Origin: a virus
Strand: one strand, 5' to 3'
DNA: 64,000 nucleotides
Virus record (IMG/VR): IMGVR_UViG_3300034073_005389
Coordinates: 297,491 to 361,490 of that record
Part shown: positions 1-64,000 of the stretch, one piece after another
How the letters are laid out: each line of letters begins with the position of its first letter
Position numbering within the stretch: the first letter of the stretch is position 1
Made by a program: the position numbers and the translations under genes
Notes under the pieces: generated by a model
Databases searched by the model: none
Told to the model about the DNA's origin: nothing
What the model saw: the letters and a program-made list of their open reading frames with translations, nothing else

Positions 1-2
1 CG

Positions 3-590
3 ACTTCAACAAAACTGCCGCCTAAATTTTATTTTAAAGGCTTAAGGCTACATGAATCTATGTGCGGTAAAAATCCGCATGGGAAATCAGTAATGTATCC
101 AACTAAACATTCAGATAAAACTATCGAAAAATTAAAAGAGTCAGGTAAAAAAAGAGTTTGGACTCAGGAACAAAAAATAAAACTTAGTGAAAGTATGAAA
201 AATGCTGTTAAAAAGCATCCGGAATCATACACAAATTCTAATAGAGGAAGGGTTAAACAAATAATATTTGATAATATCAAATTTCATGGTAAATGGGAAG
301 TTGCTTTCTATAAATGGTCAAAAGAAAACAATATTGAGATAAAAAAAAATATTGAAGGATTTAACTATTATTGGAGAGGTAATAGAACATATTTTCCTGA
401 TTTTTATCTTCCAAAATTAGAATTATTTATTGAAATAAAAGGATATGAAACATATCGAGACCAAGCAAAATGGTCTGCATTTCCTAAGAAACTTATAGTA
501 ATTAGAAAAGAACAAATTTTACAAATTAATAAAGGAATATTTCCTGGAATAGAAAGCATTCCTTTAACTAGTCCGACAAACAGGACTTGA
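3..590 (+). CDS. Homing endonuclease-like protein (5' partial)
   Basis: The frame is open to the left edge of the window, so the true start lies upstream; the first internal ATG is at 60. After that ATG comes a basic NUMOD3-like segment (HSDKTIEKLKESGKKR, with a second SESMKN copy). It is followed by a PD-(D/E)xK-like core: FPDFYLP, then FIEIKGY about ten residues later. This order is typical of free-standing phage homing nucleases that cut DNA and spread their own gene. The 3' end overlaps, antiparallel, the 3' exon of the intron-containing tRNA-Met. Strand and context suggest a mobile gene associated with that tRNA. Nuclease class is inferred from motifs only. Confidence 0.7.
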   Translation, partial: TSTKLPPKFYFKGLRLHESMCGKNPHGKSVMYPTKHSDKTIEKLKESGKKRVWTQEQKIKLSESMKNAVKKHPESYTNSNRGRVKQIIFDNIKFHGKWEVAFYKWSKENNIEIKKNIEGFNYYWRGNRTYFPDFYLPKLELFIEIKGYETYRDQAKWSAFPKKLIVIRKEQILQINKGIFPGIESIPLTSPTNRT

Positions 591-883
591 ACCTGTAACC
601 ACGCGATTATGCTTACCACTACGATTTTCATCGCCTTTTTAAAGTTTGTGGTCTGGACTATACCTTCCCTCTCGGGTCTAACGTCTAGTCTCTACACCTT
701 CTCAAATTTATTGAGCTTGGCTCGGGATTAGCATATAAATTTCTTTACTTAGCTTTCCCCGAATTTGTCAGATTCTACCAAGATGTTTCACTTGGCAACC
801 CACGATAGTATATCATGAACATATATTGTTTTTAGATATACAATCTTCGAGTCGCATGCTCTAACCAATTGAGCTATTGTCGG
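572..883 (-). tRNA. tRNA-Met/Ile (CAU) interrupted by a group I intron
   Basis: Joining exon 1 (883-850) to exon 2 (611-572) gives a complete cloverleaf: acceptor CCGACAA/TTGTCGG, D arm GCTC/GAGC, anticodon stem TGCGA/TCGCG with loop CTCATAA, variable loop TGGTT, T stem ACAGG/CCTGT and discriminator A. The anticodon CAT means Met, or Ile if the C is modified to lysidine. Exon 1 ends in U33 and the intron ends in G, as expected for group I splicing. A promoter of the phage class lies just upstream at 928-959. CCA is not encoded. Confidence 0.9.
612..849 (-). other. Group I self-splicing intron in the tRNA anticodon loop
   Basis: This 238 nt insert shows the conserved core elements in order on the minus strand: P (AATTCGGGGAAAGC), Q (AATCCCGAGCCAAGC), R (AGAGACTAGACG) and S (AAGGTATAGTCC). 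It is inserted directly after U33, ends with the expected terminal G and contains no ORF. Self-splicing would restore a perfect anticodon loop. Confidence 0.9.
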
Positions 884-931
884 ATAAACTTTATTTCATC
901 ATCTCGATTTCGACGCTTACCTTGCCCCTCA

Positions 932-959
932 CTTATAGTCGGGCTGGTTGCCCGATGGG
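932..959 (-). promoter_or_regulatory. Phage class A promoter for tRNA-Met
   Basis: Box CCCATCGGGCAAC, 9-nt spacer, -10 TATAAG followed by TGAGGGG. The box with its flanks (GGTTGCCCATCGGGCAACC) is also a perfect palindrome. The intron-containing tRNA starts about 50 nt downstream. Confidence 0.8.
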
Positions 960-971
960 CAACCGCAAGCT

Positions 972-1352
972 TTAGCTATCGATTTGTTGTAGCTTTTCAA
1001 AAAACTTAATCACATTCTCTCTAGACAACTTATATAGATTACCTCCAAAATCTTTGGTATCCATATAATAATTATACTGAACCATATCGGTTATATTCTT
1101 AACCGGTCTATAATCTTTGTCAAGATTAAAAAGAAAACTAAAGTCTGGAGACTTTACTAAATTACGTGTCGTAAGGGCATATATCATACCCTCTCCTTGT
1201 TTTAAAGGAGAAAATTTTTCCACACCCATTAAAGAAACAAGATAATAATCTTGTTGTGCATTTTCTGGATTAGATGAATTATTATAATGAAATTCGGCAG
1301 GAGTCACCCAAGCCACATAATTTTTAAAATGTGTATGACCCAAACATAACAT
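972..1352 (-). CDS. Hypothetical protein, 126 aa
   Basis: Not recognised. Soluble, mixed composition, rich in aromatic residues and Asn, with no signal peptide or membrane segment. The ATG at 1352 has only a weak Shine-Dalgarno (AGAAAGA). It follows the lipoprotein gene by 26 nt and is the last gene before the promoter of the intron-containing tRNA, so it probably ends an operon with the genes at 1379-2355. Confidence 0.75.
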   Translation of the reverse strand: MLCLGHTHFKNYVAWVTPAEFHYNNSSNPENAQQDYYLVSLMGVEKFSPLKQGEGMIYALTTRNLVKSPDFSFLFNLDKDYRPVKNITDMVQYNYYMDTKDFGGNLYKLSRENVIKFFEKLQQIDS

Positions 1353-1378
1353 AAATAAATCTTTCTACTTCATCAAAA

Positions 1379-1675
1379 TCAATAATTTTCTACTTGCTCA
1401 ACAATTTCTAATTCTTGAAAAAATTCCTGCTCTACAGGGCGACCTTGGTCAATTGGTTCAATTCCACAATCTGTAGGAATTGCAATCAGCACAACTTGAT
1501 TATTAATCACTACTTCTTTGTAGTCAACAGGACAGCCCAATTCTTTAGGTAAAGATGATGAAAAATCCTCGGCAGAATCTTGAACAGTATCCTGCTCCAA
1601 CTCCTCTGATTCTGGTAACTCTTGGAAGTTATAACAACCAGTTAATACCAAACAAAGAATAAAAAAATGTCTCAT
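1379..1675 (-). CDS. Predicted small lipoprotein, 98 aa
   Basis: The N-terminus MRHFFILCLVLTGCYN has a short charged start, a hydrophobic core and the lipobox LTGC. The mature protein is very acidic in its first half (ESEELEQD) and has two further cysteines that could pair. It would be exported and lipid-anchored in the host envelope. Phage lipoproteins of this kind can act in superinfection exclusion or lysis, but nothing here decides which. A second predicted lipoprotein lies at 20871-21215. Confidence 0.8.
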   Translation of the reverse strand: MRHFFILCLVLTGCYNFQELPESEELEQDTVQDSAEDFSSSLPKELGCPVDYKEVVINNQVVLIAIPTDCGIEPIDQGRPVEQEFFQELEIVEQVENY

Positions 1676-1705
1676 GACTAAATACCAATTAATTAGTTAA
1701 CTTAA

Positions 1706-2194
1706 CTAATCTCCTTTATTATTTTTTAAAAATTCAGTAGCAGATTTATTAATACGCTCTTCTCTTTTATCTTCTTGCTCTCTATAATGATCTTTACATA
1801 GCGTCATGTACCAACTACCAAGAACTCTATTCTCTCCAGGAACACCACAAGTTTCACAAATATGAAAACTCATATTCTCTGCCATAGAAATGGCTCCAGA
1901 AATATAATCATTGGTGCAGCTAGTGTAAAACCTAAGACCACCAAATTTTTCTTTAACTTGAACCGCAGTAAATAAATCTAACAAACTCTTATTAGTTTTA
2001 TGATCAAAATCTTTATTTACTGGAGAATCTGGATTACTAACTCTCCACTCAATATGTTCAAGATGAGATTCAATTATTGAGCATAGATTATCTATTATCT
2101 TATACCAACCAGAACCACACTCTATGTGTGTTAGATTTTTAAACACTCTAGGATACTTTTCCAGTAAAGTAGAATACCAAACTTCTTTAGTCAT
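1706..2194 (-). CDS. Conserved phage protein with C-terminal Cys pair, 162 aa
   Basis: Contains VQVKEKFGGLRFYT near residue 80, a signature I know from many uncharacterised phage proteins. CETCG follows about 35 residues later, then CKDH, a possible zinc-binding CxxC/CxxH knuckle. The C-terminus is highly charged. The start ATG overlaps the stop of the 54-aa gene upstream (ATGA), which suggests translational coupling. Function unknown. Confidence 0.85.
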   Translation of the reverse strand: MTKEVWYSTLLEKYPRVFKNLTHIECGSGWYKIIDNLCSIIESHLEHIEWRVSNPDSPVNKDFDHKTNKSLLDLFTAVQVKEKFGGLRFYTSCTNDYISGAISMAENMSFHICETCGVPGENRVLGSWYMTLCKDHYREQEDKREERINKSATEFLKNNKGD

Positions 2195-2355
2195 AAAAGC
2201 TCTTCTTTGTGTTCAGTATGAGTATCATCACAATGCTTCTCATGACATTTATGAGAATATTTTGTATGATACCATGTATGAAGTTTCTTAAACCATATTC
2301 CAACAAAAGGAATAAGAGACATAATTAAAAATAATTCATCAGCACAAAAATGCAT
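2191..2355 (-). CDS. Small His/Cys-rich membrane protein, 54 aa
   Basis: The start at 2355 sits behind a good Shine-Dalgarno (AGAGGAG) and the stop overlaps the next gene by 4 nt. Residues about 7-22 (ELFLIMSLIPFVGIWF) can form one membrane helix. The cytoplasmic-like tail is rich in His and Cys (KCHEKHCDDTHTEH) and may bind metal. Function unknown. Confidence 0.65.
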   Translation of the reverse strand: MHFCADELFLIMSLIPFVGIWFKKLHTWYHTKYSHKCHEKHCDDTHTEHKEELL

Positions 2356-2749
2356 ACTGGACTCCTCTTAAGAAATTTGCAACCGAGAATATATCACCTA
2401 CATATATTTTAGATATTAAAAATATATTTATAACTTTGTTAAAGCGGCAAAACTAGTAAGTCTACCACTGTAGTACAGCAACAAAGTTATAAATAATATT
2501 TTAAAGACTACCTTCTAAGTGATAAATCTCTCGACAAAAAATGGGATATATTATAGGGAAGAGTAGTTCTTTTATGATCTAAGAAGATCTGATCAAGTAG
2601 AAGAAAATAATATACAGTAAAATTAATACTATCTCCCAGAGTTTTTGGGAGAAGTTGACTTTCTCTTTAGAACTTCCATCAGGTGGATGGCAGGTAAAAG
2701 TCAATTAATATCCTAATTATTAGGGTTATACTAATATAAGATATTATTA
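2356..2749. other. Intergenic region with inverted repeats, no gene seen
   Basis: No credible ORF here. It contains a 14-bp perfect inverted repeat (2427-2440 with 2480-2493) around a 39-nt loop, and extended by further pairing outside. It also contains a TCTCCCA/TGGGAGA hairpin at 2632-2652 and an outer TTGACTT/AAGTCAA pairing around 2655-2705. The latter two may form the 3' end of the gene at 2750. Confidence 0.6.
2427..2493. repeat. Perfect 14-bp inverted repeat with structured loop
   Basis: Arms TTTATAACTTTGTT and AACAAAGTTATAAA enclose AAAGCGGC...CTACCACTGTAG. The loop contains a second small CTAC/GTAG stem. AAATAT/ATATTT pairs extend the outer helix. Could be a small RNA, a protein-binding site or an old mobile-element end. 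Confidence 0.6.
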
Positions 2750-3265
2750 CTATTTATTTTTAATTCTAGAAGTCTGGACAAACAGATCATTCATGCTCAA
2801 ATAGTAATCATTAACATCCAGCTCATAGTAACCACAATTTTTCAGCATTATGGCTGAGTTTTTCACATCTCCTGCATGAAAAAATGTTAATGCTCCTTTA
2901 CATCTATTTTTAATAACTTTCCAATAATTCCTAGCGCCTTCATGGAAGGAAAGGAAAGATCTAAATCTAGAACTAGCTACTTTGTAGTATGCCCTAGTGG
3001 CATGATTAACATGGGCTCCAATATTTCCTAAATTATAATTATATACTAATTTACCTTTACCATTTTCAAGTGCAATTTGTGACCAAGCCATATTTACAGT
3101 ATTTTTGGACGCTGGCTTATCAAAAACTTCTAAATAAGTTTCTTTTAAAACTTCTTTTAATTTTTCTTCTTGAATAGGTGTTTGGTGTTTTTTTATCTCA
3201 AAATTAGCAGAACATTCTTCAACAGGACCAAATGTTCCAAGTATAATACACAATGATTTTATCAT
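2750..3265 (-). CDS. Exported glucosaminidase/lysozyme-like protein, 171 aa
   Basis: Starts with a signal-peptide-like segment (MIKSLCIILGTFG, cleavage possible near SA-N at 20-21). The central part, WSQIALENGKGK followed by NYNLGNIG, resembles peptidoglycan glucosaminidases and FlgJ-type muramidases, where an AxxxxExG..YN.GNI pattern carries the catalytic Glu. It would attack host peptidoglycan from the periplasm. The short length and divergent motif mean this is a family resemblance, not a firm assignment. Confidence 0.6.
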   Translation of the reverse strand: MIKSLCIILGTFGPVEECSANFEIKKHQTPIQEEKLKEVLKETYLEVFDKPASKNTVNMAWSQIALENGKGKLVYNYNLGNIGAHVNHATRAYYKVASSRFRSFLSFHEGARNYWKVIKNRCKGALTFFHAGDVKNSAIMLKNCGYYELDVNDYYLSMNDLFVQTSRIKNK

Positions 3266-3327
3266 TATATTCTCCTTTTATGTTTGTTATGGTGGGAATA
3301 TAATATATAATTATGAATAGAAAATAG

Positions 3328-3400
3328 CTGAGGAAGAAGGATTCGAACCTTCAACTTACGGATTCAAAGTCCGTCATTCTGCCAATTGAATTATTCCTCA
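3328..3400 (-). tRNA. tRNA-Gln (UUG)
   Basis: Cloverleaf with acceptor TGAGGAA/TTCCTCA, anticodon stem CGGAC..., loop CTTTGAA (anticodon TTG), T loop TTCGAAT and discriminator G. No encoded CCA. Confidence 0.9.
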
Positions 3401-3431
3401 ATGCACTAATTAAATTATTAGTGCAAAAATT

Positions 3432-3551
3432 TTAGTGCAAAACAATCTCTTCATCTGAACTATCAGCTGAATCTTCTAAGGAGATAAGAACTTCTCCATC
3501 TGGATAAATATATGTATACCATCCACGAGGAAATTTATCTTCACTCATCAT
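3432..3551 (-). CDS. Small acidic-tailed protein, 38-39 aa
   Basis: The start chosen is ATGATGAGTG, which overlaps the stop of the acidic gene upstream. The frame upstream of that is only a shadow of the neighbour. It contains GWYTYIYPDGEVLISLED and a Ser/Asp/Glu-rich end. The tight overlap suggests co-translation with the acidic protein at 3541-3753. Function unknown. Confidence 0.55.
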   Translation of the reverse strand: MMSEDKFPRGWYTYIYPDGEVLISLEDSADSSDEEIVLH

Positions 3552-3753
3552 CTTCTTCGTCCTCATCGCTATCAAAATCTTCTTCCTCTTCCTCTTCTTC
3601 ATCATCATCTGATTCAAATTCTACTAACTCACCATCTTCATCTTGCATAAGACCAGTAAGAATAACTATTTGACCATCGTCGTCAGTTGTAAGTTCAAAA
3701 CCATTTGGAAATAGTTCTTCCAATGCTTCTTCTAAATCTTCAAGAGTCATCAT
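3541..3753 (-). CDS. Small protein with highly acidic tail, 70 aa
   Basis: AAGGAG lies just ahead of ATGATG at 3753; the longer frame has no ribosome site. The first half is MMTLEDLEEALEELFPNG-like. The second half is a run of Asp and Glu, nearly 25 of the last 28 residues. Such tails mimic DNA or bind basic proteins, but no family is recognised. Confidence 0.75.
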   Translation of the reverse strand: MMTLEDLEEALEELFPNGFELTTDDDGQIVILTGLMQDEDGELVEFESDDDEEEEEEEDFDSDEDEEDDE

Positions 3754-3860
3754 ATGTATCTCCTTATTATTAAGCACTATTATAACAGTAGTTGTAAGAT
3801 TTTTACTTTTTAAGTAAAAATTTTGGCGCTATGTGATTGAACGTGATCTCACACACAGCA

Positions 3861-3891
3861 ACCTGCTAACTATGGCAAATAGTTAGCAGGT
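3861..3891 (-). terminator. Stem-loop between acidic gene and 3901 gene
   Basis: ACCTGCTAACTA pairs with TAGTTAGCAGGT around a 7-nt loop. A second AAGTAAAAA hairpin with flanking T tracts follows at about 3801-3826. Sits directly upstream of the 3541-3753 gene on the minus strand, so it can terminate or punctuate. Confidence 0.5.
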
Positions 3892-3900
3892 GATTATCAT

Positions 3901-4239
3901 TCACTTCATATGAACGCGAACTACTCCGCCACCGTGACCACGAACCACAGTAAACTGAGTTCCAAGAGAAGTTTGAGCCTTAATATAGCTATGAACCTGC
4001 TTGCTAATTGCTGGGAACAAAGCTGGATCTTTAGAGATTGCAGTAGATACAGTGTAAACCAGCATAGTAGTTGGGATAGCAGAAGCACTATTATCAAATA
4101 CTGCGTGCATAGCGCGCTCAATATCTGTAGCTGGAACCTCATTTCGTGAAACCCAATCAGTTAGTGCCTTAGTATAAGCGGCAACTGAAGCGTTTACGTC
4201 AACTGAACCATCAACACCATGAACTGTGAACTTATCCAT
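3901..4239 (-). CDS. RGxxGG-family small protein, 112 aa
   Basis: One of four related small proteins in this window (with 4316, 49469 and 50578). They share a helical body and a C-terminal RG-x-x-GG motif, here VVRGHGGGVVR. The Gly/Arg turn near the end resembles the wing of a winged-helix fold, so DNA or RNA binding is plausible but unproven. The N-terminus (MDKFTVHGVDGSVD) aligns with the copies at 49469 and 50578. Likely cotranscribed with 4316-4639. Confidence 0.85.
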   Translation of the reverse strand: MDKFTVHGVDGSVDVNASVAAYTKALTDWVSRNEVPATDIERAMHAVFDNSASAIPTTMLVYTVSTAISKDPALFPAISKQVHSYIKAQTSLGTQFTVVRGHGGGVVRVHMK

Positions 4240-4281
4240 TTTTAATTATATCTCCAATTATTATAATACTACTCAAACAAT

Positions 4282-4306
4282 CTAAAATAGAACTATTCTA
4301 TTTTAG
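4282..4306 (-). terminator. AT-rich hairpin between the two RGxxGG genes
   Basis: CTAAAATAG/CTATTTTAG with a short loop lies just after the stop of the 4316 gene on the minus strand. It lacks a long T tract, so it may attenuate or protect rather than fully terminate. Confidence 0.45.
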
Positions 4307-4315
4307 AAAACTAAA

Positions 4316-4639
4316 TCAATCTTCTGATACTGATTCAGAATTTGGGGCTACTTGAACCTCTACCTTTTTAGTGGGCTTCTTACTAGCATTTGGATCAGGC
4401 TTAAGAATACCACCATGAGCGCCACGCCTAACTAGTACACCAGGATATGACTCTAGCAAAAATCGAATTGTTGGATATAGTTGAGGACCAGTCATTCCGA
4501 ATTCTGCACCTAACTCAGCGGCAAGGGCAGTTGCAGGGATTTTATCTCCTGGATTTAGAGCTTCAATTCTCTCAGATGCCTTAACAAAAATTTCACGAAT
4601 CTTATTTAGAGAAGCCTCTACATGATCTACATTATGCAT
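4316..4639 (-). CDS. RGxxGG-family small protein with basic/acidic tail, 107 aa
   Basis: The ATG at 4639 has GGAG eight bases upstream; the GTG nine bases earlier is less likely. The helix-rich body contains IPATALAAELGAEFGM, like the recognition part of a helix-turn-helix, then VLVRRGAHGGILKP, the family motif. The C-terminal tail (KKPTKKVEVQV...ESVSED) is variable. A small nucleic-acid-binding regulator is a reasonable guess. Confidence 0.85.
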   Translation of the reverse strand: MHNVDHVEASLNKIREIFVKASERIEALNPGDKIPATALAAELGAEFGMTGPQLYPTIRFLLESYPGVLVRRGAHGGILKPDPNASKKPTKKVEVQVAPNSESVSED

Positions 4640-4692
4640 TTTATTCACTCCAATTTACTTTGTTACTAACTTGGTACAGGGTACCGCCTCTA

Positions 4693-4720
4693 CTTATAAA
4701 AACCTAGGTTGCCCGATGGG
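4693..4720 (-). promoter_or_regulatory. Class A promoter for 4316/3901 genes
   Basis: Box CCCATCGGGCAAC, spacer CTAGGTTTT (9), -10 TATAAG then TAGAGG. Same self-complementary box variant as at 932-959. Confidence 0.8.
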
Positions 4721-4751
4721 CAACCCATATAATTACTTTATCTACAATAAC

Positions 4752-5078
4752 TCAATTTCGAGTTAAACCATTTTGGCGAATCCAAAGTCGAGCAGCCTTA
4801 ATTGCTCTAGTTGGTGCGTCTTTATAAGATACAATATCTTTCATTACCGCTTCTGAAATATCGTGCATAGTAGCTTCTCTATGCATGGAGATCTTTAGCG
4901 GTTCCTCCAAAAGACGACCAAGAGCAAGTTGTCGTGCTACTGCACGATTAAAACGATCTCTTGGATTTAAGACTGAAAGCTGATAAGTAGCTGTCCCACT
5001 ACTACGGTTCACTTGAATTGCAAGACAACCAACGGGATGACCATTTTCTGAACGAAGATACATAATACGACGTGACAT
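4752..5078 (-). CDS. Hypothetical basic protein, 108 aa
   Basis: Not recognised. Arg-rich, begins MSRRIMYLRSENGHPVGCLA, probably alpha/beta, ends in a basic helix (RAIKAARLWIRQNG). AAGGAG is upstream. The nearest class A box on this strand is at 5888-5915, beyond the convergent amidase, so its mRNA may be antisense to the amidase. Confidence 0.8.
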   Translation of the reverse strand: MSRRIMYLRSENGHPVGCLAIQVNRSSGTATYQLSVLNPRDRFNRAVARQLALGRLLEEPLKISMHREATMHDISEAVMKDIVSYKDAPTRAIKAARLWIRQNGLTRN

Positions 5079-5152
5079 ATTTATTACTCCTTGTTAACTA
5101 AACTTGGTTTAATTAGGTATTGATATTAGACGATTAAGATAAGGATTAAGTT

Positions 5153-5854
5153 ATGAATAGAATAATTATTTGTGGAAAAGATTATAGCCTTGATTGCCCC
5201 ACTTTAACTTGGAAAGATAAAGGCGGATTTAATGCTTATCCTTACAAAAAGTTTAATTTAAGAAACTTAAAATTAGAAGATTTAAAGAAACAATCTTCTT
5301 GTTTTGTATTGCACCATTCAGTTACTTATACTGCGGCTACTTGCCAAGCCGTTTTAGTAAGCAGGGGTTTATCCTGTACTTTTCTAATTGATGATAATGA
5401 CGTAGATGGATATGCTACATTATATCAAACTTTAGATGTAAAAGAAGGTGCTTGGTCACATGGCGAAATGAATAATTTTGGTGCCGGAGTAGAAATTTGT
5501 TATATGCCCCAAGCATGGGAAAATAAAAATTTGTACTCCGAAAGTAATAGAAAAAAATTTAATGTTCCAGAACACTTTGTAGTGGATGATACAGTTCAAG
5601 GAAGAACATTAAAAGTCTTTGCGCCTACTGAAGCTCAAATAAAAACTTTAAAATGTTTAATTAAAACAGTATGTTCTGCTCTTGATATTCCTATGATTTT
5701 TCCTAAAAATCAGGAAGGAAATATTATTAAAAGTATTTTATCAGATCCTAAACAACATAAAGGATTACTGGGTCATTTTAATATTAGTAAACAAAAAAAC
5801 GACCCAGCAGGTTTAGATTTAGATTATCTTGAAAAATTTTTAAATGAAGAATAG
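5153..5854 (+). CDS. N-acetylmuramoyl-L-alanine amidase (endolysin)
   Basis: Amidase_2/PGRP-type zinc amidase that cleaves the bond between MurNAc and the stem peptide. Visible motifs: FVLHHS with the first zinc His at 54-55, a central SHGEMNNFGAGVEI strand, and GHFN at 207-210 followed by K..KNDPAG, the canonical His/Lys/Asp-Pro end of the active site. At 233 residues it is a single catalytic domain without a signal peptide, so release to the wall would need a holin or another route. It is one of few plus-strand genes and is flanked on both sides by minus-strand genes. Confidence 0.9.
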   Translation: MNRIIICGKDYSLDCPTLTWKDKGGFNAYPYKKFNLRNLKLEDLKKQSSCFVLHHSVTYTAATCQAVLVSRGLSCTFLIDDNDVDGYATLYQTLDVKEGAWSHGEMNNFGAGVEICYMPQAWENKNLYSESNRKKFNVPEHFVVDDTVQGRTLKVFAPTEAQIKTLKCLIKTVCSALDIPMIFPKNQEGNIIKSILSDPKQHKGLLGHFNISKQKNDPAGLDLDYLEKFLNEE

Positions 5855-5887
5855 TTTTTTTATTTGGGGTTCGTTGCCTTACCCTCA

Positions 5888-5915
5888 CTTCTAGTGAGGC
5901 GAGATGACCGATGGG
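5888..5915 (-). promoter_or_regulatory. Class A promoter pointing antisense into the amidase gene
   Basis: Box CCCATCGGTCATC, 9-nt spacer, -10 TAGAAG then TGAGGG. Lies between the stop of the RNA ligase and the 3' end of the plus-strand amidase. Its transcript would run through the amidase antisense strand to the 4752 gene. Confidence 0.7.
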
Positions 5916-5934
5916 AACCCCTCCTTGAATCACG

Positions 5935-7014
5935 CTATTTATTTAAATTATAGCCTTCTCCAACTAATTTTAGTTGCATTCTAGAATTTAATTTTGGTTC
6001 AAATCTTTCTTTTGTAGTTTTAACTACAAAACCTTCTCTAATATGCTTGCCGCCTAAGGTAGTCAATCCTTCAGCATAAGGATACATCTGATCTTTGCCA
6101 AGCCATTTCCCACGATACAACTCAGGGACCATATCTAATTGTAGATCGTTAATAATCTCAACAAATTTATCATAATCTAAATATCTTCCTGTTTTACGAT
6201 CCCAGATATCAAAAAATCTAATTCTTGACTGATACTTACCATTTACTGGTGTTGTATCGTACTTAAATCCTTTAACTAGTCCATATAGCTCTCCAAAGAA
6301 AACTAAATTAGGATATCTAGTTAATTTTTCTTCTAGATTATAACGGATAGCAATATCCCACCAAGAATCTCCACCATCTCTTCTTTTATAGAGATTTCTA
6401 GATTTTACCCAGAATTTTTCTCCATCAAAACAATAGGAAGAATTCGCCCCATGTATTTTTTCGTTAATTACTATTTCTTCGTCAGGAAGTAAGCAATTTG
6501 CATACTGTCTCAATCCAGATACATCATAAAATGGAATACTCCATCCTACAGGAGATTTTTCCGTTTTTCCTGGATTAAGTTTTGCTTGCTCAGTATGTTC
6601 TTCTTCATCTTCTTCCATCTTTTTAAGATTAAAGAATTCAACTACTGAATCCCCAACAGAAAAATTATATGGGGCAGGAACCAGCATTCCCTGACTATAA
6701 ATATTTCTAATTTTCTTTGCCTTGATAACTCTGTATTTATCGGGAACAGAACCTAAAGTATATTTAGTGCCAATTACTTTTACTTCTCCTGATTCTGTTT
6801 TTTGAGTAAGTTTTGGGCAAAGAAAATAAAATTGTTGAGTGTCAGGAACGATAGTATCAGTTGGAAAATAAGCCGCTACACTATTTACTTTAAATTCCCC
6901 AGTCTTAATTATTACTGGATAATCTCCAAGTACAGTTGCTATTTCTAAATTATCAGCATTAGGATGCTTTTCTATTTTTTCAATAATTACTACCTGTGGA
7001 TTCCATTCTGACAT
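5935..7014 (-). CDS. RNA ligase, Rnl5 (DraRnl) type
   Basis: ATP-dependent RNA ligase that reseals broken RNA through a lysyl-AMP intermediate. The N-terminal domain (1-120) looks like the OB-fold of Deinococcus Rnl5 (KHPNADNLEIATVLGDYPV; IRNIYSQGMLVP). The C-terminal nucleotidyltransferase domain carries motif I EKIHGAN with the nucleophile Lys186, motif III FFGELYG (239-245), motif IV EGFVVK (327-332) and motif V LKLV (348-351). The 359-residue length fits the family. An AAGGAG site precedes the ATG. With many phage tRNAs nearby, repair of cleaved tRNA is a likely role (inference). Confidence 0.9.
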   Translation of the reverse strand: MSEWNPQVVIIEKIEKHPNADNLEIATVLGDYPVIIKTGEFKVNSVAAYFPTDTIVPDTQQFYFLCPKLTQKTESGEVKVIGTKYTLGSVPDKYRVIKAKKIRNIYSQGMLVPAPYNFSVGDSVVEFFNLKKMEEDEEEHTEQAKLNPGKTEKSPVGWSIPFYDVSGLRQYANCLLPDEEIVINEKIHGANSSYCFDGEKFWVKSRNLYKRRDGGDSWWDIAIRYNLEEKLTRYPNLVFFGELYGLVKGFKYDTTPVNGKYQSRIRFFDIWDRKTGRYLDYDKFVEIINDLQLDMVPELYRGKWLGKDQMYPYAEGLTTLGGKHIREGFVVKTTKERFEPKLNSRMQLKLVGEGYNLNK

Positions 7015-7108
7015 AATAATCTCCTTTAAGACTTAAAACTAAATATGGTCAGAAGAATACTAATACCTAGTATTATTTGTAATTTAAAAAATATTATATC
7101 CATAATTT

Positions 7109-7369
7109 TTACACAAACAAATCTAAACCATATTCAGTCAAGGTAATATACTCATCATATTTAGCTGTGCCACTTTTTAATTTATCTTTAAGATAAATTA
7201 AATGCTTACAAGTCTTGCTACCACGATGAATAAAAGAAGGACAATTACAAGACCACTTTACTCCCCTACCTCCTTCTTTTTTAGATTTGCCTGTCCTGCT
7301 AATTCTATAAGGAATATCTTTATTTTTATTACTAAAACTCCAAACTAAAGCTACAGTTTCTTGATCCAT
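7109..7369 (-). CDS. SWIM-type zinc finger protein, 86 aa
   Basis: Contains WSCNCPSFIHR...KTCKHLIYLK, the CxC...CxH pattern of SWIM zinc fingers, which bind nucleic acid or protein partners. The rest is short and basic. The start overlaps the stop of the radical SAM gene by one base, so the two are probably cotranslated. Confidence 0.8.
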   Translation of the reverse strand: MDQETVALVWSFSNKNKDIPYRISRTGKSKKEGGRGVKWSCNCPSFIHRGSKTCKHLIYLKDKLKSGTAKYDEYITLTEYGLDLFV

Positions 7370-8301
7370 TAATTTTTAATATCCTTAAAAAATTGTAACA
7401 AATTTGTTTCGGAAAAGTTTTTACGCTCTGATGAAGTACTAGATACTGCAAAATTTTGCTCTACTGCATCCAAATACATAGTAAATGTTCCATCAGAACC
7501 CATATAAAAAGTATTCCATGCTTCAGATGTAAAATACCTTTTGGCATTTAATTGTTGCAAAGCAAGGTTATCAAAAGATAAAATAATGTTATTATATTTG
7601 AAATATTTAACTAATTGAGTATACCACTCATATTTATTAGCTTCTACTTCTTTATTTTTTAAATAGTAATTTAAACCATTACCATATTTCTTATAGCCAA
7701 GAATTAATACCTTGCACTCTTTATTATTTTGTTGACAAAGTTGATATAATTGATCAATGTCGTCAACATGATTAATTCCCATTATTACATGAAATACTAG
7801 ATGATCAGTTAATGAAATAATAGGTTGAATATCGTTCAGATACTTCGAATCAGAATAAGAAATACCAATACCAAAAACTAAATTATCAGTAATTAATTTT
7901 TCAATTAAAGACTGATAATTTTTAACATGTTTTTGATTAATAGTAATATTAGGAATTAATCCTTGTTTTCTAACATTTTGTAGGAAGCTAATTAGCTTAG
8001 GATGAGCTAATGGATTACCTCCTCCAATTGCTATCTCTACACCAGCCGGTAGAACCGAAAGCTCTAATTCTAACCTCTCTAGGTCAGCATGTTTGCCTTT
8101 TAAATTAGACTTTTCATGGCAAAATGCGCATATAGGATTATCTGATGTTGGTTCGCAATAATTAGTGATCTTTACATCTAAAGATGATGGAAAGTCTACT
8201 GTTAATAGTTCTTGAGAACTATATTCTCTTTCAAGAGAGCCATCTTCAAATAATGTAACAGTAGTATTTCCATTTTGATACTTATGAAGAATTTGGCTCA
8301 T
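7369..8301 (-). CDS. Radical SAM protein
   Basis: Cysteines at 49, 58 and 61 (NYC...PICAFCHEK) give Cx8CxxC, an expanded form of the radical SAM iron-sulfur motif. EIAIGGGNPLAHPKL follows, the usual Gly-rich strand that binds S-adenosylmethionine. About 310 residues, so one TIM-barrel-like domain with little extra. The substrate cannot be told; relatives in phages modify nucleosides or peptides. The ATG at 8301 is preferred to the TTG at 8316. It overlaps the upstream gene by 20 nt. Confidence 0.8.
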   Translation of the reverse strand: MSQILHKYQNGNTTVTLFEDGSLEREYSSQELLTVDFPSSLDVKITNYCEPTSDNPICAFCHEKSNLKGKHADLERLELELSVLPAGVEIAIGGGNPLAHPKLISFLQNVRKQGLIPNITINQKHVKNYQSLIEKLITDNLVFGIGISYSDSKYLNDIQPIISLTDHLVFHVIMGINHVDDIDQLYQLCQQNNKECKVLILGYKKYGNGLNYYLKNKEVEANKYEWYTQLVKYFKYNNIILSFDNLALQQLNAKRYFTSEAWNTFYMGSDGTFTMYLDAVEQNFAVSSTSSERKNFSETNLLQFFKDIKN

Positions 8302-9079
8302 CTTTGATTTTATCAATAGTAAATTTAATATTTTCTATAGAATTTACTTTATAAGTGGGGATTTTATATCCAATAACAAAATCAGCATCATATAAAATAC
8401 AAATGCCATGCTCTATTAAAGAGAAACTATTTAGCTCTTTGCCATCTAAATCTTTAGACTTATTAAAGTTTGGATCAAATATTCTATAGTTAGAATAACT
8501 AATATTTTGATCAGATAACTTATAAGTCATAAGTTTAAGTGATTTTTTAATCTCTGATGTTTCAGGGTATCCTAAAAACTTTGTGACGAGATTTGTATTT
8601 TCTACTTTTAAGAAATGAGTATATTTACTTTCTGGATGATTATAAAATTCACAATCAGCATCTGAATTATCATTTCCAGTATACAGCCAGCAGCTTGGAT
8701 TAAAAATCCAATTTTTAAGAATTTCTTTAGATTGAAAGATTGTTTTTGCCTCACCATCTTCTGACCAAGAAGATTGGTGATCAATATTAGAATCTCTAAG
8801 ATCCCAATAAATATCTTTGGCTCCAGTTTGCTCTTTTAGCACTTCATTTAACATTTCCACTTCTTGTGGATGGTCTTGACAAAAGACGGCTGCATAATTT
8901 GCTTTTGTGGTAGCATCGTTATATTTTTCCCATTCCCAACCAAATAAGCCGCCAGTCAAAGTAATAATACCATTATCTGGTATAATAGAATCGTAAATGC
9001 CGCTAACATTGGACACAATGGAAACAGAATGAGTGCTAGATGAATTAGTTTCAAAAACTTTATTCCTAATATTTTTCAT
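8282..9079 (-). CDS. Conserved 'FETNSSSTHS' protein, 265 aa
   Basis: Starts MKNIRNKVFETNSSSTHSVS, a signature I recall from uncharacterised proteins in many phages and plasmids. The rest is acidic and aromatic with no recognisable catalytic motif. It leads an operon with the radical SAM and SWIM genes, and a joint modification system is conceivable (inference). The tRNA-Tyr lies just upstream. Confidence 0.85.
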   Translation of the reverse strand: MKNIRNKVFETNSSSTHSVSIVSNVSGIYDSIIPDNGIITLTGGLFGWEWEKYNDATTKANYAAVFCQDHPQEVEMLNEVLKEQTGAKDIYWDLRDSNIDHQSSWSEDGEAKTIFQSKEILKNWIFNPSCWLYTGNDNSDADCEFYNHPESKYTHFLKVENTNLVTKFLGYPETSEIKKSLKLMTYKLSDQNISYSNYRIFDPNFNKSKDLDGKELNSFSLIEHGICILYDADFVIGYKIPTYKVNSIENIKFTIDKIKDEPNSS

Positions 9080-9101
9080 ATGTTACCTAATAACAATTTA
9101 G

Positions 9102-9183
9102 TGGGAAGTGATGAATTTGAACCACCGTAGTCTATGACAAAGCGTTTACAGCGCTCCCCCGTTAGCCACTTGGGTAACTTCCC
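9102..9183 (-). tRNA. tRNA-Tyr (GUA)
   Basis: Class II tRNA: acceptor GGGAAGT/ACTTCCC, anticodon stem GAGCG/CGCTT, loop CTGTAAA (GTA), a long variable arm as in bacterial tRNA-Tyr, T loop TTCAAAT and discriminator A. Confidence 0.9.
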
Positions 9184-9248
9184 GAATACAGCATATGCAA
9201 GCTGACATATGCACTATATCTTTAAGGCATATATAGTTTGCCATTAAA

Positions 9249-9377
9249 TCAATAATAATTCTGAGACCTAAAATTCATATACCGCTCTTGCTTTAAGAAT
9301 TTAATCTCATCTTCTAAAATTTTAATTTTTTTCTCTAGCTCTTCTATTTTAGCTAGTAAAATTTTTACATCTTCCAA
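9249..9377 (-). CDS. Small coiled-coil protein, about 42 aa
   Basis: The open frame has strong heptad character (LLAKIEELEKKIKILEDE). The only usable start is TTG at 9377, just past the stop of the previous gene. Coupled translation is possible. Function unknown. Confidence 0.5.
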   Translation of the reverse strand: MEDVKILLAKIEELEKKIKILEDEIKFLKQERYMNFRSQNYY

Positions 9378-9379
9378 AA

Positions 9380-9574
9380 CTAATTTACCATTTTTTTATC
9401 AGATACCAAATGTTCTCCTATAGCATACCCAATATCTGTAAGTTGGTAATATACTGTACCATCTTTAATAAAAGAGCTAACCAAACCATTAGCTAGCATT
9501 TGCTCCATAGCAAGATGAAATTCAGTTAATGATAAATTTAAATCTTCAAAACAAAATGGAGATCGAGGACTCAT
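9380..9574 (-). CDS. Small winged-helix-like protein, 64 aa
   Basis: LTEFHLAMEQMLANGLV followed by a GTVYYQLTDIG hairpin resembles the helix-wing part of a winged-helix domain. It is one base from the next gene upstream. A small DNA-binding regulator is possible but no family is recognised. Confidence 0.7.
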   Translation of the reverse strand: MSPRSPFCFEDLNLSLTEFHLAMEQMLANGLVSSFIKDGTVYYQLTDIGYAIGEHLVSDKKMVN

Positions 9575-9774
9575 TATATTCTCTTTCTATAATTTATTAA
9601 AAATTGTTTGTGATCGTTGCACAAAATTTGACCTGCTTTAATAAATAAAAAAGCATCTGCTTCAGACCAGCCTTTATAAATTAAAGCATCATGTATTGAT
9701 TGTATTGATTCTCCAATCAATATAGCTTGAGACACTATTGATATGATCTCATCAGCACGATCAATGCTGCTCAT
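9574..9774 (-). CDS. Hypothetical helical protein, 66 aa
   Basis: Not recognised. All-helical by eye, with ALIYKGWSEADAFLFIKAG, a UBA-like or helix-hairpin pattern. The start overlaps the stop of the 9771 gene by 4 nt (ATGA), so it belongs to the same operon. Confidence 0.75.
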   Translation of the reverse strand: MSSIDRADEIISIVSQAILIGESIQSIHDALIYKGWSEADAFLFIKAGQILCNDHKQFLINYRKRI

Positions 9775-10202
9775 GGTCTACAGGCGTAGCAAGTATGCTT
9801 TCCGTCATTTGCGTCAGCAACTGCAAATTGATTATAGTTATTACATTTACGGCAAATAGCTCCGCTTTTATTTAAATTAATTTTAATCTGAGAAGAATTA
9901 GAAATTGACATTCCAATTGAATTAGGTTTACTAAGTTTTGTTGGGCAAATAATAAATCTCATTGTGTCTGAGAAATTCATCTCTAATACTGCTTGTTGAT
10001 AATTTCCTGTAGAAATTAAATTTTGAATATTATTTGATACAATAGGATCTAATTTTAAAAAATCTACTTCATTACAGTAGATGGCACAAGCTTGCTGATA
10101 TGCCTCTCTTTCAGAAGAATATATTGGGATAGGGGTAGATTCGTTTTTCCAAACAGAAAACCCCTCATCTTTATAACTGATCTTAATAAGATATTTATTC
10201 AT
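9771..10202 (-). CDS. Protein with C-terminal zinc ribbon, 143 aa
   Basis: The last 30 residues hold CRKCNNYNQF...HTCYACRP, two CxxC knuckles 20 residues apart, a zinc ribbon. The N-terminal body (MNKYLIKISYKDEGF) is beta-rich and unknown. Zinc ribbons at the end of phage proteins commonly mediate nucleic-acid or RNA polymerase contacts. Confidence 0.8.
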   Translation of the reverse strand: MNKYLIKISYKDEGFSVWKNESTPIPIYSSEREAYQQACAIYCNEVDFLKLDPIVSNNIQNLISTGNYQQAVLEMNFSDTMRFIICPTKLSKPNSIGMSISNSSQIKINLNKSGAICRKCNNYNQFAVADANDGKHTCYACRP

Positions 10203-10329
10203 CTACTTTTCCTTTGGGGTAATACATATAACCTATGGCAGATAAATGTAAAATAATAAAAAAATAAAATAAATATTTTATATTATCATTGACAGTAAAA
10301 ACTACCATGGCGCATGTAATCAAATTCAT
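10195..10329 (-). CDS. Small membrane protein, 44 aa
   Basis: An open frame overlapping the start of the zinc-ribbon gene. One strongly hydrophobic segment (YLFYFFIILHLSAIGYMYY). No clear ribosome site, so it may be a chance frame. Confidence 0.4.
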   Translation of the reverse strand: MNLITCAMVVFTVNDNIKYLFYFFIILHLSAIGYMYYPKGKVDE

Positions 10330-10358
10330 AATTAGCGCTGGTAACAAGTTTTCATATT

Positions 10359-10730
10359 TCACTTAAAAACTTCCCATGTTCCATTAGAAAATAAATAAAA
10401 ATAATTCATAACAGAATCAGGAATTTTTTGTTTCATTTCAGAAACTGAAGAATAATTTATAGTTTCATAGATATCGTCTCCTTCTCTTCTATCTCTAGGA
10501 TAAGAGATTACCCAATTAGGAGTAGGACTATGGAAAGAGTGCGGCTCACCAATTTCATGGTTAAGCTCAGAAATTGGTCCTATTTTTATTAAATCTAACA
10601 CCTTATCTAATTTTAGATAAGATTTTTCTAAAATTGATAAGTGGTGCTTAGGATATCCATCCCAATGACAATAAATGCCTTCAATAGAATTGTCTAATTT
10701 AATATAGCCAATAAATGATCTGGTTGACAT
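10359..10730 (-). CDS. Conserved phage protein 'GIYCHWDGYP', 123 aa
   Basis: Begins MSTRSFIGY and contains GIYCHWDGYPKHH, a signature of an uncharacterised family seen in many phages. Trp/His/Asp-rich with no membrane segment. Located just upstream of tRNA-Gly, with AAGGAAAG before the ATG. Function unknown. Confidence 0.85.
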   Translation of the reverse strand: MSTRSFIGYIKLDNSIEGIYCHWDGYPKHHLSILEKSYLKLDKVLDLIKIGPISELNHEIGEPHSFHSPTPNWVISYPRDRREGDDIYETINYSSVSEMKQKIPDSVMNYFYLFSNGTWEVFK

Positions 10731-10743
10731 AACTTTCCTTTAG

Positions 10744-10815
10744 AGCAGGCGACAAGACTTGAACTTGCAACATTTCGGATGGAAACCGAAGGCTCTGCCA
10801 TTGAGCTACGCCTGC
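10744..10815 (-). tRNA. tRNA-Gly (UCC)
   Basis: Acceptor GCAGGCG/CGCCTGC, D arm GCTC/GAGC, anticodon stem TTCGG/CCGAA with loop TTTCCAT (TCC), T loop TTCAAGT and discriminator T. The acceptor and anticodon stems are fully paired. Confidence 0.9.
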
Positions 10816-10865
10816 AAATACTAAAAACAATATATCAAAACTATTAATAGTTGAATATAACTATT

Positions 10866-11354
10866 ATGAAATATAGTGTTCAAACAAGAATAAATTTTTT
10901 ACAAAAATTTGCTAATCAAAAAACATATTCAATTTATTCAGTAGAGCAATGGAAAAATATATTAAAAAGAGTAGCTGGAAATATTAACAACTCTTTTAAA
11001 GATAGCAAGACTCCTCCAGCTACTTTCTGGGAGAGAAACTATCTTACTGGAAAAGAAACACAATATTCTAATTGCATTATTAAATATGCTATTTTTGATA
11101 AAAATGAATTTCCGGCTATAGTTTTTATGTTTCCCAACCCAGACGTTTTTCGCTCTTGCTATTATAGGGCAGGTGATGGTCCTAAAAGAATGTCTTTAGC
11201 TAAGAAGCTGTTAGAAGAAGCTTTGCTTAAAGAAAATCCACCTATACCTGTTTCAGATTTTGAATATGACTTTAGTGGACAAATAAGTGAGGCAAAAGTG
11301 CCAATAAATTATGATATTCTTATTATCTGCCAACCTAAAGGCATTGGCAAATAA
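10866..11354 (+). CDS. Plus-strand protein with shared N-terminal helix, 162 aa
   Basis: The ATG at 10866 is preferred to the TTG at 10851. The N-terminus MKYSVQTRINFLQKFANQ matches an amphipathic leader (..K/RIxxFxKxA..) also found at 20207, 24643, 40421 and 43784. The body (FWERNYLTG...FVFMFPNPDV) is not recognised. Genes with this leader are mostly the rare plus-strand ones, so they may be late virion proteins carrying a targeting or processing peptide (inference). Confidence 0.75.
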   Translation: MKYSVQTRINFLQKFANQKTYSIYSVEQWKNILKRVAGNINNSFKDSKTPPATFWERNYLTGKETQYSNCIIKYAIFDKNEFPAIVFMFPNPDVFRSCYYRAGDGPKRMSLAKKLLEEALLKENPPIPVSDFEYDFSGQISEAKVPINYDILIICQPKGIGK

Positions 11355-11361
11355 TTTGCTT

Positions 11362-11625
11362 TTATGCATAAAAACAAATTCTCGCCGCACCTTGCCGTCT
11401 AGCTTTTAGGATAATATCCTTAATATTTACCGGCACCGCACTTGTTAAGTAATTTTTGATATACCATTCTTCTGTTTCATCCGGGAACAGATGATGAATG
11501 AATTCATAAGTAGATTGATGAACAAAAGATGAATTAATTTCAAGCCAACGATCAAAACTATCAGTTACCATCCCACTGATATTTACTTCAGCCAACTTAG
11601 AAATATCAAAATTAATATCACTCAT
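11362..11625 (-). CDS. Hypothetical protein, 87 aa
   Basis: Not recognised. Starts MSDINFDISKLAEVNISGM. Helical with two Trp residues and a basic C-terminal end. The ATG at 11625 is chosen because the longer frame starts with TTG and lacks a ribosome site. The stop converges on the plus-strand gene at 10866-11354. Confidence 0.75.
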   Translation of the reverse strand: MSDINFDISKLAEVNISGMVTDSFDRWLEINSSFVHQSTYEFIHHLFPDETEEWYIKNYLTSAVPVNIKDIILKARRQGAARICFYA

Positions 11626-11638
11626 ATTATTTTTTATT

Positions 11639-11833
11639 TCATCCTTCTGAACTTTGACACTCTTCAATTTCTTGATCAGCTTTATAATTTAGCCACTCTA
11701 ACCACTGATCTTCTAGATCATGTAGTGATACGAACTCTGTAAAGAGTTGAAGCATAGTATCTTCATTCCAACCAGTCTTTTCAGCAATATCGCTACCAGA
11801 AATATAATCAGGAATCATAGAAATATAATCCAT
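11639..11833 (-). CDS. Hypothetical protein with HTH-like segment, 64 aa
   Basis: ISGSDIAEKTGWNEDTMLQLF looks like a helix-turn-helix, and the remainder is acidic and Trp-rich. No family recognised. It precedes the 11362 gene and is followed upstream by a strong terminator hairpin at 11864-11890. Confidence 0.75.
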   Translation of the reverse strand: MDYISMIPDYISGSDIAEKTGWNEDTMLQLFTEFVSLHDLEDQWLEWLNYKADQEIEECQSSEG

Positions 11834-11863
11834 AGTCTACAAAAATAAAAATTTAAAATAAAA

Positions 11864-11890
11864 TTGGGGCATAGAGTTTCTATGCCCCAA
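11864..11890 (-). terminator. Strong intrinsic terminator
   Basis: TTGGGGCATAG/CTATGCCCCAA stem with a short loop and T-rich tracts on both sides. It ends the 11898-12903 operon. Confidence 0.85.
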
Positions 11891-11897
11891 CCTTTTT

Positions 11898-12143
11898 TCA
11901 CATATGTCGTAAGTGCTCGGACCTCTGAGTCTCTGACATATTATTCCACTCGCACAACCCTTCATAAGTTGCATTTACTTCACGAACAATCTCCCAACCA
12001 TGAGAGACTTCAACCTCTTCTACTTGACCAATATCCTCATTAAAGATTTTGGCAGTATAAACTCTATCTCTCTTTTGCACAACAATCTTATGTACTTTTT
12101 CTCCAGGCTTACTTAGCCTGCCGCTAATTTGACAAACAAACAT
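11898..12143 (-). CDS. Hypothetical protein, 81 aa
   Basis: The start MFVCQISGRLSKPG at 12143 has GAGGAGG nine bases upstream, inside the end of the previous gene. N-terminal CxxxGxxSxPGE, then KIVVQKRDRVY. Resembles short phage proteins of unknown role with a possible beta-barrel. Confidence 0.8.
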   Translation of the reverse strand: MFVCQISGRLSKPGEKVHKIVVQKRDRVYTAKIFNEDIGQVEEVEVSHGWEIVREVNATYEGLCEWNNMSETQRSEHLRHM

Positions 12144-12144
12144 T

Positions 12145-12378
12145 TCAATCATCCTCCTCGTCTCGACGACGACGTTTAGATGGCAATTCAACTCCACTAA
12201 CAAAGTTATGTCTCTCTAAATCATCTCCATAAACAACGTAACTATCATCACCAAACTCTACCACGAAAGCATCTGCGTTCTGCACACGAGAAATAATTTC
12301 TCCAACTTTATTTAAAAGTTGAGACCTTCCAACATGCTTTACTCTATCACCAGGCATAAAATAATACTTATTAAACAT
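12145..12378 (-). CDS. Hypothetical protein with basic/acidic tail, 77 aa
   Basis: The start MFNKYYFMPGDRVKHVG at 12378 sits behind AGGAG. GDRVKHVG...KVGEIISR...DSYVVYGDDLERH is an SH3/KOW-like beta pattern, suggesting RNA or protein binding. Ends KRRRRDEEDD. Function unknown. Confidence 0.8.
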   Translation of the reverse strand: MFNKYYFMPGDRVKHVGRSQLLNKVGEIISRVQNADAFVVEFGDDSYVVYGDDLERHNFVSGVELPSKRRRRDEEDD

Positions 12379-12385
12379 AAATCTC

Positions 12386-12697
12386 CTACTTAAATACTGC
12401 CAGTTTTTCAAACTTAACTTTTTTAAAGCTCAATCCATTTAGCAACCATTGTGAACCAACTTCTACTCTAATAGATGATGGTACGTAAATCGGCTTACCC
12501 CAAGCTCTTTTATAAGCATTGGGGTGCCTAATAATGTCCCCTGATTTATTTGTATGATAGTAACTTTTACCTCGCAATTTAGGAGGTGAATCACCATCAA
12601 CAACTACAATTCGGCAATTATTTCTAGCACCGGCTACTTCTCTTATCCATTTCTTCAATAGTCGAGAAACATCTGTCTTTGCGCTTATTTTTTGCAT
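12386..12697 (-). CDS. Hypothetical basic protein, 103 aa
   Basis: Not recognised. Strongly basic (RLLKKWIREVAGARNN; HPNAYKRAWGKPIYV). Ends in a beta segment. Probably cytoplasmic and nucleic-acid associated. In operon with the genes on both sides. Confidence 0.8.
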   Translation of the reverse strand: MQKISAKTDVSRLLKKWIREVAGARNNCRIVVVDGDSPPKLRGKSYYHTNKSGDIIRHPNAYKRAWGKPIYVPSSIRVEVGSQWLLNGLSFKKVKFEKLAVFK

Positions 12698-12708
12698 AAA
12701 AATTTTTA

Positions 12709-12903
12709 TTAGAACTTGATCTTTGTTTTAGATGCAGTTTGGTTATACAAACCCTTCTTCATATCAAACCAAGTAGTTGCCATGATATCTCCAGCATCTA
12801 CTAGCTTACGAGCAAATTGCTTTAGTGAAAGTCCCTTACCTTCTTTACGCCATCGTAGTTTAAGCTGCTGACCTGTTGTAAATTGCTCTGTTGCATTACT
12901 CAT
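12709..12903 (-). CDS. Small basic helix-turn-helix-like protein, 64 aa
   Basis: LSLKQFARKLVDAGDIMATTWF reads like a helix-turn-helix; the ends are Lys/Thr rich. AAGGAG before the ATG. It is the first gene of the 11.9-12.9 kb operon, so it could be its regulator (inference). Confidence 0.75.
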   Translation of the reverse strand: MSNATEQFTTGQQLKLRWRKEGKGLSLKQFARKLVDAGDIMATTWFDMKKGLYNQTASKTKIKF

Positions 12904-13007
12904 ATTAACTTACTCCTTTTTATACTGATAAAATTATAAGAGCACCACGCCCTTATAAGAGTCTATTTTTTATAAATTACCTGTCAACCAGTCAGAAATT
13001 TTAAAAA

Positions 13008-13757
13008 TTAACTAACAATAAGTTGCTCAATAATTTGAATTGTAAATTCTGGACCAGAAGTCTGAATACACTCCACACCAGTAGAAGTAACCGGATAATC
13101 ATTTCCTCCAGGAAATAAAGCATCTCCCACAAATAACATATCTTCTACAGATAGATGTAGATATCTATCTAATTGTTGAATTCCAAATGCTTTATCAATA
13201 CCCTTCTTAGTTACATCAATAGATGTTGATCCACCAGTTTTAATATCAAACTCTGGTAAAAGTTCAGATATTTCTTTAATCAACACTAGTCTCTTTGAGA
13301 AATTTGGATCCCAACTCTTTTTTATTTCTACTGGTGCTTGTTGACCTAATGCAGAAAAAGTTACCTGAGAACCTCTGTTCTCTAACTTATCTCCCCAAGA
13401 TTCAGCGGGCAACACTACCTTAGTAGTGGAGAATACTTTTTCAAAAGCAGAGTATATTTTAGTAATTTCTTCTAAAGAAAAATTATCAGAATATAATTGC
13501 TCCCATAAATTACCAGTGGGATTACTATAAAAACTAGTTCCAGAAGTTGGAAGTAAAAATAATTTTTTATTTTCTTCATTTGAAGAATTTAAATTAGCTA
13601 GCAGCTGCGTTTGAAACTGATTCCAATTGCCGCCAGAAATAATAGCTACACTAAATTTTTGTAACAGCTTTTTTAAGCTGCTAGCCATAGATGTGCTAAT
13701 AGCTGATTTGCTTTCAGCCAATGTTCCATCTAAATCAAAAATAATTAACTTTTTCAT
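13008..13757 (-). CDS. HAD-superfamily phosphomannomutase/phosphatase
   Basis: HAD IIB enzyme. Motif I is IIFDLDGTLAES with nucleophile Asp8 and Asp10, motif II lies in VAIISGGN, and the C-terminal motif is FVGDALFPGGNDYPV. The 249-residue length and the early Asp match eukaryote-type phosphomannomutases, which interconvert mannose-6-P and mannose-1-P. A phosphatase of the same fold cannot be excluded. Next to a nucleotidylyltransferase gene (4 nt overlap) and 4.5 kb from a phosphomannose-isomerase-like cupin, so a sugar-nucleotide route is likely (inference). Confidence 0.8.
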   Translation of the reverse strand: MKKLIIFDLDGTLAESKSAISTSMASSLKKLLQKFSVAIISGGNWNQFQTQLLANLNSSNEENKKLFLLPTSGTSFYSNPTGNLWEQLYSDNFSLEEITKIYSAFEKVFSTTKVVLPAESWGDKLENRGSQVTFSALGQQAPVEIKKSWDPNFSKRLVLIKEISELLPEFDIKTGGSTSIDVTKKGIDKAFGIQQLDRYLHLSVEDMLFVGDALFPGGNDYPVTSTGVECIQTSGPEFTIQIIEQLIVS

Positions 13758-14149
13758 TTACTTAAAAGCCAAGAAGATGACTGTACTTTTTCTCCTAAAC
13801 CATCTACTATAGATATTCCTAATTGTTTGCAAATTTTAGACTCAGGAATCTCTGACGAAAAACGATCTCCGCCCTTTGCAAAAATATTAGGCTTAATCGC
13901 AGCCAGACTTTCACAAACTGAAGTGTCTTGATCAATAGATAAAAATACTTCATCTACACATTTTAGAGCAGAAACAATAAACATTCTTTCCTGCTCATCC
14001 ATAAATTCTTTAGAATTTTTTAAAGCACGCTGCTTGTCATTATTAATGATAACAATTAAATAATCTCCAAGAGATTTTGCTTTTTGTAAATATTCTACAT
14101 GACCTTTATGTAATGGATTAAAATATCCGCTGGCTGCAACTTTTATCAT
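13754..14149 (-). CDS. Cytidylyltransferase-like nucleotidyltransferase (RfaE-C type)
   Basis: The start MIKVAASGYFNPLHKGH at 14149 carries the HxGH nucleotide-binding motif. KNSKEFMDEQER and IFAKGGDR follow as in the adenylyl/cytidylyltransferase domain of HldE/RfaE. The late SSS (VQSSSWLL) replaces the usual ISST. At 131 residues it is a single domain that activates a sugar- or polyol-phosphate with NTP. Overlaps the HAD gene by 4 nt, which supports a joint pathway. Confidence 0.85.
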   Translation of the reverse strand: MIKVAASGYFNPLHKGHVEYLQKAKSLGDYLIVIINNDKQRALKNSKEFMDEQERMFIVSALKCVDEVFLSIDQDTSVCESLAAIKPNIFAKGGDRFSSEIPESKICKQLGISIVDGLGEKVQSSSWLLSK

Positions 14150-14153
14150 AAAC

Positions 14154-14348
14154 TTACCGCTCCCATGCGGTGCTATATAACATCTTAAGCATTTCTGGAG
14201 TAATAGGTCCGATAGTTGTAGGAGGTCCATTATGTGATGATGGAATCACAATAATATTGTAAGAATCAGTAGATGGATCGTACCTTAGAATTTTGTTAGG
14301 ACTAATTCTTGTAGAAGTAGTCCCGTTAATCTCTTTCCTGATCTCCAT
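14154..14348 (-). CDS. Hypothetical protein, 64 aa
   Basis: The ATG at 14348 (MEIRKEINGT) lies within the end of the previous gene. A short beta-like protein with NGPPTTIGPITPEM. No family recognised. The operon position links it to the nucleotidyltransferase downstream. Confidence 0.7.
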   Translation of the reverse strand: MEIRKEINGTTSTRISPNKILRYDPSTDSYNIIVIPSSHNGPPTTIGPITPEMLKMLYSTAWER

Positions 14349-14586
14349 CTTCTTTGCTTTCATCAAATTTATCAAGTTCTACAGCTAACCAACCTTCTGC
14401 ATTTTCTAATGCTTCGTGAATGGTAGCGCATCCTTTAGTCTGTGGTAAAGATGTATCTCCTTCTACACATCCTACTAGCCACCATTTATTGGTAAAAAGA
14501 TCCTTGACCAAGGACACTTTGTGTGTTGGAGTAACACAAAGAGCCTTGGCTAAGGCAACAATTCTATTGTGAAGAGAATTTGTCAT
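14326..14586 (-). CDS. Hypothetical protein, 86 aa
   Basis: Not recognised. N-terminal helix, then WWLVGCVEGD and an acidic tail (DESKEDGDQERD). Overlaps the helicase stop (ATGA) upstream and the 14154 gene downstream, so it is translationally coupled to both. Confidence 0.8.
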   Translation of the reverse strand: MTNSLHNRIVALAKALCVTPTHKVSLVKDLFTNKWWLVGCVEGDTSLPQTKGCATIHEALENAEGWLAVELDKFDESKEDGDQERD

Positions 14587-16040
14587 TTACCACTCACCAA
14601 GAACAATTCTCTACGAGCCCTTGTATAAGCTACATAAGCCAAATTATTCTCTTCAATTCCTTTACCAACTTTGTAAGTATCTTTCAACATAAAGACTCGA
14701 TCTCTTTCTAGCCCCTTTGCCTTATGAGTAGAAGAAAGAATGACACGATCTTTATCGTCTCCATCCTTAAACAAGTGATTGATATTATCTTTCACTTCAT
14801 CCAAGGTCTTAGCTCCGTCACAAAGAACTCGCAAACATTCTGCCTTGTCAGAAACAATAGAAGAATCTCTACGAATATTTGCCAATCGAGCAACTTCCGT
14901 ATCTTCGTATTCTTCTAGCCAAGAAAGAAATCCAGCAACAGTCTTACTACTTGACTTTTTAATCAAAGAAGAAAGCTGCTGACCCATATCCCGACCTTGA
15001 ATATTAGCAGGAACTCTAGCCTTAAGCAAAGCCAAACACCACTTAATCAGTGGTGCATTAACTCTACTCAAAATAAAATCTCCAGGCTTAACCAAATTTT
15101 CCATCTGATTGACTGGAATCTCAGTTACTGAACCCTCTTCTGCATTAGGGGCAGCTTCAATTTCTGGAACCAGAGTTTGTGCTAGCTCTACAATGTTCTT
15201 AGCACAACGATATGTTACACTAAGAGGCATACGCTTGGAGCCAAGACGTTCTACAATATTGTCAATAGCGTTACTATCTGCTCCCCTGAATGAGTAGATT
15301 GCCTGATTTTTGTCACCAACGGAAATAATACGACCATTATCAGAAACTGAATTAAGCGCCAAATTAATTTGTGCGCTATTCAAATCCTGAGCTTCGTCAA
15401 TAAATACCATTCCGTATTTATCAAGTCTAAGATTCAAAACATTAGGAAGCCAAATCATATCATCAAAATCAACACGACTTGTATCTTTCTTAGTTGCTTC
15501 CATTACCTTGAGAACAGTAGTGGTAAATTGTTCACGAGTATCAGAACAAATATCTACCTGATGACGATCAATAATCTCATCAATTTGTTCAGTAGTATTA
15601 GCCAAATATCCCTTAGCCAAAGAGATTGCCTTAGCAAGATTAGTTCGCAGCTCGTAGTTATCTTCATCGCCACGATCTGCTTTAATATAAGCATCTAGCT
15701 TTTTGCTATCAGGTTGACTAAGCTTAGGAAATGCCCTGCGACAAGCAGCATATCCCAAACCATGCAAAGTCTTTACACTAACTTCAGAAGGCGCACGAGA
15801 TTCCAATTCAGTTTGAATAGACTTATTGAAAGCGCACATAAGGCTATTTTTGTTCTTAGGAACATGATAAAAACCTTCTACAATAGTAGAAGTTTTTCCA
15901 GTTCCTGCAAGAGCATCTACTTGAGTATTTCCATTTCCCTTGGCAATATCAGAAAAAATATCTTGCTGATATACAGACCAATTACGAGTTACTCGATTTT
16001 GCTTAATCGTCTGAGGATTATTAAAACGACGATAAGTCAT
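14583..16040 (-). CDS. SF1 (UvrD/Dda-like) DNA helicase
   Basis: Walker A ALAGTGKTS at 43-51, Walker B FIDEAQD near 213-219, motif III GDKNQAIYSFRGA at 242-254, and C-terminal STHKAKGLE and YVAYTRAR (motifs V-VI). At 485 residues it is a compact superfamily 1A helicase, translocating 3'-5' in known relatives, and likely serves phage replication or recombination. AUG at 16040 follows closely on the small gene upstream. Confidence 0.9.
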   Translation of the reverse strand: MTYRRFNNPQTIKQNRVTRNWSVYQQDIFSDIAKGNGNTQVDALAGTGKTSTIVEGFYHVPKNKNSLMCAFNKSIQTELESRAPSEVSVKTLHGLGYAACRRAFPKLSQPDSKKLDAYIKADRGDEDNYELRTNLAKAISLAKGYLANTTEQIDEIIDRHQVDICSDTREQFTTTVLKVMEATKKDTSRVDFDDMIWLPNVLNLRLDKYGMVFIDEAQDLNSAQINLALNSVSDNGRIISVGDKNQAIYSFRGADSNAIDNIVERLGSKRMPLSVTYRCAKNIVELAQTLVPEIEAAPNAEEGSVTEIPVNQMENLVKPGDFILSRVNAPLIKWCLALLKARVPANIQGRDMGQQLSSLIKKSSSKTVAGFLSWLEEYEDTEVARLANIRRDSSIVSDKAECLRVLCDGAKTLDEVKDNINHLFKDGDDKDRVILSSTHKAKGLERDRVFMLKDTYKVGKGIEENNLAYVAYTRARRELFLVSGK

Positions 16041-16064
16041 ATAATTTTATCTTTATGTAAAAGA

Positions 16065-16256
16065 TTACAGGTTGTTATTAAAGCTTACGGCGACTTCAAA
16101 AAAGATTTCAGGGATATTATCCTTGTCATATGCATCCATCATATGGCAAGTTTCTTCTGCCAATCCAGTATAATTAACTTCATTGGTAAAGGGATCAATG
16201 TGATTTCGAATCAAAGTACGCATCATCTTCTTAATCTGAATCTTGTTCGGCTTCAT
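16065..16256 (-). CDS. Hypothetical protein, 63 aa
   Basis: Not recognised. Basic N-terminal half (MKPNKIQIKKMMRTLIRNH), acidic second half. Overlaps the end of the Cys-rich 16231 gene by 26 nt and precedes the helicase. Probably the same transcript. Confidence 0.75.
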   Translation of the reverse strand: MKPNKIQIKKMMRTLIRNHIDPFTNEVNYTGLAEETCHMMDAYDKDNIPEIFFEVAVSFNNNL

Positions 16257-16395
16257 TTTGTTCTTTCTTGATTTCTTTATAGGGACAGTGTTTACAGTTA
16301 GAATTACAACAAAATCCGCGAGATAAAAGAAACTCGCGAGTAAAAATCATCCTATGATTTTCCCAATAATAATCAATACCTTCAACTAATTTCAT
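16231..16395 (-). CDS. Cys-rich DUF5522-like protein, 54 aa
   Basis: Contains YYWENHRMIFTREFLLSRG then CCNSNCKHCPY, the pattern of a small bacterial family (DUF5522) with CC..xC..CPY that could bind metal. Start ATG at 16395. Lies between the odd tRNA-Arg and the helicase operon. Function unknown. Confidence 0.75.
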   Translation of the reverse strand: MKLVEGIDYYWENHRMIFTREFLLSRGFCCNSNCKHCPYKEIKKEQNEAEQDSD

Positions 16396-16400
16396 ATTTG

Positions 16401-16471
16401 CGCCTCACCCCCGAGTCGAACGGGGTAAACTGAGATTAGAAGGCTCTGTTGGGTAATCCGACCCGTGAGGC
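16401..16471 (-). tRNA. tRNA-Arg (UCU)-like, with unusual D and anticodon stems
   Basis: Acceptor GCCTCAC/GTGAGGC and T arm CCCCG-TTCGACT-CGGGG are perfect. The anticodon loop reads CTTCTAA, but its stem (AGAGC/TCTCA) pairs only in the middle three positions. The D region (GGGT-CGGATT-ACCC) lacks the normal two-base linker. Promoter 16501-16528 directly upstream. May be a degenerate or non-canonical tRNA. Confidence 0.65.
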
Positions 16472-16500
16472 AAATAAATTGTTTTTTTATCGTCCCCCTA

Positions 16501-16528
16501 CTATAAACCATCAAGGCTGACCGATGGG
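16501..16528 (-). promoter_or_regulatory. Class A promoter for the 16401 tRNA
   Basis: Box CCCATCGGTCAGC, 9-nt spacer, -10 TTATAG then TAGGGGG. Confidence 0.75.
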
Positions 16529-16537
16529 AAAGCCTTT

Positions 16538-16636
16538 CTAATCTAGAAAAGAGAATAGAAGAGTTAATAAAAAAACAAAACTAACCCATAAAAAATATAT
16601 AGTTATATGTTCTTTTTTATATTTCCTGTAAATCAT
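16538..16636 (-). CDS. Possible small membrane protein, 32 aa
   Basis: The frame encodes a basic start and a long hydrophobic helix (ITIYFLWVSFVFLLTLLFSF). No good ribosome site, but it fills the gap between the SPL-like gene and the tRNA promoter. Confidence 0.35.
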   Translation of the reverse strand: MIYRKYKKEHITIYFLWVSFVFLLTLLFSFLD

Positions 16637-16649
16637 CCAGCATAATATA

Positions 16650-17768
16650 TCAGAACATATATCTAATATTACTATAAGGAGTATATCTGCTAATAATATC
16701 TTTCATTGTATTTTTTAAGTTTGATTTATCAGATTGAGAGTAGCTCAATACATTTGGCTTATTCCATTTAGGAACTAACTTTAGTGGACCATTAACCATT
16801 AAATTATGTGCCTTTGGTACACACTGAGAAATTGGCTCAAACATCTTCTCACTGTGAGTAAGAAAAATAATTTCATACGCCATTTGCTTTTTAGCCTTAT
16901 CTGATAAGGTGTCGTTAACTAGCGACAATAATTCACTATATTCATTTTTAAAATGATTTGTAATCACAATGGGGCTAAGATTAATATGCACCTCAAACCC
17001 AGCATCTACCAATTTATTGGCGGCATGAAGTCGATCAATAATCTTACTAGTATTTTGTTCTAGTATTTGTCGGTGATGCTCTGGCATTAATGACAATCTA
17101 ATTCTATGTTTATCAGGAAATTTGCAACCCTCAATAAAAACATCAATTTTAGATGATTTAGTAGCGAAACTAGTCATCACATGATGAGTATTATCAGCTA
17201 CCAAATTCATTACTTCTACCATATGACCGTGGTAGCTAGAATGCATAGTGGTACTATTACTAGTAACTACATCGCTATCACAACCTAAATCAATGGTAAC
17301 CATTTTATTATGGTGTTGATTTCTTTCTCGCTCGAATCTCTTCTTAGTTTCTTTAAAGAACTTTTCTTCACAAACTTCTTGATTTTGATCAATATAGATT
17401 GATAAATCTACCAATTTAAAAAGATCGTTATAAATCTTCAAGAAATTATTAGGATAATTTCTTTCTGTATAGCAGTAGCTACATCCAAATTTATAACAAC
17501 CTTGTTCCATCATTTGAGAAGGAAGAAAGTCTGTAGACCTACCATTACAATCTAAACTCCATTTAGCTTCTCTTTTTAAGAGTCCAACAAATCGTTTCTT
17601 TTGTAAGAAACGATCTTTAGGATGCAAGGAAATTAAATTGTAATTAGGATTGGTTAGCTCTGTATTCTTCTTGATAATAACTACTTGGCTAGTTGGATTA
17701 GCTGTCTTTAGATTTTGTGCTAAAGGAGAATTAATACAATCTTTATGCAAGAATAAAGTATTTTTCAT
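16650..17768 (-). CDS. Radical SAM protein, spore-photoproduct-lyase-like
   Basis: GCYKFGCSYCYTER holds Cx4CxxC followed by Tyr, like the iron-sulfur cluster site of SPL-type DNA repair lyases, which usually have Cx3CxxC. TIDLGCDSDVV and HIRLSLMPEHH-like strands fit a radical SAM barrel. The 372-residue length also fits. A role in DNA photoproduct repair or nucleoside chemistry is possible. The ATG at 17768 (MKNTLFLHKD) is preferred to the upstream TTG. Confidence 0.6.
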   Translation of the reverse strand: MKNTLFLHKDCINSPLAQNLKTANPTSQVVIIKKNTELTNPNYNLISLHPKDRFLQKKRFVGLLKREAKWSLDCNGRSTDFLPSQMMEQGCYKFGCSYCYTERNYPNNFLKIYNDLFKLVDLSIYIDQNQEVCEEKFFKETKKRFERERNQHHNKMVTIDLGCDSDVVTSNSTTMHSSYHGHMVEVMNLVADNTHHVMTSFATKSSKIDVFIEGCKFPDKHRIRLSLMPEHHRQILEQNTSKIIDRLHAANKLVDAGFEVHINLSPIVITNHFKNEYSELLSLVNDTLSDKAKKQMAYEIIFLTHSEKMFEPISQCVPKAHNLMVNGPLKLVPKWNKPNVLSYSQSDKSNLKNTMKDIISRYTPYSNIRYMF

Positions 17769-17769
17769 T

Positions 17770-18003
17770 TTATTGTCTGTATTCAAAATCGTGCCTAGCC
17801 TCTTCTAAAGAAGAAAAATACCTGCCCAAATAAAAAGAATAATGATGCAATTCATCATTCTCTACTTTAAGATTTTCATAATGAGTTGAATATGGAGCCT
17901 TTGAATCTGGTAGATATCTTAGTACAATTCTATGAGGAAACTCTCCTGGTCTCATACGAAAAGACTTTGAATCAATAATAGATGACTCATCAACTATTTT
18001 CAA
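17770..18003 (-). CDS. Hypothetical protein, 77 aa
   Basis: Not recognised. Arg/Tyr/His-rich (PHRIVLRYLPDSK; HHYSFYLGRYFSSLEEA). One nucleotide from the radical SAM gene and 4-nt overlap with the gene upstream. Confidence 0.8.
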   Translation of the reverse strand: MKIVDESSIIDSKSFRMRPGEFPHRIVLRYLPDSKAPYSTHYENLKVENDELHHYSFYLGRYFSSLEEARHDFEYRQ

Positions 18004-18194
18004 TCATCATCTCCTAAAGAAAAAACAGATAAGAACTCCCACTCATTATTAGGAATTCCAATCCAATTAACTTCATTATTTTTAATTTTTTGAGCAGCAA
18101 TAAGAATTGCATCTCTTTGATGCGATGCATCAAGCACAATTCTTGCTTCTGCATCACCAGAAACAATATTTACTTCGTACTTATTTTGTTTCAT
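18000..18194 (-). CDS. Hypothetical protein, 64 aa
   Basis: The start MKQNKYEVNIVSGDAEARIV at 18194 lies inside the end of the cupin gene. Alpha/beta pattern: a beta hairpin, then a helix (QRDAILIAAQKIKN). Such small beta-alpha-beta proteins are common in phage operons. Function unknown. Confidence 0.75.
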   Translation of the reverse strand: MKQNKYEVNIVSGDAEARIVLDASHQRDAILIAAQKIKNNEVNWIGIPNNEWEFLSVFSLGDDD

Positions 18195-18543
18195 TTTCTC
18201 TACCAAAATCATCTTGAATACGAACTACATCATCTAATTCAGGCGTAGAAACTTCAATTACTTCTGTATCTTCAATTCCAGACATACGATGTACCATATT
18301 TGTTTTAATATGGTATGCGTCTCCTGGTAGCAATACAATTTGTTGTAATTGATTCTTATCTGAACCAATTTCTAATAAAAGTTTTCCAGATTTTACTAAA
18401 ATTGTCTCGTCTTTCTTTTCGTGGTACTGAAGCGATAGTCGCTTTCCAGCTTCCACAAAAAGAATTTTGCCCACATATTTATTGGTTTCTGCCCAAATTT
18501 TTTCATGCCCCCAAGGCTTGGGGATATATTTAATATTGTTCAT
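18181..18543 (-). CDS. Mannose-6-phosphate isomerase-like cupin
   Basis: Single-domain type II phosphomannose-isomerase cupin: PKPWGHEKIWAETN, KRLSLQYHEKKDET (metal-binding HxxxxE region), LLPGDAYHIKTNMVHRM (second cupin motif) and VIEVSTPELDDVVRIQDDFGR. At 120 residues it matches the C-terminal domain of ManC-type enzymes. With the HAD enzyme and nucleotidyltransferase at 13.0-14.1 kb it could make an activated mannose- or heptose-like sugar (inference). Confidence 0.85.
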   Translation of the reverse strand: MNNIKYIPKPWGHEKIWAETNKYVGKILFVEAGKRLSLQYHEKKDETILVKSGKLLLEIGSDKNQLQQIVLLPGDAYHIKTNMVHRMSGIEDTEVIEVSTPELDDVVRIQDDFGRENETK

Positions 18544-18552
18544 TCACTCTCC

Positions 18553-18900
18553 TTAAGAGTGAATATAACCATCCTGCTCAATACCGAACGTAATATTATT
18601 CCATCGAAAAGTCCAGTAATCTCCCAAAGTATGGTAAATCATATTACCAAAAATAGACTTATCTGTAATATTATGAAATTCTGAAAACTTATTAATAGCT
18701 TCATTAATTTGAGGCAGGGGCTTCATTTTCCAATGCTCAAGCATTAGCAGCTCGCTAAAATGCTCTTTACAAATAGGAATAGGTTGACAACCAACCTCTC
18801 CAAAACTCTTTGGATCATAACATACAGCCATTCCAACTGCTTCATTATTATCAGGAGTAGGATTGCCATGGTTATCAACCCATTGAATACAACACTTCAT
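18553..18900 (-). CDS. Hypothetical protein with His/Cys clusters, 115 aa
   Basis: Begins MKCCIQWVDNHGNPTPDNNEAV and has PIPICKEHFSEL, a pattern like small zinc-binding phage proteins. The C-terminal half is aromatic. Two nucleotides from the methyltransferase-like gene. No family recognised. Confidence 0.8.
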   Translation of the reverse strand: MKCCIQWVDNHGNPTPDNNEAVGMAVCYDPKSFGEVGCQPIPICKEHFSELLMLEHWKMKPLPQINEAINKFSEFHNITDKSIFGNMIYHTLGDYWTFRWNNITFGIEQDGYIHS

Positions 18901-18902
18901 AA

Positions 18903-19466
18903 TTATCTCCTACAATAAATTTGAACTGAATCGTTAATGCCATTCCAACGAGGAATAAATATCTCTTTTACAAGAGAATAGTGCTGCTCTACATAGTCAA
19001 ACATCTTATCATTACCGGTACAACCATACTTACTTTCTCCAATCAGAATAAGATTCTTACCCTGATGAGCGGTAATATGATCATATCCCATATCTGTGTT
19101 ATATGGTGCCCAACACAACATTAAAGTTTTATCATGATGATTTTTCATGATTTCTGCATCACCAAGATGCACTCTATGATATTGAGCTTTATGCTGATAA
19201 ATATTATGAGTTTCTCCAGGAGGAGCGATATCATAACAAATAATATCTCCTCCAGCCTGGTGAATTAAACTAGCCCAATATCCAGTACCGGCTCCGCCTT
19301 CTACAATTGGGCTATACTTAACAATTTCTTTGATTGCTTCTTCGTTAGGAATTGCCCAACTATATTTAGTAGTAAGCTCTGTCCTTGCAGGATTAAATAA
19401 TCCTACATTTAGACGACGGCACCTTGCAATTTCTTTACTAGCTAATTCAAGGTACGGATTATACAT
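18903..19466 (-). CDS. SAM-dependent methyltransferase-like protein
   Basis: Class I Rossmann pattern: VEGGAGTGYWASLIHQAG (motif I), IICYDIAPPG (acidic end of beta 2), VHLGDAEIM (motif III-like), then MLCWAPYN in place of a DPPY motif. 187 residues. The substrate is unknown; the absence of DPPY argues against a simple DNA adenine methylase. Confidence 0.75.
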   Translation of the reverse strand: MYNPYLELASKEIARCRRLNVGLFNPARTELTTKYSWAIPNEEAIKEIVKYSPIVEGGAGTGYWASLIHQAGGDIICYDIAPPGETHNIYQHKAQYHRVHLGDAEIMKNHHDKTLMLCWAPYNTDMGYDHITAHQGKNLILIGESKYGCTGNDKMFDYVEQHYSLVKEIFIPRWNGINDSVQIYCRR

Positions 19467-19470
19467 ATAA

Positions 19471-20010
19471 TCACTCTGTAGGAATAATTTCCAGTCGCTC
19501 TACAGTAATCTTTTCTACTTGATTTGGCGTAATCTTAAATTGTCTAAAAGAATTAATTGGTGTCATTTTTCGGAGCTTATCCTTAGCAAGCGATAGAGGC
19601 GACTTATTGGTTTTCTTATACTTACCAGGAGCAAGTGTCTTTTTACTTACTACTGCTCCATAAAGATGAAGAGTGTCTGTTTTCTTATGAAGCTTTACAC
19701 CTTTGATTAGGGAGCCGTCAGCATCATAAAAATGATGATATGAATTTTCATCCAGAAAGGATGCCATCCTTGTAAGAGACGATTGATATCCATCAATAAG
19801 TTCAGACTTAGCTTGAAACTCTAGATCATTTAGAGGCTTATAACTTTGAAGTGCAGTAATTGATCGCTCCAAAGCAGATTGATAACTAATATGAAAAACA
19901 ATATTATAATCAGCAACTTCTCCAGCTAGATTGCGATAATGATGAAGCTGAAGAAAAGTAGCAGAAGGACGAATAGTAGCTAGAGTTCCAACAATATCAA
20001 ACTTGTTCAT
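19471..20010 (-). CDS. Hypothetical protein, 179 aa
   Basis: Not recognised. The first half is mixed helix/strand (TLATIRPSATFLQLHHY). The second half is very basic (KKTNKSPLSLAKDKLRKMTP), suggesting nucleic-acid binding. First gene behind the class A promoter at 20056-20083, so it heads the 16.6-20.0 kb operon. Confidence 0.85.
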   Translation of the reverse strand: MNKFDIVGTLATIRPSATFLQLHHYRNLAGEVADYNIVFHISYQSALERSITALQSYKPLNDLEFQAKSELIDGYQSSLTRMASFLDENSYHHFYDADGSLIKGVKLHKKTDTLHLYGAVVSKKTLAPGKYKKTNKSPLSLAKDKLRKMTPINSFRQFKITPNQVEKITVERLEIIPTE

Positions 20011-20055
20011 AAGTTTCCTTTTATTTAAAAATATTCGGTGAGATATGCACCCTTA

Positions 20056-20083
20056 CTGTTAATCCTGCAAGATGACCGATGGG
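20056..20083 (-). promoter_or_regulatory. Class A promoter for the 19471 operon
   Basis: Box CCCATCGGTCATC, 9-nt spacer, -10 TAACAG then TAAGGG. Confidence 0.7.
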
Positions 20084-20206
20084 CACGTAGAATTATTTAT
20101 AAAAATTAAAAAAAAGTTAATAAAAATAGCAATATGCTTATATATTAATTGCTACCGTCACAATTTCTTTCTTTTAGAAAGAAAGAACAAAGAAGGCATA
20201 AATTTT

Positions 20207-20821
20207 ATGAAAAAAATATCTGCTCAACAAAAAATTAAAATTTTAGATAAGTTTGCCAAACACTTAGGGCATTTTACCAGCAAATTTGCTGCTGGACCTA
20301 ATGATATGTATGTCACAGATGCTTCTATGGAAGTAGCTAAAGTTTTAGAAAAACTAGTAAATGAAGATCAATACAAGGCTGTCAGATATGTAAAATCTCA
20401 GTTTCCTGGAGTAGATTTGGCGGAAGAACCAATGCCAGATACTTATGGCGGTATTAGTGCCAAGGCTGCTGGCGTAGGAATGATGAAAGCACTAAAGAAA
20501 ATAAGAAACTCTATACCTGCATTTAGTATGCCTTTTGAAAATGTTCAAAAATTTAGATCTAAATTAGAAGAAACTCTTTTAGATATTTCACAATTTGAAC
20601 TAAACTTTCCTACATCTTTTGAGGATATAGAAAAAGTAAAAGCTTATACTGATAGATTAAAAGAAATTAAAAATAAAAATATTACAATAGATCCTTATGC
20701 TTCAGATACTGAGCTTGATACTGAGCTTAAAAAGATCGAAGAAAGATCTAAAGAAATGGGTGATGTTTTACGATCACCTGGTTTTGGTAGCGCAACAGAA
20801 ACTGTCTTATCTAGAAGATGA
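20207..20821 (+). CDS. Plus-strand helical protein with shared N-terminal leader, 204 aa
   Basis: The ATG at 20207 is preferred to the long upstream frame, which crosses a promoter. MKKISAQQKIKILDKFAKHL is the recurrent amphipathic leader. The rest is Lys/Glu-rich helix without known motifs (KAAGVGMMKALKKIRN). Followed by a strong terminator at 20851-20870. Possibly a virion or scaffold protein (inference). Confidence 0.75.
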   Translation: MKKISAQQKIKILDKFAKHLGHFTSKFAAGPNDMYVTDASMEVAKVLEKLVNEDQYKAVRYVKSQFPGVDLAEEPMPDTYGGISAKAAGVGMMKALKKIRNSIPAFSMPFENVQKFRSKLEETLLDISQFELNFPTSFEDIEKVKAYTDRLKEIKNKNITIDPYASDTELDTELKKIEERSKEMGDVLRSPGFGSATETVLSRR

Positions 20822-20850
20822 TAGATATTTAACAATCAAAAAATTATTAA

Positions 20851-20870
20851 AACCGGCATCATGCCGGTTT
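20851..20870 (+). terminator. Intrinsic terminator of the 20207 gene
   Basis: AACCGGCAT/ATGCCGGTT hairpin followed by TTTATTTG on the plus strand. It sits directly against the convergent lipoprotein gene stop. Confidence 0.85.
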
Positions 20871-21215
20871 TTATTTGTCTAATTCACAAAGACTCCAAAA
20901 ATCTTCACAAGCATACCAATCAATGCTTTCAGCGCAAGATGGCTCTAGATAATCTAACCATCCACAATTATTGGGACAGTTATCAGAAGTGTGGCATTGA
21001 CAATTTGATAATAGATTAGCAATCTGCTTAGCAGCAGTACAAGCAAACTGATAATCTTCAGGTCGTCTAAGCTCCGAACAATGTAAACAATCAGGTTCGT
21101 CACCCTCTATCTCATGCGGATCAATTAAATCTAGCCAGGTGGATTCATTTTCTGAATCAGGAGAATATTCCTGGCAATTAACTAGAATAACTAGTACAAT
21201 CAAAAATTTCTTCAT
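20871..21215 (-). CDS. Predicted Cys-rich lipoprotein, 114 aa
   Basis: MKKFLIVLVILVNCQE has a signal peptide and lipobox LVNC. The mature part holds ten further Cys residues (CLHC, CQCH, CPNNC), likely disulfide-bonded in the periplasm. It has acidic residues and DYLEPS. May be a surface or exclusion protein, but no family is recognised. Confidence 0.8.
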   Translation of the reverse strand: MKKFLIVLVILVNCQEYSPDSENESTWLDLIDPHEIEGDEPDCLHCSELRRPEDYQFACTAAKQIANLLSNCQCHTSDNCPNNCGWLDYLEPSCAESIDWYACEDFWSLCELDK

Positions 21216-21291
21216 ATTAATTTTTAATATTTAAACCAATAATTAAACCTGTGGTAAAACAGATCCACATATTTAATATAATGAAAAACAT

Positions 21292-21483
21292 TTAAAAGTT
21301 TTTATAAAACTCTGATTTATGTTTATTTAACGTTTCAAAATATTCTTGAGGAGTCCAGCCAGAATCTTCAATCATTTTAGTATGAGATTGTTCACTTTCA
21401 GCGAGCACCTCACTAATTTTACTAGAATAATAAGAAGTCAATTTGTTTATACAAACAATTAATTCTACAAATTGAAGTTTCAT
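21292..21483 (-). CDS. Hypothetical helical protein, 63 aa
   Basis: Not recognised. All helix, N-terminal hydrophobic stretch (LQFVELIVCINKL), later SGWTPQEYFETL. The ATGA overlap with the upstream zinc-ribbon gene suggests coupling. Confidence 0.7.
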   Translation of the reverse strand: MKLQFVELIVCINKLTSYYSSKISEVLAESEQSHTKMIEDSGWTPQEYFETLNKHKSEFYKNF

Positions 21484-21821
21484 GCCTTGCCTTTATGGTT
21501 GGTTGGCTTAAACCCTTGAATAGTCTCAAACTGAATTCCAGGAGTAGTAGATAAATGTGCTCCTAGTTGACAGCTTTTAGACTTATGATACCCACTATTG
21601 TTCTGCCAAAAAGAAATATATGCTTTTTTGTCTTGTTCTGAGTTAAACTTTAGAATAGTGGCTTGTGATTGTTTCCCATCTGCTGCTTGAAAGCCAGCAT
21701 ATCGAATGGCTGTTTCTACAGAACAATCAGGGCAATTATTAATTTTTCCTCCAGCCCTATTCTTTTCTGAAGAATGCAAATCGAACTCTTCCCCACATTC
21801 AACACAAACTTTGATCATCAT
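21480..21821 (-). CDS. Zinc-knuckle protein, 113 aa
   Basis: Starts MMIKVCVECGEEFDLH and continues INNCPDCSVE, two CxxC pairs about 22 residues apart, a zinc ribbon. The C-terminal part is basic and beta-rich (KACISFWQNNSGYHK-like). Probably nucleic-acid binding. Function unknown. Confidence 0.8.
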   Translation of the reverse strand: MMIKVCVECGEEFDLHSSEKNRAGGKINNCPDCSVETAIRYAGFQAADGKQSQATILKFNSEQDKKAYISFWQNNSGYHKSKSCQLGAHLSTTPGIQFETIQGFKPTNHKGKA

Positions 21822-21823
21822 AA

Positions 21824-22006
21824 TCAAAAAGGCAGATCGTCAAAAACATCCATTGTACGATAAGGGTAATTATCTGTTGGAGCAACTTGCATAGCATACT
21901 CTTGCTTGCTAAGCAAATGCCTAACATGCTCTAACTGCTCCAGCTTATCCATTTCAATACAACATTGATCGTCAAAATGATTACTAATAATAGTCTTTGC
22001 TTGCAT
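21824..22006 (-). CDS. Hypothetical protein, 60 aa
   Basis: The ATG at 22006 (MQAKTIISNHFDDQC) is preferred. Acidic, ends DVFDDLPF, a motif seen at the C-terminus of single-strand binding proteins (D[D/F]DLPF), which contact replication partners. It has no OB-fold, so only the tail resembles SSB. Confidence 0.7.
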   Translation of the reverse strand: MQAKTIISNHFDDQCCIEMDKLEQLEHVRHLLSKQEYAMQVAPTDNYPYRTMDVFDDLPF

Positions 22007-22367
22007 TCTTCCCTCCAATAAAACCAATTTGTGAAGGATATAGTAGAGGAATTATTTCTTCAGAAATAAGCTCTTCCTCTGAATCAAAAGCTTGAACCTG
22101 CTCTTTATCATTGTCTGATTTGACCAGACGATGATAATCAAACAAATTCATATGAACTCTAAAAGAGTGCTTTAATACTCTTTTATATAGAGTACCTCTA
22201 CTTGAAACGCCAAGATAATATTCTACAGATCCATCTTGCCCAACCTTATAAAAGGTAATGCCCTTGTGTGTCTCGCCAAACAAATGATCTCGATAATGAT
22301 TAAAATCACCATTATCACCAGCAATATATTTGGTGGCTAGCTTATAAACTAAATCTTGATTACTCAT
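21984..22367 (-). CDS. Hypothetical protein, 127 aa
   Basis: The ATG at 22367 (MSNQDLVYKLATKYIAG) overlaps the end of the upstream gene. Contains VEYYLGVSSRGTLYKRVLKHSFR and a C-terminal SEEIIPLLYPSQIGFI. Not recognised. Confidence 0.75.
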   Translation of the reverse strand: MSNQDLVYKLATKYIAGDNGDFNHYRDHLFGETHKGITFYKVGQDGSVEYYLGVSSRGTLYKRVLKHSFRVHMNLFDYHRLVKSDNDKEQVQAFDSEEELISEEIIPLLYPSQIGFIGGKNASKDYY

Positions 22368-22761
22368 TCTCTTTCGCATTCCAAAAAGCAGTTGACCATT
22401 TTTGAAAAATATCTTCGGCATTATCACGATACCAACTATTGATCTCCTGCTGAAGATAAAAGTAAATAGCTGCCATACCATCATTCTGCATCGGATTATC
22501 ACCGACTCCAGCATCTTCATAAGCTTGAATAAAATCATTCTTATAAAGATACCAAAGATCTTCGATCTCCTTAGTATAAATAGGAACCGCAGAATCTACA
22601 ATCTCATGAATTGATCCATTGTAGTCTAGATCATTCCAAAGGTCTGGGCAACTAGATGGAGTATTAGCGTCAAGATACTCTGTTAGAGTATTCTTTACAT
22701 CTTCAATTGCAGACTCAACACGATCATTGAGAGTATCATTAACTTCAATGGTGCGCATCAT
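22360..22761 (-). CDS. Hypothetical acidic protein, 133 aa
   Basis: Not recognised. Acidic, helical, several Trp/Tyr (DLWYLYKNDFIQAYEDAG). Starts ATGATG, so 22758 is an alternative. Overlaps the next gene by 8 nt. Confidence 0.85.
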   Translation of the reverse strand: MMRTIEVNDTLNDRVESAIEDVKNTLTEYLDANTPSSCPDLWNDLDYNGSIHEIVDSAVPIYTKEIEDLWYLYKNDFIQAYEDAGVGDNPMQNDGMAAIYFYLQQEINSWYRDNAEDIFQKWSTAFWNAKENE

Positions 22762-22770
22762 AAATCACCA

Positions 22771-22926
22771 ATCAGTAGAAGAATTTTCCCAACGATTCTT
22801 GTTTGGATTGTTTTGACGCTTATCTCGACGATTCTTCATTGGTCCTCCCTTATGGCTAGAACCCATATCTTTTGCAATAAAATTACGAGGCAACTTTTGT
22901 TGACGAGGCTTAATCTTAGATCCCAT
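22771..22926 (-). CDS. Small very basic protein, 51 aa
   Basis: Lys/Arg/Gln-rich: KIKPRQQKLPRNF, then KNRRDKRQNN. Starts MGSK at 22926. Likely binds nucleic acid or ribosomes; no family recognised. Ends just before the start of the acidic 22360 protein, a possible charge partner (inference). Confidence 0.65.
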
Positions 22927-22937
22927 GATACATTCTT

Positions 22938-23129
22938 TCAAGAAAAATTTTGCTTGTTAACTTCCCGAGTAATTTCTTCGTTAATTACAAAACTACCATC
23001 TAAATAAATACCATCTGGTAAATCATCAGTAGAAGATTCTACTATCTTTATAGCTTCTTGCATAGAAGAAGCTTTGACTTCAACAAAATCATGCATAATC
23101 CATTCAACTGCAATTTTATACTTTGTCAT
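22938..23129 (-). CDS. Hypothetical protein, 63 aa
   Basis: MTKYKIAVEWIMHDFVEVKA followed by SMQEAIKIVES. A beta-beta-alpha fold as in many small phage proteins (compare 35544 and 18000). First gene after the class A promoter 23153-23180. Confidence 0.8.
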   Translation of the reverse strand: MTKYKIAVEWIMHDFVEVKASSMQEAIKIVESSTDDLPDGIYLDGSFVINEEITREVNKQNFS

Positions 23130-23149
23130 TTTCTCTCTGAGGCTTGCCC

Positions 23150-23335
23150 TCACTTATAGTCGGGCTGGTTAACCGATGGGAGCCCTTCATCATTACCTGA
23201 TAGCTTTTTAAGCTGTTCAATACAACGTTCAAACAAATAAAAGCTATTCTTATAAGGACCAACAGAGTCCCAAGTTTTTTGTTCCTGCTTTATTTCTTCA
23301 ATCAATTGCTTAATTTCTAAATTAATATTATTCAT
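23150..23335 (-). CDS. Hypothetical protein, 61 aa
   Basis: Helical N-terminal half (NLEIKQLIEEIKQEQK). The final residues PSVNQPDYK are encoded by the class A promoter. Not recognised. Confidence 0.7.
   Translation of the reverse strand: MNNINLEIKQLIEEIKQEQKTWDSVGPYKNSFYLFERCIEQLKKLSGNDEGLPSVNQPDYK
23153..23180 (-). promoter_or_regulatory. Class A promoter embedded in the end of the 23150 gene
   Basis: Box CCCATCGGTTAAC, spacer CAGCCCGAC, -10 TATAAG then TGAGGGC. The TGA is also the stop codon of the gene at 23150-23335, so the box is translated as part of that protein. Confidence 0.8.
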
Positions 23336-23389
23336 TTAAACTACTAAATTTTTCTTCTAGTTAAGAACTGTATTTAACATCTAAAAAAC

Positions 23390-23605
23390 TTAGATAATGG
23401 TTACAACCTGTACAGGGGAATCAAAGTTAAAAACTTTACTCACTTGGGGTAATTGTATTTTTACAATCTTAGTGTCTTTATTTGTTCTTACTACATGTTC
23501 ATGCTGTAAGCTTCTAACTTGATGATATTGCCAAGTAGTCGCAATAACCATATTTGTGTCGTACTCTACAATACAATACATTGAATTGTCATCGTTATTT
23601 ATCAT
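23390..23605 (-). CDS. Hypothetical protein, 71 aa
   Basis: Not recognised. Beta-rich (YCIVEYDTNMVIATTWQYHQ), ends VQVVTII. Follows a tiny membrane-protein gene on the same strand. Confidence 0.75.
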   Translation of the reverse strand: MINNDDNSMYCIVEYDTNMVIATTWQYHQVRSLQHEHVVRTNKDTKIVKIQLPQVSKVFNFDSPVQVVTII

Positions 23606-23614
23606 AAATATATT

Positions 23615-23704
23615 TTAACGCTGAGTAATTATTTGTAATAAATTTAAAATTATTGTAAATATAAGAATAACGTTTGTAATGTGTACTTTAGTTTCGAAAG
23701 TCAT
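23615..23704 (-). CDS. Tiny membrane protein, 29 aa
   Basis: Good Shine-Dalgarno (AAAGGATAGG) before ATG at 23704. Encodes a short polar start and one hydrophobic helix (NVILIFTIILNLLQIIT). Ends ten bases before the next gene. Function unknown. Confidence 0.55.
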   Translation of the reverse strand: MTFETKVHITNVILIFTIILNLLQIITQR

Positions 23705-23786
23705 ATACCTATCCTTTATAGAAAAAAGTTGTTCCCCTTTTCTACCTATCAATAGCCAATTGACCATCTCTCCCTGATAGATATTG

Positions 23787-23870
23787 TGCGGTTGACCAGA
23801 CTTGAACTGGTACGCTCTAACGAGCAGGAGATTTTAAGTCTCCGGTGTCTGCCGATTCCACCACAACCGC
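23787..23870 (-). tRNA. tRNA-Leu (UAA), copy 1
   Basis: Acceptor GCGGTTG/CAACCGC, anticodon stem GGAGA/TCTCC with loop CTTAAAA, long variable arm TGCTCGTTAGAGCG, T loop TTCAAGT, discriminator A. Confidence 0.9.
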
Positions 23871-23877
23871 TAACTTT

Positions 23878-24030
23878 TTAGTTATAACTCTTCTTCAAAT
23901 GCTTGTCAAGCACTTGCTGCTTTGCTTTAGCAATTGCAGCCGCCCGCTGCATTTCATATAACATTTCTTTTCTATAATTTTCATCTTTCAATAATTCTTC
24001 TACCGTTCTATCATCAAAATCATTTTTCAT
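23878..24030 (-). CDS. Small charged coiled-coil protein, 50 aa
   Basis: Starts MKNDFDDRTVEELLKDENYR; the second half is Ala/Lys/Gln helix (AAIAKAKQQVLDKHLKK). The ATG overlaps the stop of the upstream gene by 4 nt. Function unknown. Confidence 0.7.
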   Translation of the reverse strand: MKNDFDDRTVEELLKDENYRKEMLYEMQRAAAIAKAKQQVLDKHLKKSYN

Positions 24031-24194
24031 AGGCTTGATTCCCAGTATCCATTAATAGGAAGATCAAATTTATTTTTTTCTTCTTCAGAAAAGAGATCGG
24101 CTTCTGATTGATTTACCCAACCCCACTGGTTATTCCAGTACAATGGAATTCCATCATCATCCATCTCAAAAGAATTTCGAATATAATATTCCAT
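24027..24194 (-). CDS. Small aromatic protein, 55 aa
   Basis: The ATG at 24194 (MEYYIRNSFEMDDDG) has TGGAG upstream; the longer frame is not used. Rich in Trp/Tyr (PLYWNNQWGWVNQSE). Not recognised. Confidence 0.75.
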   Translation of the reverse strand: MEYYIRNSFEMDDDGIPLYWNNQWGWVNQSEADLFSEEEKNKFDLPINGYWESSL

Positions 24195-24195
24195 A

Positions 24196-24624
24196 TTACT
24201 CCAGAGAATTAATTTCTTCACAACTACAATCAAAATCAGGAGGATCCATATAAGATCCGCTATAGTGCGTCTCAGTATACTTTAACCACCTAGCCTTATT
24301 ATCGTTGCAATTCACTTTGCAAGTGAAACTAGTAGAATTGCTGCGACTACTAATACGTACCACGGCATCACGAACCTCTAATACTTCTACAGGTAGAAAT
24401 TCAATGGTATCAGGATCAGCTTCATAATACTGCTTCAACATCTCCAAAACTTGATCTTTGTTTTGAAGAATTTGATTGGCAGAATCTTTTTCTTCTTGAG
24501 CAAGAGATTGATAAAAATCTTCCATCAAATCAGAAGCATCAATTCCTTCTCTTTCAGATTCTGACTTCCAGAATTCAGAAGTTGTCATACAAGAAACGCC
24601 CAAAACATTATGATTGTACGGCAT
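24196..24624 (-). CDS. Hypothetical acidic protein, 142 aa
   Basis: Acidic helical N-terminal half (DASDLMEDFYQSLAQEEK), beta-rich second half with CKVNC and a CSCEE near the end. Not recognised. Starts MPYNHNVLGV. Confidence 0.8.
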   Translation of the reverse strand: MPYNHNVLGVSCMTTSEFWKSESEREGIDASDLMEDFYQSLAQEEKDSANQILQNKDQVLEMLKQYYEADPDTIEFLPVEVLEVRDAVVRISSRSNSTSFTCKVNCNDNKARWLKYTETHYSGSYMDPPDFDCSCEEINSLE

Positions 24625-24642
24625 AATTATATACTTTCATTA

Positions 24643-25257
24643 TCAATTCATTTTTTTTAATTCTAATAATTTTTGAAAAGATGAAGAAGTTAATAAGAAT
24701 GATTTAGAGTTATTTAACAAATCTCTTATTCGAGGCTCTAAATCTAAATCAGTAAATGATATTTGAATTTTATCTAAATTATATTTTTTTAAATCTTCAT
24801 CAATCTCTGAAAATTTATACTTCCATTTTAATGGAATTAATAATCCATTTTCTTGGATAAGACCATGAAGTCTTACATAGTCATCTGTTTTGGGATCTGT
24901 TTTTTCTACTAAAACTTGACCTTGAGGACTTCTACCAATAGAAGATTTTGCTAAATCACTCCACTTTTCTTGCCATTGTAAATCATCCCAATGATTAAAC
25001 AAATTTTGTGCATACTTAACTGGTAAAGTTTCTGGTACTGGAGGCTCATCAAAAGGCTCAAAAGTATAGTAAATACTTAAGTCAGGAAGAATAGATATTT
25101 TGTAATTTAAATAAGATAATAAATTTTCTCTGTATATTTCTTTTATAGAAAAATTTTTAATTTTAACAAGAGTTGGCTCATCATCTGATGACCCAAGGCT
25201 ATACTTAAATTTAAATTTATTAGCAAGTTTAAATATTCTATTGTAGAAATATTCCAT
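24643..25257 (-). CDS. Protein with shared N-terminal leader, 204 aa
   Basis: MEYFYNRIFKLANKFKFKY carries the FKLA leader pattern found in the plus-strand proteins. The body is acidic/aromatic with DLSIYYTFEPFDEPPVPE. No family recognised. Start preceded by GAGGTGAT. Confidence 0.8.
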   Translation of the reverse strand: MEYFYNRIFKLANKFKFKYSLGSSDDEPTLVKIKNFSIKEIYRENLLSYLNYKISILPDLSIYYTFEPFDEPPVPETLPVKYAQNLFNHWDDLQWQEKWSDLAKSSIGRSPQGQVLVEKTDPKTDDYVRLHGLIQENGLLIPLKWKYKFSEIDEDLKKYNLDKIQISFTDLDLEPRIRDLLNNSKSFLLTSSSFQKLLELKKMN

Positions 25258-25301
25258 AATATCACCTCAATATTATTGATATGATATTATCATCCATATG
25301 A

Positions 25302-25487
25302 TTAGTTATCTCGTACAATATAATATTTATTTCCAAATTTATCAAATGCCCAGGTCCAACCATCTACCTCTAAAGAGGTAAATGACTTCTCTGGCACCAA
25401 CATCATTAGATTAGCATTATCAATACCAATTCTTTGCAGACCGGCAACCAAAGCCCCATGCTGATAAACTGTAAATTTCTTATCCAT
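25302..25487 (-). CDS. Hypothetical protein, 61 aa
   Basis: Not recognised. Beta-rich: MDKKFTVYQHGALVAGLQR, then DGWTWAFDKFGNKYYIV. No membrane helix. Confidence 0.75.
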   Translation of the reverse strand: MDKKFTVYQHGALVAGLQRIGIDNANLMMLVPEKSFTSLEVDGWTWAFDKFGNKYYIVRDN

Positions 25488-25526
25488 AATATTTATTTTG
25501 TTGAGGTTAATAGTTAATTAACTTAG

Positions 25527-25600
25527 CGTCCCCGATAGGATTTGAACCTATAACCTACGGATTAGAAGCCCGTTGCTCTATCCAATTGAGCTACGAGGAC
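25527..25600 (-). tRNA. tRNA-Arg (UCU)
   Basis: Canonical: acceptor GTCCTCG/CGGGGAC with G-T pairs, D arm GCTC/GAGC, anticodon stem ACGGG/TCCGT (one G-T), loop CTTCTAA, T loop TTCAAAT, discriminator G. Confidence 0.9.
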
Positions 25601-25605
25601 TCAAT

Positions 25606-26130
25606 CTATTCTTTCTCTACGCCTAGTAGATGCTCTTTATATAGAGATTCTAAGTCTCGATCTGATAAATCAACGATCTTTTTTCTTCTAGGAGAATTAG
25701 GCATCGCTCTAGTTAATTCATCTATTAAAGGAGAAGATGGATCTTTCCTCTCTAATCTTCTAATTTTATACTCTAATGAGAGAATCTTTAGATCATTCTC
25801 GTGAAGTATTAAATAACTATAATCTTTTTCTTCTTCTGGCTCAGGCTCTACCAGAACTTTTTCTTTTTTAGAAACATTAGCAACTGGTTTTTCAACCGGC
25901 TCTATTACAGGAGCTTTAGGTTTTGGCTTTTCACTTTCAACAGGTTTGCTCTTAGGTCTCTTAGCTATTTCTTCATCTAAAATTTTATTAGCTAATCTTT
26001 TTCCCTCTGCAATACCATCCCCACCTAACATCATTTTTTCAAAACCACTTAGCTCAGACTCTATCAAAGATTCTGTGGTAGAGTTTACCTGCTCTTTAGC
26101 TTTATACAACTCTCCTAAACTAAGTTGCAT
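25606..26130 (-). CDS. Hypothetical protein with Pro/Lys/Glu linker, 174 aa
   Basis: Three parts: a helical N-terminus (1-65), a low-complexity linker rich in Pro, Lys and Val (SKPVESEKPKPKAPVIEPVE), and a charged C-terminal helix region (SLEYKIRRLERKDPSSP; DLSDRDLESLYKEHL). Could be an adaptor or virion assembly factor. Coupled to the small gene upstream by TAATG. Confidence 0.75.
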   Translation of the reverse strand: MQLSLGELYKAKEQVNSTTESLIESELSGFEKMMLGGDGIAEGKRLANKILDEEIAKRPKSKPVESEKPKPKAPVIEPVEKPVANVSKKEKVLVEPEPEEEKDYSYLILHENDLKILSLEYKIRRLERKDPSSPLIDELTRAMPNSPRRKKIVDLSDRDLESLYKEHLLGVEKE

Positions 26131-26267
26131 TAAAGTTCTACCAGTTTTTTTTTAGAATATTCTTCCATTTTGCCACGAACTTGATCTTCACTTGGCTTCA
26201 TGGCTAAAGAGTATAAACTAATTTTATCTATATTGCTATTTTTTCTAATAGTAGAAGATCTAGACAT
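26130..26267 (-). CDS. Small basic protein, 45 aa
   Basis: MSRSSTIRKNSNIDKISLYSL... ends KMEEYSKKKLVEL. The stop and next start overlap (TAATG). Unknown function. Probably a partner of the 25606 protein. Confidence 0.65.
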   Translation of the reverse strand: MSRSSTIRKNSNIDKISLYSLAMKPSEDQVRGKMEEYSKKKLVEL

Positions 26268-26320
26268 AATATCACCCGTATTATATATGTATATATTACA
26301 AGCAATACTATTTTAAGTTT

Positions 26321-26914
26321 TCAATCATCAGAATTATTCTGATCTTCTTCTGCTTCCATTTCTCGAAGATACTCTACTTCTGATTCAGCTAAGAAATGCT
26401 CTAGCTCATTAACGTATTCTTCCAATTCATCAGCATTAGAATAATCACGATATTCATCGTGAAAACTACCATCTGTAGTATGAGCTACGCCCATAAAACG
26501 ATTACCTGACTCTAAATACTCCAGACGAATTCTAAGACCACGATCCTTATATTTATCATAAATATCTTCAAAAGCCGCTACTGGTGGTCCCCAAGCACTA
26601 TCAAAGTTTGATCTAAGTTCAAACTTATCGTGATCTTCTTCGAAAATTTCCAAATCATCAACTGGACCAACATCCCATTTAGTTCCCCAATTCTCTACAC
26701 ACCAATCATACCAAGATTTATATCCATATTTCTCTTGGTTTTGCTGCATCTTACTAGGCATATCGCCAGCTTCATTAGCATAAACTGCTTCAGTTTCAAG
26801 CAATTCTTGCGGGCATGGAACTAACTTTTGCAAAGACAATTTAGTCTCTGCAATCTCCTGAATTACATCTTTAGGTCCAGACAAAAATAAACTGTTTTGA
26901 CACCAATTAGGCAT
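26321..26914 (-). CDS. Api92/DUF1281-like protein, 197 aa
   Basis: MPNWCQNSLFLSGPKDVI, then WYDWCVENWGTKWDVG and FDSAWGPPVAAFE are hallmarks of the phage/plasmid Api92-like (DUF1281, YubB) family with a ferredoxin-like fold. Acidic C-terminal tail (EAEEDQNNSDD). Biochemical role unknown. A shorter paralogue lies at 27228-27719. Confidence 0.9.
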   Translation of the reverse strand: MPNWCQNSLFLSGPKDVIQEIAETKLSLQKLVPCPQELLETEAVYANEAGDMPSKMQQNQEKYGYKSWYDWCVENWGTKWDVGPVDDLEIFEEDHDKFELRSNFDSAWGPPVAAFEDIYDKYKDRGLRIRLEYLESGNRFMGVAHTTDGSFHDEYRDYSNADELEEYVNELEHFLAESEVEYLREMEAEEDQNNSDD

Positions 26915-27149
26915 TGCTGTTTTCCTTTACTCCAAAACGATCTTCGAACTCATTGCAAAGAAAAAAGTAATCAGGATGATCAGAAGAATTTCTCTTACAG
27001 AATAAATCTTTTTGACCATTTCCAATATAAACATATCCCACTTCAAATTCTTTACCAGTATTCTGTGCAATACGATACTGCCAAAAAATCTTATAATTAT
27101 TATCCTCTGCAATCTGATTCAATTCAGAACGTGAATAATATTGCCTCAT
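26907..27149 (-). CDS. Hypothetical protein, 80 aa
   Basis: Not recognised. Tyr/Phe-rich with GKEFEVGYVYIGNGQKDLFC. First gene behind promoter 27166-27193; overlaps the Api92-like gene by 8 nt. Confidence 0.8.
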   Translation of the reverse strand: MRQYYSRSELNQIAEDNNYKIFWQYRIAQNTGKEFEVGYVYIGNGQKDLFCKRNSSDHPDYFFLCNEFEDRFGVKENSNA

Positions 27150-27165
27150 GCCCTCTTACTTCCTA

Positions 27166-27193
27166 CTACTAAACTCTTAGATTGACCGATGGG
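27166..27193 (-). promoter_or_regulatory. Class A promoter for the 26907-26321 genes
   Basis: Box CCCATCGGTCAAT, 9-nt spacer, -10 TAGTAG then TAGGAAG. Confidence 0.7.
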
Positions 27194-27227
27194 AAGCCTC
27201 ACGATATCTCTATTTGTCGAGAGATAA

Positions 27228-27719
27228 TTAGCCTCCACGATAACCGCGATAATCTTCTCGAAGATCACGAAGAATTTTGCCGCCCTTTATCTCAAAAATT
27301 CCTTTGAATTGAGCACCTCGCTCATAATATTTGAGCAAAAATCTAACCGCAGGGTACTTGTCACTCATCTTATGAATTACTGGAATCGGAGGACTCCATG
27401 CAGAATCAAAATAATATGTGGCACGACTACGAGAACCAGACAATCTAGAACTAACTAGCTTAGATCGATAAATTCCCCACTTAGTCCCCCAATTATCAAT
27501 ACACCATTGATAACCGCCAGAATTAAATCCATCTTTAATATAATTGCCCTGCTCACGAGCAAGAGCTGCCATTTCATCCATTTTCTTAAAATTTTCAGGG
27601 TATGGAATGTACTTATTAGCACTTAAAACTTCCAAACCTTCTTGCGAAAATTCCATGAAATCTATCACAAAGATTTCTTTACCATAAACAAACAAATCTT
27701 GTGAACAATGATTAGGCAT
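27228..27719 (-). CDS. Api92/DUF1281-like protein, 163 aa
   Basis: Same family as 26321: MPNHCSQDLFVYGK, YQWCIDNWGTKWGIY, YFDSAWSPPIPVI and FKGIFEIKGG. Lacks the acidic tail and ends in an Arg/Gly/Tyr-rich segment (DLREDYRGYRGG). Probably a tandem duplication that diverged. Confidence 0.9.
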   Translation of the reverse strand: MPNHCSQDLFVYGKEIFVIDFMEFSQEGLEVLSANKYIPYPENFKKMDEMAALAREQGNYIKDGFNSGGYQWCIDNWGTKWGIYRSKLVSSRLSGSRSRATYYFDSAWSPPIPVIHKMSDKYPAVRFLLKYYERGAQFKGIFEIKGGKILRDLREDYRGYRGG

Positions 27720-27722
27720 ACA

Positions 27723-27929
27723 TCACTTCTTTTCCGAATGATCAGAACATTCACCCTGACAATAAATAGTACAATCAGGATAATTAATTAGTTGAGCAAA
27801 TTGCTCTCTAGTAGTGCTATTTTGAAACAATCTTCGCCATGCAACAGTTGCAGCACCAAGATCGCTTCCCCACCTACGGAAAATAGCTCTTGCCAAAATA
27901 ACATGATCAATATGAGAAAAATCTTTCAT
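27723..27929 (-). CDS. Hypothetical protein, 68 aa
   Basis: Helix-rich (HVILARAIFRRWGSDLGAATVAWRRLF), ends CTIYCQGECSDHSEKK with three Cys. Not recognised. Three nucleotides from the Api92-like gene. Confidence 0.75.
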   Translation of the reverse strand: MKDFSHIDHVILARAIFRRWGSDLGAATVAWRRLFQNSTTREQFAQLINYPDCTIYCQGECSDHSEKK

Positions 27930-27949
27930 AGAATATCCTATGTTAATTG

Positions 27950-28384
27950 TTAATCTTTAGTGTAGTAAATGTATCCGGTCTTACCCATTGTGTCATACGA
28001 CAATCCTAAATCAATTAGGTTCTGACCCAACTCTGAATCAGGATCTGCCTCAGTACGAATAGCAAAACTGCTTTTCTTGCCAAACATTCCACGACCAGAA
28101 TAATCTAAATCAACCGTATAGTCAAGGTCTGAGCCAGAAAACAATTCATATACTTGATCTTCAAGATCCTCAGTATCAGGACCAAACTTATCAGAATAAT
28201 TATCTTCTGCCCAATTATAAATTGCCTCAATCGCCCCAGGATTATCCTCTAGGAAATTAACCAATGAAGCCAGATTAGCCCCACTAGATCCAATTCTAAA
28301 AAACCTATTCCGATCTGTATAGCCCAAATGCTCTGACAAACAGATTAGATCATTTACAGAGGAATTTAAATCTTCAATCTTCAT
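27950..28384 (-). CDS. Hypothetical acidic protein, 144 aa
   Basis: Not recognised. Acidic alpha/beta protein: DRNRFFRIGSSGANLASLVNFL, SGSDLDYTVDLDYSGRGMFGK, ends GYIYYTKD. Directly downstream of the Gly/Tyr gene array. Confidence 0.85.
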   Translation of the reverse strand: MKIEDLNSSVNDLICLSEHLGYTDRNRFFRIGSSGANLASLVNFLEDNPGAIEAIYNWAEDNYSDKFGPDTEDLEDQVYELFSGSDLDYTVDLDYSGRGMFGKKSSFAIRTEADPDSELGQNLIDLGLSYDTMGKTGYIYYTKD

Positions 28385-28415
28385 AAAATCTTTCTTCTAA
28401 GGAAAAAGTAAATAA

Positions 28416-28631
28416 TTATCCTTTACGACTAACAGTTCCATAACCGTCACCGAAACCATTACCGTAACGGTCACTATAATTATAACCGTAACCATAACCG
28501 TCACCGTCACCGCCACTGTAACCGTAACCGTTACCGTAACCTTCACCGCCAAAGCCACTGTAACCGTAACCGTAACCATTACCGTAACCGTAACCGTCAC
28601 GGCTTCCAACTAGCATAAAATATTCTTCCAT
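28416..28631 (-). CDS. Gly/Tyr-rich repeat protein 5, 71 aa
   Basis: MEEYFMLVG head, then GYGYGNGYGYGYSGFGG-type repeats, ending GYGTVSRKG. Last of five paralogues. Tyr and Gly at near-regular spacing with no hydrophobic core means disorder or beta-spine stacking. Possible self-assembly or phase separation (inference). No known family. Confidence 0.85.
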   Translation of the reverse strand: MEEYFMLVGSRDGYGYGNGYGYGYSGFGGEGYGNGYGYSGGDGDGYGYGYNYSDRYGNGFGDGYGTVSRKG

Positions 28632-28635
28632 ATAT

Positions 28636-28965
28636 TTACCTCTTACGACTAACAGTTCCGTAACCGCAACCGTCACTGTCACCATAACCGTAACCGTAAC
28701 CGTAACCGTAACCGTCACCACGACCATTACCGTAACCATTACAATTACCGTAACCATTACCGTAACCGGAACCGTCACCGGAACCGTCACCGGAACCATT
28801 ACCATTACCATTACCATTACCGTAACCATTACCGGAACCATTACCGGAACCATTACCGGAACCATTACCGGAACCATCACTGTAACTGTAACTGTAACCG
28901 TAACCGTAACCATTACCGTAACCGTAATGGTCACGGCTTCCAACTAACATAAAATATTCTTCCAT
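28636..28965 (-). CDS. Gly/Tyr/Ser/Asn-rich repeat protein 4, 109 aa
   Basis: Longest copy. The middle is GSGNGSGNG and NGNGNGSGDGSGDG, so Ser/Asn/Asp replace Tyr there, while both ends keep GYGYGYG. MEEYFMLVGSRD head and TVSRKR tail are shared with copy 5, its closest relative. The different length among paralogues points to repeat slippage. Confidence 0.85.
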   Translation of the reverse strand: MEEYFMLVGSRDHYGYGNGYGYGYSYSYSDGSGNGSGNGSGNGSGNGYGNGNGNGNGSGDGSGDGSGYGNGYGNCNGYGNGRGDGYGYGYGYGYGDSDGCGYGTVSRKR

Positions 28966-28969
28966 ATAT

Positions 28970-29242
28970 TTACCTCTTACTAACAGTTTCGTAACCGTAA
29001 CCGTCACCGTAACCGGAACCATCATCATAACCGTAACCATAACCGGAACCATAATCGTTACCGTAACCATTACCGTAACCATAACCGTTACCGTAACCAT
29101 TACTGTAGCCGTAACCGTAACCGTCACCATAACCACGACCATTACCGTAACCGTAACCATTACCGTCACCGCAACCGTCACCATTAAAGGAAACGTCACC
29201 GGAACCATAACCATTACCGACTAACATAAAATATTCTTCCAT
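28970..29242 (-). CDS. Gly/Tyr-rich repeat protein 3, 90 aa
   Basis: Head MEEYFMLVGNGYGSGDVSFN, then CGDGNGYGYGNGRG and YDDGSGYGDGYGYETVSKR. The C-terminal block matches copy 1 (29497), so these two share a recent ancestor or exchanged sequence. Confidence 0.85.
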   Translation of the reverse strand: MEEYFMLVGNGYGSGDVSFNGDGCGDGNGYGYGNGRGYGDGYGYGYSNGYGNGYGYGNGYGNDYGSGYGYGYDDGSGYGDGYGYETVSKR

Positions 29243-29246
29243 ATGT

Positions 29247-29492
29247 TTACCTCTTACGACTAACAGTTCCGTAACCGGAACCGCCACCGTAACCGTTACC
29301 GTAACCGTAACCGCCACCGTAACCGTTACCGTAACCGGAACCGCCACCGTAACCGTAACCGTAACCGTAACCGCCACCGTAACCGTAACCGTCACCGTAA
29401 CCGTTACCGTAACCGTCACTGTAACCGTAACCGTAACCGTAACCGTAACCGTCACCGGAACCATTACCGACTAACATAAAATATTCTTCCAT
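29247..29492 (-). CDS. Gly/Tyr-rich repeat protein 2, 81 aa
   Basis: Nearly pure Gly-Tyr with regular GGGYGYG blocks (YGGGSGYGNGYGGG) between the shared MEEYFMLVG head and GTVSRKR tail. The most regular of the five. Confidence 0.85.
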   Translation of the reverse strand: MEEYFMLVGNGSGDGYGYGYGYGYSDGYGNGYGDGYGYGGGYGYGYGYGGGSGYGNGYGGGYGYGNGYGGGSGYGTVSRKR

Positions 29493-29496
29493 ATGT

Positions 29497-29676
29497 TTAC
29501 CTCTTACGACCAACAGTTTCGTAACCGTAACCGTCACCGTAACCGGAACCATCATCATAACCGGAACCATAACCGGAACCATAATCGTTACCATAACCGT
29601 TACCGTAACCATAACCATTACTGTAGCCGTAACCGTAACCGTCACCATTACCAACTAACATAAAATATTCTTCCAT
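29497..29676 (-). CDS. Gly/Tyr-rich repeat protein 1, 59 aa
   Basis: First and shortest copy. MEEYFMLVGNGDGYGYGYSN head, then NDYGSGYGSGYDDGSGYG, ending YETVGRKR. Has its own AAGGA ribosome site. Downstream copies depend on stop-start proximity. Confidence 0.85.
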   Translation of the reverse strand: MEEYFMLVGNGDGYGYGYSNGYGYGNGYGNDYGSGYGSGYDDGSGYGDGYGYETVGRKR

Positions 29677-29702
29677 ATATAAGTCCTTCAATGGAAGGTA
29701 AG

Positions 29703-29737
29703 ATAATCCCCATCATCATTATGATGATGGGGATTAT
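29703..29737 (-). terminator. Long hairpin ahead of the Gly/Tyr array
   Basis: ATAATCCCCATCATCAT/ATGATGATGGGGATTAT, 17 bp with a minimal loop. It follows the stop of the 29743 gene. The T tract is weak, so it could also be a protective 5' or processing hairpin for the array mRNA. Confidence 0.7.
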
Positions 29738-29742
29738 TAGTT

Positions 29743-30069
29743 TCAAAGCCCCCAGTCAGAAGAAACTGGAACCCTGAAAATTTCAGATTCCTTAGGAAAA
29801 TCTACAACATGATCCATCTTCCTAAGAGTAACGCTCTTACTCTTAGGATCTTTAAGCACACCGTCGAATCCACAAGATTCCCACTTAAAAACCCAAACTG
29901 CATTACTCAGTCGAACTCGACCATTTTCTTCTGTTACATCACCTGCAAAAACCCAACCACGATCTACCACAACAACACAACGATTACCAGAAGGAACTAC
30001 AGTTCCAACAGAATCCTTACGAACATAATCAACGCCATTAATCGAAATAGTTTCAACAATAGTATTCAT
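29743..30069 (-). CDS. Hypothetical protein, 108 aa
   Basis: All-beta by eye: SINGVDYVRKDSV, NRCVVVVDRGWVFAGDV, ending SSDWGL. Similar to small phage proteins of unknown role. AAAGGAG before the ATG. Confidence 0.85.
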   Translation of the reverse strand: MNTIVETISINGVDYVRKDSVGTVVPSGNRCVVVVDRGWVFAGDVTEENGRVRLSNAVWVFKWESCGFDGVLKDPKSKSVTLRKMDHVVDFPKESEIFRVPVSSDWGL

Positions 30070-30123
30070 AACTTTCTCCTTTAAAAAATAGTAAAAATTT
30101 ACTTCCTGATATCAATCTTAATC

Positions 30124-30540
30124 TTAACCCTGAACCTCTACCACATAATAAAAATTAAAATTAAAACAATTAAGCAATCGAGCCCAATCACTATCAGATG
30201 GCTCAACCACAGATTGACCTCCTTGGTTATCATCAAAATAAGTAACGTTATCCCACCACTCTGATGCCGTCTTTCCAAATAGCTTCATAAAGATTCCATC
30301 TTTACCATCTAGCTCATCACTAGAACCACGATGATCCAAAACTTCATCTAAACTATAACCATAATCTTTAATACTTCCATCTTCAAGAATATTTCTAAAT
30401 TGCTCAATATTCTTTTGAAGCATCACTTTTTCAGCAGCCTCTTTACTAGTAAAGACTCTACTAGGATTACCTCCCTCACTAGGAAGATAAACCTCATCGT
30501 TATAATCAAAACCAGCTTCCATCAACACAAAATAACTCAT
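30124..30540 (-). CDS. Hypothetical acidic protein, 138 aa
   Basis: The ATG at 30540 (MSYFVLMEAGFDYNDEVY) is preferred. Acidic, aromatic, with a C-terminal Tyr/Phe/Asn stretch. Contains FTSKEAAEKVMLQ, resembling domains common in phage host-takeover loci. Function unknown. Confidence 0.8.
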   Translation of the reverse strand: MSYFVLMEAGFDYNDEVYLPSEGGNPSRVFTSKEAAEKVMLQKNIEQFRNILEDGSIKDYGYSLDEVLDHRGSSDELDGKDGIFMKLFGKTASEWWDNVTYFDDNQGGQSVVEPSDSDWARLLNCFNFNFYYVVEVQG

Positions 30541-30547
30541 TGTTACC

Positions 30548-30904
30548 TCAATCAACTTTAATTGTTAGGTTTTTATTTTGCTTACGCTGTGAACCTAACA
30601 TCCAATCTTGGATGTTAATATTTTGCATCCATTGATCTAGACTAGGAATAAATCCTAAATCTTCAATCACATGATCTTCAGCAATATCCCGAACAGAAAC
30701 TAACTTACCATCAGAATTAGTAATTGTAATTCCGTAAGTTTTCTCTACAATAAAAATTCCAAATGCAGAATGGAAAATAGCTCGGTGCTGCATCGAAGCA
30801 CATGCTGCTTTACTACTATCCATGAAATTATGGATGTCAATATAATCTTCCCACTTACCGCCATGCTTTTTAGCAGAATTCTTAGCGTGAATCAAAGGCT
30901 TCAT
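30548..30904 (-). CDS. Conserved phage protein (DUF6915-like), 118 aa
   Basis: HAKNSAKKHGGKWEDYIDIH, FMDSSKAAC, HRAIFHSAFGIFIVEKTYG and VRDIAEDHVIEDLGFIPSL follow the pattern of a conserved His-rich phage/bacterial family that I associate with DUF6915. Probably metal binding. Function unknown. Confidence 0.8.
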   Translation of the reverse strand: MKPLIHAKNSAKKHGGKWEDYIDIHNFMDSSKAACASMQHRAIFHSAFGIFIVEKTYGITITNSDGKLVSVRDIAEDHVIEDLGFIPSLDQWMQNINIQDWMLGSQRKQNKNLTIKVD

Positions 30905-30908
30905 ATAT

Positions 30909-31115
30909 TCACTTATAAAGTTTTACAATATGTTCAGCAATTTCTCGTCGATGACATTCTGCCACAATCTCATACAATTCTTGATTGTCTTTGTCTTGCA
31001 CGCAAACATGATACTCGCCAAACGGAGTCTTGCGAAGCAAAACATTCCCAAAACTTTCATCGGTAGATAGTTTGCGATAAAAACAACCTACCGAACCATT
31101 AGGAACTTGAATCAT
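30909..31115 (-). CDS. Hypothetical protein, 68 aa
   Basis: The ATG at 31115 has GAGGTGAAT upstream. Two Cys, basic patches (LLRKTPFGEYHVCVQDKD), C-terminal helix. Not recognised. Confidence 0.8.
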   Translation of the reverse strand: MIQVPNGSVGCFYRKLSTDESFGNVLLRKTPFGEYHVCVQDKDNQELYEIVAECHRREIAEHIVKLYK

Positions 31116-31117
31116 AT

Positions 31118-31375
31118 TCACCTCGTACGAGCCGAACTTTCGGCGTAAAAGATTTCTTCCAATTCTTCAATAGAACGATCTAGCATCAATAAAGCATTGA
31201 CTAGTTTAATACAAACTCCGCTTCGATTGTATTTATTAGTAATAACCTCAACTGCCGATAAAGCGGCATCAGCCAAATCGTTATGCTTACAATATTCATC
31301 TGCTGCATCAGGCGCAAGATCATTCAGAATAAGATACAATGTTTTACGAAGTCTTTTTTGAGAATTAATATCCAT
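31118..31375 (-). CDS. Hypothetical helical protein, 85 aa
   Basis: The ATG at 31375 (MDINSQKRLRKTLYLIL) follows AAGGAT. All helix with ALSAVEVITNKYN and ALLMLDRSIEELEEIF. Not recognised. Confidence 0.8.
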   Translation of the reverse strand: MDINSQKRLRKTLYLILNDLAPDAADEYCKHNDLADAALSAVEVITNKYNRSGVCIKLVNALLMLDRSIEELEEIFYAESSARTR

Positions 31376-31397
31376 TTTCAATCCTTAATAGGATAAG

Positions 31398-31481
31398 TGC
31401 CGCCAACAAGACTCGAACTTGTACGCTTGCAATAAGCAGAAGATTTTAAATCTTCGGTGTCTGCCATTCCACCATGGCGGC
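31398..31481 (-). tRNA. tRNA-Leu (UAA), copy 2
   Basis: Acceptor GCCGCCA/TGGCGGC, anticodon stem GAAGA/TCTTC with loop TTTAAAA, long variable arm, T loop TTCGAGT, discriminator A. Acceptor identical to the tRNA-Leu (CAA) at 45903. Confidence 0.9.
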
Positions 31482-31535
31482 TAATAAAGAACTCTTTACT
31501 TAAGTTACTAACTAATAAAGAACTCTTTACTTAAG
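31481..31535. repeat. 24-bp direct repeat behind tRNA-Leu
   Basis: CTAATAAAGAACTCTTTACT is the start of two identical 24-bp copies (31481-31504 and 31512-31535). The right copy includes the stop region of the 31527 gene. Each copy contains AAGAACTCTT, a palindrome. Confidence 0.8.
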
Positions 31536-32006
31536 AGAGTTCTTGTTTTCAATTTCTTTCTTATGCTGATTTGTATAACTTCTAACGATGCTAGAGATAT
31601 CAACAACAGAGCAATCATTAGCCGTTACAAACAAACAGCCACCACCAAATTCTCCAGACCTCATTTTACTACACACACTTGCCCAAGTCATACTAAAATA
31701 ACCTTCTGCATCAAACTTAGACAAAAAGACCTTCATAATCTCAATGAGATGCTCAATATCACCACCAGAAAAACTATGCTCGTCTGCGTAGAATGTTACC
31801 TCATCTTTATGAAACTGATAATCAAAATTAGGAAAATTAGTACAATCACTAATATCTTCCAGATTAAAACCAAGCTGGACTAGCTTTTCCTGCTTAAGTT
31901 TAAGATCATTTTCATCGCTCAAGAAAAGAACTTCATACATCCAATCACTTTCCTCTGGAGTGTTAAGAGATACTGATTGAGCCCAAAGATTATAATTATT
32001 TGCCAT
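31527..32006 (-). CDS. Hypothetical protein, 159 aa
   Basis: MANNYNLWAQSVSLNTPEE; central FHKDEVTFYADEHSFSGGD, FEGGGCLFVTAN-like strand. Acidic alpha/beta protein found by memory in several phages as unknown. Ends in the direct repeat. Confidence 0.85.
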   Translation of the reverse strand: MANNYNLWAQSVSLNTPEESDWMYEVLFLSDENDLKLKQEKLVQLGFNLEDISDCTNFPNFDYQFHKDEVTFYADEHSFSGGDIEHLIEIMKVFLSKFDAEGYFSMTWASVCSKMRSGEFGGGCLFVTANDCSVVDISSIVRSYTNQHKKEIENKNSLK

Positions 32007-32007
32007 A

Positions 32008-32229
32008 TCAAAACACCTCTACGTTATCAGGATGAGCCAACAACATCCTAACATAGATTTTTTGCTTATCACCTCGATGCAAATAACCAGCCTCCTCCAA
32101 CTCTACTACATAATAAAGAGATGGATTTTCTACCCCAATATTATTGGTAATGGCTGTACCAATAATTCTTCCAATAGACTCGCTTTCATAATCCTTGTCA
32201 ACATACACTTTTGTTCCAATCGGAATCAT
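32008..32229 (-). CDS. Hypothetical SH3-like protein, 73 aa
   Basis: The ATG at 32229 (MIPIGTKVYVDKDYESES) is preferred. Short beta protein with GTKVYV, GRIIGTAI and YYVVELEE, like small SH3/KOW barrels. Not recognised. Confidence 0.8.
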   Translation of the reverse strand: MIPIGTKVYVDKDYESESIGRIIGTAITNNIGVENPSLYYVVELEEAGYLHRGDKQKIYVRMLLAHPDNVEVF

Positions 32230-32230
32230 A

Positions 32231-32599
32231 TCAATCTCCAATAGAGATAGAGGCAGTGACCCAAGAGAGAGTAACATTATTTTTCATATCACTCTCATCA
32301 AATTGCTTACTAGCAGTCTTACAAAAGAGACTATTCAATCCTCGCTCAAACATCTCAACAGCCGCCTTCATCTTACTAGATGAAGAATACAGTGGATGAC
32401 GACGATAGGTTACAAAATATCCAGTATCATCAGTCCAGCTATTTTGGCGCACAGTAGTTCCAAAATCTTCAATAATCAAGACATCATAATCCAAACCAGC
32501 CGACTTACCCGAATCAGCAGCCAACTTTCCAACCTTATTCAAAAGGCTCCGCACATAAGAGTTATTGATATCACGAATTTGAAAAGATTGCTTGATCAT
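32231..32599 (-). CDS. Hypothetical protein, 122 aa
   Basis: Not recognised. Starts MIKQSFQIRDINNSYVRSLL. Mixed helix/strand with YDVLIIEDFGTTVRQNSW. One base from the next gene. Confidence 0.85.
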   Translation of the reverse strand: MIKQSFQIRDINNSYVRSLLNKVGKLAADSGKSAGLDYDVLIIEDFGTTVRQNSWTDDTGYFVTYRRHPLYSSSSKMKAAVEMFERGLNSLFCKTASKQFDESDMKNNVTLSWVTASISIGD

Positions 32600-32609
32600 A
32601 TCTTACCTC

Positions 32610-32999
32610 TCAATAATCATCATAACGATGCGCCCGATCATATGCCATATCTTCATACCGATTATCATCATAGTGGGATGATGAACTGTCATAAATAATC
32701 TGATCTAGCTTAGCTCCAATCTCATTCAATTCAGAATCCGAAACTTTCTCCATCCAATTATTGCCGTCAATATCTTGAATAGATGTAATCTCTGAATCCA
32801 AATCCTCTGGATAACAATCTTCTGGAAGTCGATGAAGGCAGGCTGGAGTGTAACTACCATTACCCTCTACATAAAGAGTAAATCCTTCACAATCCAAAAA
32901 TTTAATATCAAGACCTTGCTTTTCAGCTTCTTCTTTGGTCAAAAGCTGCTTTGTCTTAGGATGCACATAACGATTGATTTCATATTGAAAATCGAACAT
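32610..32999 (-). CDS. Hypothetical acidic protein, 129 aa
   Basis: Asp/Glu/Tyr-rich. Ends SSHYDDNRYEDMAYDRAHR-like, a low-complexity tail resembling those of the 45425 and 54281 proteins. N-terminal HPKTKQLLTKEEAEKQG. Function unknown. Confidence 0.85.
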   Translation of the reverse strand: MFDFQYEINRYVHPKTKQLLTKEEAEKQGLDIKFLDCEGFTLYVEGNGSYTPACLHRLPEDCYPEDLDSEITSIQDIDGNNWMEKVSDSELNEIGAKLDQIIYDSSSSHYDDNRYEDMAYDRAHRYDDY

Positions 33000-33009
33000 A
33001 ATTAATCTC

Positions 33010-33171
33010 CTAACAATGATTAAAATGACAAGCTACTTGCTCCGCCTTCTCTCGACAATCAAAAAAACCAATCAAACATCCGTTAAATATAATATACCAC
33101 TTACCAATATCTTCTTCCTCCAAAGAAGAAAAACACTTCAAATCTTCTTCAGAAATTTGAAAGATTCTCAT
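33010..33171 (-). CDS. Small acidic/aromatic protein, 53 aa
   Basis: MRIFQISEEDLKCFSSLEEE, then WYIIFNGCLIGFFDCREKAE. AAGGAATG upstream of the ATG and a class A promoter 40 nt further. Function unknown. Confidence 0.7.
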   Translation of the reverse strand: MRIFQISEEDLKCFSSLEEEDIGKWYIIFNGCLIGFFDCREKAEQVACHFNHC

Positions 33172-33212
33172 AGTTATTCATTCCTTGGATTGTCAATCAA
33201 TCTTGCCCCTCA

Positions 33213-33240
33213 CTTATAGCTCGGCAAGTTGACCGATGGG
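33213..33240 (-). promoter_or_regulatory. Class A promoter for the 33010 operon
   Basis: Box CCCATCGGTCAAC, spacer TTGCCGAGC, -10 TATAAG then TGAGGGG. Exact consensus. Confidence 0.85.
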
Positions 33241-33321
33241 AACACCCAACATTAACAACTACTCTGAAATATTCTTATACCTAACACCCGACAACCTAAC
33301 CCTTTTGACCGACAACTTAAT

Positions 33322-33534
33322 TTACTCTGATGGAATATTTACAAAAATTGGCTTTTGTACCGTCAAAGGCTGATAAACCCACTGATCACCATATCGAACT
33401 AATCGAATAGGCTCCATGCCAAAAGAAAAAGAAATCTTATAAATAGAAGAATCTTTTTCAGCTGCAATCATAGCATCAGAAAGTTGCTGAAAATATCGAA
33501 TACCATTTATTTCAGAACGAGTTTGAACTTGCAT
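33322..33534 (-). CDS. Hypothetical protein, 70 aa
   Basis: Not recognised. Begins MQVQTRSEINGIRYFQQLSD, beta-rich second half (ISFSFGMEPIRLVRYGDQWV). Last gene of its operon. Confidence 0.8.
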   Translation of the reverse strand: MQVQTRSEINGIRYFQQLSDAMIAAEKDSSIYKISFSFGMEPIRLVRYGDQWVYQPLTVQKPIFVNIPSE

Positions 33535-33549
33535 TTTTAACCTAACAGT

Positions 33550-33861
33550 TTAACATTGAATCCAAGAAAGCCATTCACACTTCTTTTTAATCGAAATGTT
33601 GGCTCTAACATCATCTGCCACTTCCATCATAATAAGTGACAATACTCGATGCGCCTTTTCTGGATCAAGATCGCTAGGCAATTCAGTACAATATGAACTA
33701 TTGTCTACCTCTACCCACTCGTTATTTTCAAATTTAAATACGTCAAACCGCATCAACAACTTATCCTCAGGATCGTCTGGATTATAATCTCCATTATATC
33801 CTTCGTTGGTTTCGTCATGCAATTCAACCTTTACATCATTGTCAATCAATTTGTAATTCAT
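33550..33861 (-). CDS. Hypothetical acidic protein, 103 aa
   Basis: Acidic N-terminal half (NEGYNGDYNPDDPEDKLL), helical C-terminal half (KAHRVLSLIMMEVADDVR) ending in KKKCEWLSWIQC. Not recognised. Confidence 0.8.
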   Translation of the reverse strand: MNYKLIDNDVKVELHDETNEGYNGDYNPDDPEDKLLMRFDVFKFENNEWVEVDNSSYCTELPSDLDPEKAHRVLSLIMMEVADDVRANISIKKKCEWLSWIQC

Positions 33862-33871
33862 TATTCACCAC

Positions 33872-34282
33872 TCAAATCACTGAGTCTAAACTTCTTCCAT
33901 AAAAACTAGTCGGAGTCGGCACCATAGGCGGATTGATATTGTAAATAAATACAATATCCGGCTCCGTAATCAACTTCAACTTTTCCACTGGGAAAGTTTC
34001 TATCTCAGTACCATAAGACTTCTCAAAAAATGATTTCTCATTCAATTGAATCCTAGCTGGATAAAATGATCCTTGGTAAGTAACAAATACTCCACCAAAC
34101 AAATCATACAAATAATCACCAGATTGCAAAGTAATCTTCTTATACTGATTACCTAATACATTCGCCCGACCTATATAATGCTCAGTCTTATAACATCCAA
34201 CCAAAATAAAAATATCAAAACTTTCCACTACCTCAAAATAAGAGTTAGTAGAAACTTCTGATAGATTATTGCGATACTTCAT
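33872..34282 (-). CDS. Hypothetical protein, 136 aa
   Basis: The ATG at 34282 (MKYRNNLSEVSTNSYFE) is preferred. Beta-rich with FIYNINPPMVPTPTSFYG near the end. Not recognised. Confidence 0.8.
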   Translation of the reverse strand: MKYRNNLSEVSTNSYFEVVESFDIFILVGCYKTEHYIGRANVLGNQYKKITLQSGDYLYDLFGGVFVTYQGSFYPARIQLNEKSFFEKSYGTEIETFPVEKLKLITEPDIVFIYNINPPMVPTPTSFYGRSLDSVI

Positions 34283-34289
34283 TTTTTTT

Positions 34290-34493
34290 CTATGCCTTAT
34301 CATTTACAGCAAACACAATTTGCTTTAATACCACCCCACAAGGATCTTTAAAAGAAAGAGTTGGTGGTGTCGGAATAATATTTGGCGTTTGATAATGCCC
34401 TAAACTCTGAGTAAGATGCACAATCAATTGACATGCTTCTTCCCTGGAAAGAACTATTCCTTGAATATTATTTGAGATTTTTTCTGTTGCCAT
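34290..34493 (-). CDS. Hypothetical protein, 67 aa
   Basis: Helix (LSREEACQLIVHLTQSLGHY), then a Pro/Thr loop (TPNIIPTPPTLSF). Not recognised. Three bases from the gene upstream. Confidence 0.75.
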   Translation of the reverse strand: MATEKISNNIQGIVLSREEACQLIVHLTQSLGHYQTPNIIPTPPTLSFKDPCGVVLKQIVFAVNDKA

Positions 34494-34496
34494 TAC

Positions 34497-34694
34497 CTAA
34501 TAATCCTTATTAGACTCTGCCTTATCTAGATTGCTAATAATCTGATTGATATCATTAACAATCTTCTCAGCAGAAGAAGTGCTTACATTCTTTCCATTAC
34601 TAAGAAATGACTGTATCAGAAAAGTCATTGCCTTTAGCTTAGTAACATCTTCTACCGCAATTAAATAGAATCCATCAGGAATATTAGCTTCCAT
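34497..34694 (-). CDS. Hypothetical protein, 65 aa
   Basis: The ATG at 34694 (MEANIPDGFYLIAVEDVTK) is two bases past the stop of the 34696 gene. The longer hydrophobic start would overlap that gene by 80 nt and is rejected. Helical. Not recognised. Confidence 0.7.
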   Translation of the reverse strand: MEANIPDGFYLIAVEDVTKLKAMTFLIQSFLSNGKNVSTSSAEKIVNDINQIISNLDKAESNKDY

Positions 34695-34695
34695 T

Positions 34696-35085
34696 TCAAT
34701 AAAATCCAGCTTCTTTGGCAGCCCCACAGCCATCAAACAAAATAATATCATCACAATAATCAATATTATCTCCATAAGTTTCTCCAGCTGCCAATAAAAT
34801 TACACTATTCCTCAGTTGAATCTTATTCATAAACCTATGACTGTTTTCCCAGCCAGCCTGGCAAGAAAATAAAGCATCCATAAATGCCTTCTTGGCATTC
34901 TCAATCTCAAGAGGAATATCTTCCAAATCCTCCTCGGTATATTCATCTCCCAACTGTAGAATATCCGAATATGTATTTACTGCTACCAAATCATCCATGT
35001 TTTGGATGTACATTTCTGCTTTCTTCCAATCAGGATTAATGTTCTTTTTGATTTCCAAAACAGCAGAAATTAGTTCAGCACCCAT
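34696..35085 (-). CDS. Hypothetical acidic protein, 129 aa
   Basis: Helix-rich: LISAVLEIKKNINPDWKKAE, TEEDLEDIPLEIENAKKAF. The C-terminal DYCDDIILFDGCGAAKEAG could bind metal. Not recognised. Confidence 0.85.
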   Translation of the reverse strand: MGAELISAVLEIKKNINPDWKKAEMYIQNMDDLVAVNTYSDILQLGDEYTEEDLEDIPLEIENAKKAFMDALFSCQAGWENSHRFMNKIQLRNSVILLAAGETYGDNIDYCDDIILFDGCGAAKEAGFY

Positions 35086-35119
35086 TGTTTACTCCAGAAG
35101 TAATTTGGTCATTCATAAA

Positions 35120-35554
35120 TCACCAACTAGATTGGTAATAAATACTTCCACCCTCTGTAACCAATTCCAATGCCTTCTTGCAAATCTTTACAGTATTTGC
35201 CAAATCATCCAAGTAATAATCATCATACTCTGTGCTACCAAAGAAAAATCCACTAGCAGTAGGCAAAATATCCCTACCACTCTTAGGATCATTCAAGACA
35301 GTCTCACAATCAGTAATCAATTCCTTCAACATATCAGGAGATACATAATAATTCCCGCAATCATCCTGCCCATCCTGAACATGCTGCACAAACCAATTGT
35401 GAATTGCATTTGCCTTGCGCCAATATCCAATTTCCTCTACTACATGAGAAATCTTACTGCAATCAATATCAGCAGGTTGACCATTCTTAGTAATGGTGAC
35501 AGTATATCCAGGATCAATATAAGTCTTACGAGTCAAAAACATATCAAGTCCCAT
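35120..35554 (-). CDS. Conserved phage protein 'GYWRKANAIHNWFV', 144 aa
   Basis: MGLDMFLTRKTYI, then EEIGYWRKANAIHNWFVQHV, QDGQDDCGNYYVSPDML and GFFFGSTEYDDYYLDDL are hallmarks of a family found in very many phages and mobile elements. Function unknown despite wide distribution. Confidence 0.9.
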   Translation of the reverse strand: MGLDMFLTRKTYIDPGYTVTITKNGQPADIDCSKISHVVEEIGYWRKANAIHNWFVQHVQDGQDDCGNYYVSPDMLKELITDCETVLNDPKSGRDILPTASGFFFGSTEYDDYYLDDLANTVKICKKALELVTEGGSIYYQSSW

Positions 35555-35795
35555 AATGCTTCTCCTTCAAAATTTCTTCTACCAACTTTTCAGGCTCATT
35601 TTGCCTATAACTACTACGCCAAGGCAAAATGCCTTTTTCAATTGGTAACAAATCTGTTACATTATTAATTTGTTCCACTGAATCTAAATCAGTAATCTCT
35701 TGGTGCTGATGCAATTTGGCAATATCAATTGCCTGATTTGCATCCTCAGCTTCTACTAAAAGCTGTGTAAGAAAAGAAACTCTGTATAACTTCAT
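35544..35795 (-). CDS. Hypothetical protein, 83 aa
   Basis: MKLYRVSFLTQLLVEAEDAN, then QAIDIAK: a beta-strand plus helix fold common to small phage genes. Ends basic/acidic. Overlaps the 35120 gene by 11 nt. Confidence 0.8.
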   Translation of the reverse strand: MKLYRVSFLTQLLVEAEDANQAIDIAKLHQHQEITDLDSVEQINNVTDLLPIEKGILPWRSSYRQNEPEKLVEEILKEKHYGT

Positions 35796-35823
35796 AATTA
35801 CTCCACAAATATTTTATATAAAG

Positions 35824-35899
35824 CGCGCCTGGCAGGACTCGAACCTGCATGAATCCAATTAGCTTTCTCCTGCTTAGAAGGCAGGCGGCATACAGACGC
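35824..35899 (-). tRNA. tRNA-Arg (UCU)-like element lacking a D arm
   Basis: Acceptor GCGTCTG/CAGGCGC, perfect anticodon arm CCTGC-CTTCTAA-GCAGG and perfect T arm GCAGG-TTCGAGT-CCTGC. Only seven bases (TATGCCG) lie where the D arm should be, and the variable region is 20 nt. May be a functional D-armless tRNA, a decoy or a relic. Confidence 0.65.
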
Positions 35900-35916
35900 C
35901 TATCAAGCAAAAATAA

Positions 35917-36114
35917 TTACCGCAAACTACTTTTGCCAGTCAATTGCATAATTGCCATATCAGCTTGGTCAATGGTCTTATACTCTCCAAGACAAACCGG
36001 AAATGGCGAAACATCCTCATAAAAATCATTTTCATCATCACATGCCTCAATCTGAATCCAAACCTTAAACTTTAAACTACCATTTTTATTAAGCTTCAAC
36101 GGCTCATCTTTCAT
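35917..36114 (-). CDS. Hypothetical protein, 65 aa
   Basis: KFKVWIQIEACDDENDFYED, then YKTIDQADMAIMQLTG: beta plus helix. The start overlaps the stop of the 36114 gene. Not recognised. Confidence 0.8.
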   Translation of the reverse strand: MKDEPLKLNKNGSLKFKVWIQIEACDDENDFYEDVSPFPVCLGEYKTIDQADMAIMQLTGKSSLR

Positions 36115-36626
36115 CAGCTTACCTCCAATTTTCCATTGTAATCTTCCAAAGCCTCATTCCCAGCTTCTTCGGCATCCTTCTTAAAATAAAATCCATAACA
36201 ACTATCTACCACCTGATCATCATCAATCACTTGATAACCATATACCTCGCCAGATAGATAGTGAGAAAATACCTCTACCTCAACCTTAAGAAAATCAATT
36301 ACCCTTTGCTTCAAAGCAGCAGTAATTCTCTTTACATCAAAATGCTCTCGAACTTGCTGCTTGCTAATATAAATAATTCCACACTTACCACTATCCCAAG
36401 GACAACTAAACCCAACCGTATTTAGCACTACCCCACTGTGAATATAAGCATATACCGGGACTACAATATTGTCACCGTCTTTCTCAATCTTGTCAATCTC
36501 CTCCCAACTAACTTGCTTATCTCCCAGATTATACCTAGAAGAAGTATATAGCATAGTTCCAAGATTGCAATACGCAACCCGAGGAGACATAGGATCGTTA
36601 TCCATTACAATCTCAAGATGTGCCAT
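36114..36626 (-). CDS. Conserved phage protein 'DNDPMSPR', 170 aa
   Basis: VMDNDPMSPRVAYCNLGTML and RYNLGDKQVSW match a family widely distributed in phages and plasmids. FYFKKDAEEAGNEAL at the end. Cys pair near the middle (SCPWDSGKCG). The ATG at 36626 with AGGAAT is preferred. Function unknown. Confidence 0.85.
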   Translation of the reverse strand: MAHLEIVMDNDPMSPRVAYCNLGTMLYTSSRYNLGDKQVSWEEIDKIEKDGDNIVVPVYAYIHSGVVLNTVGFSCPWDSGKCGIIYISKQQVREHFDVKRITAALKQRVIDFLKVEVEVFSHYLSGEVYGYQVIDDDQVVDSCYGFYFKKDAEEAGNEALEDYNGKLEVS

Positions 36627-36641
36627 TTTATTCCTCACAGA

Positions 36642-36812
36642 TTAGAATTGCTTATTAGCCACAACTTCTGGATTATCCAACTCTACCACAAAACAATTCT
36701 TCAAATTAAATAAATTAGCATACTCTGCCGCCAAATCCGCATTGGTAAATGGTCCGTAAAACTTATACCCAGTCACCAAATTGCCAATTACCAAAATAGC
36801 CATTTTGCTCAT
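36642..36812 (-). CDS. Small hypothetical protein, 56 aa
   Basis: MSKMAILVIGNLVTGYKFYG, then NADLAAEYANLF: Rossmann-like start in miniature. GGGGAT before the ATG and a class A promoter 30 nt upstream. Function unknown. Confidence 0.65.
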   Translation of the reverse strand: MSKMAILVIGNLVTGYKFYGPFTNADLAAEYANLFNLKNCFVVELDNPEVVANKQF

Positions 36813-36840
36813 TTTTTTATCCCCTCAACCAACACCCTCA

Positions 36841-36868
36841 CTACTAACTATCTCAGTTAACCGATGGG
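36841..36868 (-). promoter_or_regulatory. Class A promoter for the 36642 operon
   Basis: Box CCCATCGGTTAAC, 9-nt spacer, -10 TAGTAG then TGAGGG. Confidence 0.75.
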
Positions 36869-36880
36869 AACCCCCTCCCA

Positions 36881-37315
36881 TCACTCCAAAAGATATTGCT
36901 CAATCAAGCTCAACATCTTCTTAGAAAGAAAGTTATTATATACCTCTTGAGCAAAATCTTCCGCAAATTGTTCTTCATCCCATGGTCGATTATATGACCG
37001 ACCAGGATAACTATCCCTCAATAAAGAAAACATTTTGTCATTATTCACATAAGCACTTTCTGCCATCACATGACCATATTCATGCAATACAGAAAGTATA
37101 AACTCTGGCTTATTCTCCAATAACATTGGAGCAAGCCAAAAAATAGGTCCCCTGCCACCATTCTTATATTGAGAATAACTACGATACATAGCAACAAAAT
37201 TATTATTTGGTTGCTTGATTTTGATCATAAACTTATCCTCAATACCAACGGAGGCAAGCTTATTCAAAGCCAATTGCTTATAATCAAGTAATTTATTGAT
37301 AATAGTTGAGTTCAT
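36881..37315 (-). CDS. Zinc metallopeptidase-like protein, 144 aa
   Basis: FILSVLHEYGHVMAES carries HExxH with zinc ligands His78 and His82 and catalytic Glu79. A third acidic ligand is likely in DEEQFAEDFAQE about 35 residues later, as in gluzincin or minigluzincin phage proteins. No signal peptide, so it would cut an intracellular target. Overlaps the upstream gene by 23 nt. Confidence 0.8.
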   Translation of the reverse strand: MNSTIINKLLDYKQLALNKLASVGIEDKFMIKIKQPNNNFVAMYRSYSQYKNGGRGPIFWLAPMLLENKPEFILSVLHEYGHVMAESAYVNNDKMFSLLRDSYPGRSYNRPWDEEQFAEDFAQEVYNNFLSKKMLSLIEQYLLE

Positions 37316-37529
37316 AAAAATAAACCCGACGCAAATATCCTAGATTCTCAGCAAGATCGCAAGCATCAAGAAAACGAAAATAATTTTTATTGTTTTCTGA
37401 AGGAGGATCATAAATGTGAAAATGATAACGCAATTTGGGCTTCTTCCCGCCCCAACCCCGTAAATCTCCATCCGAAGTTAAAAACCAAACAATATTATCA
37501 ATCTCTCCAAGATAATCTATTTGTTTCAT
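37293..37529 (-). CDS. Hypothetical protein, 78 aa
   Basis: Aromatic, beta-rich: IVWFLTSDGDLRGWGGKKPK, YHFHIYDPPSENN. Not recognised. Translationally linked to the metallopeptidase. Confidence 0.8.
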   Translation of the reverse strand: MKQIDYLGEIDNIVWFLTSDGDLRGWGGKKPKLRYHFHIYDPPSENNKNYFRFLDACDLAENLGYLRRVYFYELNYYQ

Positions 37530-37605
37530 TATTAACCTCGCTAGTTAAACCTAAGATTATTATCTTAATAATCTATTTATTAAAAATAAGATTTTAGTAG
37601 TATAA

Positions 37606-37833
37606 TCAACCTTCAACTTGATTCATTCGCAAACCATGATCCATATCCAATACAGATTCCACAATCTCACTAATCTCAAATCCTTGATCCAACAAAATCT
37701 TTACCTGCTCAAGAATCTCATTGGAACTAATCTCTCGTTCAAATGGTCCCCTATCACAAGATACAAGAATCTCGTCAACCTGCTTCTCTACATGATTAAC
37801 AATCTTTTGCAACATCTGATCTTGCGTAATCAT
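37606..37833 (-). CDS. Hypothetical helical protein, 75 aa
   Basis: All helix: QMLQKIVNHVEKQVDEILV, SSNEILEQVKILLDQGFEIS. Not recognised. May oligomerise. Confidence 0.8.
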   Translation of the reverse strand: MITQDQMLQKIVNHVEKQVDEILVSCDRGPFEREISSNEILEQVKILLDQGFEISEIVESVLDMDHGLRMNQVEG

Positions 37834-37860
37834 TTTACCTATCTCCCAATACTAAATAGA

Positions 37861-38046
37861 TTATTCCTTGCCTAGATATTGAAACCTATGCTGCTCTCCA
37901 TCTACTTCTAAAACTAGAGCTTTATCATCCCAATAACATTTAGCGGTCTTTAACGAATCGCTGCCTCGTAAAGCGTAATACCTATCCTGGGATATCCCTA
38001 GGTTAAGCCAATAAGCAGCAGTACTAATAGCTTTGCTAGGTCTCAT
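37861..38046 (-). CDS. Hypothetical protein, 61 aa
   Basis: MRPSKAISTAAYWLNLGISQ, then CYWDDKALVLEVDG. GGAG before the ATG. Not recognised. Lies between two small genes and tRNA-Leu. Confidence 0.75.
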   Translation of the reverse strand: MRPSKAISTAAYWLNLGISQDRYYALRGSDSLKTAKCYWDDKALVLEVDGEQHRFQYLGKE

Positions 38047-38066
38047 TATTTCTCCTATTATATTAG

Positions 38067-38149
38067 TGCTCAGAGGGGGACTTGAACCCCCACGACCATA
38101 AGGTCCGCAGATTTTAAGTCTGCTGCGTATGCCATTCCGCCATCCGAGC
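38067..38149 (-). tRNA. tRNA-Leu (UAA), copy 3
   Basis: Acceptor GCTCGGA/TCTGAGC, anticodon stem GCAGA/TCTGC with loop CTTAAAA, long variable arm GGACCTTATGGTCG, T loop TTCAAGT, discriminator A. Confidence 0.9.
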
Positions 38150-38160
38150 TAAACTAAAAA

Positions 38161-38322
38161 CTAAATCCAAACCCATGTCTGATATTGATGAAAATCTCGC
38201 ACCATCTCCAAATATTCCACTTGGTCAATGGTCAATTGCGGCTCCTGCTTTTGCAAAATCTCAATGTTGTGCTTATATTCCTTCTCAGAAATAGGACTCA
38301 GAATAATATTCTCCTCAATCAT
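38161..38322 (-). CDS. Hypothetical protein, 53 aa
   Basis: The ATG at 38322 (MIEENIILSPISEKEYK) has GGGGAGG nine bases upstream. The longer frame lies over the 38315 gene and is rejected. Acidic start, C-terminal Trp. Not recognised. Confidence 0.7.
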   Translation of the reverse strand: MIEENIILSPISEKEYKHNIEILQKQEPQLTIDQVEYLEMVRDFHQYQTWVWI

Positions 38323-38491
38323 TGCAATCATCCTCCCCATCTTCCTCATCCACAATAAACTCATTGCACTCTGCCATATCCTGAACATCAGATTCACTCA
38401 TATAGTTCAAACATGCCAGAATCAAGGTATCCTTATCCAGAATACCCTCCTCCACCATTTGCAACAACTGATTGGTAAACTTACGAGTCAT
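38315..38491 (-). CDS. Small acidic protein, 58 aa
   Basis: MTRKFTNQLLQMVEEGILDK, then an acidic tail (DEEDGEDDCND). Good GGGAG before ATG at 38491, 8-nt overlap with the next gene. Unknown; acidic tail as in 3541-3753. Confidence 0.75.
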   Translation of the reverse strand: MTRKFTNQLLQMVEEGILDKDTLILACLNYMSESDVQDMAECNEFIVDEEDGEDDCND

Positions 38492-38526
38492 AACTATCTC
38501 CCTTTACTAAAATATTTATATTCTGA

Positions 38527-38979
38527 TCAGAATGGAATATGATTATCCTCAATCCTATCATCCATTGATGCAATAGATACCGGCATACTAACTTTCACAA
38601 AAGTCTTATGCTCCACCGGCATCTCATTCCAAGCAATCAACAATTGCTGATCCTGTTGGCTCATCTCAACCAATCTCTTAGCGAAATCCTCAATATAATT
38701 GTTCAAATGATATTGATAATACTCACTATCAGTCATCATGCTTTCCGCCGCACCAAAACTCCATCCCTCTCCATCAGGATTACTATTATAATCACTAATC
38801 ACCTGATTCAAATGCCGCGCAGCCAAAGCATAAACAACTTGCTCTAGCTTATCCAAATAAGCAGTATTCTCGTCTACTTCTCCAGTCCCACGACAATGAT
38901 AACAATCTTCCTGAAAATATCGACCATCTTCGTAATCTTCATGGTAGCCAATGCCATAACAGCTAGAACAAATAGCCAT
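38527..38979 (-). CDS. DnaJ-type zinc-cluster protein, 150 aa
   Basis: The ATG at 38979 (MAICSSCYGIGYHEDYE). CSSCYGIG and CYHCRGTG form the CxxCxGxG pair of the DnaJ cysteine-rich domain, binding one zinc. The rest is helical and unrelated to J-domains. Probably a protein-interaction module. First gene after promoter 39035-39062. Confidence 0.85.
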   Translation of the reverse strand: MAICSSCYGIGYHEDYEDGRYFQEDCYHCRGTGEVDENTAYLDKLEQVVYALAARHLNQVISDYNSNPDGEGWSFGAAESMMTDSEYYQYHLNNYIEDFAKRLVEMSQQDQQLLIAWNEMPVEHKTFVKVSMPVSIASMDDRIEDNHIPF

Positions 38980-39034
38980 AATACTCCTCAAAAGATTAGG
39001 AATCCAATCTATCAGGGGCTAAACAAACCCCTCA

Positions 39035-39062
39035 CCTATAACCCTACAGGTTAACCGATGGG
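39035..39062 (-). promoter_or_regulatory. Class A promoter for the 38527 operon
   Basis: Box CCCATCGGTTAAC, 9-nt spacer, -10 TATAGG then TGAGGGG. Confidence 0.85.
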
Positions 39063-39074
39063 TAACTCCTCACC

Positions 39075-39782
39075 TTACCCCAATAACCTTACCTTGCTAC
39101 CAGATGCCATACTCTGCCCCAAATGAATGGACTTTCCCCTATCCATCCCAGCATTATATGCCCCAAGATCAAATCTGCTCGAACTAGTTACCTTACTAGT
39201 ACGCAAAGTATGCATCTTGTTCATAAATGCAATTGCCTCATTCTCACGAGAGTTAATCTTAATAATAGAACTCTCACTGGCATTTGCCTTAGCTTCTTCT
39301 CTAGACTTATTCAACTGTTGCCTAATGCCAGCCACAAATCCCTGACAATAAGAAGCTGCAAAAATATTTCCTTTTCCACGAGCCTCTTTCTCAGAAAGAC
39401 GCTGACATTCCATCACCAACCAATTAAACATATAATTGGTAATATGAATATCACTGGTCCTACCAATTAGCTTATACCGGCTTACCTTGCGACCATTAGG
39501 ATAATATGCAGAATTAAATACCGCACATCCATAATGCTTGGCAAGCACTACCACCAAAGAACTCTTCCAAGGTACAATCCGACCAGTCTCATAAATAAAT
39601 CCATCATCCTCAACCAATGGATCAAGATCCTTCTCCTCAGTAGAATAATCCGCCTCAGACAAACGATATTGGTCAATTAGCTTATTGGCAGCAGCAGCCG
39701 CCGCCGCTGCCTCATTCGCATTACTGCTATTAGACAAACTCAATAGCTTCTGGACTTTGCTGATAACTGTAGATAGTTCCAT
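39075..39782 (-). CDS. DUF2786 domain protein, 235 aa
   Basis: KVQKLLSLSNSSNANEAAAA followed by ANKLIDQYRLSEADY is the DUF2786 repeat unit. The middle (RRKVSRYKLIGRTSDIHIT-like) and the SYCQGFVAGI region match the extended phage form. Ends SMASGSKVRLLG. Possible DNA-interaction role, unproven. Confidence 0.85.
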   Translation of the reverse strand: MELSTVISKVQKLLSLSNSSNANEAAAAAAAANKLIDQYRLSEADYSTEEKDLDPLVEDDGFIYETGRIVPWKSSLVVVLAKHYGCAVFNSAYYPNGRKVSRYKLIGRTSDIHITNYMFNWLVMECQRLSEKEARGKGNIFAASYCQGFVAGIRQQLNKSREEAKANASESSIIKINSRENEAIAFMNKMHTLRTSKVTSSSRFDLGAYNAGMDRGKSIHLGQSMASGSKVRLLG

Positions 39783-39783
39783 C

Positions 39784-40131
39784 TCAAACCTCCTCTACAA
39801 ACTGAGCCTCAAAATCCTTAATGTACTTTCGCTCTCCATTCAAATAATGAATCACCGTCACATTATGATCAAACCTAAATGTAGAATAATCTTGAGTAGG
39901 AACTTCATTAGCATGGTCTAATGAAAATGTAATCTCATCCCCACCATACCAACGATCCCCGCAACAATCACAATCTTTCCCGTTCAAAACCCCATCAAAA
40001 TAAATGCCAATCTTCTGGGCTCGCTGATAACAATCATCTTCATCAACTCCCTCCACTACCACAGTAGAAGAAATGTCATCATCCAAATCATAAGAACCAC
40101 CGGAATTATTCTGACGAAATTGATAAAACAT
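39784..40131 (-). CDS. Conserved phage protein with CDCCGDRW, 115 aa
   Basis: MFYQFRQNNSGGSYDLDDD, GIYFDGVLNGKDCDCCGDRW is a signature of a widely distributed small phage family; the Cys cluster may bind zinc. AAGGAG upstream. Function unknown. Confidence 0.85.
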   Translation of the reverse strand: MFYQFRQNNSGGSYDLDDDISSTVVVEGVDEDDCYQRAQKIGIYFDGVLNGKDCDCCGDRWYGGDEITFSLDHANEVPTQDYSTFRFDHNVTVIHYLNGERKYIKDFEAQFVEEV

Positions 40132-40139
40132 AATACTCC

Positions 40140-40367
40140 TTACTTATTAGGATTAACTTTCAACAGCTCCATAGCCTTATGGAAAGAATAATACTTTCCA
40201 TTCACCATCATACTGTGATCTAATACATCAGCAAAAGCTAAATACAACGTACTAGGATAACTAGTAGTTTGATACAAACTCATCAATTGCTGATATTTAG
40301 TCTCATCTACTCCTTCTTCTAACCAATCAAAAAGAGTAATAGCTAACTGATCTTCAAAGTTTTTCAT
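40140..40367 (-). CDS. Hypothetical helical protein, 75 aa
   Basis: Not recognised. Helical with FEDQLAITLFDWLEEGVDE and TLYLAFADVLDHSMMV. First gene of its operon. Confidence 0.8.
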   Translation of the reverse strand: MKNFEDQLAITLFDWLEEGVDETKYQQLMSLYQTTSYPSTLYLAFADVLDHSMMVNGKYYSFHKAMELLKVNPNK

Positions 40368-40420
40368 AGATATTACTAATATTTATTTATATATTTTATT
40401 TTCAACCTTATAGGAATACT

Positions 40421-41038
40421 ATGAATAAGTATAGTTCTCTACTAAATAAAGTAAATTTGTTCTATAAATTAGCCAATCAAAGTAGTAAAGTAATAGACCC
40501 AGAAATCCAAAAGATTCTTGGAGTAGCAGCTGATGGTCAATTAGGTCCTCAGACTAGAAAAGCTATTGACGCTAAAAAAGCTGAATTGGCAAAAAAATTC
40601 AATATACAACCTAGCTCTATATCAGATAGTACTTTGTTTAGTCATCTTCTTACTGGAAGCCCTATAACTCAAAGTTTTCAACAAGCAGAAAAAACTACTG
40701 GTCCAACAACTAGTACCATTCCAAGTGAATTAAAAGGCTTTATTCCAGAAAGCACTGTTGAAAGCTTTCAACAAGCAGCACCAACAACCACTCCAGCAGT
40801 AGATTTTAATACTGCTTATGAAGCATACATAAAAGGCTTGCAATCACCAGTTACTAGCTTCCAACAAGCACAACCAACTACTGCCCCAACAACTACTACT
40901 ATTCCTCCAGGGCTTCAAGGATTTATTCCATCAACCCAAACTCAAAGCTTTCAACAAGCACAACCATCTACCACTCCAGCAGTAGATTTTAATACCGCTT
41001 TTAATGAGTATATGAAAAAACTACAACAAAAGCCTTAA
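40421..41038 (+). CDS. Plus-strand repeat protein with peptidoglycan-binding-like N-terminus, 205 aa
   Basis: Leader MNKYSSLLNKVNLFYKLANQ (the FYKLA motif). Then IQKILGVAADGQLGPQTRKAI resembles a PGBD_1 peptidoglycan-binding unit. The second half has four SFQQAxPTT repeats alternating with AVDFNTAxxxYxK and IPxxLxGFIP segments, an irregular Thr/Pro/Gln-rich fibre-like region. Likely virion associated (inference). Strong terminator behind it. Confidence 0.8.
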   Translation: MNKYSSLLNKVNLFYKLANQSSKVIDPEIQKILGVAADGQLGPQTRKAIDAKKAELAKKFNIQPSSISDSTLFSHLLTGSPITQSFQQAEKTTGPTTSTIPSELKGFIPESTVESFQQAAPTTTPAVDFNTAYEAYIKGLQSPVTSFQQAQPTTAPTTTTIPPGLQGFIPSTQTQSFQQAQPSTTPAVDFNTAFNEYMKKLQQKP

Positions 41039-41067
41039 TCTACCAACCTAAAACAGTAAAGTAAACA

Positions 41068-41097
41068 AGAAGCAGAATATATTTATATTCTGCTTCT
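41068..41097 (+). terminator. Intrinsic terminator of the 40421 gene
   Basis: AGAAGCAGAATAT/ATATTCTGCTTCT followed by TTTTATTTATT on the plus strand. Confidence 0.9.
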
Positions 41098-41109
41098 TTT
41101 ATTTATTGG

Positions 41110-41182
41110 TCCGGAGAGGGAGAATCGAACTCACCAATGGGAGCTTTATAAGAACTCCTGCCATAACCAATGACTTCTCCGG
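41110..41182 (-). tRNA. tRNA-Ile (UAU)
   Basis: Acceptor CCGGAGA/TCTCCGG, anticodon stem GAGTT/AGCTC, loop CTTATAA (anticodon TAT), T loop TTCGATT, discriminator A. A UAU anticodon reads AUA directly, bypassing lysidine tRNA. Confidence 0.85.
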
Positions 41183-41241
41183 GTATCTTACTTTAAGCTA
41201 AGTAAATTACTTCTTATTTACCAATTGCATTAAAGAAAATC

Positions 41242-41562
41242 CTATGAGTGCATGACGTCTTGTATCTTGAGCAGGGGCACTTTCCGAGCCCAATCCTCAT
41301 CAGTCTTTATGTCAGGATACTGAGTCCCATTCCACCAATAATAATGGGACTTAATTGCGCCAGATTCGTAATACCAGATGGATGCAGGACCGTCCTCACG
41401 ATGCCGATTGCCGTTGAGGTCCCATTCCTGGCGCATGACGGCGCCGGATTTGTAATAATGGATAAGTGCGGGACCGTCCTCACGATGCAACTTGCCTTTG
41501 AGGAACCATTCCTGGGACCTGATGGCGTTGGATTTGTAGTACATAAAGATCTTGGGTTCCAT
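41242..41562 (-). CDS. HREDGPA-repeat (MORN-like) protein, 106 aa
   Basis: Two and a half repeats of a roughly 24-residue unit: KLHREDGPALIHYYKSGAV, NRHREDGPASIWYYESGAI. This degenerate MORN-type beta-hairpin repeat occurs in large viruses and phages. Probable protein-interaction surface. Paralogue at 43001-43429. AGGAGG before ATG. Confidence 0.85.
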   Translation of the reverse strand: MEPKIFMYYKSNAIRSQEWFLKGKLHREDGPALIHYYKSGAVMRQEWDLNGNRHREDGPASIWYYESGAIKSHYYWWNGTQYPDIKTDEDWARKVPLLKIQDVMHS

Positions 41563-41570
41563 AATTCCTC

Positions 41571-41810
41571 CTACGAATTCATCGTATCTTCTATCAGGAA
41601 TAGTCTTAAAGAAAATCCCGTGATTTCCTCAATCATAAAGTCTAGATCCGAAATAAACAACTGATCCCGCTCGTCAAGCCCCTTCAATAAAGCAAATACA
41701 AGCTTCTTCGCCTCCAAATAAGGTATCTCACATTTGTCCTCTCCAAGAATAAAAATAATACTTTCCCCAAATGAAGATACATCTAATCCATTATACTCAA
41801 ATAACTTCAT
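41571..41810 (-). CDS. Hypothetical protein, 79 aa
   Basis: Not recognised. Acidic alpha/beta: SFGESIIFILGEDKCEIPYL, helix AKKLVFALLKGLDERDQ. The ATGA overlap with upstream gene indicates coupling. Confidence 0.8.
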   Translation of the reverse strand: MKLFEYNGLDVSSFGESIIFILGEDKCEIPYLEAKKLVFALLKGLDERDQLFISDLDFMIEEITGFSLRLFLIEDTMNS

Positions 41811-42010
41811 TTCCTAATAAGATCCCTAACCGCCCATAAAGGCAAAGTCACTACCTTATCTCCAGCAAGAAACTGCAAATCAGGATCAAATGCCACCAAC
41901 TTCCATCCTGTCTTTTTACAAAGACTATTAGCTTCTGCTTTCCAAGCCTTACTATATTCTGTAGTGTTATTGGTAAACTTGCCATTAGGCAAACGTCGAA
42001 TAGTGCTCAT
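41807..42010 (-). CDS. Hypothetical basic protein, 67 aa
   Basis: MSTIRRLPNGKFTNNTTEYS, then WKLVAFDPDLQFLAGDKVVT. Small, basic. Overlaps both neighbours by 4 nt. Not recognised. Confidence 0.8.
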   Translation of the reverse strand: MSTIRRLPNGKFTNNTTEYSKAWKAEANSLCKKTGWKLVAFDPDLQFLAGDKVVTLPLWAVRDLIRK

Positions 42011-42273
42011 TTCGCCTCCAACCTAATAACCTCATTCCGCCAATAACGAAACAAAGTCCTATACTGAAAATAAGTCTCAAACGTACTAGTGCAATACTGC
42101 TTGTACTTATCTCCATACTCCTTACGCATATTCTTGAGCAATAGCTTCCAATCAAGATATCCTTGCCGATAACTATTCAACATAGACTTGGCAAATACCA
42201 ACTTTACATTATCTTCCCACGACAAATACCTATCTGCCATGTCATTATCCTCAGAATAAAAAATAGGCTTCAT
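42007..42273 (-). CDS. Hypothetical basic helical protein, 88 aa
   Basis: Helical, Tyr/Arg/Lys-rich (NSYRQGYLDWKLLLKNMRKEYG). First gene after promoter 42286-42313. Not recognised. Confidence 0.8.
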   Translation of the reverse strand: MKPIFYSEDNDMADRYLSWEDNVKLVFAKSMLNSYRQGYLDWKLLLKNMRKEYGDKYKQYCTSTFETYFQYRTLFRYWRNEVIRLEAK

Positions 42274-42285
42274 ACTTTCTCCTTA

Positions 42286-42313
42286 CCTACAATCACCAAG
42301 ATTGACCGATGGG
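42286..42313 (-). promoter_or_regulatory. Class A promoter for the 42007 operon
   Basis: Box CCCATCGGTCAAT, 9-nt spacer, -10 TGTAGG then TAAGG. Confidence 0.7.
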
Positions 42314-42362
42314 AAACACTGACCATTATCAAGAATCCCATAAGACTTCTTGATAAAATATC

Positions 42363-42611
42363 TCACTGGAAAACCAACCTCAAGCTTCGCTCTTTCTCCA
42401 GCTTCTCCAACTCGCTCTGGTAATAAAGCAGATCCGACTTGCAAGCTTTCATCCTTTGCTTACAGCCACGCACATATGCCACCGCATAGGTATCCAGCCT
42501 TCCACGGTGCTGCTCAATGTGACTCAAATACATCTGAATGGATTTCTGACAACCCTCGATTTTCATTTGCAAAAATGACATTTTGTTATCCAAACCCATT
42601 TGTTGCCACAT
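42363..42611 (-). CDS. Small coiled-coil protein, 82 aa
   Basis: Continuous amphipathic helix: LQMKIEGCQKSIQMYLSHIE, then KSDLLYYQSELEKLEKERS. AGGAGCGG before the ATG. Likely dimeric. Function unknown. Confidence 0.8.
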   Translation of the reverse strand: MWQQMGLDNKMSFLQMKIEGCQKSIQMYLSHIEQHRGRLDTYAVAYVRGCKQRMKACKSDLLYYQSELEKLEKERSLRLVFQ

Positions 42612-42653
42612 AATACCGCTCCTGTATAAGTGTATACAAAAAACTAAATAACT

Positions 42654-42977
42654 TCAATCAACAAATGTGTCGTGAAGATCATCCAACATATTCTCAATCT
42701 CATCACGAGGAACATCTGCCGCCACATTATCAAAACTAGACCAATACTTGGACCAAGTAGTCTTGGAAAATCTCTTATCCCTCTCTGGATGAAACCACTC
42801 ATCATTCAGAATAAGAGCCACCTCAAAACGATCATAATAATCCGATTCCATGCCATCCCTCCGAGGGGAACAATAATGAGTTTGACTTGCTTGAATGGAA
42901 ACCGTCAAATCCCCAATCTGAATAGGCTGAAAATGAGTATAGCTGCCAGGAACCCGCGTCAATACAAAATCAATCAT
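42654..42977 (-). CDS. Hypothetical protein, 107 aa
   Basis: The ATG at 42977 (MIDFVLTRVPGSYTHF) has TAGGAG upstream. Beta-rich, with SPRRDGMESDYYDRFEVALI and DEWFHPERDKRF, and an acidic C-terminal helix. Resembles unknown proteins in other phages. Confidence 0.8.
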   Translation of the reverse strand: MIDFVLTRVPGSYTHFQPIQIGDLTVSIQASQTHYCSPRRDGMESDYYDRFEVALILNDEWFHPERDKRFSKTTWSKYWSSFDNVAADVPRDEIENMLDDLHDTFVD

Positions 42978-43000
42978 GGCTATTCTCCTATCAAATAGGG

Positions 43001-43429
43001 TCAAACAGGATCAATCAATTTCCCGTTTACGTAGTATTGCTCATAGGTAACCTTCCCACTATTATCATAATGAATAATAGCAGGTCCATTTTCTCTATGA
43101 AAATTGTTATTCTGCCAATATTCTTCAACACTTACCTGTCCATCCTCATAATAAGAGGTGCAAGTAGGTCCATCTTCTCGATGAATCATCCCATGATGAT
43201 AATAATATTCCAATATCTTATTGCCACTCTCGCTCCAAGCAATACAAGCAGGTCCATTATCCCTATGCCGTTCCCCATTCATATAATACCACTCATAATA
43301 AAGAACGCCATTAGAATGATAAGTAAAAATCTTACAGCTCTTTTGGCTAAGCTCAATCTCAGCATAGCGAATAGCATCGCTTACATACTTGAAAGTAGTC
43401 GTCTGCCCTTCACATTCTACCATATACAT
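43001..43429 (-). CDS. HREDGPA-repeat (MORN-like) protein, 142 aa
   Basis: Four repeats: ERHRDNGPACIAWSESGNK, MIHREDGPTCTSYYEDGQV, NFHRENGPAIIHYDNSGKV and a degenerate first unit. Same family as 41242-41562, so a dispersed duplication. Probable beta-solenoid interaction protein. Confidence 0.85.
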   Translation of the reverse strand: MYMVECEGQTTTFKYVSDAIRYAEIELSQKSCKIFTYHSNGVLYYEWYYMNGERHRDNGPACIAWSESGNKILEYYYHHGMIHREDGPTCTSYYEDGQVSVEEYWQNNNFHRENGPAIIHYDNSGKVTYEQYYVNGKLIDPV

Positions 43430-43432
43430 AAA

Positions 43433-43708
43433 TCACCTATAAAGATATCCACCATATGGATCGCATTCTTGCAATAGACGATCTATGTCATTATATAGAT
43501 TATATCTTATTCCTTTTGCTGGTGCTTTCCAACTAGCGGGCTTATAAATATCCCCAGTATTGTTATCCACAAAGGCATGTGAACTATTTTGCCCATTATA
43601 TTGACGAATAACCTTGGTATATTTATAGCCAGTCTCACTGAAAAACTTGGTATGTTTATCAGCTTTACTCTCCAAAGCTGATAGCCATCTATCCATGTAT
43701 AGATTCAT
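43433..43708 (-). CDS. Hypothetical protein, 91 aa
   Basis: MNLYMDRWLSALESKADKHT; second half basic and aromatic with YRYNLYNDIDRLLQECDPYG-like end. Could also start at the second Met. Not recognised. Confidence 0.8.
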   Translation of the reverse strand: MNLYMDRWLSALESKADKHTKFFSETGYKYTKVIRQYNGQNSSHAFVDNNTGDIYKPASWKAPAKGIRYNLYNDIDRLLQECDPYGGYLYR

Positions 43709-43752
43709 TATATCTTTGCCCTATCAAGAAAGATAAACAATCTTGCCCTTCA

Positions 43753-43780
43753 CTTATAGTCGCCTAAGTTGACCGATGGG
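43753..43780 (-). promoter_or_regulatory. Class A promoter for the 43433/43001 genes
   Basis: Box CCCATCGGTCAAC, 9-nt spacer, -10 TATAAG then TGAAGGG. Confidence 0.85.
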
Positions 43781-43783
43781 TAG

Positions 43784-44920
43784 CTACCATAAAGGAACAA
43801 CTCTGCCTTTTATATATTCTAATTGATTACTTAAAGTCTTATCATACTCTCTAGCATAATCTAAAAATACTTTTTTAATATTAGGAATATCTTTTTTGGG
43901 AGCTATTTTGTATATCTTATACGAAAGATTTCTTAACCAATCATATTTCGTGGGGGGAATGTTAGCAATAGATTTATTAATATTATCTATCAGACGTTGA
44001 GGATTAGTTGCCATCACACCCCCCATATCAGTATAATATATATCTATAGGAGATAAACTGTCTACAAACTTAGATATCCCACCTTGTTTCCTATGATATA
44101 ACATCATATCAGGAAATAAATCTTGTAAAGAAGATTCACTTATATTCTTAGTAGAAATAGCTCCAGGTATTGGATTATTAATAAAAAATAGAGACATGAT
44201 TATGGTGTTCCATAAATCAACTTTATATTCCAAGAAAGATGATACATCATCCAATAATGGATGATATTCTTTCTCTGTATATACTTTTACCGATATCTCA
44301 TAATCTTTAGAAATTGCATCTATTATTTTTTCTGGAAGTGAATCCGAAAAAAATTGATCAAATAATTCAGTTGGACCACCAAGTAAGTGATGACCTATAT
44401 CGTGATCAAGTGCTAATGGATTCTTAGCATCATTAATATCTAAATCGTTAGCTAATATCGTAACGCTATTCTCAGCATTACTAAATAACTTATTCCAATT
44501 ATCTAATAAATACTCTGCCTTTTCCTTCACACGTTGATCTACATCCTTTGAATCAGGTCTTAAAAGACCTTCAAGTTTCTCTTTGAAATCTTCTACCGGT
44601 AAACCATATTTTCCTAGATCAAATGTATAATTGGTAAATATAATGTGATATGGTATGTCGGTCCCACCAAAATAACTCCTATATTCCTCAATAGGAGATA
44701 TATTAGCTCTTCCACCAGTAGAAGGTATTTCCTCTTTTGTAGAAGGAATACCCTCTAAAATAGGCTCCTCGCCCTCATCACCCTCATCACCCTCATCACC
44801 CTCATCACTATAATGTATTAGATTTCCACCTAGATCTCCACCTAGATAATCAGGTAATACTGTAAGCCTAGCTATCTTATAATAAAAATCTATTTTTCTT
44901 AGTAATCTCTTATCCAACAT
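43784..44920 (-). CDS. Large protein with shared leader and DEG repeat, 378 aa
   Basis: Leader MLDKRLLRKIDFYYKIARL (recurrent motif), then an acidic run encoded by a perfect 9-bp repeat (GDEGDEGDEGDEGEE). The central LALDHDIGHHLLGGP has clustered His/Asp residues like a metal-binding active site. Two hydrophobic stretches (DLWNTIIMSLFFINNPIPGA). By length and leader a virion or late protein is possible. No family recognised. Confidence 0.8.
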   Translation of the reverse strand: MLDKRLLRKIDFYYKIARLTVLPDYLGGDLGGNLIHYSDEGDEGDEGDEGEEPILEGIPSTKEEIPSTGGRANISPIEEYRSYFGGTDIPYHIIFTNYTFDLGKYGLPVEDFKEKLEGLLRPDSKDVDQRVKEKAEYLLDNWNKLFSNAENSVTILANDLDINDAKNPLALDHDIGHHLLGGPTELFDQFFSDSLPEKIIDAISKDYEISVKVYTEKEYHPLLDDVSSFLEYKVDLWNTIIMSLFFINNPIPGAISTKNISESSLQDLFPDMMLYHRKQGGISKFVDSLSPIDIYYTDMGGVMATNPQRLIDNINKSIANIPPTKYDWLRNLSYKIYKIAPKKDIPNIKKVFLDYAREYDKTLSNQLEYIKGRVVPLW

Positions 44921-45008
44921 ACTAAGAATAAGTATTTATTAGCTGGCGGCTACTTATAAACAATAAAACTAAAATATTATCCAATGTAGCCCCATGTACA
45001 AATAGATA

Positions 45009-45221
45009 TCACTTCTCCAGTTCCTTTACCAATCTTTCAATCTGATTCCATTCTCTTTCAGATAAATGAACCCTAAACTCACCTTCATTGGAATCAGAAC
45101 AACTAGATCGTAGAACCCTTATTCGGGATAACCTAAGAACTAATTCATTTGCGATTGGAACATTGAATCCAAATAATGGATCATTATCTTTTGTCTCACA
45201 CTTATTACTGCAATCACACAT
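45009..45221 (-). CDS. Small Cys-rich-headed protein, 70 aa
   Basis: MCDCSNKCETKDNDPLFGFN then a helix-turn-helix-like basic half (VHLSEREWNQIERLVKELEK). Head may bind metal. AGGAGC upstream. Not recognised. Confidence 0.75.
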   Translation of the reverse strand: MCDCSNKCETKDNDPLFGFNVPIANELVLRLSRIRVLRSSCSDSNEGEFRVHLSEREWNQIERLVKELEK

Positions 45222-45253
45222 ATAGGCGCGCTCCTATTGTCAAAATATAATAG

Positions 45254-45337
45254 TGCTCAAAGTGGGACTCGAACCCACACGGTTATTATAACCCGCAGAT
45301 TTTAAGTCTGCTGCGTATGCCATTCCGCCATTTGAGC
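45254..45337 (-). tRNA. tRNA-Leu (UAA), copy 4
   Basis: Acceptor GCTCAAA/TTTGAGC, anticodon stem GCAGA/TCTGC with loop CTTAAAA, variable arm GGGTTATAATAACCG, T loop TTCGAGT, discriminator A. D and anticodon arms match copy 3, while acceptor and variable arms differ. Confidence 0.9.
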
Positions 45338-45424
45338 AATATACCCACTTTTATACCATAAGGGATTAGTGGGAACACCTGCCGTTTTTTATCTAGGAGG
45401 ATAACGGTCAACCTAAATCTCTAC

Positions 45425-45865
45425 TCAATAATCATCATACGATGAGTACCGACTCTCCATATAATCGTAATACGATTCCATCTCATTGTGATGCTCATAT
45501 GGGCGCGCAAGTCGAACACCCAACACATTCAACATCTCCTCAATCACATTCATGCGAATGAGTGGTTCATTTTTCTTCTCATCTACTTCTTTATAGAAGT
45601 TCTCAATAGCCTCTTCTCGAAGCTCTGCAATCTCATCCTTAGAAAGATTAGGATTCTTCTCCAAAGCCGCGTATTCTGCCTCATACGCAATCTCATCTGC
45701 CAAATCGCCCAACATATCATGTTCTTCATCAGCAGGACAAATATAATCCGTACTACGATCCAAACGATTCCATTCATCAACCAACTTACTAATCATCTCA
45801 AGCTTGATACGCGATTGCATGCTTTCGTCATTGAGAGAATCATCCAAAATCACATAGCTTCGCAT
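45425..45865 (-). CDS. Acidic coiled-coil protein, RPYEH family, 146 aa
   Basis: Long acidic helix (EHDMLGDLADEIAYEAEYAA...) ending RPYEHHNEMESYYDYME then SYDDY. The cassette gene at 54281-54739 has the same C-terminal pattern (RPYEHWNEEERYMQYME) and starts MRGYVI versus MRSYVI here. Paralogues across the composition boundary. Function unknown. Confidence 0.85.
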   Translation of the reverse strand: MRSYVILDDSLNDESMQSRIKLEMISKLVDEWNRLDRSTDYICPADEEHDMLGDLADEIAYEAEYAALEKNPNLSKDEIAELREEAIENFYKEVDEKKNEPLIRMNVIEEMLNVLGVRLARPYEHHNEMESYYDYMESRYSSYDDY

Positions 45866-45902
45866 ATATATACCTCTGTGTGAATGTTTGTTTACAGTAT
45901 GG

Positions 45903-45985
45903 TGCCGCCAACAGGACTTGAACCTGTATGCTCAATGAGCAAAAGATTTTGAATCTTCCGTGTATGCCGATTCCACCATGGCGGC
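45903..45985 (-). tRNA. tRNA-Leu (CAA)
   Basis: Acceptor GCCGCCA/TGGCGGC, anticodon stem GAAGA/TCTTT with loop TTCAAAA, long variable arm TGCTCATTGAGCA, T loop TTCAAGT, discriminator A. Promoter at 46017-46044. Confidence 0.9.
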
Positions 45986-46016
45986 TTATTTAGGGTAAGT
46001 AACAACCTACCCTTCA

Positions 46017-46044
46017 CTTCTAATGAATTAGGTTAACCGATGGG
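46017..46044 (-). promoter_or_regulatory. Class A promoter for tRNA-Leu (CAA)
   Basis: Box CCCATCGGTTAAC, 9-nt spacer, -10 TAGAAG then TGAAGGG. Confidence 0.8.
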
Positions 46045-46062
46045 AAACCCTGTTCATAACAA

Positions 46063-46090
46063 TAGGCAGTTTAGACACATGCCCAGGTGT
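46063..46090 (-). promoter_or_regulatory. Class B promoter-like repeat, copy 1
   Basis: Minus strand ACACCTGGGCATGTGTCTAAAC then TGCCTA; the -10 is TCTAAA. Lies 20 nt upstream of the class A box for tRNA-Leu (CAA). Confidence 0.65.
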
Positions 46091-46166
46091 ATCTTACTAT
46101 AATCACCATGCTACCAAATGTCAACTCTCAAGTATTTTATAAATATATAGGCTGTCAATGGCAAGA

Positions 46167-46388
46167 TTAGATTTCCACCATTGCCAAACGCACATTGGTA
46201 AACGTATACGGAACACCATCCGGCGTCTTATCAGGAAGATAGGAAAGCAGCTTCCTAGCCGCTTCATCCCTATTAGGAGAAGTACGAATACACTCAAGCA
46301 TCAGTCGATACAAGGGTTCATCATTACCCAGCCAAAGACACACATTCCAAGCGTTGTAGTTCTTATGCCCGTTATACTTCTTAGACAT
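46167..46388 (-). CDS. Conserved phage protein 'YNGHKNYNAWNVCLWL', 73 aa
   Basis: The ATG at 46388 (MSKKYNGHKNYNAWNV). The NGxxNxxxWNVxLWLxND signature marks a small family widespread in phages (DUF7249-like in my memory). Function unknown. Confidence 0.85.
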   Translation of the reverse strand: MSKKYNGHKNYNAWNVCLWLGNDEPLYRLMLECIRTSPNRDEAARKLLSYLPDKTPDGVPYTFTNVRLAMVEI

Positions 46389-46413
46389 TTGTGCCTCCAC
46401 TAGACTTGAGTAG

Positions 46414-46734
46414 TTAGACCCACATTCCTTCGTGGAAAGGAACTACATTTCCATCCTTTTTCCGAAAAAACCATTTGAACTTTCGCTGAAAAAGATCTCC
46501 ACGAGAACCAATAGCCTGATTGATTCTCCTCTTGGTGGTTACACCCCTATAGTTGTTTGTAAGCAACTGAACATCCCCGTTCTTATTCCAAGTCACCACT
46601 GGAGTATTATGGTAAAACAAACCAATGGCATCAGCGGTAATACGAGCAACCCTCGTTGCCTTCTTACCACGAACATTCTTGCTATTCTTGCCATTCAAGA
46701 ACTGTTCCGCCGAAACATAGCTACAAGGAATCAT
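46414..46734 (-). CDS. Hypothetical basic protein, 106 aa
   Basis: Basic, beta-rich: GKKATRVARITADAIGLFYH, NGDVQLLTNNYRGVTTKRRI, FKWFFRKKDGNVVPF. Resembles phage nucleic-acid-binding unknowns. Not recognised. Confidence 0.85.
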   Translation of the reverse strand: MIPCSYVSAEQFLNGKNSKNVRGKKATRVARITADAIGLFYHNTPVVTWNKNGDVQLLTNNYRGVTTKRRINQAIGSRGDLFQRKFKWFFRKKDGNVVPFHEGMWV

Positions 46735-46744
46735 AAATACCTCT

Positions 46745-47014
46745 TCAACTATTAGAGTAATAGGTTACAATAACTGCTTGATATTCACCAGCAGTATTTA
46801 CCACAACTCCAAGTACCGCTCCCATTCCTCCAGGAAAAGAACTTCTCTCATAAGCAATAACATGCTTACGACCATGCATATAAGCATCTTCAGCAGAAGA
46901 AAATAGTTCTGGCAAAACCACAGGTTCTCTAGGAAACGGATTATGAAAACTATAAAAGGGAAGCCCATTAGAATAATGACCCTTTGGATTTAGGTCTAAA
47001 ACCTGAATGTTCAT
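46745..47014 (-). CDS. Hypothetical protein, 89 aa
   Basis: MNIQVLDLNPKGHYSNGLPF then a helix (SSAEDAYMHGRKHVIAYERS) and C-terminal strands (GAVLGVVVNTAGEYQAVIV). Ends four bases before the start of the upstream... gene order is 46745 then 46414. Not recognised. Confidence 0.85.
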   Translation of the reverse strand: MNIQVLDLNPKGHYSNGLPFYSFHNPFPREPVVLPELFSSAEDAYMHGRKHVIAYERSSFPGGMGAVLGVVVNTAGEYQAVIVTYYSNS

Positions 47015-47044
47015 TGTAAACCTCTTATAAGAAAACTTCTTGAT

Positions 47045-47198
47045 TATAAGATTAGGTATTTCAGAATAAGCCCCTGGCTACTTCCACTACAGAAGCGCGG
47101 AATCGAACCGCACGCAGTTTCTAGTTTCGTGCACAAAACTATACTTCTGCTTATTCAGATAAGTTAGCTACTCTTACCTTGAAATACCTAATCTTATA
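47045..47198 (-). ncRNA. tRNA-like RNA enclosed in a perfect 19-bp inverted repeat
   Basis: TATAAGATTAGGTATTTCA (47045-47063) is perfectly repeated, inverted, at 47180-47198. A further GAATAAG/CTTATTC pair lies just inside. The centre (47090-47149, minus strand) has an acceptor-like helix CAGAAGT/GCTTCTG, a hairpin TAGTTT/AAACTA and a canonical T arm GCGG-TTCGATT-CCGC, but no D arm and no standard anticodon loop. Class B promoter just upstream at 47210. No CCA follows. Confidence 0.6.
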
Positions 47199-47209
47199 AA
47201 CAAAAATAT

Positions 47210-47237
47210 TAGGCAGTTTATACACATGCCCAGGTGT
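47210..47237 (-). promoter_or_regulatory. Class B promoter-like repeat, copy 2
   Basis: Minus strand ACACCTGGGCATGTGTATAAAC then TGCCTA; -10 TATAAA. Drives the tRNA-like RNA at 47045-47198. Confidence 0.7.
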
Positions 47238-47271
47238 CAACATGATTGACTCCTTCATTCCAGAAACTATT

Positions 47272-47361
47272 TTACCACTTATACAAACACATAACAAAAA
47301 CAATACCACCCGAAACAAACCAAGAGCCAACCATAACCAAAAACCCAGTTTGTGCCGACAT
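47272..47361 (-). CDS. Tiny membrane protein, 29 aa
   Basis: AGAGG five bases before ATG at 47361. Single hydrophobic helix (FLVMVGSWFVSGGIVFVMCL) with a short basic end (YKW). Class B repeat lies 39 nt upstream. Could be a regulatory or toxic micropeptide. Confidence 0.6.
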   Translation of the reverse strand: MSAQTGFLVMVGSWFVSGGIVFVMCLYKW

Positions 47362-47399
47362 ACTAACCTCTATAGTTATGTGATTTGTTGAATACAAAA

Positions 47400-47432
47400 A
47401 GGCAGTTTATACACATACCCAGGTGTATAAAC
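47400..47432 (-). promoter_or_regulatory. Class B promoter-like repeat, copy 3, with palindrome
   Basis: Minus strand ACACCTGGGTATGTGTATAAAC. The copy is part of a 10-bp perfect palindrome, GTTTATACAC-N8-GTGTATAAAC (47405-47432), unlike the others, so a TATAAA is present on both strands. Precedes the 29-aa gene. Confidence 0.7.
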
Positions 47433-47437
47433 TACGC

Positions 47438-47620
47438 TCAGTCTTCGATCCCGCCTTTGCGGAAGGCTTGGAAGACTTTACCAATGAAATAAGCGGGGAT
47501 GCAGATGAGCTTGGGGGGATTATGCGCCTCGGGTCCGGCGAGAACCAAGATTTCGTATTCGTCAGTCTCCGTGTTGTATCCAACAAGAACGTCATCGTTC
47601 AGAACGAGTTTGTTTTTCAT
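47438..47620 (-). CDS. Hypothetical protein, 60 aa
   Basis: MKNKLVLNDDVLVGYNTETD, then AGPEAHNPPKLICIPAYFIG and a basic helix. AAAGGATAG before ATG. Beta-rich start. Not recognised. Preceded by a long structured leader. Confidence 0.8.
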   Translation of the reverse strand: MKNKLVLNDDVLVGYNTETDEYEILVLAGPEAHNPPKLICIPAYFIGKVFQAFRKGGIED

Positions 47621-47631
47621 GTGCTATCCTT

Positions 47632-47730
47632 TCAGAGTGAACTTTGAACCGCCATGTTTAGAGCAACAGAACAATCCATTCAGGAGTAACTTTGCACTAG
47701 ACACTTTGCCGCATTACGAATGATCCTCAT
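47632..47730 (-). other. Two tiny leader ORFs (16 and 15 codons)
   Basis: ATG at 47730 with GGAGG upstream encodes 16 residues (MRIIRNAAKCLVQSYS). Its TGA is directly followed by ATGG at 47679, encoding 15 residues that end at 47632, just before the 47438 gene. Possible leader peptides; no conservation check possible here. Confidence 0.35.
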
Positions 47731-47760
47731 CACAGCCTCCTTGTAGAATCACACACATTT

Positions 47761-47914
47761 GTGTATTATAATAAACCAACAAGCCGAGAGACTAAATAAA
47801 AATATGTCTCTCTTTCTTGCTGCAACAAGCAAACGATTATAGCTTATCTACTTGCAGGTAAATAAACCTTATCGTTTCTTTATAATCACTTGTTGGCTTA
47901 TTGTAATACACAAG
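47761..47914 (-). ncRNA. Long structured leader or small RNA
   Basis: The ends TTGTGTATTATAATAAACCAACAAG and its inverted partner at about 47890-47914 pair over roughly 25 positions, the differences giving G-U pairs. Inside are GAGAGAC/GTCTCTC and AAACGAT/ATCGTTT stems. Transcribed from the class B repeat at 47912-47939 into the 47438 gene. Confidence 0.55.
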
Positions 47915-47939
47915 GCAGTTTATACACTTGCCTAGGTGT
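47912..47939 (-). promoter_or_regulatory. Class B promoter-like repeat, copy 4
   Basis: Minus strand ACACCTAGGCAAGTGTATAAAC then TGCCTT; -10 TATAAA. Leads into the structured leader at 47761-47914. Confidence 0.7.
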
Positions 47940-47970
47940 TTGGGTTATTTGGTAAAAATAAGTGGGGCAT

Positions 47971-48036
47971 TTGGTAAAAATAGGATTTGCACCTATTTCT
48001 CCCTATCCAGGGCGAGTTAGCTATACTCCTTTACCA
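47971..48036 (-). ncRNA. Degenerate tRNA-like element
   Basis: Outer helix TGGTAAA/TTTACCA, a GAGT/ACTC hairpin, a CCC/GGG arm with a 6-nt loop, and a T-arm-like ATAGG-TGCAAAT-CCTAT. The anticodon arm is not standard and the T loop has TGCAAAT instead of TTCAAAT. Downstream of class B copy 5. A tRNA relic or a structural mimic. Confidence 0.45.
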
Positions 48037-48037
48037 C

Positions 48038-48170
48038 TATCCCCGGTCCTATTAGATTGATAGGTAATCTCACTAATAGGTATTAGGTAGTTTAGACACT
48101 TGCCTAGGTGTGTATGGCTATTCTCTGAAAGGCTCCCAGGTTACTATCCTCGGTCCTATTAGATTGACTA
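48038..48170. repeat. Direct repeat CTATCC(C/T)CGGTCCTATTAG
   Basis: Two near-identical copies of a roughly 24-bp sequence, at 48038 and about 48145, each followed by an inverted CTAATAGG or CTAAGAGG half that can form a hairpin. Each copy lies between two class B RNA units, so they may be terminators or processing sites. Confidence 0.55.
48084..48111 (-). promoter_or_regulatory. Class B promoter-like repeat, copy 5
   Basis: Minus strand ACACCTAGGCAAGTGTCTAAAC then TACCTA; -10 TCTAAA. Upstream of the tRNA-like element at 47971-48036. Confidence 0.65.
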
Positions 48171-48185
48171 AGAGGTAATAAAAAT

Positions 48186-48285
48186 GGCAACCATCCAAAC
48201 ATCTTTATCCACGGTTGCCATCACCGGATAAAGAAATAGCAACCATCTCAACATACTTTACCCACGGTTGCCATCACCGAGTAAA
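48186..48285 (-). ncRNA. Tandem H-type pseudoknot RNA
   Basis: Two units of about 52 nt. Read on the minus strand, unit 1 (48285-48238) is UUUACUC-GGUGAU-GGCAACC-GU-GGGUAAA, then about 12 nt, then GGUUGCU. Unit 2 (48232-48186) is UUUAUCC-GGUGAU-GGCAACC-GU-GGAUAAA, then 11 nt, then GGUUGCC. The helices interleave (a, b, a', b'), forming pseudoknots. One pair changes U-A to C-G, and others change to G-U only on this strand, supporting a real minus-strand RNA. Class B promoter at 48324-48351. No ORF. Confidence 0.75.
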
Positions 48286-48323
48286 GCTGGAACGGTTTCA
48301 GGTAAATCCGCCAACCAAAACTA

Positions 48324-48351
48324 TTAGGCAGTTTATCCACTTGCCCAGGTG
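48324..48351 (-). promoter_or_regulatory. Class B promoter-like repeat, copy 6
   Basis: Minus strand ACACCTGGGCAAGTGGATAAAC then TGCCTA; -10 GATAAA. About 40 nt upstream of the pseudoknot RNA. Confidence 0.7.
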
Positions 48352-48357
48352 TATTCC

Positions 48358-48528
48358 TCACGGCAAGAAATACCTTCCATCCACCGCATCAACCTTATCC
48401 AGCATATCCAGAATCTTGTTCTTCTCCTCGCCTTCCGACAATCCTCGAACCACCAACATCAGATTGTCCCAGGCATCCTGATCAATGCCGTATTCATCAT
48501 CCAAAAGAGACTCAATGAAGTTGAACAT
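48358..48528 (-). CDS. Small acidic helical protein, 56 aa
   Basis: The ATG at 48528 (MFNFIESLLDDEYGIDQD) has GGAGGTAAG upstream. Acidic helices, ends VDGRYFLP. Not recognised. The pseudoknot promoter follows its stop. Confidence 0.8.
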   Translation of the reverse strand: MFNFIESLLDDEYGIDQDAWDNLMLVVRGLSEGEEKNKILDMLDKVDAVDGRYFLP

Positions 48529-48565
48529 TGTGCTTACCTCCAATCCAACCCAACCTTGTCCCCTA

Positions 48566-48593
48566 CCTACAATCTCCCAAGTTTACCGATGGG
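48566..48593 (-). promoter_or_regulatory. Class A promoter for the 48358 gene
   Basis: Box CCCATCGGTAAAC, 9-nt spacer, -10 TGTAGG then TAGGGG. Confidence 0.75.
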
Positions 48594-48605
48594 AACCCCC
48601 ACTTA

Positions 48606-48636
48606 TTGCCAACAAAGCCGAAACCTTGTTGGCAAT
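48606..48636 (-). terminator. Hairpin after the 48641 gene
   Basis: ATTGCCAACAAGG pairs with CTTTGTTGGCAAT on the minus strand. Sits between the stop at 48641 and the promoter box at 48581-48593, but the T tract is weak. Confidence 0.65.
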
Positions 48637-48640
48637 CCTG

Positions 48641-48796
48641 TCAATCCTCTACCCGCTCCAAATAACTCTCCTCCTCATTAGAGGTTTTTTTGTAACCCGT
48701 AGCCACCACAATCTCTCCCGAACTGTCCTCCGAGAATACCGCATCAGGACAAACTTGCAACACCAGTTGCACCATTTCCGCAAAAGTGATCTTCAT
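48641..48796 (-). CDS. Small acidic protein, 51 aa
   Basis: MKITFAEMVQLVLQVCPDAV, then SEDSSGEIVVATGYKKTSNE. The TGATG overlap with the upstream gene couples translation. Function unknown. Confidence 0.75.
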   Translation of the reverse strand: MKITFAEMVQLVLQVCPDAVFSEDSSGEIVVATGYKKTSNEEESYLERVED

Positions 48797-48951
48797 CACC
48801 ACCCAACCTTGTCAGGAGATACCACCAAACAAAAATACGGATTCCCAGGTTTCATCAATCGCAACTTGTTTCCCAGCTTTCCCATAAAACAATACACGCC
48901 AGCATAACCAGAAACACTTGCATACACCAAATCACCAATCCGCAAGTTCAT
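48796..48951 (-). CDS. Hypothetical SH3-like protein, 51 aa
   Basis: The ATG at 48951 (MNLRIGDLVYASVSGYAG) with GGAGGC upstream. Short beta barrel pattern with GDLVYA, GYAGVYCFMG and LRLMKPG. Not recognised. Confidence 0.75.
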   Translation of the reverse strand: MNLRIGDLVYASVSGYAGVYCFMGKLGNKLRLMKPGNPYFCLVVSPDKVGW

Positions 48952-48990
48952 TATGCCTCCTGTTTTATCTCCAACCAACCGCTCCCCCCA

Positions 48991-49018
48991 CCTCTAATCA
49001 CCCAAGTTGACCGATGGG
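48991..49018 (-). promoter_or_regulatory. Class A promoter for the 48796/48641 genes
   Basis: Box CCCATCGGTCAAC, 9-nt spacer, -10 TAGAGG then TGGGGG. Confidence 0.8.
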
Positions 49019-49067
49019 AGCCGTTTGCACTTACCAGGAAGCCCATTACAGGCTTCCCAGTAAATAA

Positions 49068-49382
49068 TCACTTTTGAAGCGCCTTCTTTTCCATATTCTC
49101 CGTGGCAACTTCCACCAGTTGCCGAACATACTTATACATCATCACTCTGGCTTTATTCAAATGATTTCCCGTCAACTTCTTACCACTCATTAGCCATTTG
49201 GCATAATAAGTGCCAAGCCTGGCATCAGGTCCATTGAAGCCTTTGCCATTCGTGTGCAATGTGGTATTGCTGGTTTGCTCATCCATGGTTTGACGAGCAA
49301 AAATAGCCAATACCGCCCTCTCCACCGCATAATCATTGCAAAGCAACAAATAACGAATGTAATCCGGACTATTCTTTTCCAT
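49068..49382 (-). CDS. Conserved phage protein, 104 aa
   Basis: The ATG at 49382 (MEKNSPDYIRYLLLCND) with TGGAGG upstream. TNTTLHTNGKGFNGPDARLGTYY-like core, then WLMSGKKLTGNHLNKARVMM, a signature I have seen in unknown phage proteins. Helical, basic C-terminus. A GGGAAGCC/GGCTTCCC-type hairpin at about 49038-49061 terminates it. Confidence 0.8.
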   Translation of the reverse strand: MEKNSPDYIRYLLLCNDYAVERAVLAIFARQTMDEQTSNTTLHTNGKGFNGPDARLGTYYAKWLMSGKKLTGNHLNKARVMMYKYVRQLVEVATENMEKKALQK

Positions 49383-49416
49383 CTTTTCCTCCAAAAAAAG
49401 ATTTTCAAGAACTTGG

Positions 49417-49459
49417 ACGGAGGGAAAGGAATCGAACCTTTCCTACAACCATTCTCCGT
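49417..49459 (-). ncRNA. tRNA minihelix-like element (acceptor plus T arm only)
   Basis: ACGGAG/CTCCGT helix joined through about ten bases to GGAAAGG-TTCGATT-CCTTTCC. The T loop is canonical, but D and anticodon arms are missing. 43 nt. Lies between two genes on the same strand and has no own promoter; a processed tail or an RNA decoy is possible. Confidence 0.5.
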
Positions 49460-49468
49460 ATTCTCTAA

Positions 49469-49801
49469 CTACTTGCGCGAAATACCACCATTCTGCCCAC
49501 GACTCGCCACAAACTTATTGCTCCCAGCAAGATAATCAGCAATCCGCTTGCTCAATCGACCATAATCCTCATACCGATTGCTAATCTTAGCAAACACCTG
49601 CCCAATCAGCAATGGCTTCACCACCTTTGCGTTATTGTTCTCATCAAAAATACTATTCAAAGCATTCTCAATCAGAATATCCTCCGAAAGATTGACATTC
49701 TCCCATTCCACCAAATCCCCCATAAACTTATTCAGCGTAGCCTCATGATCAATCGCACCCGCGTCATTACGAATAACATAGGAAACAAAATCAATCTTCA
49801 T
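49469..49801 (-). CDS. RGxxGG-family small protein, 110 aa
   Basis: MKIDFVSYVIRNDAGAIDHE, then helices, ending FVASRGQNGGISRK. Clearly homologous to 50578-50925 (same start pattern and SRGQNGG) and more distantly to 3901 and 4316. Possible nucleic-acid-binding regulator. Confidence 0.85.
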   Translation of the reverse strand: MKIDFVSYVIRNDAGAIDHEATLNKFMGDLVEWENVNLSEDILIENALNSIFDENNNAKVVKPLLIGQVFAKISNRYEDYGRLSKRIADYLAGSNKFVASRGQNGGISRK

Positions 49802-49839
49802 AATCTTTTTTTCCTTTCAGCAACCAACCATTCCCCCCA

Positions 49840-49867
49840 CCTCTAATCACTCAGGTTGACCGATGGG
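49840..49867 (-). promoter_or_regulatory. Class A promoter for the 49469 gene
   Basis: Box CCCATCGGTCAAC, 9-nt spacer, -10 TAGAGG then TGGGGGG. Confidence 0.8.
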
Positions 49868-50300
49868 CTAACCCATACATACTTATCTGCCTATTTACCC
49901 ATTCACACATACATACATTTTTTCTGCCCGCTTACGCACACCCGTATACCCACCAACCATAAACATACTCTCCCATTCATACACACCCCTACTTACACTC
50001 CCCCAATAACCTATAAACTATAATAAATACATTCCACCCAAACTAACTACCCAATATCTCAATACCTACACCCCCACACACATCTATATGCAAAATTTAT
50101 TCTACCTATACCTTATACAATACCACTATTCCTTATTTCCATAACTTACATTTCTCCCGCCCCCATTCTTTATTTCCCTAAATCTGCACCCCATTTCTTT
50201 CTTATTTCTACTTATTTATAAAATAGATTATGTAGTTTAGTGTATATGTGTATTGATGTGTCTATGTTTGTGTGCAGTATAATAAATAAAAAAAGTTTGT
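49868..50300. other. Gene-free region, C-depleted on the minus strand
   Basis: From about 49870 to 50220 the plus strand contains almost no G while C, A and T are abundant. No ORF, no clear hairpins. From 50220 to 50300 the bias ends in a GT/TG-rich stretch. The G-rich RNA or strand would be the minus strand. Marks the change from AT-rich to GC-rich sequence. Confidence 0.7.
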
Positions 50301-50375
50301 TTTTGGCTAGGGCAAAAACCATTGTGTGCAGTTGTTTGAATCTATGCCTAAATGTGTTTTGCGCCCTAGCCAAAA
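50301..50375 (-). terminator. Long inverted repeat downstream of stacked terminators
   Basis: TTTTGGCTAGGGC at 50301-50313 pairs with GCCCTAGCCAAAA at 50363-50375 across a 49-nt loop. T tracts on both sides. Confidence 0.55.
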
Positions 50376-50460
50376 AGCATTTTTTTTAGGGCTAGGGCTT
50401 ATGCCACACCCAATTGCCAACCGAATGCATTTATCCAAAAACACAAACACAAAAAAAAAA

Positions 50461-50487
50461 GCCAATGGCGGGATTTCCGCCATTGGC
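50461..50487 (-). terminator. Intrinsic terminator, second of a stack
   Basis: GCCAATGGCGG/CCGCCATTGGC followed on the minus strand by ten T residues. Backs up the terminator at 50531-50554. Confidence 0.9.
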
Positions 50488-50530
50488 TTTCACACACGCA
50501 AAAAAAGACAAAAAAAAAGACAAAAAAAAA

Positions 50531-50554
50531 GCCCCAGCGCATTGGCGCTGGGGC
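50531..50554 (-). terminator. Strong intrinsic terminator of the 50578 gene
   Basis: GCCCCAGCGC/GCGCTGGGGC followed on the minus strand by nine T residues. Confidence 0.95.
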
Positions 50555-50577
50555 TTTGGGAGACGGTCAGTCAGGTT

Positions 50578-50925
50578 TCACCGAGCGATGCGCTCGACTC
50601 CGCCATTCTGACCACGCTGGGCGTGGAATCGCGTCTTGTCTCCCAAGTAATCCGCGATCTTCTTAGAGAATTCCCCGAACTGAGTGAACGAAACACCCTT
50701 TCCGAGAAGGTACTGGAACGCTTCGCCCACCACCAGGGGCTTGGGCATGCGTTTGTTATCGTGACGGTCAAAGACCGAGTTGACGGCTTCGCGGATGAGT
50801 TCGAACTCATCCGCCGAAGCGGACTCGAAAGCGATGAGGTCTTGCATGAACTTGTGGAGCGTTTGCTCGTGATCGATGGAACCATCATCCGAGCGAACCA
50901 CGTAGCTAGCGAGATTGATCTCCAT
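50578..50925 (-). CDS. RGxxGG-family small protein, 115 aa
   Basis: MEINLASYVVRSDDGSIDHE, then TLHKFMQDLIAFESA and FHAQRGQNGGVERIAR. Nearest paralogue is 49469. GGAGG before ATG. The GC-rich coding contrasts with the AT-rich copies at 3901 and 4316, so the copies have adopted local base composition. Behind four tandem boxes. Possible regulator (inference). Confidence 0.9.
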   Translation of the reverse strand: MEINLASYVVRSDDGSIDHEQTLHKFMQDLIAFESASADEFELIREAVNSVFDRHDNKRMPKPLVVGEAFQYLLGKGVSFTQFGEFSKKIADYLGDKTRFHAQRGQNGGVERIAR

Positions 50926-50970
50926 GACTGTATCCTCCGAAGGGCGTTGCGGCGTGATTGCCTGCCCTCA

Positions 50971-50998
50971 ATATTGGTTCTGCAGGTTGACCGATGGG
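50971..50998 (-). promoter_or_regulatory. Class A promoter, proximal of four boxes
   Basis: Box CCCATCGGTCAAC, 9-nt spacer, -10 CAATAT then TGAGGG. Serves the 50578 gene. Confidence 0.75.
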
Positions 50999-51019
50999 TG
51001 CAACCGGGACAAAAAAACC

Positions 51020-51047
51020 TTTACTCAGGGGCATGTTGACCGATGGG
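51020..51047 (-). promoter_or_regulatory. Class A box, second of four
   Basis: Exact box. The -10 position reads AGTAAA with no TGAG, so it may be a weak promoter or a bare factor-binding site. Confidence 0.6.
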
Positions 51048-51074
51048 TACAATCCATCTAAAAAACCAAAACCC

Positions 51075-51102
51075 CCGTTGAATAGCAGAGGTTGACCGAT
51101 GG
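51075..51102 (-). promoter_or_regulatory. Class A box, third of four
   Basis: Exact box. The -10 position reads TCAACG, a poor match. Followed by GGGG then T-rich sequence. Confidence 0.5.
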
Positions 51103-51121
51103 GCGCTTTGACGCGCAGGTA

Positions 51122-51149
51122 CATTGTAGATTAGAGGTTGACCGATGGG
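51122..51149 (-). promoter_or_regulatory. Class A box, fourth of four
   Basis: Exact box. -10 ACAATG, or TACAAT one base shifted. Confidence 0.55.
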
Positions 51150-51176
51150 AACCCGATTGCACTTGGCAAAAAAAAA

Positions 51177-51200
51177 TCCCAGGTGCCTAAGCACCTGGGA
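51177..51200 (-). terminator. Intrinsic terminator of the 51223 gene
   Basis: TCCCAGGTGC/GCACCTGGGA followed by nine T residues on the minus strand. Confidence 0.95.
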
Positions 51201-51222
51201 TAAGATAAGACTCACTTTAGTA

Positions 51223-51396
51223 CTAGCTGGTTCGCACCTGGTAACCCACCGCCTTCTCCAGGCTCTTGTCGGTTTGGCTCAGGTTCAGCTTGAGCGCTTC
51301 CTTACGAGCCGTAAGCAAACACTCGTACACCTTCACCACCGACTCAGACAAGGAGTTGCTTTCCAGGTCCAGCTGCAGACGAACGATCTTGTACAT
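51223..51396 (-). CDS. Hypothetical cassette protein, 57 aa
   Basis: The ATG at 51396 (MYKIVRLQLDLESNSLSE) with AGGAGG upstream. Helical, basic end (QTDKSLEKAVGYQVRTS). Own promoter, 5' hairpin (TCAGG/CCTGA) and terminator. Not recognised. Confidence 0.85.
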   Translation of the reverse strand: MYKIVRLQLDLESNSLSESVVKVYECLLTARKEALKLNLSQTDKSLEKAVGYQVRTS

Positions 51397-51425
51397 AGAG
51401 CCTCCTATCAGGAATGACCCTGACA

Positions 51426-51453
51426 CAGTAGTATTGCCTGGTTGACCGATGGG
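51426..51453 (-). promoter_or_regulatory. Class A promoter for the 51223 cassette
   Basis: Exact box, 9-nt spacer, -10 CTACTG then TGTCAGG, which opens the 5' hairpin. Confidence 0.75.
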
Positions 51454-51469
51454 TGCGATCCATTAAAAC

Positions 51470-51497
51470 TTGCTCAGGTACAGATGTACCTGAGCAA
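51470..51497 (-). terminator. Terminator of the 51519 cassette
   Basis: TTGCTCAGGTAC/GTACCTGAGCAA followed by TTTTAATGG on the minus strand. Confidence 0.9.
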
Positions 51498-51518
51498 GTT
51501 AGGCTAAGCTACTACCTG

Positions 51519-52079
51519 TCAGCCGTGAGAGAAGCTGACCTTGGTGGGTCGGGTTGCCATCAGCTTGAAGTCGCTGGTGAACGTACGCTCCTTCATCACA
51601 GGTCCAGAACGCTTACCCATCACCCTGGCGATTGCCTCGTCACGGTCCACTTCCATCGTGATGTGATTAGTGGAGCCGTCTTTGTTGGTGATCTTGGAGT
51701 CAATCACCCCTCGACAACCTGGCGGTCCAGCATCTAGCTTGCGATCCACCCACCTGGACGCTTCCCCACTCATGTAGAAACCCATCTCCTCCAACACTCC
51801 ACCCTTCGCATCGTAGATGCAGGCGTTGATGGGCTTCTGCACCTTCTCACGCTGGCGTGTAGCCTTGGCTTCCTGCTTCTTCTCAGGAACCCTGAGAAGG
51901 TCTTGCAAGACCGCCTCTTGCACCAGCTTGAGCGCTGGCGTCGGATACAGCTCTCCCTTCTCCAGGCGAGCCAGAATCGAGACAGCCTCGGGAATCCCCG
52001 AAAGGAACTCCCTTTGAGCCTGCAAGAAAGCGGCAGCGGAAACCTTACCAGCGGACTGACGCAGGAACTTCTTGTGCAT
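51519..52079 (-). CDS. Hypothetical cassette protein, 186 aa
   Basis: The ATG at 52079 (MHKKFLRQSAGKVSAAAF), GGAGG upstream. Basic/acidic helices (KKQEAKATRQREKVQ), then a beta domain with MGFYMSGEASRWVDRKLDA. C-terminal part basic. Not recognised. Confidence 0.85.
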   Translation of the reverse strand: MHKKFLRQSAGKVSAAAFLQAQREFLSGIPEAVSILARLEKGELYPTPALKLVQEAVLQDLLRVPEKKQEAKATRQREKVQKPINACIYDAKGGVLEEMGFYMSGEASRWVDRKLDAGPPGCRGVIDSKITNKDGSTNHITMEVDRDEAIARVMGKRSGPVMKERTFTSDFKLMATRPTKVSFSHG

Positions 52080-52111
52080 AGGAACCTCCAAACAAAGCCG
52101 TGATTGGCTCA

Positions 52112-52139
52112 CCTATGTTTGTGCAAGTTGACCGATGGG
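52112..52139 (-). promoter_or_regulatory. Class A promoter for the 51519 cassette
   Basis: Exact box, 9-nt spacer, -10 CATAGG then TGAGCC, followed by AGCC/GGCT hairpin. Confidence 0.8.
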
Positions 52140-52156
52140 TTCAAGCCACTGAAAAC

Positions 52157-52184
52157 GCTCTTGAGACCATGTGGTCTCAAGAGC
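52157..52184 (-). terminator. Terminator of the 52190 cassette
   Basis: GCTCTTGAGACC/GGTCTCAAGAGC, then GTTTTC on the minus strand. Confidence 0.9.
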
Positions 52185-52189
52185 CTAGA

Positions 52190-52387
52190 CTAGAAGCTCA
52201 AAGGCGATCCATCCTCGTGTTCAGACTCCTCCGGCAACATGTCAATGAATGGGGCTGCCGTCTCCCAATCATCCTCACAGGCACCTCCCCTGAGGTTGAG
52301 CGTGTGAATACGCTCAAAATCAGGAATATAGCTGTCCATCTCATCTTCCAACATGGGGACGGATCGAGGAACGTATTGCTTTCCCAT
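52190..52387 (-). CDS. Small acidic cassette protein, 65 aa
   Basis: The ATG at 52387 (MGKQYVPRSVPMLEDEMD), GGAGG upstream; the longer frame is rejected. Acidic, Pro-rich, ends EDGSPLSF. Not recognised. Confidence 0.8.
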   Translation of the reverse strand: MGKQYVPRSVPMLEDEMDSYIPDFERIHTLNLRGGACEDDWETAAPFIDMLPEESEHEDGSPLSF

Positions 52388-52416
52388 AACTACCTCCATG
52401 AACCATGATTGGTTCA

Positions 52417-52444
52417 CAATAGGTTTAGCAAGTTGACCGATGGG
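52417..52444 (-). promoter_or_regulatory. Class A promoter for the 52190 cassette
   Basis: Exact box, 9-nt spacer, -10 CTATTG then TGAACC. The 5' hairpin is TGAACC/GGTTCA, a compensated change relative to GAGCC/GGCTC elsewhere. Confidence 0.8.
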
Positions 52445-52471
52445 CTACCTGGATTGCACTCAACAAAAAAA

Positions 52472-52508
52472 AACGCCCTAGTACTCGTGTGTGAGTACTA
52501 GAGCGTTT
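52472..52508 (-). terminator. Terminator of the 52529 cassette
   Basis: AACGC(C)CTAGTACTC pairs with GAGTACTAGAGCGTT on the other arm, followed by eight T residues on the minus strand. Confidence 0.9.
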
Positions 52509-52528
52509 AGGTGTGTGAGACTGTTTAG

Positions 52529-53110
52529 TTACACGCCGAGAGCAGCAAGCCGCTCATCGATGTTATTGATGCGTTCTTGTTCCCACGCTTCCGCACCAGG
52601 ATCATCTTGGTTGTGAGCGTGTAGCAGTGCTTCCACTGCCACTCGACGCTGAGCAATCAAGTTGTCAATCTCTCGCTGCCTGGGATTGGGCATACCTTTG
52701 ACGTAGCCCTGCAAGGTAGCTTGAGCGGTTGGTGCTGGAGACTTGCCGTATCGCTCTTGTTGGATCAAGTACCTGGCTCGTTGCCTGGCACGATCCAACT
52801 GCAAGCTGTACAGCTCACCAGTGTATGCGCCCGTGAACTTCTCAATGGCTCTGATGATTTCTTTCTTTGTCTCCGCTTCGGACTTTTCCTTGTTTGCCAG
52901 ATTGCACTCATGGATGAACGTTTTAGCGTCCTCCAAGGTTGCAACCTTGGTCGGCATGGGCGGAGGCGTTTGAGCAGGCTTGACAGGCTTGCTTACCACC
53001 TTTCGCTCCTCGGGAATGGTCCGGATTTGGATTGTCTGACGCTTCTCTTGCAACTTGGCAAGAGACGCAGCATACAACGCAATCATTTCGCGGAGATCGA
53101 CTTTGTTCAT
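52529..53110 (-). CDS. Coiled-coil cassette protein, 193 aa
   Basis: The ATG at 53110 (MNKVDLREMIALYAASLA). Helical head, Pro-rich linker (KPVKPAQTPPPMPTKVA), then long charged helices (RARQRARYLIQQERYG). Possibly elongated adaptor. Not recognised. Confidence 0.85.
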   Translation of the reverse strand: MNKVDLREMIALYAASLAKLQEKRQTIQIRTIPEERKVVSKPVKPAQTPPPMPTKVATLEDAKTFIHECNLANKEKSEAETKKEIIRAIEKFTGAYTGELYSLQLDRARQRARYLIQQERYGKSPAPTAQATLQGYVKGMPNPRQREIDNLIAQRRVAVEALLHAHNQDDPGAEAWEQERINNIDERLAALGV

Positions 53111-53145
53111 GTTTACTCCAATCCACTGACAAGTGCCAGTAGACA

Positions 53146-53173
53146 CCTATGGTTGTGCTGGTTGACCGATGGG
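53146..53173 (-). promoter_or_regulatory. Class A promoter for the 52529 cassette
   Basis: Exact box, 9-nt spacer, -10 CATAGG. 5' hairpin CTACTG/CAGTGG follows. Confidence 0.8.
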
Positions 53174-53193
53174 TGTGAGCCGCTGAAACAAAA

Positions 53194-53219
53194 TGCTCAG
53201 GTCTATATAGACCTGAGCA
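53194..53219 (-). terminator. Terminator of the 53232 cassette
   Basis: TGCTCAGGTCT/AGACCTGAGCA, then TTTTG on the minus strand. Confidence 0.9.
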
Positions 53220-53231
53220 CCTGTCAACTCG

Positions 53232-53480
53232 TCACCTCTCGTCAGTGAGAACCATCACGAACTCCTTGTCAAGCAAGATCTTGAGCGCATCATCCTGTTC
53301 GGATGGATGCAGCTGTACTTCCAAGGGGAAGAATCGGCTCCAATCATAGGCTCGAACCCGGTATTCTTCCGGCTCACCTGCACAGTCCCAAGTAGGACCT
53401 TTGGCTGGAACATAGTCCAGCTCCAGGTCTACGGTAATGGTTTTGTGGTTGCGTACGATCTGCATCTGAATGTCTTTCAT
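53232..53480 (-). CDS. Hypothetical cassette protein, 82 aa
   Basis: Beta-rich: IQMQIVRNHKTITVDLELDY, then WSRFFPLEVQLHPSEQDDA. GGAGG before ATG. Not recognised. Confidence 0.85.
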   Translation of the reverse strand: MKDIQMQIVRNHKTITVDLELDYVPAKGPTWDCAGEPEEYRVRAYDWSRFFPLEVQLHPSEQDDALKILLDKEFVMVLTDER

Positions 53481-53496
53481 AAAACCTCCTGGGTCA

Positions 53497-53524
53497 ATGG
53501 TGGTGTAGTAAGTTGACCGATGGG
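53497..53524 (-). promoter_or_regulatory. Class A promoter for the 53232 cassette
   Basis: Exact box, but -10 CACCAT is weak; no TGAG. CACCATTGACCC follows. Confidence 0.6.
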
Positions 53525-53541
53525 TGCATACAACTGAAAAC

Positions 53542-53569
53542 GCTCATGGAACCATATGGATCCATGAGC
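53542..53569 (-). terminator. Terminator of the 53575 cassette
   Basis: GCTCATGGA/TCCATGAGC with inner CCATATGG, then GTTTTC on the minus strand. Confidence 0.9.
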
Positions 53570-53574
53570 ATAAA

Positions 53575-53820
53575 CTAGATGATGTTGAGCCTGCTCCAAA
53601 ACCTTTGGCTTTCTTTCCCTACCTCACACAGAGGCAAAGGAGCGACTTCATTTTGAGCAAGCATGCGCCTGACTTTACGCCCTTCCTGGTCCTCCTTGAA
53701 ACCAGGAAGGCAAATAAAGTCTCTGGAAACGGCTTCAGAGAATGCGTCCTCCAACGCAATCTCGAACTGTTTCTCAGACTCGAACTTATAGCCACTGATA
53801 GTGTAAATGCACTGTGCCAT
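53575..53820 (-). CDS. Hypothetical cassette protein, 81 aa
   Basis: The ATG at 53820 (MAQCIYTISGYKFESEKQ), GGAGG upstream. Helical, acidic start, basic middle (KEDQEGRKVRRMLAQNE). Not recognised. Confidence 0.85.
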   Translation of the reverse strand: MAQCIYTISGYKFESEKQFEIALEDAFSEAVSRDFICLPGFKEDQEGRKVRRMLAQNEVAPLPLCEVGKESQRFWSRLNII

Positions 53821-53836
53821 AAATAGCACCTCCGTA

Positions 53837-53864
53837 ACCTACTTACTGCTTGTTGACCGATGGG
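53837..53864 (-). promoter_or_regulatory. Class A promoter for the 53575 cassette
   Basis: Exact box, -10 GTAGGT, short leader with GGAGG close behind. No 5' hairpin. Confidence 0.65.
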
Positions 53865-53891
53865 TTACCTGGATTGAACTTAACAAAAAAA

Positions 53892-53933
53892 CCCAGGCTT
53901 ACATGGACTCATTAGAATCCACATAAACCTGGG
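53892..53933 (-). terminator. Terminator of the 53940 cassette
   Basis: CCCAGG(T/C)TTA.../...ACCTGGG stem, containing a GGACTC/GAATCC inner stem, then TTTTTTTG on the minus strand. Confidence 0.85.
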
Positions 53934-53939
53934 CTCTCA

Positions 53940-54167
53940 CTACCTCACCAACACGAAGGTGTTGGGTTGACCCAGCCAGCTGTTGAGCTGGGTCGCCATC
54001 TGCCTTGCATCTTGGTATGTGTACTCTTGTACACGAGTTATGCCGTTGCGAGTGTCTCGCAACTTCCAACCTTTCTCCTCGAACAATGCCAGGAAACAAT
54101 CCTGGCAAATCGGCTTGCAGTTGAACTTGCATGTGCTTGCGCTTTTATCACACATCTGGCAGTTCAT
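53940..54167 (-). CDS. Zinc-finger-like cassette protein, 75 aa
   Basis: The ATG at 54167 (MNCQMCDKSASTCKFNCK), then PICQDC. Six Cys in CxxC/CxxxC pairs at the N-terminus can bind two zinc ions; helical C-terminal half with Thr/Gln/Leu. Not recognised. AAAGGCATT before ATG. Confidence 0.85.
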   Translation of the reverse strand: MNCQMCDKSASTCKFNCKPICQDCFLALFEEKGWKLRDTRNGITRVQEYTYQDARQMATQLNSWLGQPNTFVLVR

Positions 54168-54203
54168 AATGCCTTTCCATCTACTCTGTTTGGTGAGTAG
54201 ACA

Positions 54204-54231
54204 CCTATACCTATCTATGTTGACCGATGGG
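54204..54231 (-). promoter_or_regulatory. Class A promoter for the 53940 cassette
   Basis: Exact box, 9-nt spacer, -10 TATAGG. 5' hairpin TCTACTC/GAGTAGA. Confidence 0.85.
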
Positions 54232-54247
54232 TGCACACAACTGAAAC

Positions 54248-54275
54248 GTTGTGCAGGAGTTGCCTCCTGCACAAC
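54248..54275 (-). terminator. Terminator of the 54281 cassette
   Basis: GTTGTGCAGGAG/CTCCTGCACAAC, then GTTTCAG on the minus strand. Confidence 0.85.
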
Positions 54276-54280
54276 CTTTC

Positions 54281-54739
54281 TCAGTAGTCGTCGCGACCCG
54301 ACCACCGATCCTGTTCCATGTACTGCATGTACCTCTCCTCCTCGTTCCAGTGCTCGTAGGGTCGCATCATACGAGCGTTGTAGTCTCTGAGTACCGACTC
54401 CAGCGCCTCCCGCTTGGCGTGGAGCCTGTTGATGTAGGCGTCTCGCTGCGCCTCCATCTCTTCGTTCACCTGCTCTCGTAGGTGATCGCGCTCCTCCTTG
54501 GTCAAGTCGCGACCAAGAGCAGACTCACGACTACAGAACTCCTCATACGCACGCTCTTGGAAGAGGTCATCCTCCATCTCACGTGCGTGGTCGTCCCAGT
54601 GGTAACGCTCGATCTGAGCATTGGTATCATTCCACTGAGAGGCGAGACCCTTGATGATCTCCTCCTTTGCCTGAGCGATCAGGCGCTCGTGGTCCGTAGC
54701 GTTTTCGGGGCACTCGATGTTGATCACGTATCCACGCAT
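54281..54739 (-). CDS. Coiled-coil cassette protein, RPYEH family, 152 aa
   Basis: The ATG at 54739 (MRGYVINIECPENATDHE) with TGGAGG upstream. Long charged helix, then RPYEHWNEEERYMQYME and GRDDY at the end, the same architecture as 45425-45865. Shows that the cassette region shares genes with the AT-rich region. Function unknown. Confidence 0.85.
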   Translation of the reverse strand: MRGYVINIECPENATDHERLIAQAKEEIIKGLASQWNDTNAQIERYHWDDHAREMEDDLFQERAYEEFCSRESALGRDLTKEERDHLREQVNEEMEAQRDAYINRLHAKREALESVLRDYNARMMRPYEHWNEEERYMQYMEQDRWSGRDDY

Positions 54740-54770
54740 ATCAGCCTCCAGACAAGCCTTGATTGGCTCA

Positions 54771-54798
54771 CTTATGTTTTTGCATGTTGACCGATGGG
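54771..54798 (-). promoter_or_regulatory. Class A promoter for the 54281 cassette
   Basis: Exact box, -10 CATAAG then TGAGCC. 5' hairpin AGCC/GGCT. Confidence 0.85.
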
Positions 54799-54818
54799 TA
54801 CAGCCCACTGAAAAAAAA

Positions 54819-54843
54819 CCGTGTCAGGAAATTCCTGACACGG
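54819..54843 (-). terminator. Terminator of the 54868 cassette
   Basis: CCGTGTCAGGAA/TTCCTGACACGG followed by eight T residues on the minus strand. Confidence 0.95.
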
Positions 54844-54867
54844 CTAGGTATGTACGCTAGTTGGCGA

Positions 54868-55074
54868 TCACTTGACCTTGATCACCAGACCGTTTTGCAC
54901 GGTCACCTCTGCGTACCAGGTATGGGGCTGCGGGTAGTGCGGTCCACCTACCGCAGTAGTCCCATTCTCTGGCGGGTTGCCGAGACCAGGTGCGTAAATA
55001 TGCACCGGTTTCCCGGCAGCCACATCATCCTTGAGTTGCTTCTTGGTCTTGTAGTTCTTGGTGGTGTAGAACAC
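54868..55074 (-). CDS. Conserved protein with GTG start, 68 aa
   Basis: GGAGGGTTCA precedes GTG at 55074. MFYTTKNYKTKKQLKDDVAA, then VGGPHYPQPHTWYAEV matches a small family common in phages and plasmids, sometimes next to DNA-metabolism genes. Beta-rich C-terminal half. Function unknown. Confidence 0.85.
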   Translation of the reverse strand: MFYTTKNYKTKKQLKDDVAAGKPVHIYAPGLGNPPENGTTAVGGPHYPQPHTWYAEVTVQNGLVIKVK

Positions 55075-55107
55075 TGAACCCTCCTAGACAAAGCCGTGAT
55101 TGGCTCA

Positions 55108-55135
55108 ATGGTAGTTGTGCAGGTTGACCGATGGG
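55108..55135 (-). promoter_or_regulatory. Class A promoter for the 54868 cassette
   Basis: Exact box, -10 TACCAT then TGAGCC; 5' hairpin AGCC/GGCT. Confidence 0.75.
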
Positions 55136-55152
55136 TACGGACCACTGAAACA

Positions 55153-55178
55153 TGCTTGGAAGCATTCGCTTCCAAGCA
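55153..55178 (-). terminator. Terminator of the 55203 cassette
   Basis: TGCTTGGAAGC/GCTTCCAAGCA, then GTTTCAG on the minus strand. Confidence 0.9.
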
Positions 55179-55202
55179 CGTTTTGTTGAGAGTGTTGTTA
55201 GA

Positions 55203-55493
55203 TTACTTCTTGTTGCTCTCCTTGTAGAGTACGATCAGCTGTTCGTATACCTGGCTGTGATGGTACAATCCTTCCTGCCATTCCAGCAGGAGTTTTTTCA
55301 CCCTTTCCTGCTGAATCTCGTTGAGAGCGTTGTACAGGTACAGACCTGGCAGTTCCCCATCCCACAGCTGGGTGAGAAGCCTCTCCTCTTCCATGACCAG
55401 AGCCTTGATCTTCTGGTCGTACGCCAACTGCTTGCGCAGCTTGGCGATACGGTTTTTGATCTGGTGTACGGTGTTGCGGTTGCGGTTGCTCAT
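55203..55493 (-). CDS. Coiled-coil cassette protein, 96 aa
   Basis: The ATG at 55493 (MSNRNRNTVHQIKNRIAK). Almost all helix with heptads (KLRKQLAYDQKIKALVMEE) and a later TQLWDGELPGLYLY break. CGGAG upstream. Not recognised. Confidence 0.85.
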   Translation of the reverse strand: MSNRNRNTVHQIKNRIAKLRKQLAYDQKIKALVMEEERLLTQLWDGELPGLYLYNALNEIQQERVKKLLLEWQEGLYHHSQVYEQLIVLYKESNKK

Positions 55494-55534
55494 GTGAGAC
55501 TCCGAGAAAGCCGTGTGTGGAGTTGTACGGCTCA

Positions 55535-55562
55535 CATACAGTTATGCGGGTTGACCGATGGG
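55535..55562 (-). promoter_or_regulatory. Class A promoter for the 55203 cassette
   Basis: Exact box, -10 TGTATG then TGAGCCG; a longer 5' stem AGCCGT...ACGGCT follows. Confidence 0.8.
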
Positions 55563-55590
55563 TTAACTTGTTTGCATTTAACAAAAAAAA

Positions 55591-55618
55591 CCCTTGGCTT
55601 GCTTGCGCAAACCAAGGG
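55591..55618 (-). terminator. Terminator of the 55624 cassette
   Basis: CCCTTGG(TTTGCG)...CCAAGGG stem followed by eight T residues on the minus strand. Confidence 0.9.
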
Positions 55619-55623
55619 CTTTA

Positions 55624-55827
55624 TCACTGCAACGAAAGCAAGAACATCTCTCCTTTCTGAGTGAAAGACTTGAGAATCATACCGCCAGCCATGGAGTAAA
55701 CTCCAAGGTCTGTGCCAGGATGAACTTTGCTGTTGAACTTTGCCACACGATCTCCATTGGGAGCCATGTAGGCAATGGTCAGCCCTTGCTCCAGGGCTTT
55801 CTCGAACTCAACGTGGCTAATCTGCAT
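55624..55827 (-). CDS. Hypothetical cassette protein, 67 aa
   Basis: The ATG at 55827 (MQISHVEFEKALEQGLTI), AGGAGG upstream; the long upstream frame reads through the promoter and is rejected. Helix, then beta strands with MAPNGDRVAKFNSK. Not recognised. Confidence 0.8.
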   Translation of the reverse strand: MQISHVEFEKALEQGLTIAYMAPNGDRVAKFNSKVHPGTDLGVYSMAGGMILKSFTQKGEMFLLSLQ

Positions 55828-55840
55828 AGCTACCTCCTCG

Positions 55841-55868
55841 TATTGAAGTATGTATATTGACCGATGGG
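55841..55868 (-). promoter_or_regulatory. Class A promoter for the 55624 cassette
   Basis: Box CCCATCGGTCAAT, -10 TCAATA. Short leader without hairpin. Confidence 0.65.
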
Positions 55869-55885
55869 TGCAAACAACTAAAACT

Positions 55886-55913
55886 GCAAGCACCTGATTG
55901 CTCAGGTGCTTGC
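55886..55913 (-). terminator. Terminator of the 55919 cassette
   Basis: GCAAGCACCTG/CAGGTGCTTGC, then AGTTTTAG. Differs from 56244-56271 by a compensated base pair. Confidence 0.9.
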
Positions 55914-55918
55914 AAGAG

Positions 55919-56164
55919 TCAGTACATGCTGATGCTGTTCTCAATCTCTTGGTCTTGGCTCAACCGAGCCGCCTCCTTCCAGCGGCGCTGAACCATCCAA
56001 CGGGTGACCAGCCCGTTGTACTTGAATGCTTTTTCGCACGCTTCTACGGTTTTCCGCCATGCCTCTGCCGCCTTTTGGTTACCGGTGGCGGCAGCGAACT
56101 GCCCCTCCACCGAAGCCAGGATGGAGAGAGAGATGAAAGGCGTGCTGGATCGCATGATCTTCAT
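55919..56164 (-). CDS. Hypothetical helical cassette protein, 81 aa
   Basis: Starts MKIMRSSTPFISLSILASVE. Ala-rich helices (GNQKAAEAWRKTVEACEKAF). AGGAG before ATG. May oligomerise. Not recognised. Confidence 0.85.
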   Translation of the reverse strand: MKIMRSSTPFISLSILASVEGQFAAATGNQKAAEAWRKTVEACEKAFKYNGLVTRWMVQRRWKEAARLSQDQEIENSISMY

Positions 56165-56198
56165 GTTTATCTCCTAGAGCCATTGGTTGATTGGCTCA

Positions 56199-56226
56199 CT
56201 TGTAGTTGTGCAGGTTGACCGATGGG
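56199..56226 (-). promoter_or_regulatory. Class A promoter for the 55919 cassette
   Basis: Exact box, -10 TACAAG then TGAGCC; hairpin GAGCC/GGCTC. Confidence 0.85.
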
Positions 56227-56243
56227 TACATACCACTAAAACT

Positions 56244-56271
56244 GCAAGTACCTGATTGCTCAGGTACTTGC
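56244..56271 (-). terminator. Terminator of the 56277 cassette
   Basis: GCAAGTACCTG/CAGGTACTTGC, then AGTTTTAG on the minus strand. Confidence 0.9.
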
Positions 56272-56276
56272 GTGTT

Positions 56277-56540
56277 TCATGAGTTCACGTATTCCTCCTC
56301 TGCCTTATTGATGATGCGGTGCGCCAAGTTGTCAATCTCATCCATCTCTGCCTCGGTGGCTTGGTCGAGCGCACCCGCAGACACAAGCTCCATCACCTTC
56401 AGATGAAGGTTGCCGATGTTATGGCAACCATTCACGTAGTTGTATTCTCCTCGGATCTTTCCGAAATGGTTCTTGTTACAAGCAAACCCGTTGTTACGGA
56501 GATGCTTGATGACCAGGGGGATCAGCCTACCCAGTTGCAT
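56277..56540 (-). CDS. Hypothetical helical cassette protein, 87 aa
   Basis: The ATG at 56540 (MQLGRLIPLVIKHLRNNG), AAAGGC upstream. Helix, short Cys/His loop (ACNKNHFG...NGCHNIGN), acidic helix at the end. Not recognised. Confidence 0.8.
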   Translation of the reverse strand: MQLGRLIPLVIKHLRNNGFACNKNHFGKIRGEYNYVNGCHNIGNLHLKVMELVSAGALDQATEAEMDEIDNLAHRIINKAEEEYVNS

Positions 56541-56569
56541 AACTTGCCTTTCCGAGCCATAGTGGCTCA

Positions 56570-56597
56570 CTTATGTTTTTGGAAGTTGACCGATGGG
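56570..56597 (-). promoter_or_regulatory. Class A promoter for the 56277 cassette
   Basis: Exact box, -10 CATAAG then TGAGCC; hairpin GAGCC/GGCTC with 5-nt loop. Confidence 0.85.
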
Positions 56598-56612
56598 TAC
56601 AACCAACTGAAA

Positions 56613-56638
56613 CATGCTCAGGATTGCTCCTAAGCATG
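56613..56638 (-). terminator. Terminator of the 56645 cassette
   Basis: CATGCTCAGG/CCTAAGCATG (one mismatch), then TTTCAG on the minus strand. Confidence 0.8.
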
Positions 56639-56644
56639 CTTGTC

Positions 56645-56827
56645 TCAGAGAGATAGGCGAGATACCACCCTGCACCCCTGACGAACCAACGAGGCAAACA
56701 TGCGCTCCCAGTTGTCCTCAGAGACGAGCATGGTTGCCTCGTCTCCTTCTTTGGTAATGTACCACAGGCGTACATTACATTTTTCTTTGATCCCAGGGCT
56801 AACTGCCCTGGGTTTTAGCTTACTCAC
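56645..56827 (-). CDS. Hypothetical basic protein with GTG start, 60 aa
   Basis: AAAGGAT lies upstream of GTG at 56827. MSKLKPRAVSPGIKEKCNVR, then LWYITKEGDEATMLVSEDNW. Overlaps the tiny membrane ORF upstream by 8 nt. Not recognised. Confidence 0.75.
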   Translation of the reverse strand: MSKLKPRAVSPGIKEKCNVRLWYITKEGDEATMLVSEDNWERMFASLVRQGCRVVSRLSL

Positions 56828-56909
56828 GTCTACTTATCCTTTCTTGCGTGAACAATAGTCCAACGCAAAGAAAAAGAACCCCATAGAACATGAAGTCAAA
56901 TAACTCCAT
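56820..56909 (-). CDS. Tiny membrane protein, 29 aa
   Basis: MELFDFMFYGVLFLCVGLLF then TQERISRRE: one hydrophobic helix and a basic tail. The ATG lies only 2-8 nt behind the -10 of promoter 56911-56938, so the mRNA would be nearly leaderless or start at the inner Met (56891). The stop overlaps the next start. Confidence 0.55.
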   Translation of the reverse strand: MELFDFMFYGVLFLCVGLLFTQERISRRE

Positions 56910-56910
56910 A

Positions 56911-56938
56911 ACTATGTTTGTACATGTTGACCGATGGG
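56911..56938 (-). promoter_or_regulatory. Class A promoter for the 56820/56645 genes
   Basis: Exact box, 9-nt spacer, -10 CATAGT, directly followed by TATGGAG. Confidence 0.8.
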
Positions 56939-56954
56939 TGCGAACCATTGAAAC

Positions 56955-57035
56955 AAGAACCCAGGATTGCTGTTGCAATCCTGGGTTCTTATCTGCTCAC
57001 CCACCGGAATCCGTTAGGACTCAACAGTGGGTGAG
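56955..57035 (-). terminator. Double terminator of the MYG1-like gene
   Basis: Two hairpins: CTCACCCAC/GTGGGTGAG (56996-57035, with a GAGTCC/GGATTC inner stem), then AAGAACCCAGGATTGC/GCAATCCTGGGTTCTT (56955-56990), then GTTTCAA on the minus strand. Confidence 0.85.
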
Positions 57036-57039
57036 TGTG

Positions 57040-57900
57040 TCAACCGAGCGCCAGCTTCGCCAGGGCGATTGCGCCCTCCCGACTGCGGGCGCCGCCGATG
57101 AACCGTGCGTTGTGGCAGAATACGGAATCATGAACTCCAGTCACTGCCGCCAGCTGTTCGTTTCGTAGCCCCGCCCATGCCTCGGGGAGCGGTCGGCGTT
57201 GCCCGAAGCTCCCCATGCTGGGCGGAACGCACTGGACCAGCCAGTCGTCCGCTTGGGGGAACACGAGGAAGAGCGCGTGGGTGCTCTCCTCCACCACCGT
57301 CTGCATGACCGGCATGAACCGGTCCAGAACGATGATCTTCCCCTCGATTGCGTTGGAGATGGCGTGGCGAGCGCCCTCCAACGCGAGCATCCGACCCTGC
57401 GCAGAGGCGATCACCCTGCGCAGGTGTGCCTCTGCAAACTCGACGGCGCGGGCGAATGCGTCGTCGAAGTTTTGCGCCTCGTGCCAGCAGGGGTTGAACC
57501 CGCTGACCACATCAGAGAAGGTGTGGTGATCCACACCTTCAGTAATGCTGCGGGTGCCGTACCCGCAGTCGAGGGCGTCAACCGCCCAGATGAGGTCGCT
57601 TTCGACCTCCCCCTCCACGCCGGGGGCGATGGAAGCACCAAAGTGCTTCCACACGAGACCGGCGCTGCTGTAGGGCACCCCATTGGGGCGCACGCCAGCG
57701 CCCCCCTTCTGGTGGTGGTCGAATCGTAGCGTGGTGGGGTCATAGACCCCTCCCACGTCCACAACAACCATCCCCATCTCGATCACCTTGGGATCGCGGG
57801 TCCGGATAACCGGACCCTCGAACCCCGCCATGCGCAAAATAGCGCAGGCGAGAACGTCGTCGGCGTGGAAGGGACCATTGTGAGTGACAATACTGCTCAT
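57040..57900 (-). CDS. MYG1/UPF0160-family metal-dependent hydrolase
   Basis: VTHNGPFHADDVLACAILR carries the N-terminal His/Asp metal site. VVDVGGVYDP then RFDHHQKG (DHH at 61-63) complete the DHH-like catalytic core, and PCWHEAQNFDDAFARAVEFA and VTGVHDSVFCHNARFIGGAR match the MYG1 C-terminal half. 286 residues is close to normal length. Known MYG1 proteins act as RNA 3'-5' exonucleases. High GC, its own cassette, so a recent host acquisition is likely (inference). Confidence 0.85.
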   Translation of the reverse strand: MSSIVTHNGPFHADDVLACAILRMAGFEGPVIRTRDPKVIEMGMVVVDVGGVYDPTTLRFDHHQKGGAGVRPNGVPYSSAGLVWKHFGASIAPGVEGEVESDLIWAVDALDCGYGTRSITEGVDHHTFSDVVSGFNPCWHEAQNFDDAFARAVEFAEAHLRRVIASAQGRMLALEGARHAISNAIEGKIIVLDRFMPVMQTVVEESTHALFLVFPQADDWLVQCVPPSMGSFGQRRPLPEAWAGLRNEQLAAVTGVHDSVFCHNARFIGGARSREGAIALAKLALG

Positions 57901-57941
57901 GTGAGCCTCCTAGAAAGCCGTGTGTGAAGTTGTACGGCTCA

Positions 57942-57969
57942 CATACAGTTGTGCAAGTTGACCGATGGG
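57942..57969 (-). promoter_or_regulatory. Class A promoter for the MYG1-like cassette
   Basis: Exact box, -10 TGTATG then TGAGCCG. 5' stem AGCCGT...ACGGCT. Confidence 0.85.
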
Positions 57970-57987
57970 TACAAGCCATGTAGAAAA

Positions 57988-58027
57988 TCGGTGAGTCAGA
58001 ATCTCGAAAGACTCAATGACTCACCGA
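57988..58027 (-). terminator. Terminator of the 58033 cassette
   Basis: TCGGTGAGTC/GACTCACCGA with an inner GAGTCTTTCGAGATTC hairpin, then TTTTCTAC. Confidence 0.9.
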
Positions 58028-58032
58028 GTGTG

Positions 58033-58506
58033 TCAACCGTAGAGCGTTCGGAGGGTCGCGCAAACGCGCGTCGCCTCCGATTGTTGGAACCGCTCCACTT
58101 TCTGGAGCAGTTCGATTGACTCTTCCCGGTCCATGCCGGGAAGCTGACGGAGTGCCAGCAACAGCAGTTTGCTGCTGGCGGTGGGTGCGCCGTCGAAGCG
58201 CACCACCTCACCGTTGAGGGTGAGGGAGAAGGGCTCATCGCCCTCCTCGCCCTCGCCCTCGCCCTCATTGCCGAGTGCCTCACCGAGTGACCATGCGGTC
58301 ACTCGGTGGGAGGAGGTGCCTGAGTGCCCGTCAAGGCGCACCGACACCCCCTCCTCGTGGGTGAGGGTAAGAACTGCGGGGAGGAGTAACGTACTCCTCC
58401 CGATGTGGTGCCTGAACGAGCCGAGGACAATCGCCCCCAGCTCGTTCAGCACCACCTGGCGGGGTTCAAACCCCGCCATGGCTGCGAAACCAGTTGCAAT
58501 AATCAT
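58033..58506 (-). CDS. Hypothetical cassette protein with acidic repeat, 157 aa
   Basis: The ATG at 58506 (MIIATGFAAMAGFEPRQV), GGAGG upstream. Beta-rich first part, an acidic run GEGEGEEGDE from a short DNA repeat, then a helical end (ESIELLQKVERFQQSEA). Not recognised. Leader element 58521-58584. Confidence 0.8.
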   Translation of the reverse strand: MIIATGFAAMAGFEPRQVVLNELGAIVLGSFRHHIGRSTLLLPAVLTLTHEEGVSVRLDGHSGTSSHRVTAWSLGEALGNEGEGEGEEGDEPFSLTLNGEVVRFDGAPTASSKLLLLALRQLPGMDREESIELLQKVERFQQSEATRVCATLRTLYG

Positions 58507-58520
58507 TGCAACCTCCTTGC

Positions 58521-58584
58521 AGAGTCTATCCACTACCCGTAATAGATCAGCATGACCTGTCATCAGGTAACAGCTTCGACTCTC
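58521..58584 (-). promoter_or_regulatory. Structured leader element, copy a
   Basis: AGAGTC/GACTCT outer stem, TTACC/GGTAG middle stem, AGGTCA-TGC-TGATCT inner hairpin with a G-U pair, then GGAGG. Between promoter 58586 and the 58033 gene. Confidence 0.75.
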
Positions 58585-58585
58585 A

Positions 58586-58613
58586 CATACAGTTGTGCAA
58601 GTTGACCGATGGG
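58586..58613 (-). promoter_or_regulatory. Class A promoter for the 58033 cassette
   Basis: Exact box, -10 TGTATG then TGAGAG. Confidence 0.85.
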
Positions 58614-58627
58614 TACAAGCCATGTAG

Positions 58628-58671
58628 AATCAGTGAGCCGGAATCCCGAAGGACTCAACAGCTCACTGATT
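58628..58671 (-). terminator. Terminator of the 58681 cassette
   Basis: AATCAGTGAGC/GCTCACTGATT enclosing GAGTCC-TTCG-GGATTC. Short T tract. Confidence 0.9.
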
Positions 58672-58680
58672 CCGGGACAC

Positions 58681-58911
58681 CTACAGATCGTAGACGCCCC
58701 GTTGTCCCACGATTGACCAAGAGGAGTACTCCTCTTGGTCAATCATGGTTGTGTGTCCGACGATGAGGTTTTCAAACCTCTCGTCGGTCACCAGTTTGTA
58801 GGCGTCGCCACGTAGCAACGCCTTTGCCGCCCGCATGGCGAGCGGCAGAGGGAGACCCGTCTTTCGACGGATCTCCCTCCCCAAAACCACACGTCTTCGT
58901 TTCAGTGTCAT
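58681..58911 (-). CDS. Small basic cassette protein, 76 aa
   Basis: The ATG at 58911 (MTLKRRRVVLGREIRRKT), GGAGG upstream. Strongly basic N-terminal third, then AMRAAKALLRGDAYKLVTDE. Likely nucleic-acid binding. Not recognised. Confidence 0.8.
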   Translation of the reverse strand: MTLKRRRVVLGREIRRKTGLPLPLAMRAAKALLRGDAYKLVTDERFENLIVGHTTMIDQEEYSSWSIVGQRGVYDL

Positions 58912-58923
58912 TTGACACCTCCA

Positions 58924-58951
58924 CTTACTTGTTTGCAAGTTGACCGATGGG
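58924..58951 (-). promoter_or_regulatory. Class A promoter for the 58681 cassette
   Basis: Exact box, -10 AGTAAG then TGGAGG; the Shine-Dalgarno follows at once, so a very short leader. Confidence 0.8.
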
Positions 58952-58966
58952 TGCGTGCCAGTTAGA

Positions 58967-59055
58967 TTGACCAGCCGGAATCCCGAAGGACTCAACAGCT
59001 GGTCAATACTACCCCCTCACTGAAGCTCAACCCTCTCAGGGAACTTCAGTGAGGG
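58967..59055 (-). terminator. Double terminator of the 59060 cassette
   Basis: CCCTCACTGAAG/CTTCAGTGAGGG (59014-59055), then TTGACCAGC/GCTGGTCAA with the GAGTCC-TTCG-GGATTC core (58967-59006). Confidence 0.85.
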
Positions 59056-59059
59056 ACCT

Positions 59060-59407
59060 TCACACCTCACACCAGGGAATAGTCTCCCTGGTGAAATCCT
59101 CCTCCACCTCATGCCAGCCGAACTGGTCGGCATGAGGTGAAACCCTCCCCACGTAGCGGACCAAACGAAATGGTCCGCTGTGGGGGTAGTCCGTATCGTA
59201 CGCGGCGGACTCTTCGTCCACCTCGTACGCCACCACCCACGCCATTCCGGCGTGGAAGCCACGCGCCCACGGGGGCGCGTCGTCGCCCCGAAGAGCCCAG
59301 AGCCCTTCGGGGTGGGTATAGAGGAGGTCACGGACCTCCTCCATGGTGGGGATGGGGAGGTCCGTCTCCGGAACCTCCCCATCCCAATCAGGAAACATCA
59401 CCCTCAT
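59060..59407 (-). CDS. Acidic cassette protein, 115 aa
   Basis: The ATG at 59407 (MRVMFPDWDGEVPETDLP), AGGAGG upstream. Acidic, Trp-rich: WALRGDDAPPWARGFHAGMA, ends EVEEDFTRETIPWCEV. Not recognised. Confidence 0.8.
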   Translation of the reverse strand: MRVMFPDWDGEVPETDLPIPTMEEVRDLLYTHPEGLWALRGDDAPPWARGFHAGMAWVVAYEVDEESAAYDTDYPHSGPFRLVRYVGRVSPHADQFGWHEVEEDFTRETIPWCEV

Positions 59408-59421
59408 GGTGACCTCCTTGT

Positions 59422-59485
59422 AGAGTCTATCCACTACCCGCAACAGATCACCACGATCTATTATCAGGCAGTAGCTTCGACCCTC
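59422..59485 (-). promoter_or_regulatory. Structured leader element, copy b
   Basis: GGGTC/GACTC(T) outer stem, CTGCC/GGTAG middle stem (one G-U), AGATCG-TGG-TGATCT inner hairpin. Followed by AGGAGG of the 59060 gene. Confidence 0.75.
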
Positions 59486-59486
59486 A

Positions 59487-59514
59487 CATACAGTTATGCA
59501 AGTTGACCGATGGG
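59487..59514 (-). promoter_or_regulatory. Class A promoter for the 59060 cassette
   Basis: Exact box, -10 TGTATG then TGAGGG. Confidence 0.85.
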
Positions 59515-59528
59515 TGCACGCCAGTTAG

Positions 59529-59570
59529 ATTGACCAGCCGGAATCCCGAAGGACTCAACAGCTGGTCAAT
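59529..59570 (-). terminator. Terminator of the 59576 cassette
   Basis: ATTGACCAGC/GCTGGTCAAT with the TTCG-capped core; nearly identical to the one at 58967-59006. Confidence 0.9.
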
Positions 59571-59575
59571 CTCAC

Positions 59576-59797
59576 TCACTGCGGGAGGAAGCTCCGAAGA
59601 GCCTCCATCGCCACAGCGAGGGTTGCGCCCCCGCCCGTGCGGTCCCACGCCCCTCGGGCGTGGTTCTCCGCTGCTGGCACGTAGGTGACGTGCCAGCAGC
59701 GCCCGCAGGCGCACCCATCCGGGGAAGGTGGCGTGATCTCCACCTTCCCCGGACCCCAGGCGGCACAAGCCGCCTGTACCAGAGATTCGAAGTCCAT
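59576..59797 (-). CDS. Hypothetical cassette protein, 73 aa
   Basis: The ATG at 59797 (MDFESLVQAACAAWGPGK), GAGGAGG upstream. Central CACGRCWHVTYVPA has Cys/His that may bind metal; helical end (ATLAVAMEALRSFLPQ). Not recognised. Confidence 0.8.
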   Translation of the reverse strand: MDFESLVQAACAAWGPGKVEITPPSPDGCACGRCWHVTYVPAAENHARGAWDRTGGGATLAVAMEALRSFLPQ

Positions 59798-59810
59798 GTG
59801 GACCTCCTCA

Positions 59811-59875
59811 GAGAGCGTATCCACTACCCGCAATAGATCACCACGATCTATCATCAGATAGAGGTTTCCACCCTC
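59811..59875 (-). promoter_or_regulatory. Structured leader element, copy c
   Basis: GAGGGTG/CGCTCTC outer stem with G-U pairs, CTATC/GGTAG middle, ATAGATCG-TGG-TGATCTAT inner. Ahead of the 59576 gene. Confidence 0.75.
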
Positions 59876-59876
59876 A

Positions 59877-59904
59877 CATGCAGTTATGCAGGTTGACCGA
59901 TGGG
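59877..59904 (-). promoter_or_regulatory. Class A promoter for the 59576 cassette
   Basis: Exact box, -10 TGCATG then TGAGGG. Confidence 0.8.
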
Positions 59905-59921
59905 TGCGAGCAGTGTAGAAA

Positions 59922-59965
59922 CTCGGCAAGCCGGAATCCCTTACGGGACTCAACAGCTTGCCGAG
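59922..59965 (-). terminator. Terminator of the 59973 cassette
   Basis: CTCGGCAAGC/GCTTGCCGAG with a longer GAGTCCCGTAAGGGATTC core, then TTTCTACAC. Confidence 0.9.
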
Positions 59966-59972
59966 GGGGGAG

Positions 59973-60185
59973 TCAATGAAGCTTGAAAAGCTTCATTGCC
60001 TCCCCCGCTGTCATTTTTTGCGGGAAGTCGTATTCATATACGACCCCCGCTACGTCGTACGTGAGTCCGAGGTACACAAGTACCTCGGACTCTGGGGGGA
60101 GGACTGCCAGCCTCTGGCAGTCCTCCCCGTGCAAATATGGATAGCCCCATAAATCGGGGCTCATCCACTCGTAGAATTCCTCCAT
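59973..60185 (-). CDS. MEEFYE-family cassette protein, 70 aa
   Basis: The ATG at 60185 (MEEFYEWMSPDLWGYPYL), AAGGAG upstream. Shares LxxLPxxSEVxVYxGxxYxxxGxVY and MTAxEAxKxF with 61286-61489. Small alpha/beta fold. Paralogous cassettes, function unknown. Confidence 0.85.
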   Translation of the reverse strand: MEEFYEWMSPDLWGYPYLHGEDCQRLAVLPPESEVLVYLGLTYDVAGVVYEYDFPQKMTAGEAMKLFKLH

Positions 60186-60198
60186 GGAATTCTCCTTA

Positions 60199-60263
60199 GA
60201 GAGCGTATCCACTACCCGCAATAGATCACCATAATCCATTATCAGGTAACAGCTTCAACTCTC
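60199..60263 (-). promoter_or_regulatory. Structured leader element, copy d
   Basis: GAGAGT/GCTCTC outer stem, TTACC/GGTAG middle, ATGGATTA-TGG-TGATCTAT inner with G-U pairs. Ahead of the 59973 gene. Confidence 0.75.
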
Positions 60264-60264
60264 A

Positions 60265-60292
60265 CATACAGTTACGCAGGTTGACCGATGGG
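60265..60292 (-). promoter_or_regulatory. Class A promoter for the 59973 cassette
   Basis: Exact box, -10 TGTATG then TGAGAG. Confidence 0.85.
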
Positions 60293-60354
60293 TGCAAGCC
60301 ATGTATATTAACAAAAAAATTGAAATACTCATATACTCTTGTGTGAAAAGAAAT
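60293..60354 (-). other. Short promoter unit without a supported gene
   Basis: Between boxes 60280-60292 and 60370-60382 there is only about 60 nt ending ATTTTTTTGTTAATATAC. A 25-codon frame (MSISIFLLIYMAC...) runs into the next promoter box and has no ribosome site. May be a deleted cassette or a tiny RNA. Confidence 0.5.
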
Positions 60355-60382
60355 AAGTAACTTATACAAGTTGACCGATGGG
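60355..60382 (-). promoter_or_regulatory. Class A box upstream of an empty unit
   Basis: Exact box; -10 TTACTT is weak (TATAAG occurs three bases into the spacer). Confidence 0.55.
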
Positions 60383-60400
60383 TGCAAGCCGTGTAGAGTA

Positions 60401-60436
60401 ACGAGCCGGAATCCTTTGCAGGACTCAACGACTCGT
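60401..60436 (-). terminator. Terminator of the 60448 cassette
   Basis: ACGAG(TC)/(C)CTCGT outer stem with GAGTCCTGCAAAGGATTC core. Confidence 0.85.
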
Positions 60437-60447
60437 CACTCGCATTG

Positions 60448-61110
60448 TTACTTGCGATTTTTCTTGCCACCAAAGTGGCTCAGAAAACTCGCAATCGCAC
60501 CCGCCGATGCGGGCTCACCTCGCACCGGAGGCGGAGGGGGAGGAGGAGGGGGAGGAGGAGGAGGGGGAGGGTATTCTGAATAATACCTCTCCTTATAATA
60601 CTCCTCCTTCAATCCCCCTGCACTCATGACAAAGCGCGAATACGCGATTTTGTCATGAAAGTTCTCCCAAGAGACCGACCAATCAGCCTCAATTGGGAGA
60701 ACCAGCCACTCTTTGCTGCGGTTTCCATACCGGGACGTGCTCAAATCCCGGTGAAGTTTACACCCCCGGAACACCGGGTCCCCCAGGGTGTAGCGTTTCC
60801 CCCCTTGGGGGATTGCCCTGACCGTGACGCATTGCGCCACGATCAGATCGTCGGCAGCCTTTTCAGCTGCCTTGCGTGCGGCTTCTTCAGCCGCTTTGGC
60901 TGCTTGCGCAGCCTCCCGCGCAGCTGCCTGCGCCGCCCGCTCCGCCCGCTCCTCCGCCAGACGAGCCTCTACCTGGGCGGCAAATGCCGGGTCCAGGTAG
61001 CTCCTTCCCGCCGCCCCGATAGGCGGCGGAGCCGCTTGCCCCCACGGATCGTAGGAGCCGCGCTGCGTGCCGGGCTCCTCCCCGTTGAGATAACGGTTCC
61101 AGTCACCCAT
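60448..61110 (-). CDS. Ala-rich coiled coil protein with polyproline tract, 220 aa
   Basis: GGAGGTCACCT precedes ATG at 61110. Parts in order: Gly/Pro-rich head; Ala/Glu/Arg coiled coil of about 50 residues (EARLAEERAERAAQAA); a beta domain (KRYTLGDPVFRGCKLHRDL); then 15 consecutive prolines and a basic tail (FGGKKNRK). The proline run would need EF-P. Architecture recalls TolA- or TonB-like spacers or virion proteins, but there is no membrane anchor. Not recognised. Confidence 0.85.
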   Translation of the reverse strand: MGDWNRYLNGEEPGTQRGSYDPWGQAAPPPIGAAGRSYLDPAFAAQVEARLAEERAERAAQAAAREAAQAAKAAEEAARKAAEKAADDLIVAQCVTVRAIPQGGKRYTLGDPVFRGCKLHRDLSTSRYGNRSKEWLVLPIEADWSVSWENFHDKIAYSRFVMSAGGLKEEYYKERYYSEYPPPPPPPPPPPPPPPVRGEPASAGAIASFLSHFGGKKNRK

Positions 61111-61125
61111 AGGTGACCTCCTTGT

Positions 61126-61189
61126 AGAGTCTATCCACTACCCGCAATAGATCACCATGATCTATTATCAGGTAGAGGCTTCCACTCTC
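61126..61189 (-). promoter_or_regulatory. Structured leader element, copy e
   Basis: AGAGT/ACTCT outer, CTACC/GGTAG middle, ATAGATCA-TGG-TGATCTAT inner, all Watson-Crick. Ahead of the 60448 gene. Confidence 0.8.
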
Positions 61190-61190
61190 A

Positions 61191-61218
61191 CATGCAGTTA
61201 TGCAGGTTGACCGATGGG
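61191..61218 (-). promoter_or_regulatory. Class A promoter for the 60448 cassette
   Basis: Exact box, -10 TGCATG then TGAGAG. Confidence 0.8.
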
Positions 61219-61235
61219 TGCGAGCAGTGTAGAAA

Positions 61236-61279
61236 CTCGACAAGCCGGAATCCCTTGCGAGACTCAACGGCTTGCCGAG
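61236..61279 (-). terminator. Terminator of the 61286 cassette
   Basis: CTCG(A)CAAGC/GCTTG(C)CGAG with GAGTCTCGCAAGGGATTC core, then TTTCTACAC. Confidence 0.85.
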
Positions 61280-61285
61280 CGACGG

Positions 61286-61489
61286 TCAGAGGAAGGCTTT
61301 TTGAGCCTCCTCTGCCGTCATTACTTCCGGGGCGCCGTGTTGGTACACGTACCCCGACATTTCGTATTCAATTCCGAAGTACACGCGTACTTCGGAATCG
61401 ATCGGGAGGGCGCGGAGGCGGACTTTATCCGCCTCCGCGAGCCAGGCGCGACCTACGTCGCCCCCCCCGCACTCGTAGAATTCCTGCAT
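61286..61489 (-). CDS. MEEFYE-family cassette protein, 67 aa
   Basis: The ATG at 61489 (MQEFYECGGGDVGRAWLA), AAGGAG upstream. Paralogue of 59973-60185 through SEVRVYFGIEYEMSGYVY and MTAEEAQKAFL. Even the leader, Shine-Dalgarno and start context (GAATTCCATG) are shared, so the whole cassette was duplicated. Confidence 0.85.
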   Translation of the reverse strand: MQEFYECGGGDVGRAWLAEADKVRLRALPIDSEVRVYFGIEYEMSGYVYQHGAPEVMTAEEAQKAFL

Positions 61490-61502
61490 GGAATTCTCCT
61501 TA

Positions 61503-61567
61503 GAGAGCGTATCCACTACCCGTAACAGATCACCACGATCTATTATCAGATAGGGGCTTCCACTCTC
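61503..61567 (-). promoter_or_regulatory. Structured leader element, copy f
   Basis: GAGAGTG/CGCTCTC outer, CTATC/GGTAG middle, ATAGATCG-TGG-TGATCTGT inner. Ahead of the 61286 gene. Confidence 0.75.
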
Positions 61568-61568
61568 A

Positions 61569-61596
61569 CATATAGTTGTGCAGGTTGACCGATGGG
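61569..61596 (-). promoter_or_regulatory. Class A promoter for the 61286 cassette
   Basis: Exact box, -10 TATATG then TGAGAG. Confidence 0.85.
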
Positions 61597-61628
61597 TGCA
61601 GACCATGTATATTAACAAAAAAATTGAA

Positions 61629-61657
61629 GCAATCAACCGCTACTCGGTATTACTTGC
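61629..61657 (-). terminator. Terminator of the short 61.63-61.72 kb unit
   Basis: GCAAGTAATACCG/CGGTTGATTGC with internal mismatches, then TTCAATTTTTTTG on the minus strand. Confidence 0.7.
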
Positions 61658-61719
61658 GTGCCTTGTCGAGAAAATAATAAGTAAATAAATAAATACAAAA
61701 CAATAACTTGAATAGCCAT
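61633..61719 (-). CDS. Possible tiny membrane protein, 28 aa
   Basis: MAIQVIVLYLFIYLLFSRQG, one hydrophobic helix and a polar end. The ATG overlaps the -10 of the promoter at 61717-61744, so this start could not be on that transcript. May be a noncoding unit instead. Confidence 0.3.
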   Translation of the reverse strand: MAIQVIVLYLFIYLLFSRQGTQVIPSSG

Positions 61720-61744
61720 AGATTCAAATAAGTTGACCGATGGG
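61717..61744 (-). promoter_or_regulatory. Class A promoter of a very short unit
   Basis: Exact box, -10 TCTATG. Transcript would be only about 90 nt to the terminator at 61629-61657. Confidence 0.65.
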
Positions 61745-61764
61745 TGCAAACCACCAAAACTTGA

Positions 61765-61799
61765 ACCCCCGGACTCACCTATACAGATGAGCCGGGGGT
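61765..61799 (-). terminator. Terminator of the 61805 cassette
   Basis: ACCCCCGG(ACTCA)/...GAGCCGGGGGT stem, then TTCAAGTTTTGG on the minus strand. Confidence 0.85.
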
Positions 61800-61804
61800 C
61801 CATC

Positions 61805-62035
61805 TCAGTCGGCACCTCCTTTCTCGGTTGCGGTGGCGGCGGTGGCGTACCCGTGGAACCACGGGTCGCCACCACCGATGAGGTGGGCGTCGGAGGCTGC
61901 CCAGTCAGCCTCCGACATGTTGTTGAGGGCGCGGGGACCCCAGTAGGGTCCCGCCCCCGAACCAAAGGTAAAGGCGTCACCTGGGGACGCCTCTACCTCC
62001 CAGGTTTTACCCTGGAAAACAACGACGCACTTCAT
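61805..62035 (-). CDS. Hypothetical cassette protein, 76 aa
   Basis: MKCVVVFQGKTWEVEASPGD, then WGPRALNNMSEADWAASDAH. Acidic/aromatic, Ala-rich end. AAAGGGG before ATG. Not recognised. Confidence 0.85.
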   Translation of the reverse strand: MKCVVVFQGKTWEVEASPGDAFTFGSGAGPYWGPRALNNMSEADWAASDAHLIGGGDPWFHGYATAATATEKGGAD

Positions 62036-62080
62036 GTGCGCCCCTTTCTGAGAGCCTCGGCGGGATTGCCATAGCTCTCA

Positions 62081-62108
62081 CATACAGTTACGCAGGTTGA
62101 CCGATGGG
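62081..62108 (-). promoter_or_regulatory. Class A promoter for the 61805 cassette
   Basis: Exact box, -10 TGTATG then TGAGAG. Confidence 0.85.
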
Positions 62109-62130
62109 TGCGAACCATGCAAACAAAAAA

Positions 62131-62154
62131 GTGGATGGTCTTTCGACCATCCAC
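62131..62154 (-). terminator. Terminator behind the 62260 gene
   Basis: GTGGATGGTC/GACCATCCAC with TTTC loop, then TTTTTTG on the minus strand. About 105 nt of sequence rich in GACTC/GAGTC repeats lies between the gene stop and this hairpin. Confidence 0.9.
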
Positions 62155-62259
62155 TCATCTAGCTGCGGTCTCGCTCCAGATTGGTGGAGTCCCCGCTCAG
62201 GACTGCTAGAGTCCCCTCAGGTTACGCCTGAGGACGTTCCCTCGTCACCACCGAGAAGA

Positions 62260-62625
62260 TCAGACGATCTCTCGGAAAGCGACGAACCCGAATACGGCGG
62301 TCTTGGTGACCGAACCGTCAGGGTTCGTCACTTCGACGGAGCGTCGCTCCGTCGTGGTGACGACCACCCGTCGCCCCTTGGAGAGCAGGCTCCGGATGGT
62401 GGTGTAGACCAGGGAGGTTTCTCCCATGATCATCACCACGTCTCCGGGAGCGCATTGCTCCACCAAAGTGGCGGCGAGGGTGGCAACTTCCGCCATGGTG
62501 GCGGAAGCGGGGACGTTCGGGAACGCGATGTCCCTGATGTCCCCGCCGAGCGCCTTGGCGGCGCTCAGCTGGTCCTCGCCCCACTTCTGGGACGGGTGGT
62601 TAGAAATGTTCACAAACATTTCCAA
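62260..62625 (-). CDS. Conserved Rossmann-like small protein, 121 aa
   Basis: MFVNISNHPSQKWGEDQLSA (inner Met), DIRDIAFPNVPASATMAEVA, GDVVMIMGETSLVYTTIRSL, RRVVVTTTERRSVEV and FGFVAFREIV follow a bacterial family of uncharacterised proteins that I recall but cannot name. Alpha/beta nucleotide-fold pattern. Start could be MEMF or MF. Probably acquired from a bacterium. Confidence 0.75.
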   Translation of the reverse strand: MEMFVNISNHPSQKWGEDQLSAAKALGGDIRDIAFPNVPASATMAEVATLAATLVEQCAPGDVVMIMGETSLVYTTIRSLLSKGRRVVVTTTERRSVEVTNPDGSVTKTAVFGFVAFREIV

Positions 62626-62723
62626 CCTTCCTATCGGCTTGATCGGGCTCCTCTATCAAGCCCAGCCGATAACCCTACCACAAGCGATGAATCAACATGA
62701 CTCATCATCAAGCGGCAGGCTCA

Positions 62724-62751
62724 CTTATAGTTGTGCAGGTTGACCGATGGG
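62724..62751 (-). promoter_or_regulatory. Class A promoter for the 62260 gene
   Basis: Exact box, spacer CTGCACAAC, -10 TATAAG then TGAGCC. Confidence 0.9.
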
Positions 62752-62764
62752 TGCAGACCCCTGA

Positions 62765-62912
62765 AATAAAAAACCCCCCGGTCACTCCTGCCCACTATCA
62801 CCCGGTGCCTTTCAGCGTTGGTGAAGTGTTTTTATGGCAATAATTGGAGGGACCGGGGGGGATGCTAGGTCATAACAGCATCCTCCTATAACTGTCACTT
62901 CACTTAGTAACA
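62765..62912 (-). ncRNA. Noncoding unit 1 (structured, own promoter and terminator)
   Basis: Starts behind promoter 62919-62946. Contains a GGATGCT/AGCATCC hairpin. A perfect AGGAGG is followed by ATG ACC TAG, a two-codon frame. The 3' half is closed by CCCCCCGGTC(C)CTCC pairing with GGAGTGACCGGGGGG, then TTTTTTATTTC. No longer ORF. Confidence 0.65.
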
Positions 62913-62918
62913 GTTACA

Positions 62919-62946
62919 CTAATAGATAAGTATGTTGACCGATGGG
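62919..62946 (-). promoter_or_regulatory. Class A promoter of noncoding unit 1
   Basis: Exact box, spacer ATACTTATC, -10 TATTAG then TGTAAC. Confidence 0.85.
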
Positions 62947-62961
62947 TGCGGACCCCTGAAA

Positions 62962-63089
62962 TAAAAAAACCCCGCCACGCTGCAAAGCGTGGCGGGGCAC
63001 AACAGGGCATAGAGATAACCCTTTCCGTAGCCTATAGTAGTAAGATAACTCCTTCCGGCAAAATGCTCCGAAGTTATCTTCGTACCTTA
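62962..63089 (-). ncRNA. Noncoding unit 2
   Basis: Behind promoter 63096-63123. AGATAACT/GGAGTTATCT hairpin containing a GGAGC..GCC interior, then the terminator GCCCCGCCACGC/GCGTGGCGGGG and TTTTTTTATTTC. No ORF with a ribosome site. Confidence 0.65.
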
Positions 63090-63095
63090 GCTACA

Positions 63096-63123
63096 CTAAT
63101 AGATAAGTATGTTGACCGATGGG
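63096..63123 (-). promoter_or_regulatory. Class A promoter of noncoding unit 2
   Basis: Exact box, spacer ATACTTATC, -10 TATTAG then TGTAGC. Same spacer and -10 as unit 1. Confidence 0.85.
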
Positions 63124-63147
63124 TTAACTTGTTTGCATTTAACAAAT

Positions 63148-63462
63148 AAAAAAACCCTGACCAGCTTTCGCCAGTCAGGGTTTGTATGAACGGCGTAGGG
63201 ACTCTGCCTCCCTCTTTCACCCTCTAAGTCACGGGCTCCGTTCTACTTGGTCCTTTGAGCATCGCAATGGTGTGCGTGCTCGTTTTTCCTCCGCGCCGAC
63301 CCCAGGGTAGGACTCTTTGCCCCGTATCGGGTTTGCGTGTGCGCTTATCCCGCCCTGTCTATCCAGGTTTCAGGCGGTTCTTTCCCGGCGCGCACAATGG
63401 GTCCTATAAAGGACCGTCAGTAGGGGAACACATAAGTGTCCGAGATCCCCAGATGCAACTAG
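63148..63462 (-). ncRNA. Noncoding unit 3 (about 310 nt, highly structured)
   Basis: Behind promoter 63469-63496. Hairpins in order: GATGC/GCATC, GGGGA..GACAC/GTGT..TCCCC, GGTCC/GGACC, GTGCGC...GCGCAC enclosing CCGCC/GGCGG, then terminator CCCTGACTGG/CCAGTCAGGG and TTTTTTT. A 31-codon frame from an ATG at about 63462 has its ribosome site too close and no homology I know. Confidence 0.65.
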
Positions 63463-63468
63463 CATCCT

Positions 63469-63496
63469 ACTATAACTCAGTATGTTGACCGATGGG
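63469..63496 (-). promoter_or_regulatory. Class A promoter of noncoding unit 3
   Basis: Exact box, -10 TATAGT then AGGATGC. Confidence 0.85.
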
Positions 63497-63512
63497 TACA
63501 AACCATGTAGAA

Positions 63513-63610
63513 TCTCGACAAGCCAGAATCCCTTGCGGAACTCAACAGCTTGTCGAGTCTCTCTCCCCACCTCTACCAGAATCCGTTAGGACTCGATGAT
63601 AGAGGTGGGG
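63513..63610 (-). terminator. Double terminator of the 63617 cassette
   Basis: CCCCACCTCTA/TAGAGGTGGGG with GAGTCC/GGATTC core (63565-63610), then CTCGACAAGC/GCTTGTCGAG (63513-63557), then ATTCTAC. Confidence 0.9.
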
Positions 63611-63616
63611 AGGTGT

Positions 63617-63859
63617 TTACTTGCGGCGGCTAAGCTGGTGGGCTCGCGCCCAGCCAGCCGCCGACGCCGCCCATGCCGCCACCGCCGCCGTGAGGCAGGC
63701 GATGGCGAGCAGGGCGATTCTGGCGGGGGCGTTTTTCGCCCCCGCCGCCCTCGCCGCCCAGTGGGCGGCGAGGGCGCGCCAAAGCGCGCTCCTCTCCGCC
63801 GCCCAGGCGGCGCGCGCCGACCTGAGGTCGGCGCGGATTCGAAAGAGGGACTTTTCCAT
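63617..63859 (-). CDS. Small Ala/Arg-rich membrane protein, 80 aa
   Basis: AAGGGACC before ATG at 63859. MEKSLFRIRADLRSARAAWA, a basic amphipathic helix, then one hydrophobic helix (RIALLAIACLTAAVAAWAA) and a basic tail. Extreme GC content. Topology is compatible with a holin or pinholin-type protein, but there is no direct evidence. Confidence 0.75.
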   Translation of the reverse strand: MEKSLFRIRADLRSARAAWAAERSALWRALAAHWAARAAGAKNAPARIALLAIACLTAAVAAWAASAAGWARAHQLSRRK

Positions 63860-63948
63860 GGTCCCTTCCCTTCAAGCCCCATTGACACCCATAGACAATC
63901 GTCTCTCACCATGAGAGATTGGACTTCTCTGGCATGCCATGCGGCTCA

Positions 63949-63976
63949 TGTATGGTTTGCTAGGTTGACCGATGGG
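63949..63976 (-). promoter_or_regulatory. Class A promoter for the 63617 cassette
   Basis: Exact box, 9-nt spacer, -10 CATACA then TGAGCC. The terminator of the next cassette begins at the window edge. Confidence 0.8.
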
Positions 63977-64000
63977 TACAAACCATGTAGAAATTCGACA

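Follow-up and report, generated by a model that had tools for sequence, protein, structure and literature searches.

Gene linkage across viral contigs gives good support to the conclusion that five tandem Gly/Tyr repeat genes in the window, the 64,000-nucleotide stretch analysed here (bases 297491–361490 of a 361,490-base virus record), belong to a phage module of two near-obligately linked genes, being tandem copies of the second. The first gene of the module encodes a small partner protein, and the second encodes a chain of Gly-X dipeptides (GX).

Five minus-strand open reading frames (ORFs), GX genes A–E (Table 1), fill positions 28416–29676 exactly, which bears out the initial annotation in both the number of genes and their coordinates. 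Each encodes a MEEYFMLVG head, a (Gly-X)n core and a short basic tail, where X is mainly Tyr, Asn, Ser or Asp: the cores contain 150 Gly, 80 Tyr, 33 Asn, 29 Ser, 28 Asp and 15 other residues, so that Tyr makes up 43%, Asn 18%, Ser 16% and Asp 15% of the non-Gly positions. The initial annotation had taken both ends to be constant. The head is indeed identical in all five proteins, and these are its only copies in the 361,490-base record even when up to three mismatches are allowed, but the tail varies, being TVSRKR in B and D, TVGRKR in A, TVSKR in C and TVSRKG in E. Genes B–E each start 4 nt past the preceding stop codon and carry GAGGT before the ATG, supporting the translational coupling proposed earlier for this part of the array; gene A stands separate, 66 nt behind the upstream gene and with its own AAGGA. 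The TRF scores (394–404 across the array region), the in-frame head and tail in all five genes and the recurrence of the architecture in unrelated phages argue that the array is not a product of chance. A relaxed repeat pattern applied to the whole record gave one further match, a GGTGCT (Gly-Ala type) run. Sequenced phages contained no match to the 24-kb region by Megablast, and viral contigs none to the exact back-translated pattern of the MEEYFMLVG head; no close relatives were found for the downstream neighbour of the array (27950–28384), and PADLOC, NCBIfam and PHROGs returned nothing usable for the GX proteins. Matches of GX proteins to Pfam TrAA12 were discarded as an artefact, nearly all being below the cut-off and of low complexity.

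Table 1 Features of the partner–GX locus in the window (positions of the window)
Feature	Position	Strand	Description
Partner gene	29743–30069	minus	108 aa; divergent DUF6948-like; predicted Sm/LSm-like fold
Hairpin	29703–29737	minus	Perfect 16-bp stem, between partner and GX gene A
GX protein A	29497–29676	minus	59 aa
GX protein B	29247–29492	minus	81 aa
GX protein C	28970–29242	minus	90 aa
GX protein D	28636–28965	minus	109 aa
GX protein E	28416–28631	minus	71 aa; last gene of the array

Directly upstream of the array, on the same strand, lies the partner gene, which the first reading overlooked as part of the same system and which is single-copy in the record (its own match, E = 1.1e-34). 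The hairpin between the partner and gene A (−29.3 kcal/mol, z = −6.7 versus shuffles) is absent from a listing of canonical intrinsic terminators and may be a terminator, an attenuator or a processing site of the GX transcript. Also beside the array are two paralogues with an Api92-like DUF1281_C domain (26321–27719). Elsewhere in the window, eleven tRNA genes are singly scattered over 3327–45985 (five tRNA-Leu, four of those with anticodon TAA), and the same region contains an RNA ligase (5935–7014), a UvrD-like helicase (14583–16040), a spore photoproduct lyase-like protein (16650–17786) and an 84-bp tandem repeat of 1.9 copies with 81% matches (41383–41538). Over 46000–64000, the G+C content rises from 0.36 to 0.55–0.59 toward the contig end, long phage-like ORFs disappear, GC-rich minisatellites are present and an MYG1/UPF0160 ORF scores 256 bits (57040–57900); this part is probably of foreign, cellular origin or the result of a chimeric join.

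At least 120 stretches of viral contigs matched a pattern of four Gly-Tyr codon pairs, and the GX architecture, namely a short head, (Gly-X)n and an optional tail, was present in more than 100 viral contigs, often as tandem genes whose heads and tails are constant; L008 and L035 each have five copies. The relative closest to the window, L080, carries two copies with an EYFYPIG head and a TISTRTRRR tail. The homologue search suggested at the outset thus produced many GX relatives, none with a known function and so none pointing to an unrelated one. Unsupervised clustering of the neighbouring ORFs singled out two families, present at 21 and 20 loci when the window is counted and both always less than 2 kb from a GX gene; the first includes the window partner and the second is Pfam DUF6948. 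Searches with the partner only covered IMG/VR, with a DUF6948 query and a window-type query, and a scan of GTDB genomes. A GX gene lay downstream of the partner at 78 of 80 loci for the DUF6948 query and 74 of 80 for the window-type query (the best 80 of 480 and 333 relatives, some contigs being near-duplicates), and at 40 of the 48 GTDB loci. The median distance from partner to GX was 14–23 nt, nearly always no more than 150 nt, and partner loci without GX were mostly contig ends or had a short or degenerate GX gene. Control windows elsewhere in the same loci contained a GX run in only 2 of 476 cases. In the reverse search with GX alone, the partner was found just upstream at 69 of the 78 loci with enough upstream sequence. 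The pair occurs in named phages, including the Rheinheimera Barba phages, the Pectobacterium phages Taid, Ymer and five more, Dickeya phage Setonix, podovirus MW202898 and Chlorobiaceae phage CV-1-33.

Some GX proteins bear an added folded C-terminal domain, one of which is DUF7666, and in these proteins the GX chain may serve as a spacer. A recurring C-terminal domain of the form KSxNGxxVYxIDGVPTLIDxVxGNVAKGxILxxDLT... is fused to GX in L143, L151, L190, L316 and others, from viral contigs and from metagenome-assembled genomes of gut-type bacteria; the one member tested had no Pfam name above the cut-off. The phrog_18306 family combines a DUF6948 domain (155–231) with a GX-like match (76–134, E = 0.0076), and could be a natural fusion of partner and GX, but this match was too weak to be used.

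The window partner gave no match above the gathering threshold to Pfam PF22253 (DUF6948). Comparison of its family with the DUF6948 family by hhalign gave a probability of 96 and E = 1e-9, and on this profile comparison together with synteny and fold we label it DUF6948-like despite the missing Pfam match. Typical DUF6948 members, followed by a GX gene downstream, far exceed the Pfam cut-off. Among the best 80 loci of each viral set, the GX start overlapped the partner stop in a characteristic way, with a spacing of −13 nt at 56 loci of the DUF6948 set and of −1 nt at 67 loci of the window-type set. The overlap is usual rather than universal, the window itself having a 66-nt gap that holds the strong hairpin. 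The partner sets contained 63 (DUF6948), 59 (window-type) and 34 (GTDB) distinct complete first GX proteins. A P(V/I)G head was present in 56 of 59 proteins of the window-type set versus 1 of 63 of the DUF6948 set, and a basic tail in 50 of 59 versus 4 of 63, indicating that the GX head and tail follow the partner subfamily; shared descent of the whole unit would give the same pattern. The window GX proteins match the window-type lineage in their basic tail, but their head reads MLVG rather than P(V/I)G, with the EYFYPIG of L080 as an intermediate.

AlphaFold models were built from two separate alignments, one for the window member (pLDDT 84.5) and one for DUF6948 proper (pLDDT 96.4). Both are small and mostly beta, plus a helix, and for both the top 50 PDB entries by VIA Z are all Sm/LSm proteins or Sm-based designs. 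The best Z scores are 8.7 (rmsd 1.5 over 61) and 8.6, and the score at rank 50 is still 7.0–7.4, compared with the usual 4–5 for models that have no clear match. No Foldseek E value fell below 1e-3, and a partner profile run against PDB sequences gave nothing significant. The weak Pfam matches of DUF6948 members include LSM14 (0.015) and the ataxin-2 Sm domain (0.035), in the same direction as the models. Together, the models predict an Sm/LSm-like fold for the partner. By eye, and thus approximately, the DUF6948 consensus shows neither the canonical Sm1 Asp-x-x-Asn nor the Sm2 Arg-Gly at the expected loops; as these RNA-contact residues are not seen, RNA binding by the partner is not to be assumed.

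Close relatives differ in GX order and, by multiples of 6 nt, in GX length, in agreement with the active repeat dynamics read earlier from the window alone. For 115 Barba phage records, the length variants listed for the region are +6, +30 and +42 nt, and in the fetched records the change sits in the GX gene. Among the Pectobacterium phages, the length of the GX gene varies from 162 to 270 nt in 6-nt increments, next to a partner of constant 399 nt; Amona and Ymer, whose partner DNA is identical (399/399), differ in GX length and order. Between related phages that have the same partner DNA, GX is rescrambled by whole dipeptide units. Across 146 arrays, heterozygosity by hexamer position was 0, 0 and 0.07 for the Gly codon, the two zeros following from the array selection criteria, and 0.46, 0.36 and 0.09 for the X codon. 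Silent sites are thus near-uniform within an array (0.07, 0.09) whereas amino-acid-changing X sites are mixed (0.46, 0.36), and the Gly codon differs between arrays, which use GGC, GGT or others for the same protein pattern. The window arrays show higher third-base variation at X (0.06–0.47), as Asn is mostly AAT and Tyr mostly TAC. Aromatic residues make up a mean of 31–44% of X, none of 139 arrays has more than 80% of one residue at X, and the window-type relatives have 42% Tyr, 21% Asn, 18% Asp and 9% Ser. His accounts for at most 1.5% of X, though it is one base from the Tyr, Asn and Asp codons. From these patterns we infer that fast turnover sweeps silent variation while selection keeps a mixture of aromatic, acidic and polar residues at X; composition, rather than order, looks to be under selection, with order free. 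Targeted mutagenesis of X codons was not favoured as a source of the variation, since X varies among a few codons only and the reshuffling of a small set of hexamer types accounts for it. The GX chains have a Tyr-sticker and Gly-spacer make-up, in line with the earlier comparison of their composition with that of phase-separating proteins.

In relatives, the module recurs next to YqaJ, SSB, RecT, Erf, DnaB, RusA, ThyX, ribonucleotide reductase, C5 methylase and DEAD-type helicase genes, a neighbourhood of early DNA metabolism. The initial annotation had also raised capsid or biofilm-like decoration, which gained no support, as the recurrent neighbours examined included no recognisable structural genes. 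Judged from gene content, the replication and recombination setting fits intracellular self-association better than a virion role.

These observations allow us to propose, tentatively and by analogy with known Sm proteins, that the partner and the GX chain self-associate into an assembly or condensate that would organise or protect phage nucleic acid. We suggest that the module may be a split, two-gene form of the arrangement 'Sm ring plus low-complexity tail', as in Hfq and certain eukaryotic LSm proteins. The folded partner would be the multivalent hub, and numerous weak Tyr/Gly contacts would come from the GX chain, held via its short head and, in the window lineage, its basic tail. Hub and chains would then self-associate in the infected cell early in infection, and the resulting assembly would most likely organise or protect phage nucleic acid. 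The repeat could reshuffle freely because, in this proposal, only composition and length matter, and additional GX copies, as in the window, would raise dose and valency. The broader claim, that this is an unrecognised system in phages of many bacterial groups in which an Sm/LSm-like hub and a co-translated, hypervariable chain of Gly-Tyr dipeptides, selected for its composition alone, form a ribonucleoprotein or nucleoprotein condensate, is one that we put forward with greater reserve.

The same repeat dynamics might serve a counter-defence device, in which the folded protein and a hypervariable sticky chain would sequester or poison a defence protein of the host, or its signal, in the course of an arms race. 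Fast GX turnover between close relatives, the early-gene location and the patchy spread across many phages and hosts speak for such a device, which could also work through assembly. We consider it unlikely, however, because the order of X looks free and its composition kept, unlike escape from a specific recogniser, and because the linkage is to one partner and not to defence or anti-defence genes; PADLOC, whose library lists defence rather than counter-defence, gave no match. Alternatively, the repeat might matter as nucleic acid, with the partner binding RNA or DNA that serves as sponge, autoregulatory site or recombination hotspot, and with translation being incidental. This is rather improbable given the conserved reading frame, start codon, head and tail, the different Gly codons (GGC, GGT, others) that arrays use for the same protein pattern, the restriction of length changes in close relatives to multiples of 6 nt and the scarcity of His at X (at most 1.5%, one base from Tyr, Asn and Asp codons), even though silent third positions are near-uniform within arrays, GGC is commoner in arrays than elsewhere in these loci and the predicted fold of the partner is common among RNA-binding proteins.

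That GX chains are virion parts, for instance capsid decoration or a tail adhesive, is very doubtful: short GYGYGYG stretches do occur within some larger, structural-looking phage proteins, but the module sits among the DNA-metabolism genes from YqaJ to ribonucleotide reductase listed above, and a tail fibre gene adjoins it in the Pectobacterium phages only, on the opposite strand. The Barba phage paper (PMC6715854) contains no proteomics bearing on a virion location of GX. The constant head and tail flanking a variable core, present in tandem copies, recall precursors of modified natural products with a leader, a core of repeats and a follower; yet no modification enzyme is found among the recurrent neighbours, the constant partner has no enzyme-like match and the sole radical SAM match among the scanned window proteins lies about 20 kb off, which leaves this explanation highly improbable. 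Neutral junk is barely credible: hexanucleotide slippage clearly occurs, but head, tail and frame are conserved across unrelated phages, as is the start overlap, the composition is held while silent sites are near-uniform, and the linkage to the partner is near-obligate.

The partner–GX pair is common, with hundreds of partner relatives in viral contigs alone, but almost escapes notice: GX is masked by low-complexity filters, contigs break off within the GX gene (at 21 of 208 loci) and trypsin hardly cuts the chain, which has few Lys or Arg residues. Gene 25 of Chlorobiaceae phage CV-1-33 (L129, 2783–3028) is annotated as MAMAMALA..., apparently GX in the wrong frame. Within the mostly open-access literature covered, no paper dealt with DUF6948, DUF7666 or Gly-Tyr repeats of phages. 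If GX condenses, the pair would offer a small natural example of evolution preserving composition while letting order go, and with it a direct test of the sticker-and-spacer view, as well as a phage parallel to the RNA granule proteins that combine Sm domain and tail. The Rheinheimera Barba phages, with 115 sequenced isolates, are amenable to immediate genetics.

The partner belongs to the same superfamily as DUF6948 (PF22253), the window member being too divergent for Pfam. In its predicted fold it resembles Sm/LSm proteins, including LSm4, LSM14 and ataxin-2, which carry an Sm domain with a low-complexity region and are tied to RNA granules. Unlike these granule proteins, it shows no significant membership at the sequence level and no RNA-contact residues were seen, and the low-complexity part is a separate gene. 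The GX chain itself is similar in its Tyr/Gly/Ser/Asn composition to FUS-type prion-like domains, and shares Gly at every second residue with the (GX)n of silk fibroin, in which X is mainly Ala or Ser; no homology to either is claimed, and the GX proteins differ from both in being short, phage-borne and Asp-containing. Sm folds and low-complexity tails are each familiar ideas; what appears to be undescribed is their division between two co-translated phage genes, one of them for a hypervariable dipeptide chain. In the Hfq protein of Acinetobacter baumannii, an Sm core is followed by 12 GGFGGQ repeats and an acidic tip, and the number of repeats matters (PMC11617691); the disordered tail of Hfq tunes its Sm core (PMC5606850), and its C-terminal region can form an amyloid-like motif (PMC10590398). 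The phage module shares with A. baumannii Hfq an Sm-fold core, here predicted, and a long Gly/aromatic low-complexity repeat with acidic residues. It differs in being encoded by two genes rather than as one chain, in a repeat unit of 2 rather than 6 residues and in its Sm signature residues; RNA binding is known for Hfq, while for the phage partner the Sm-like fold is a prediction.
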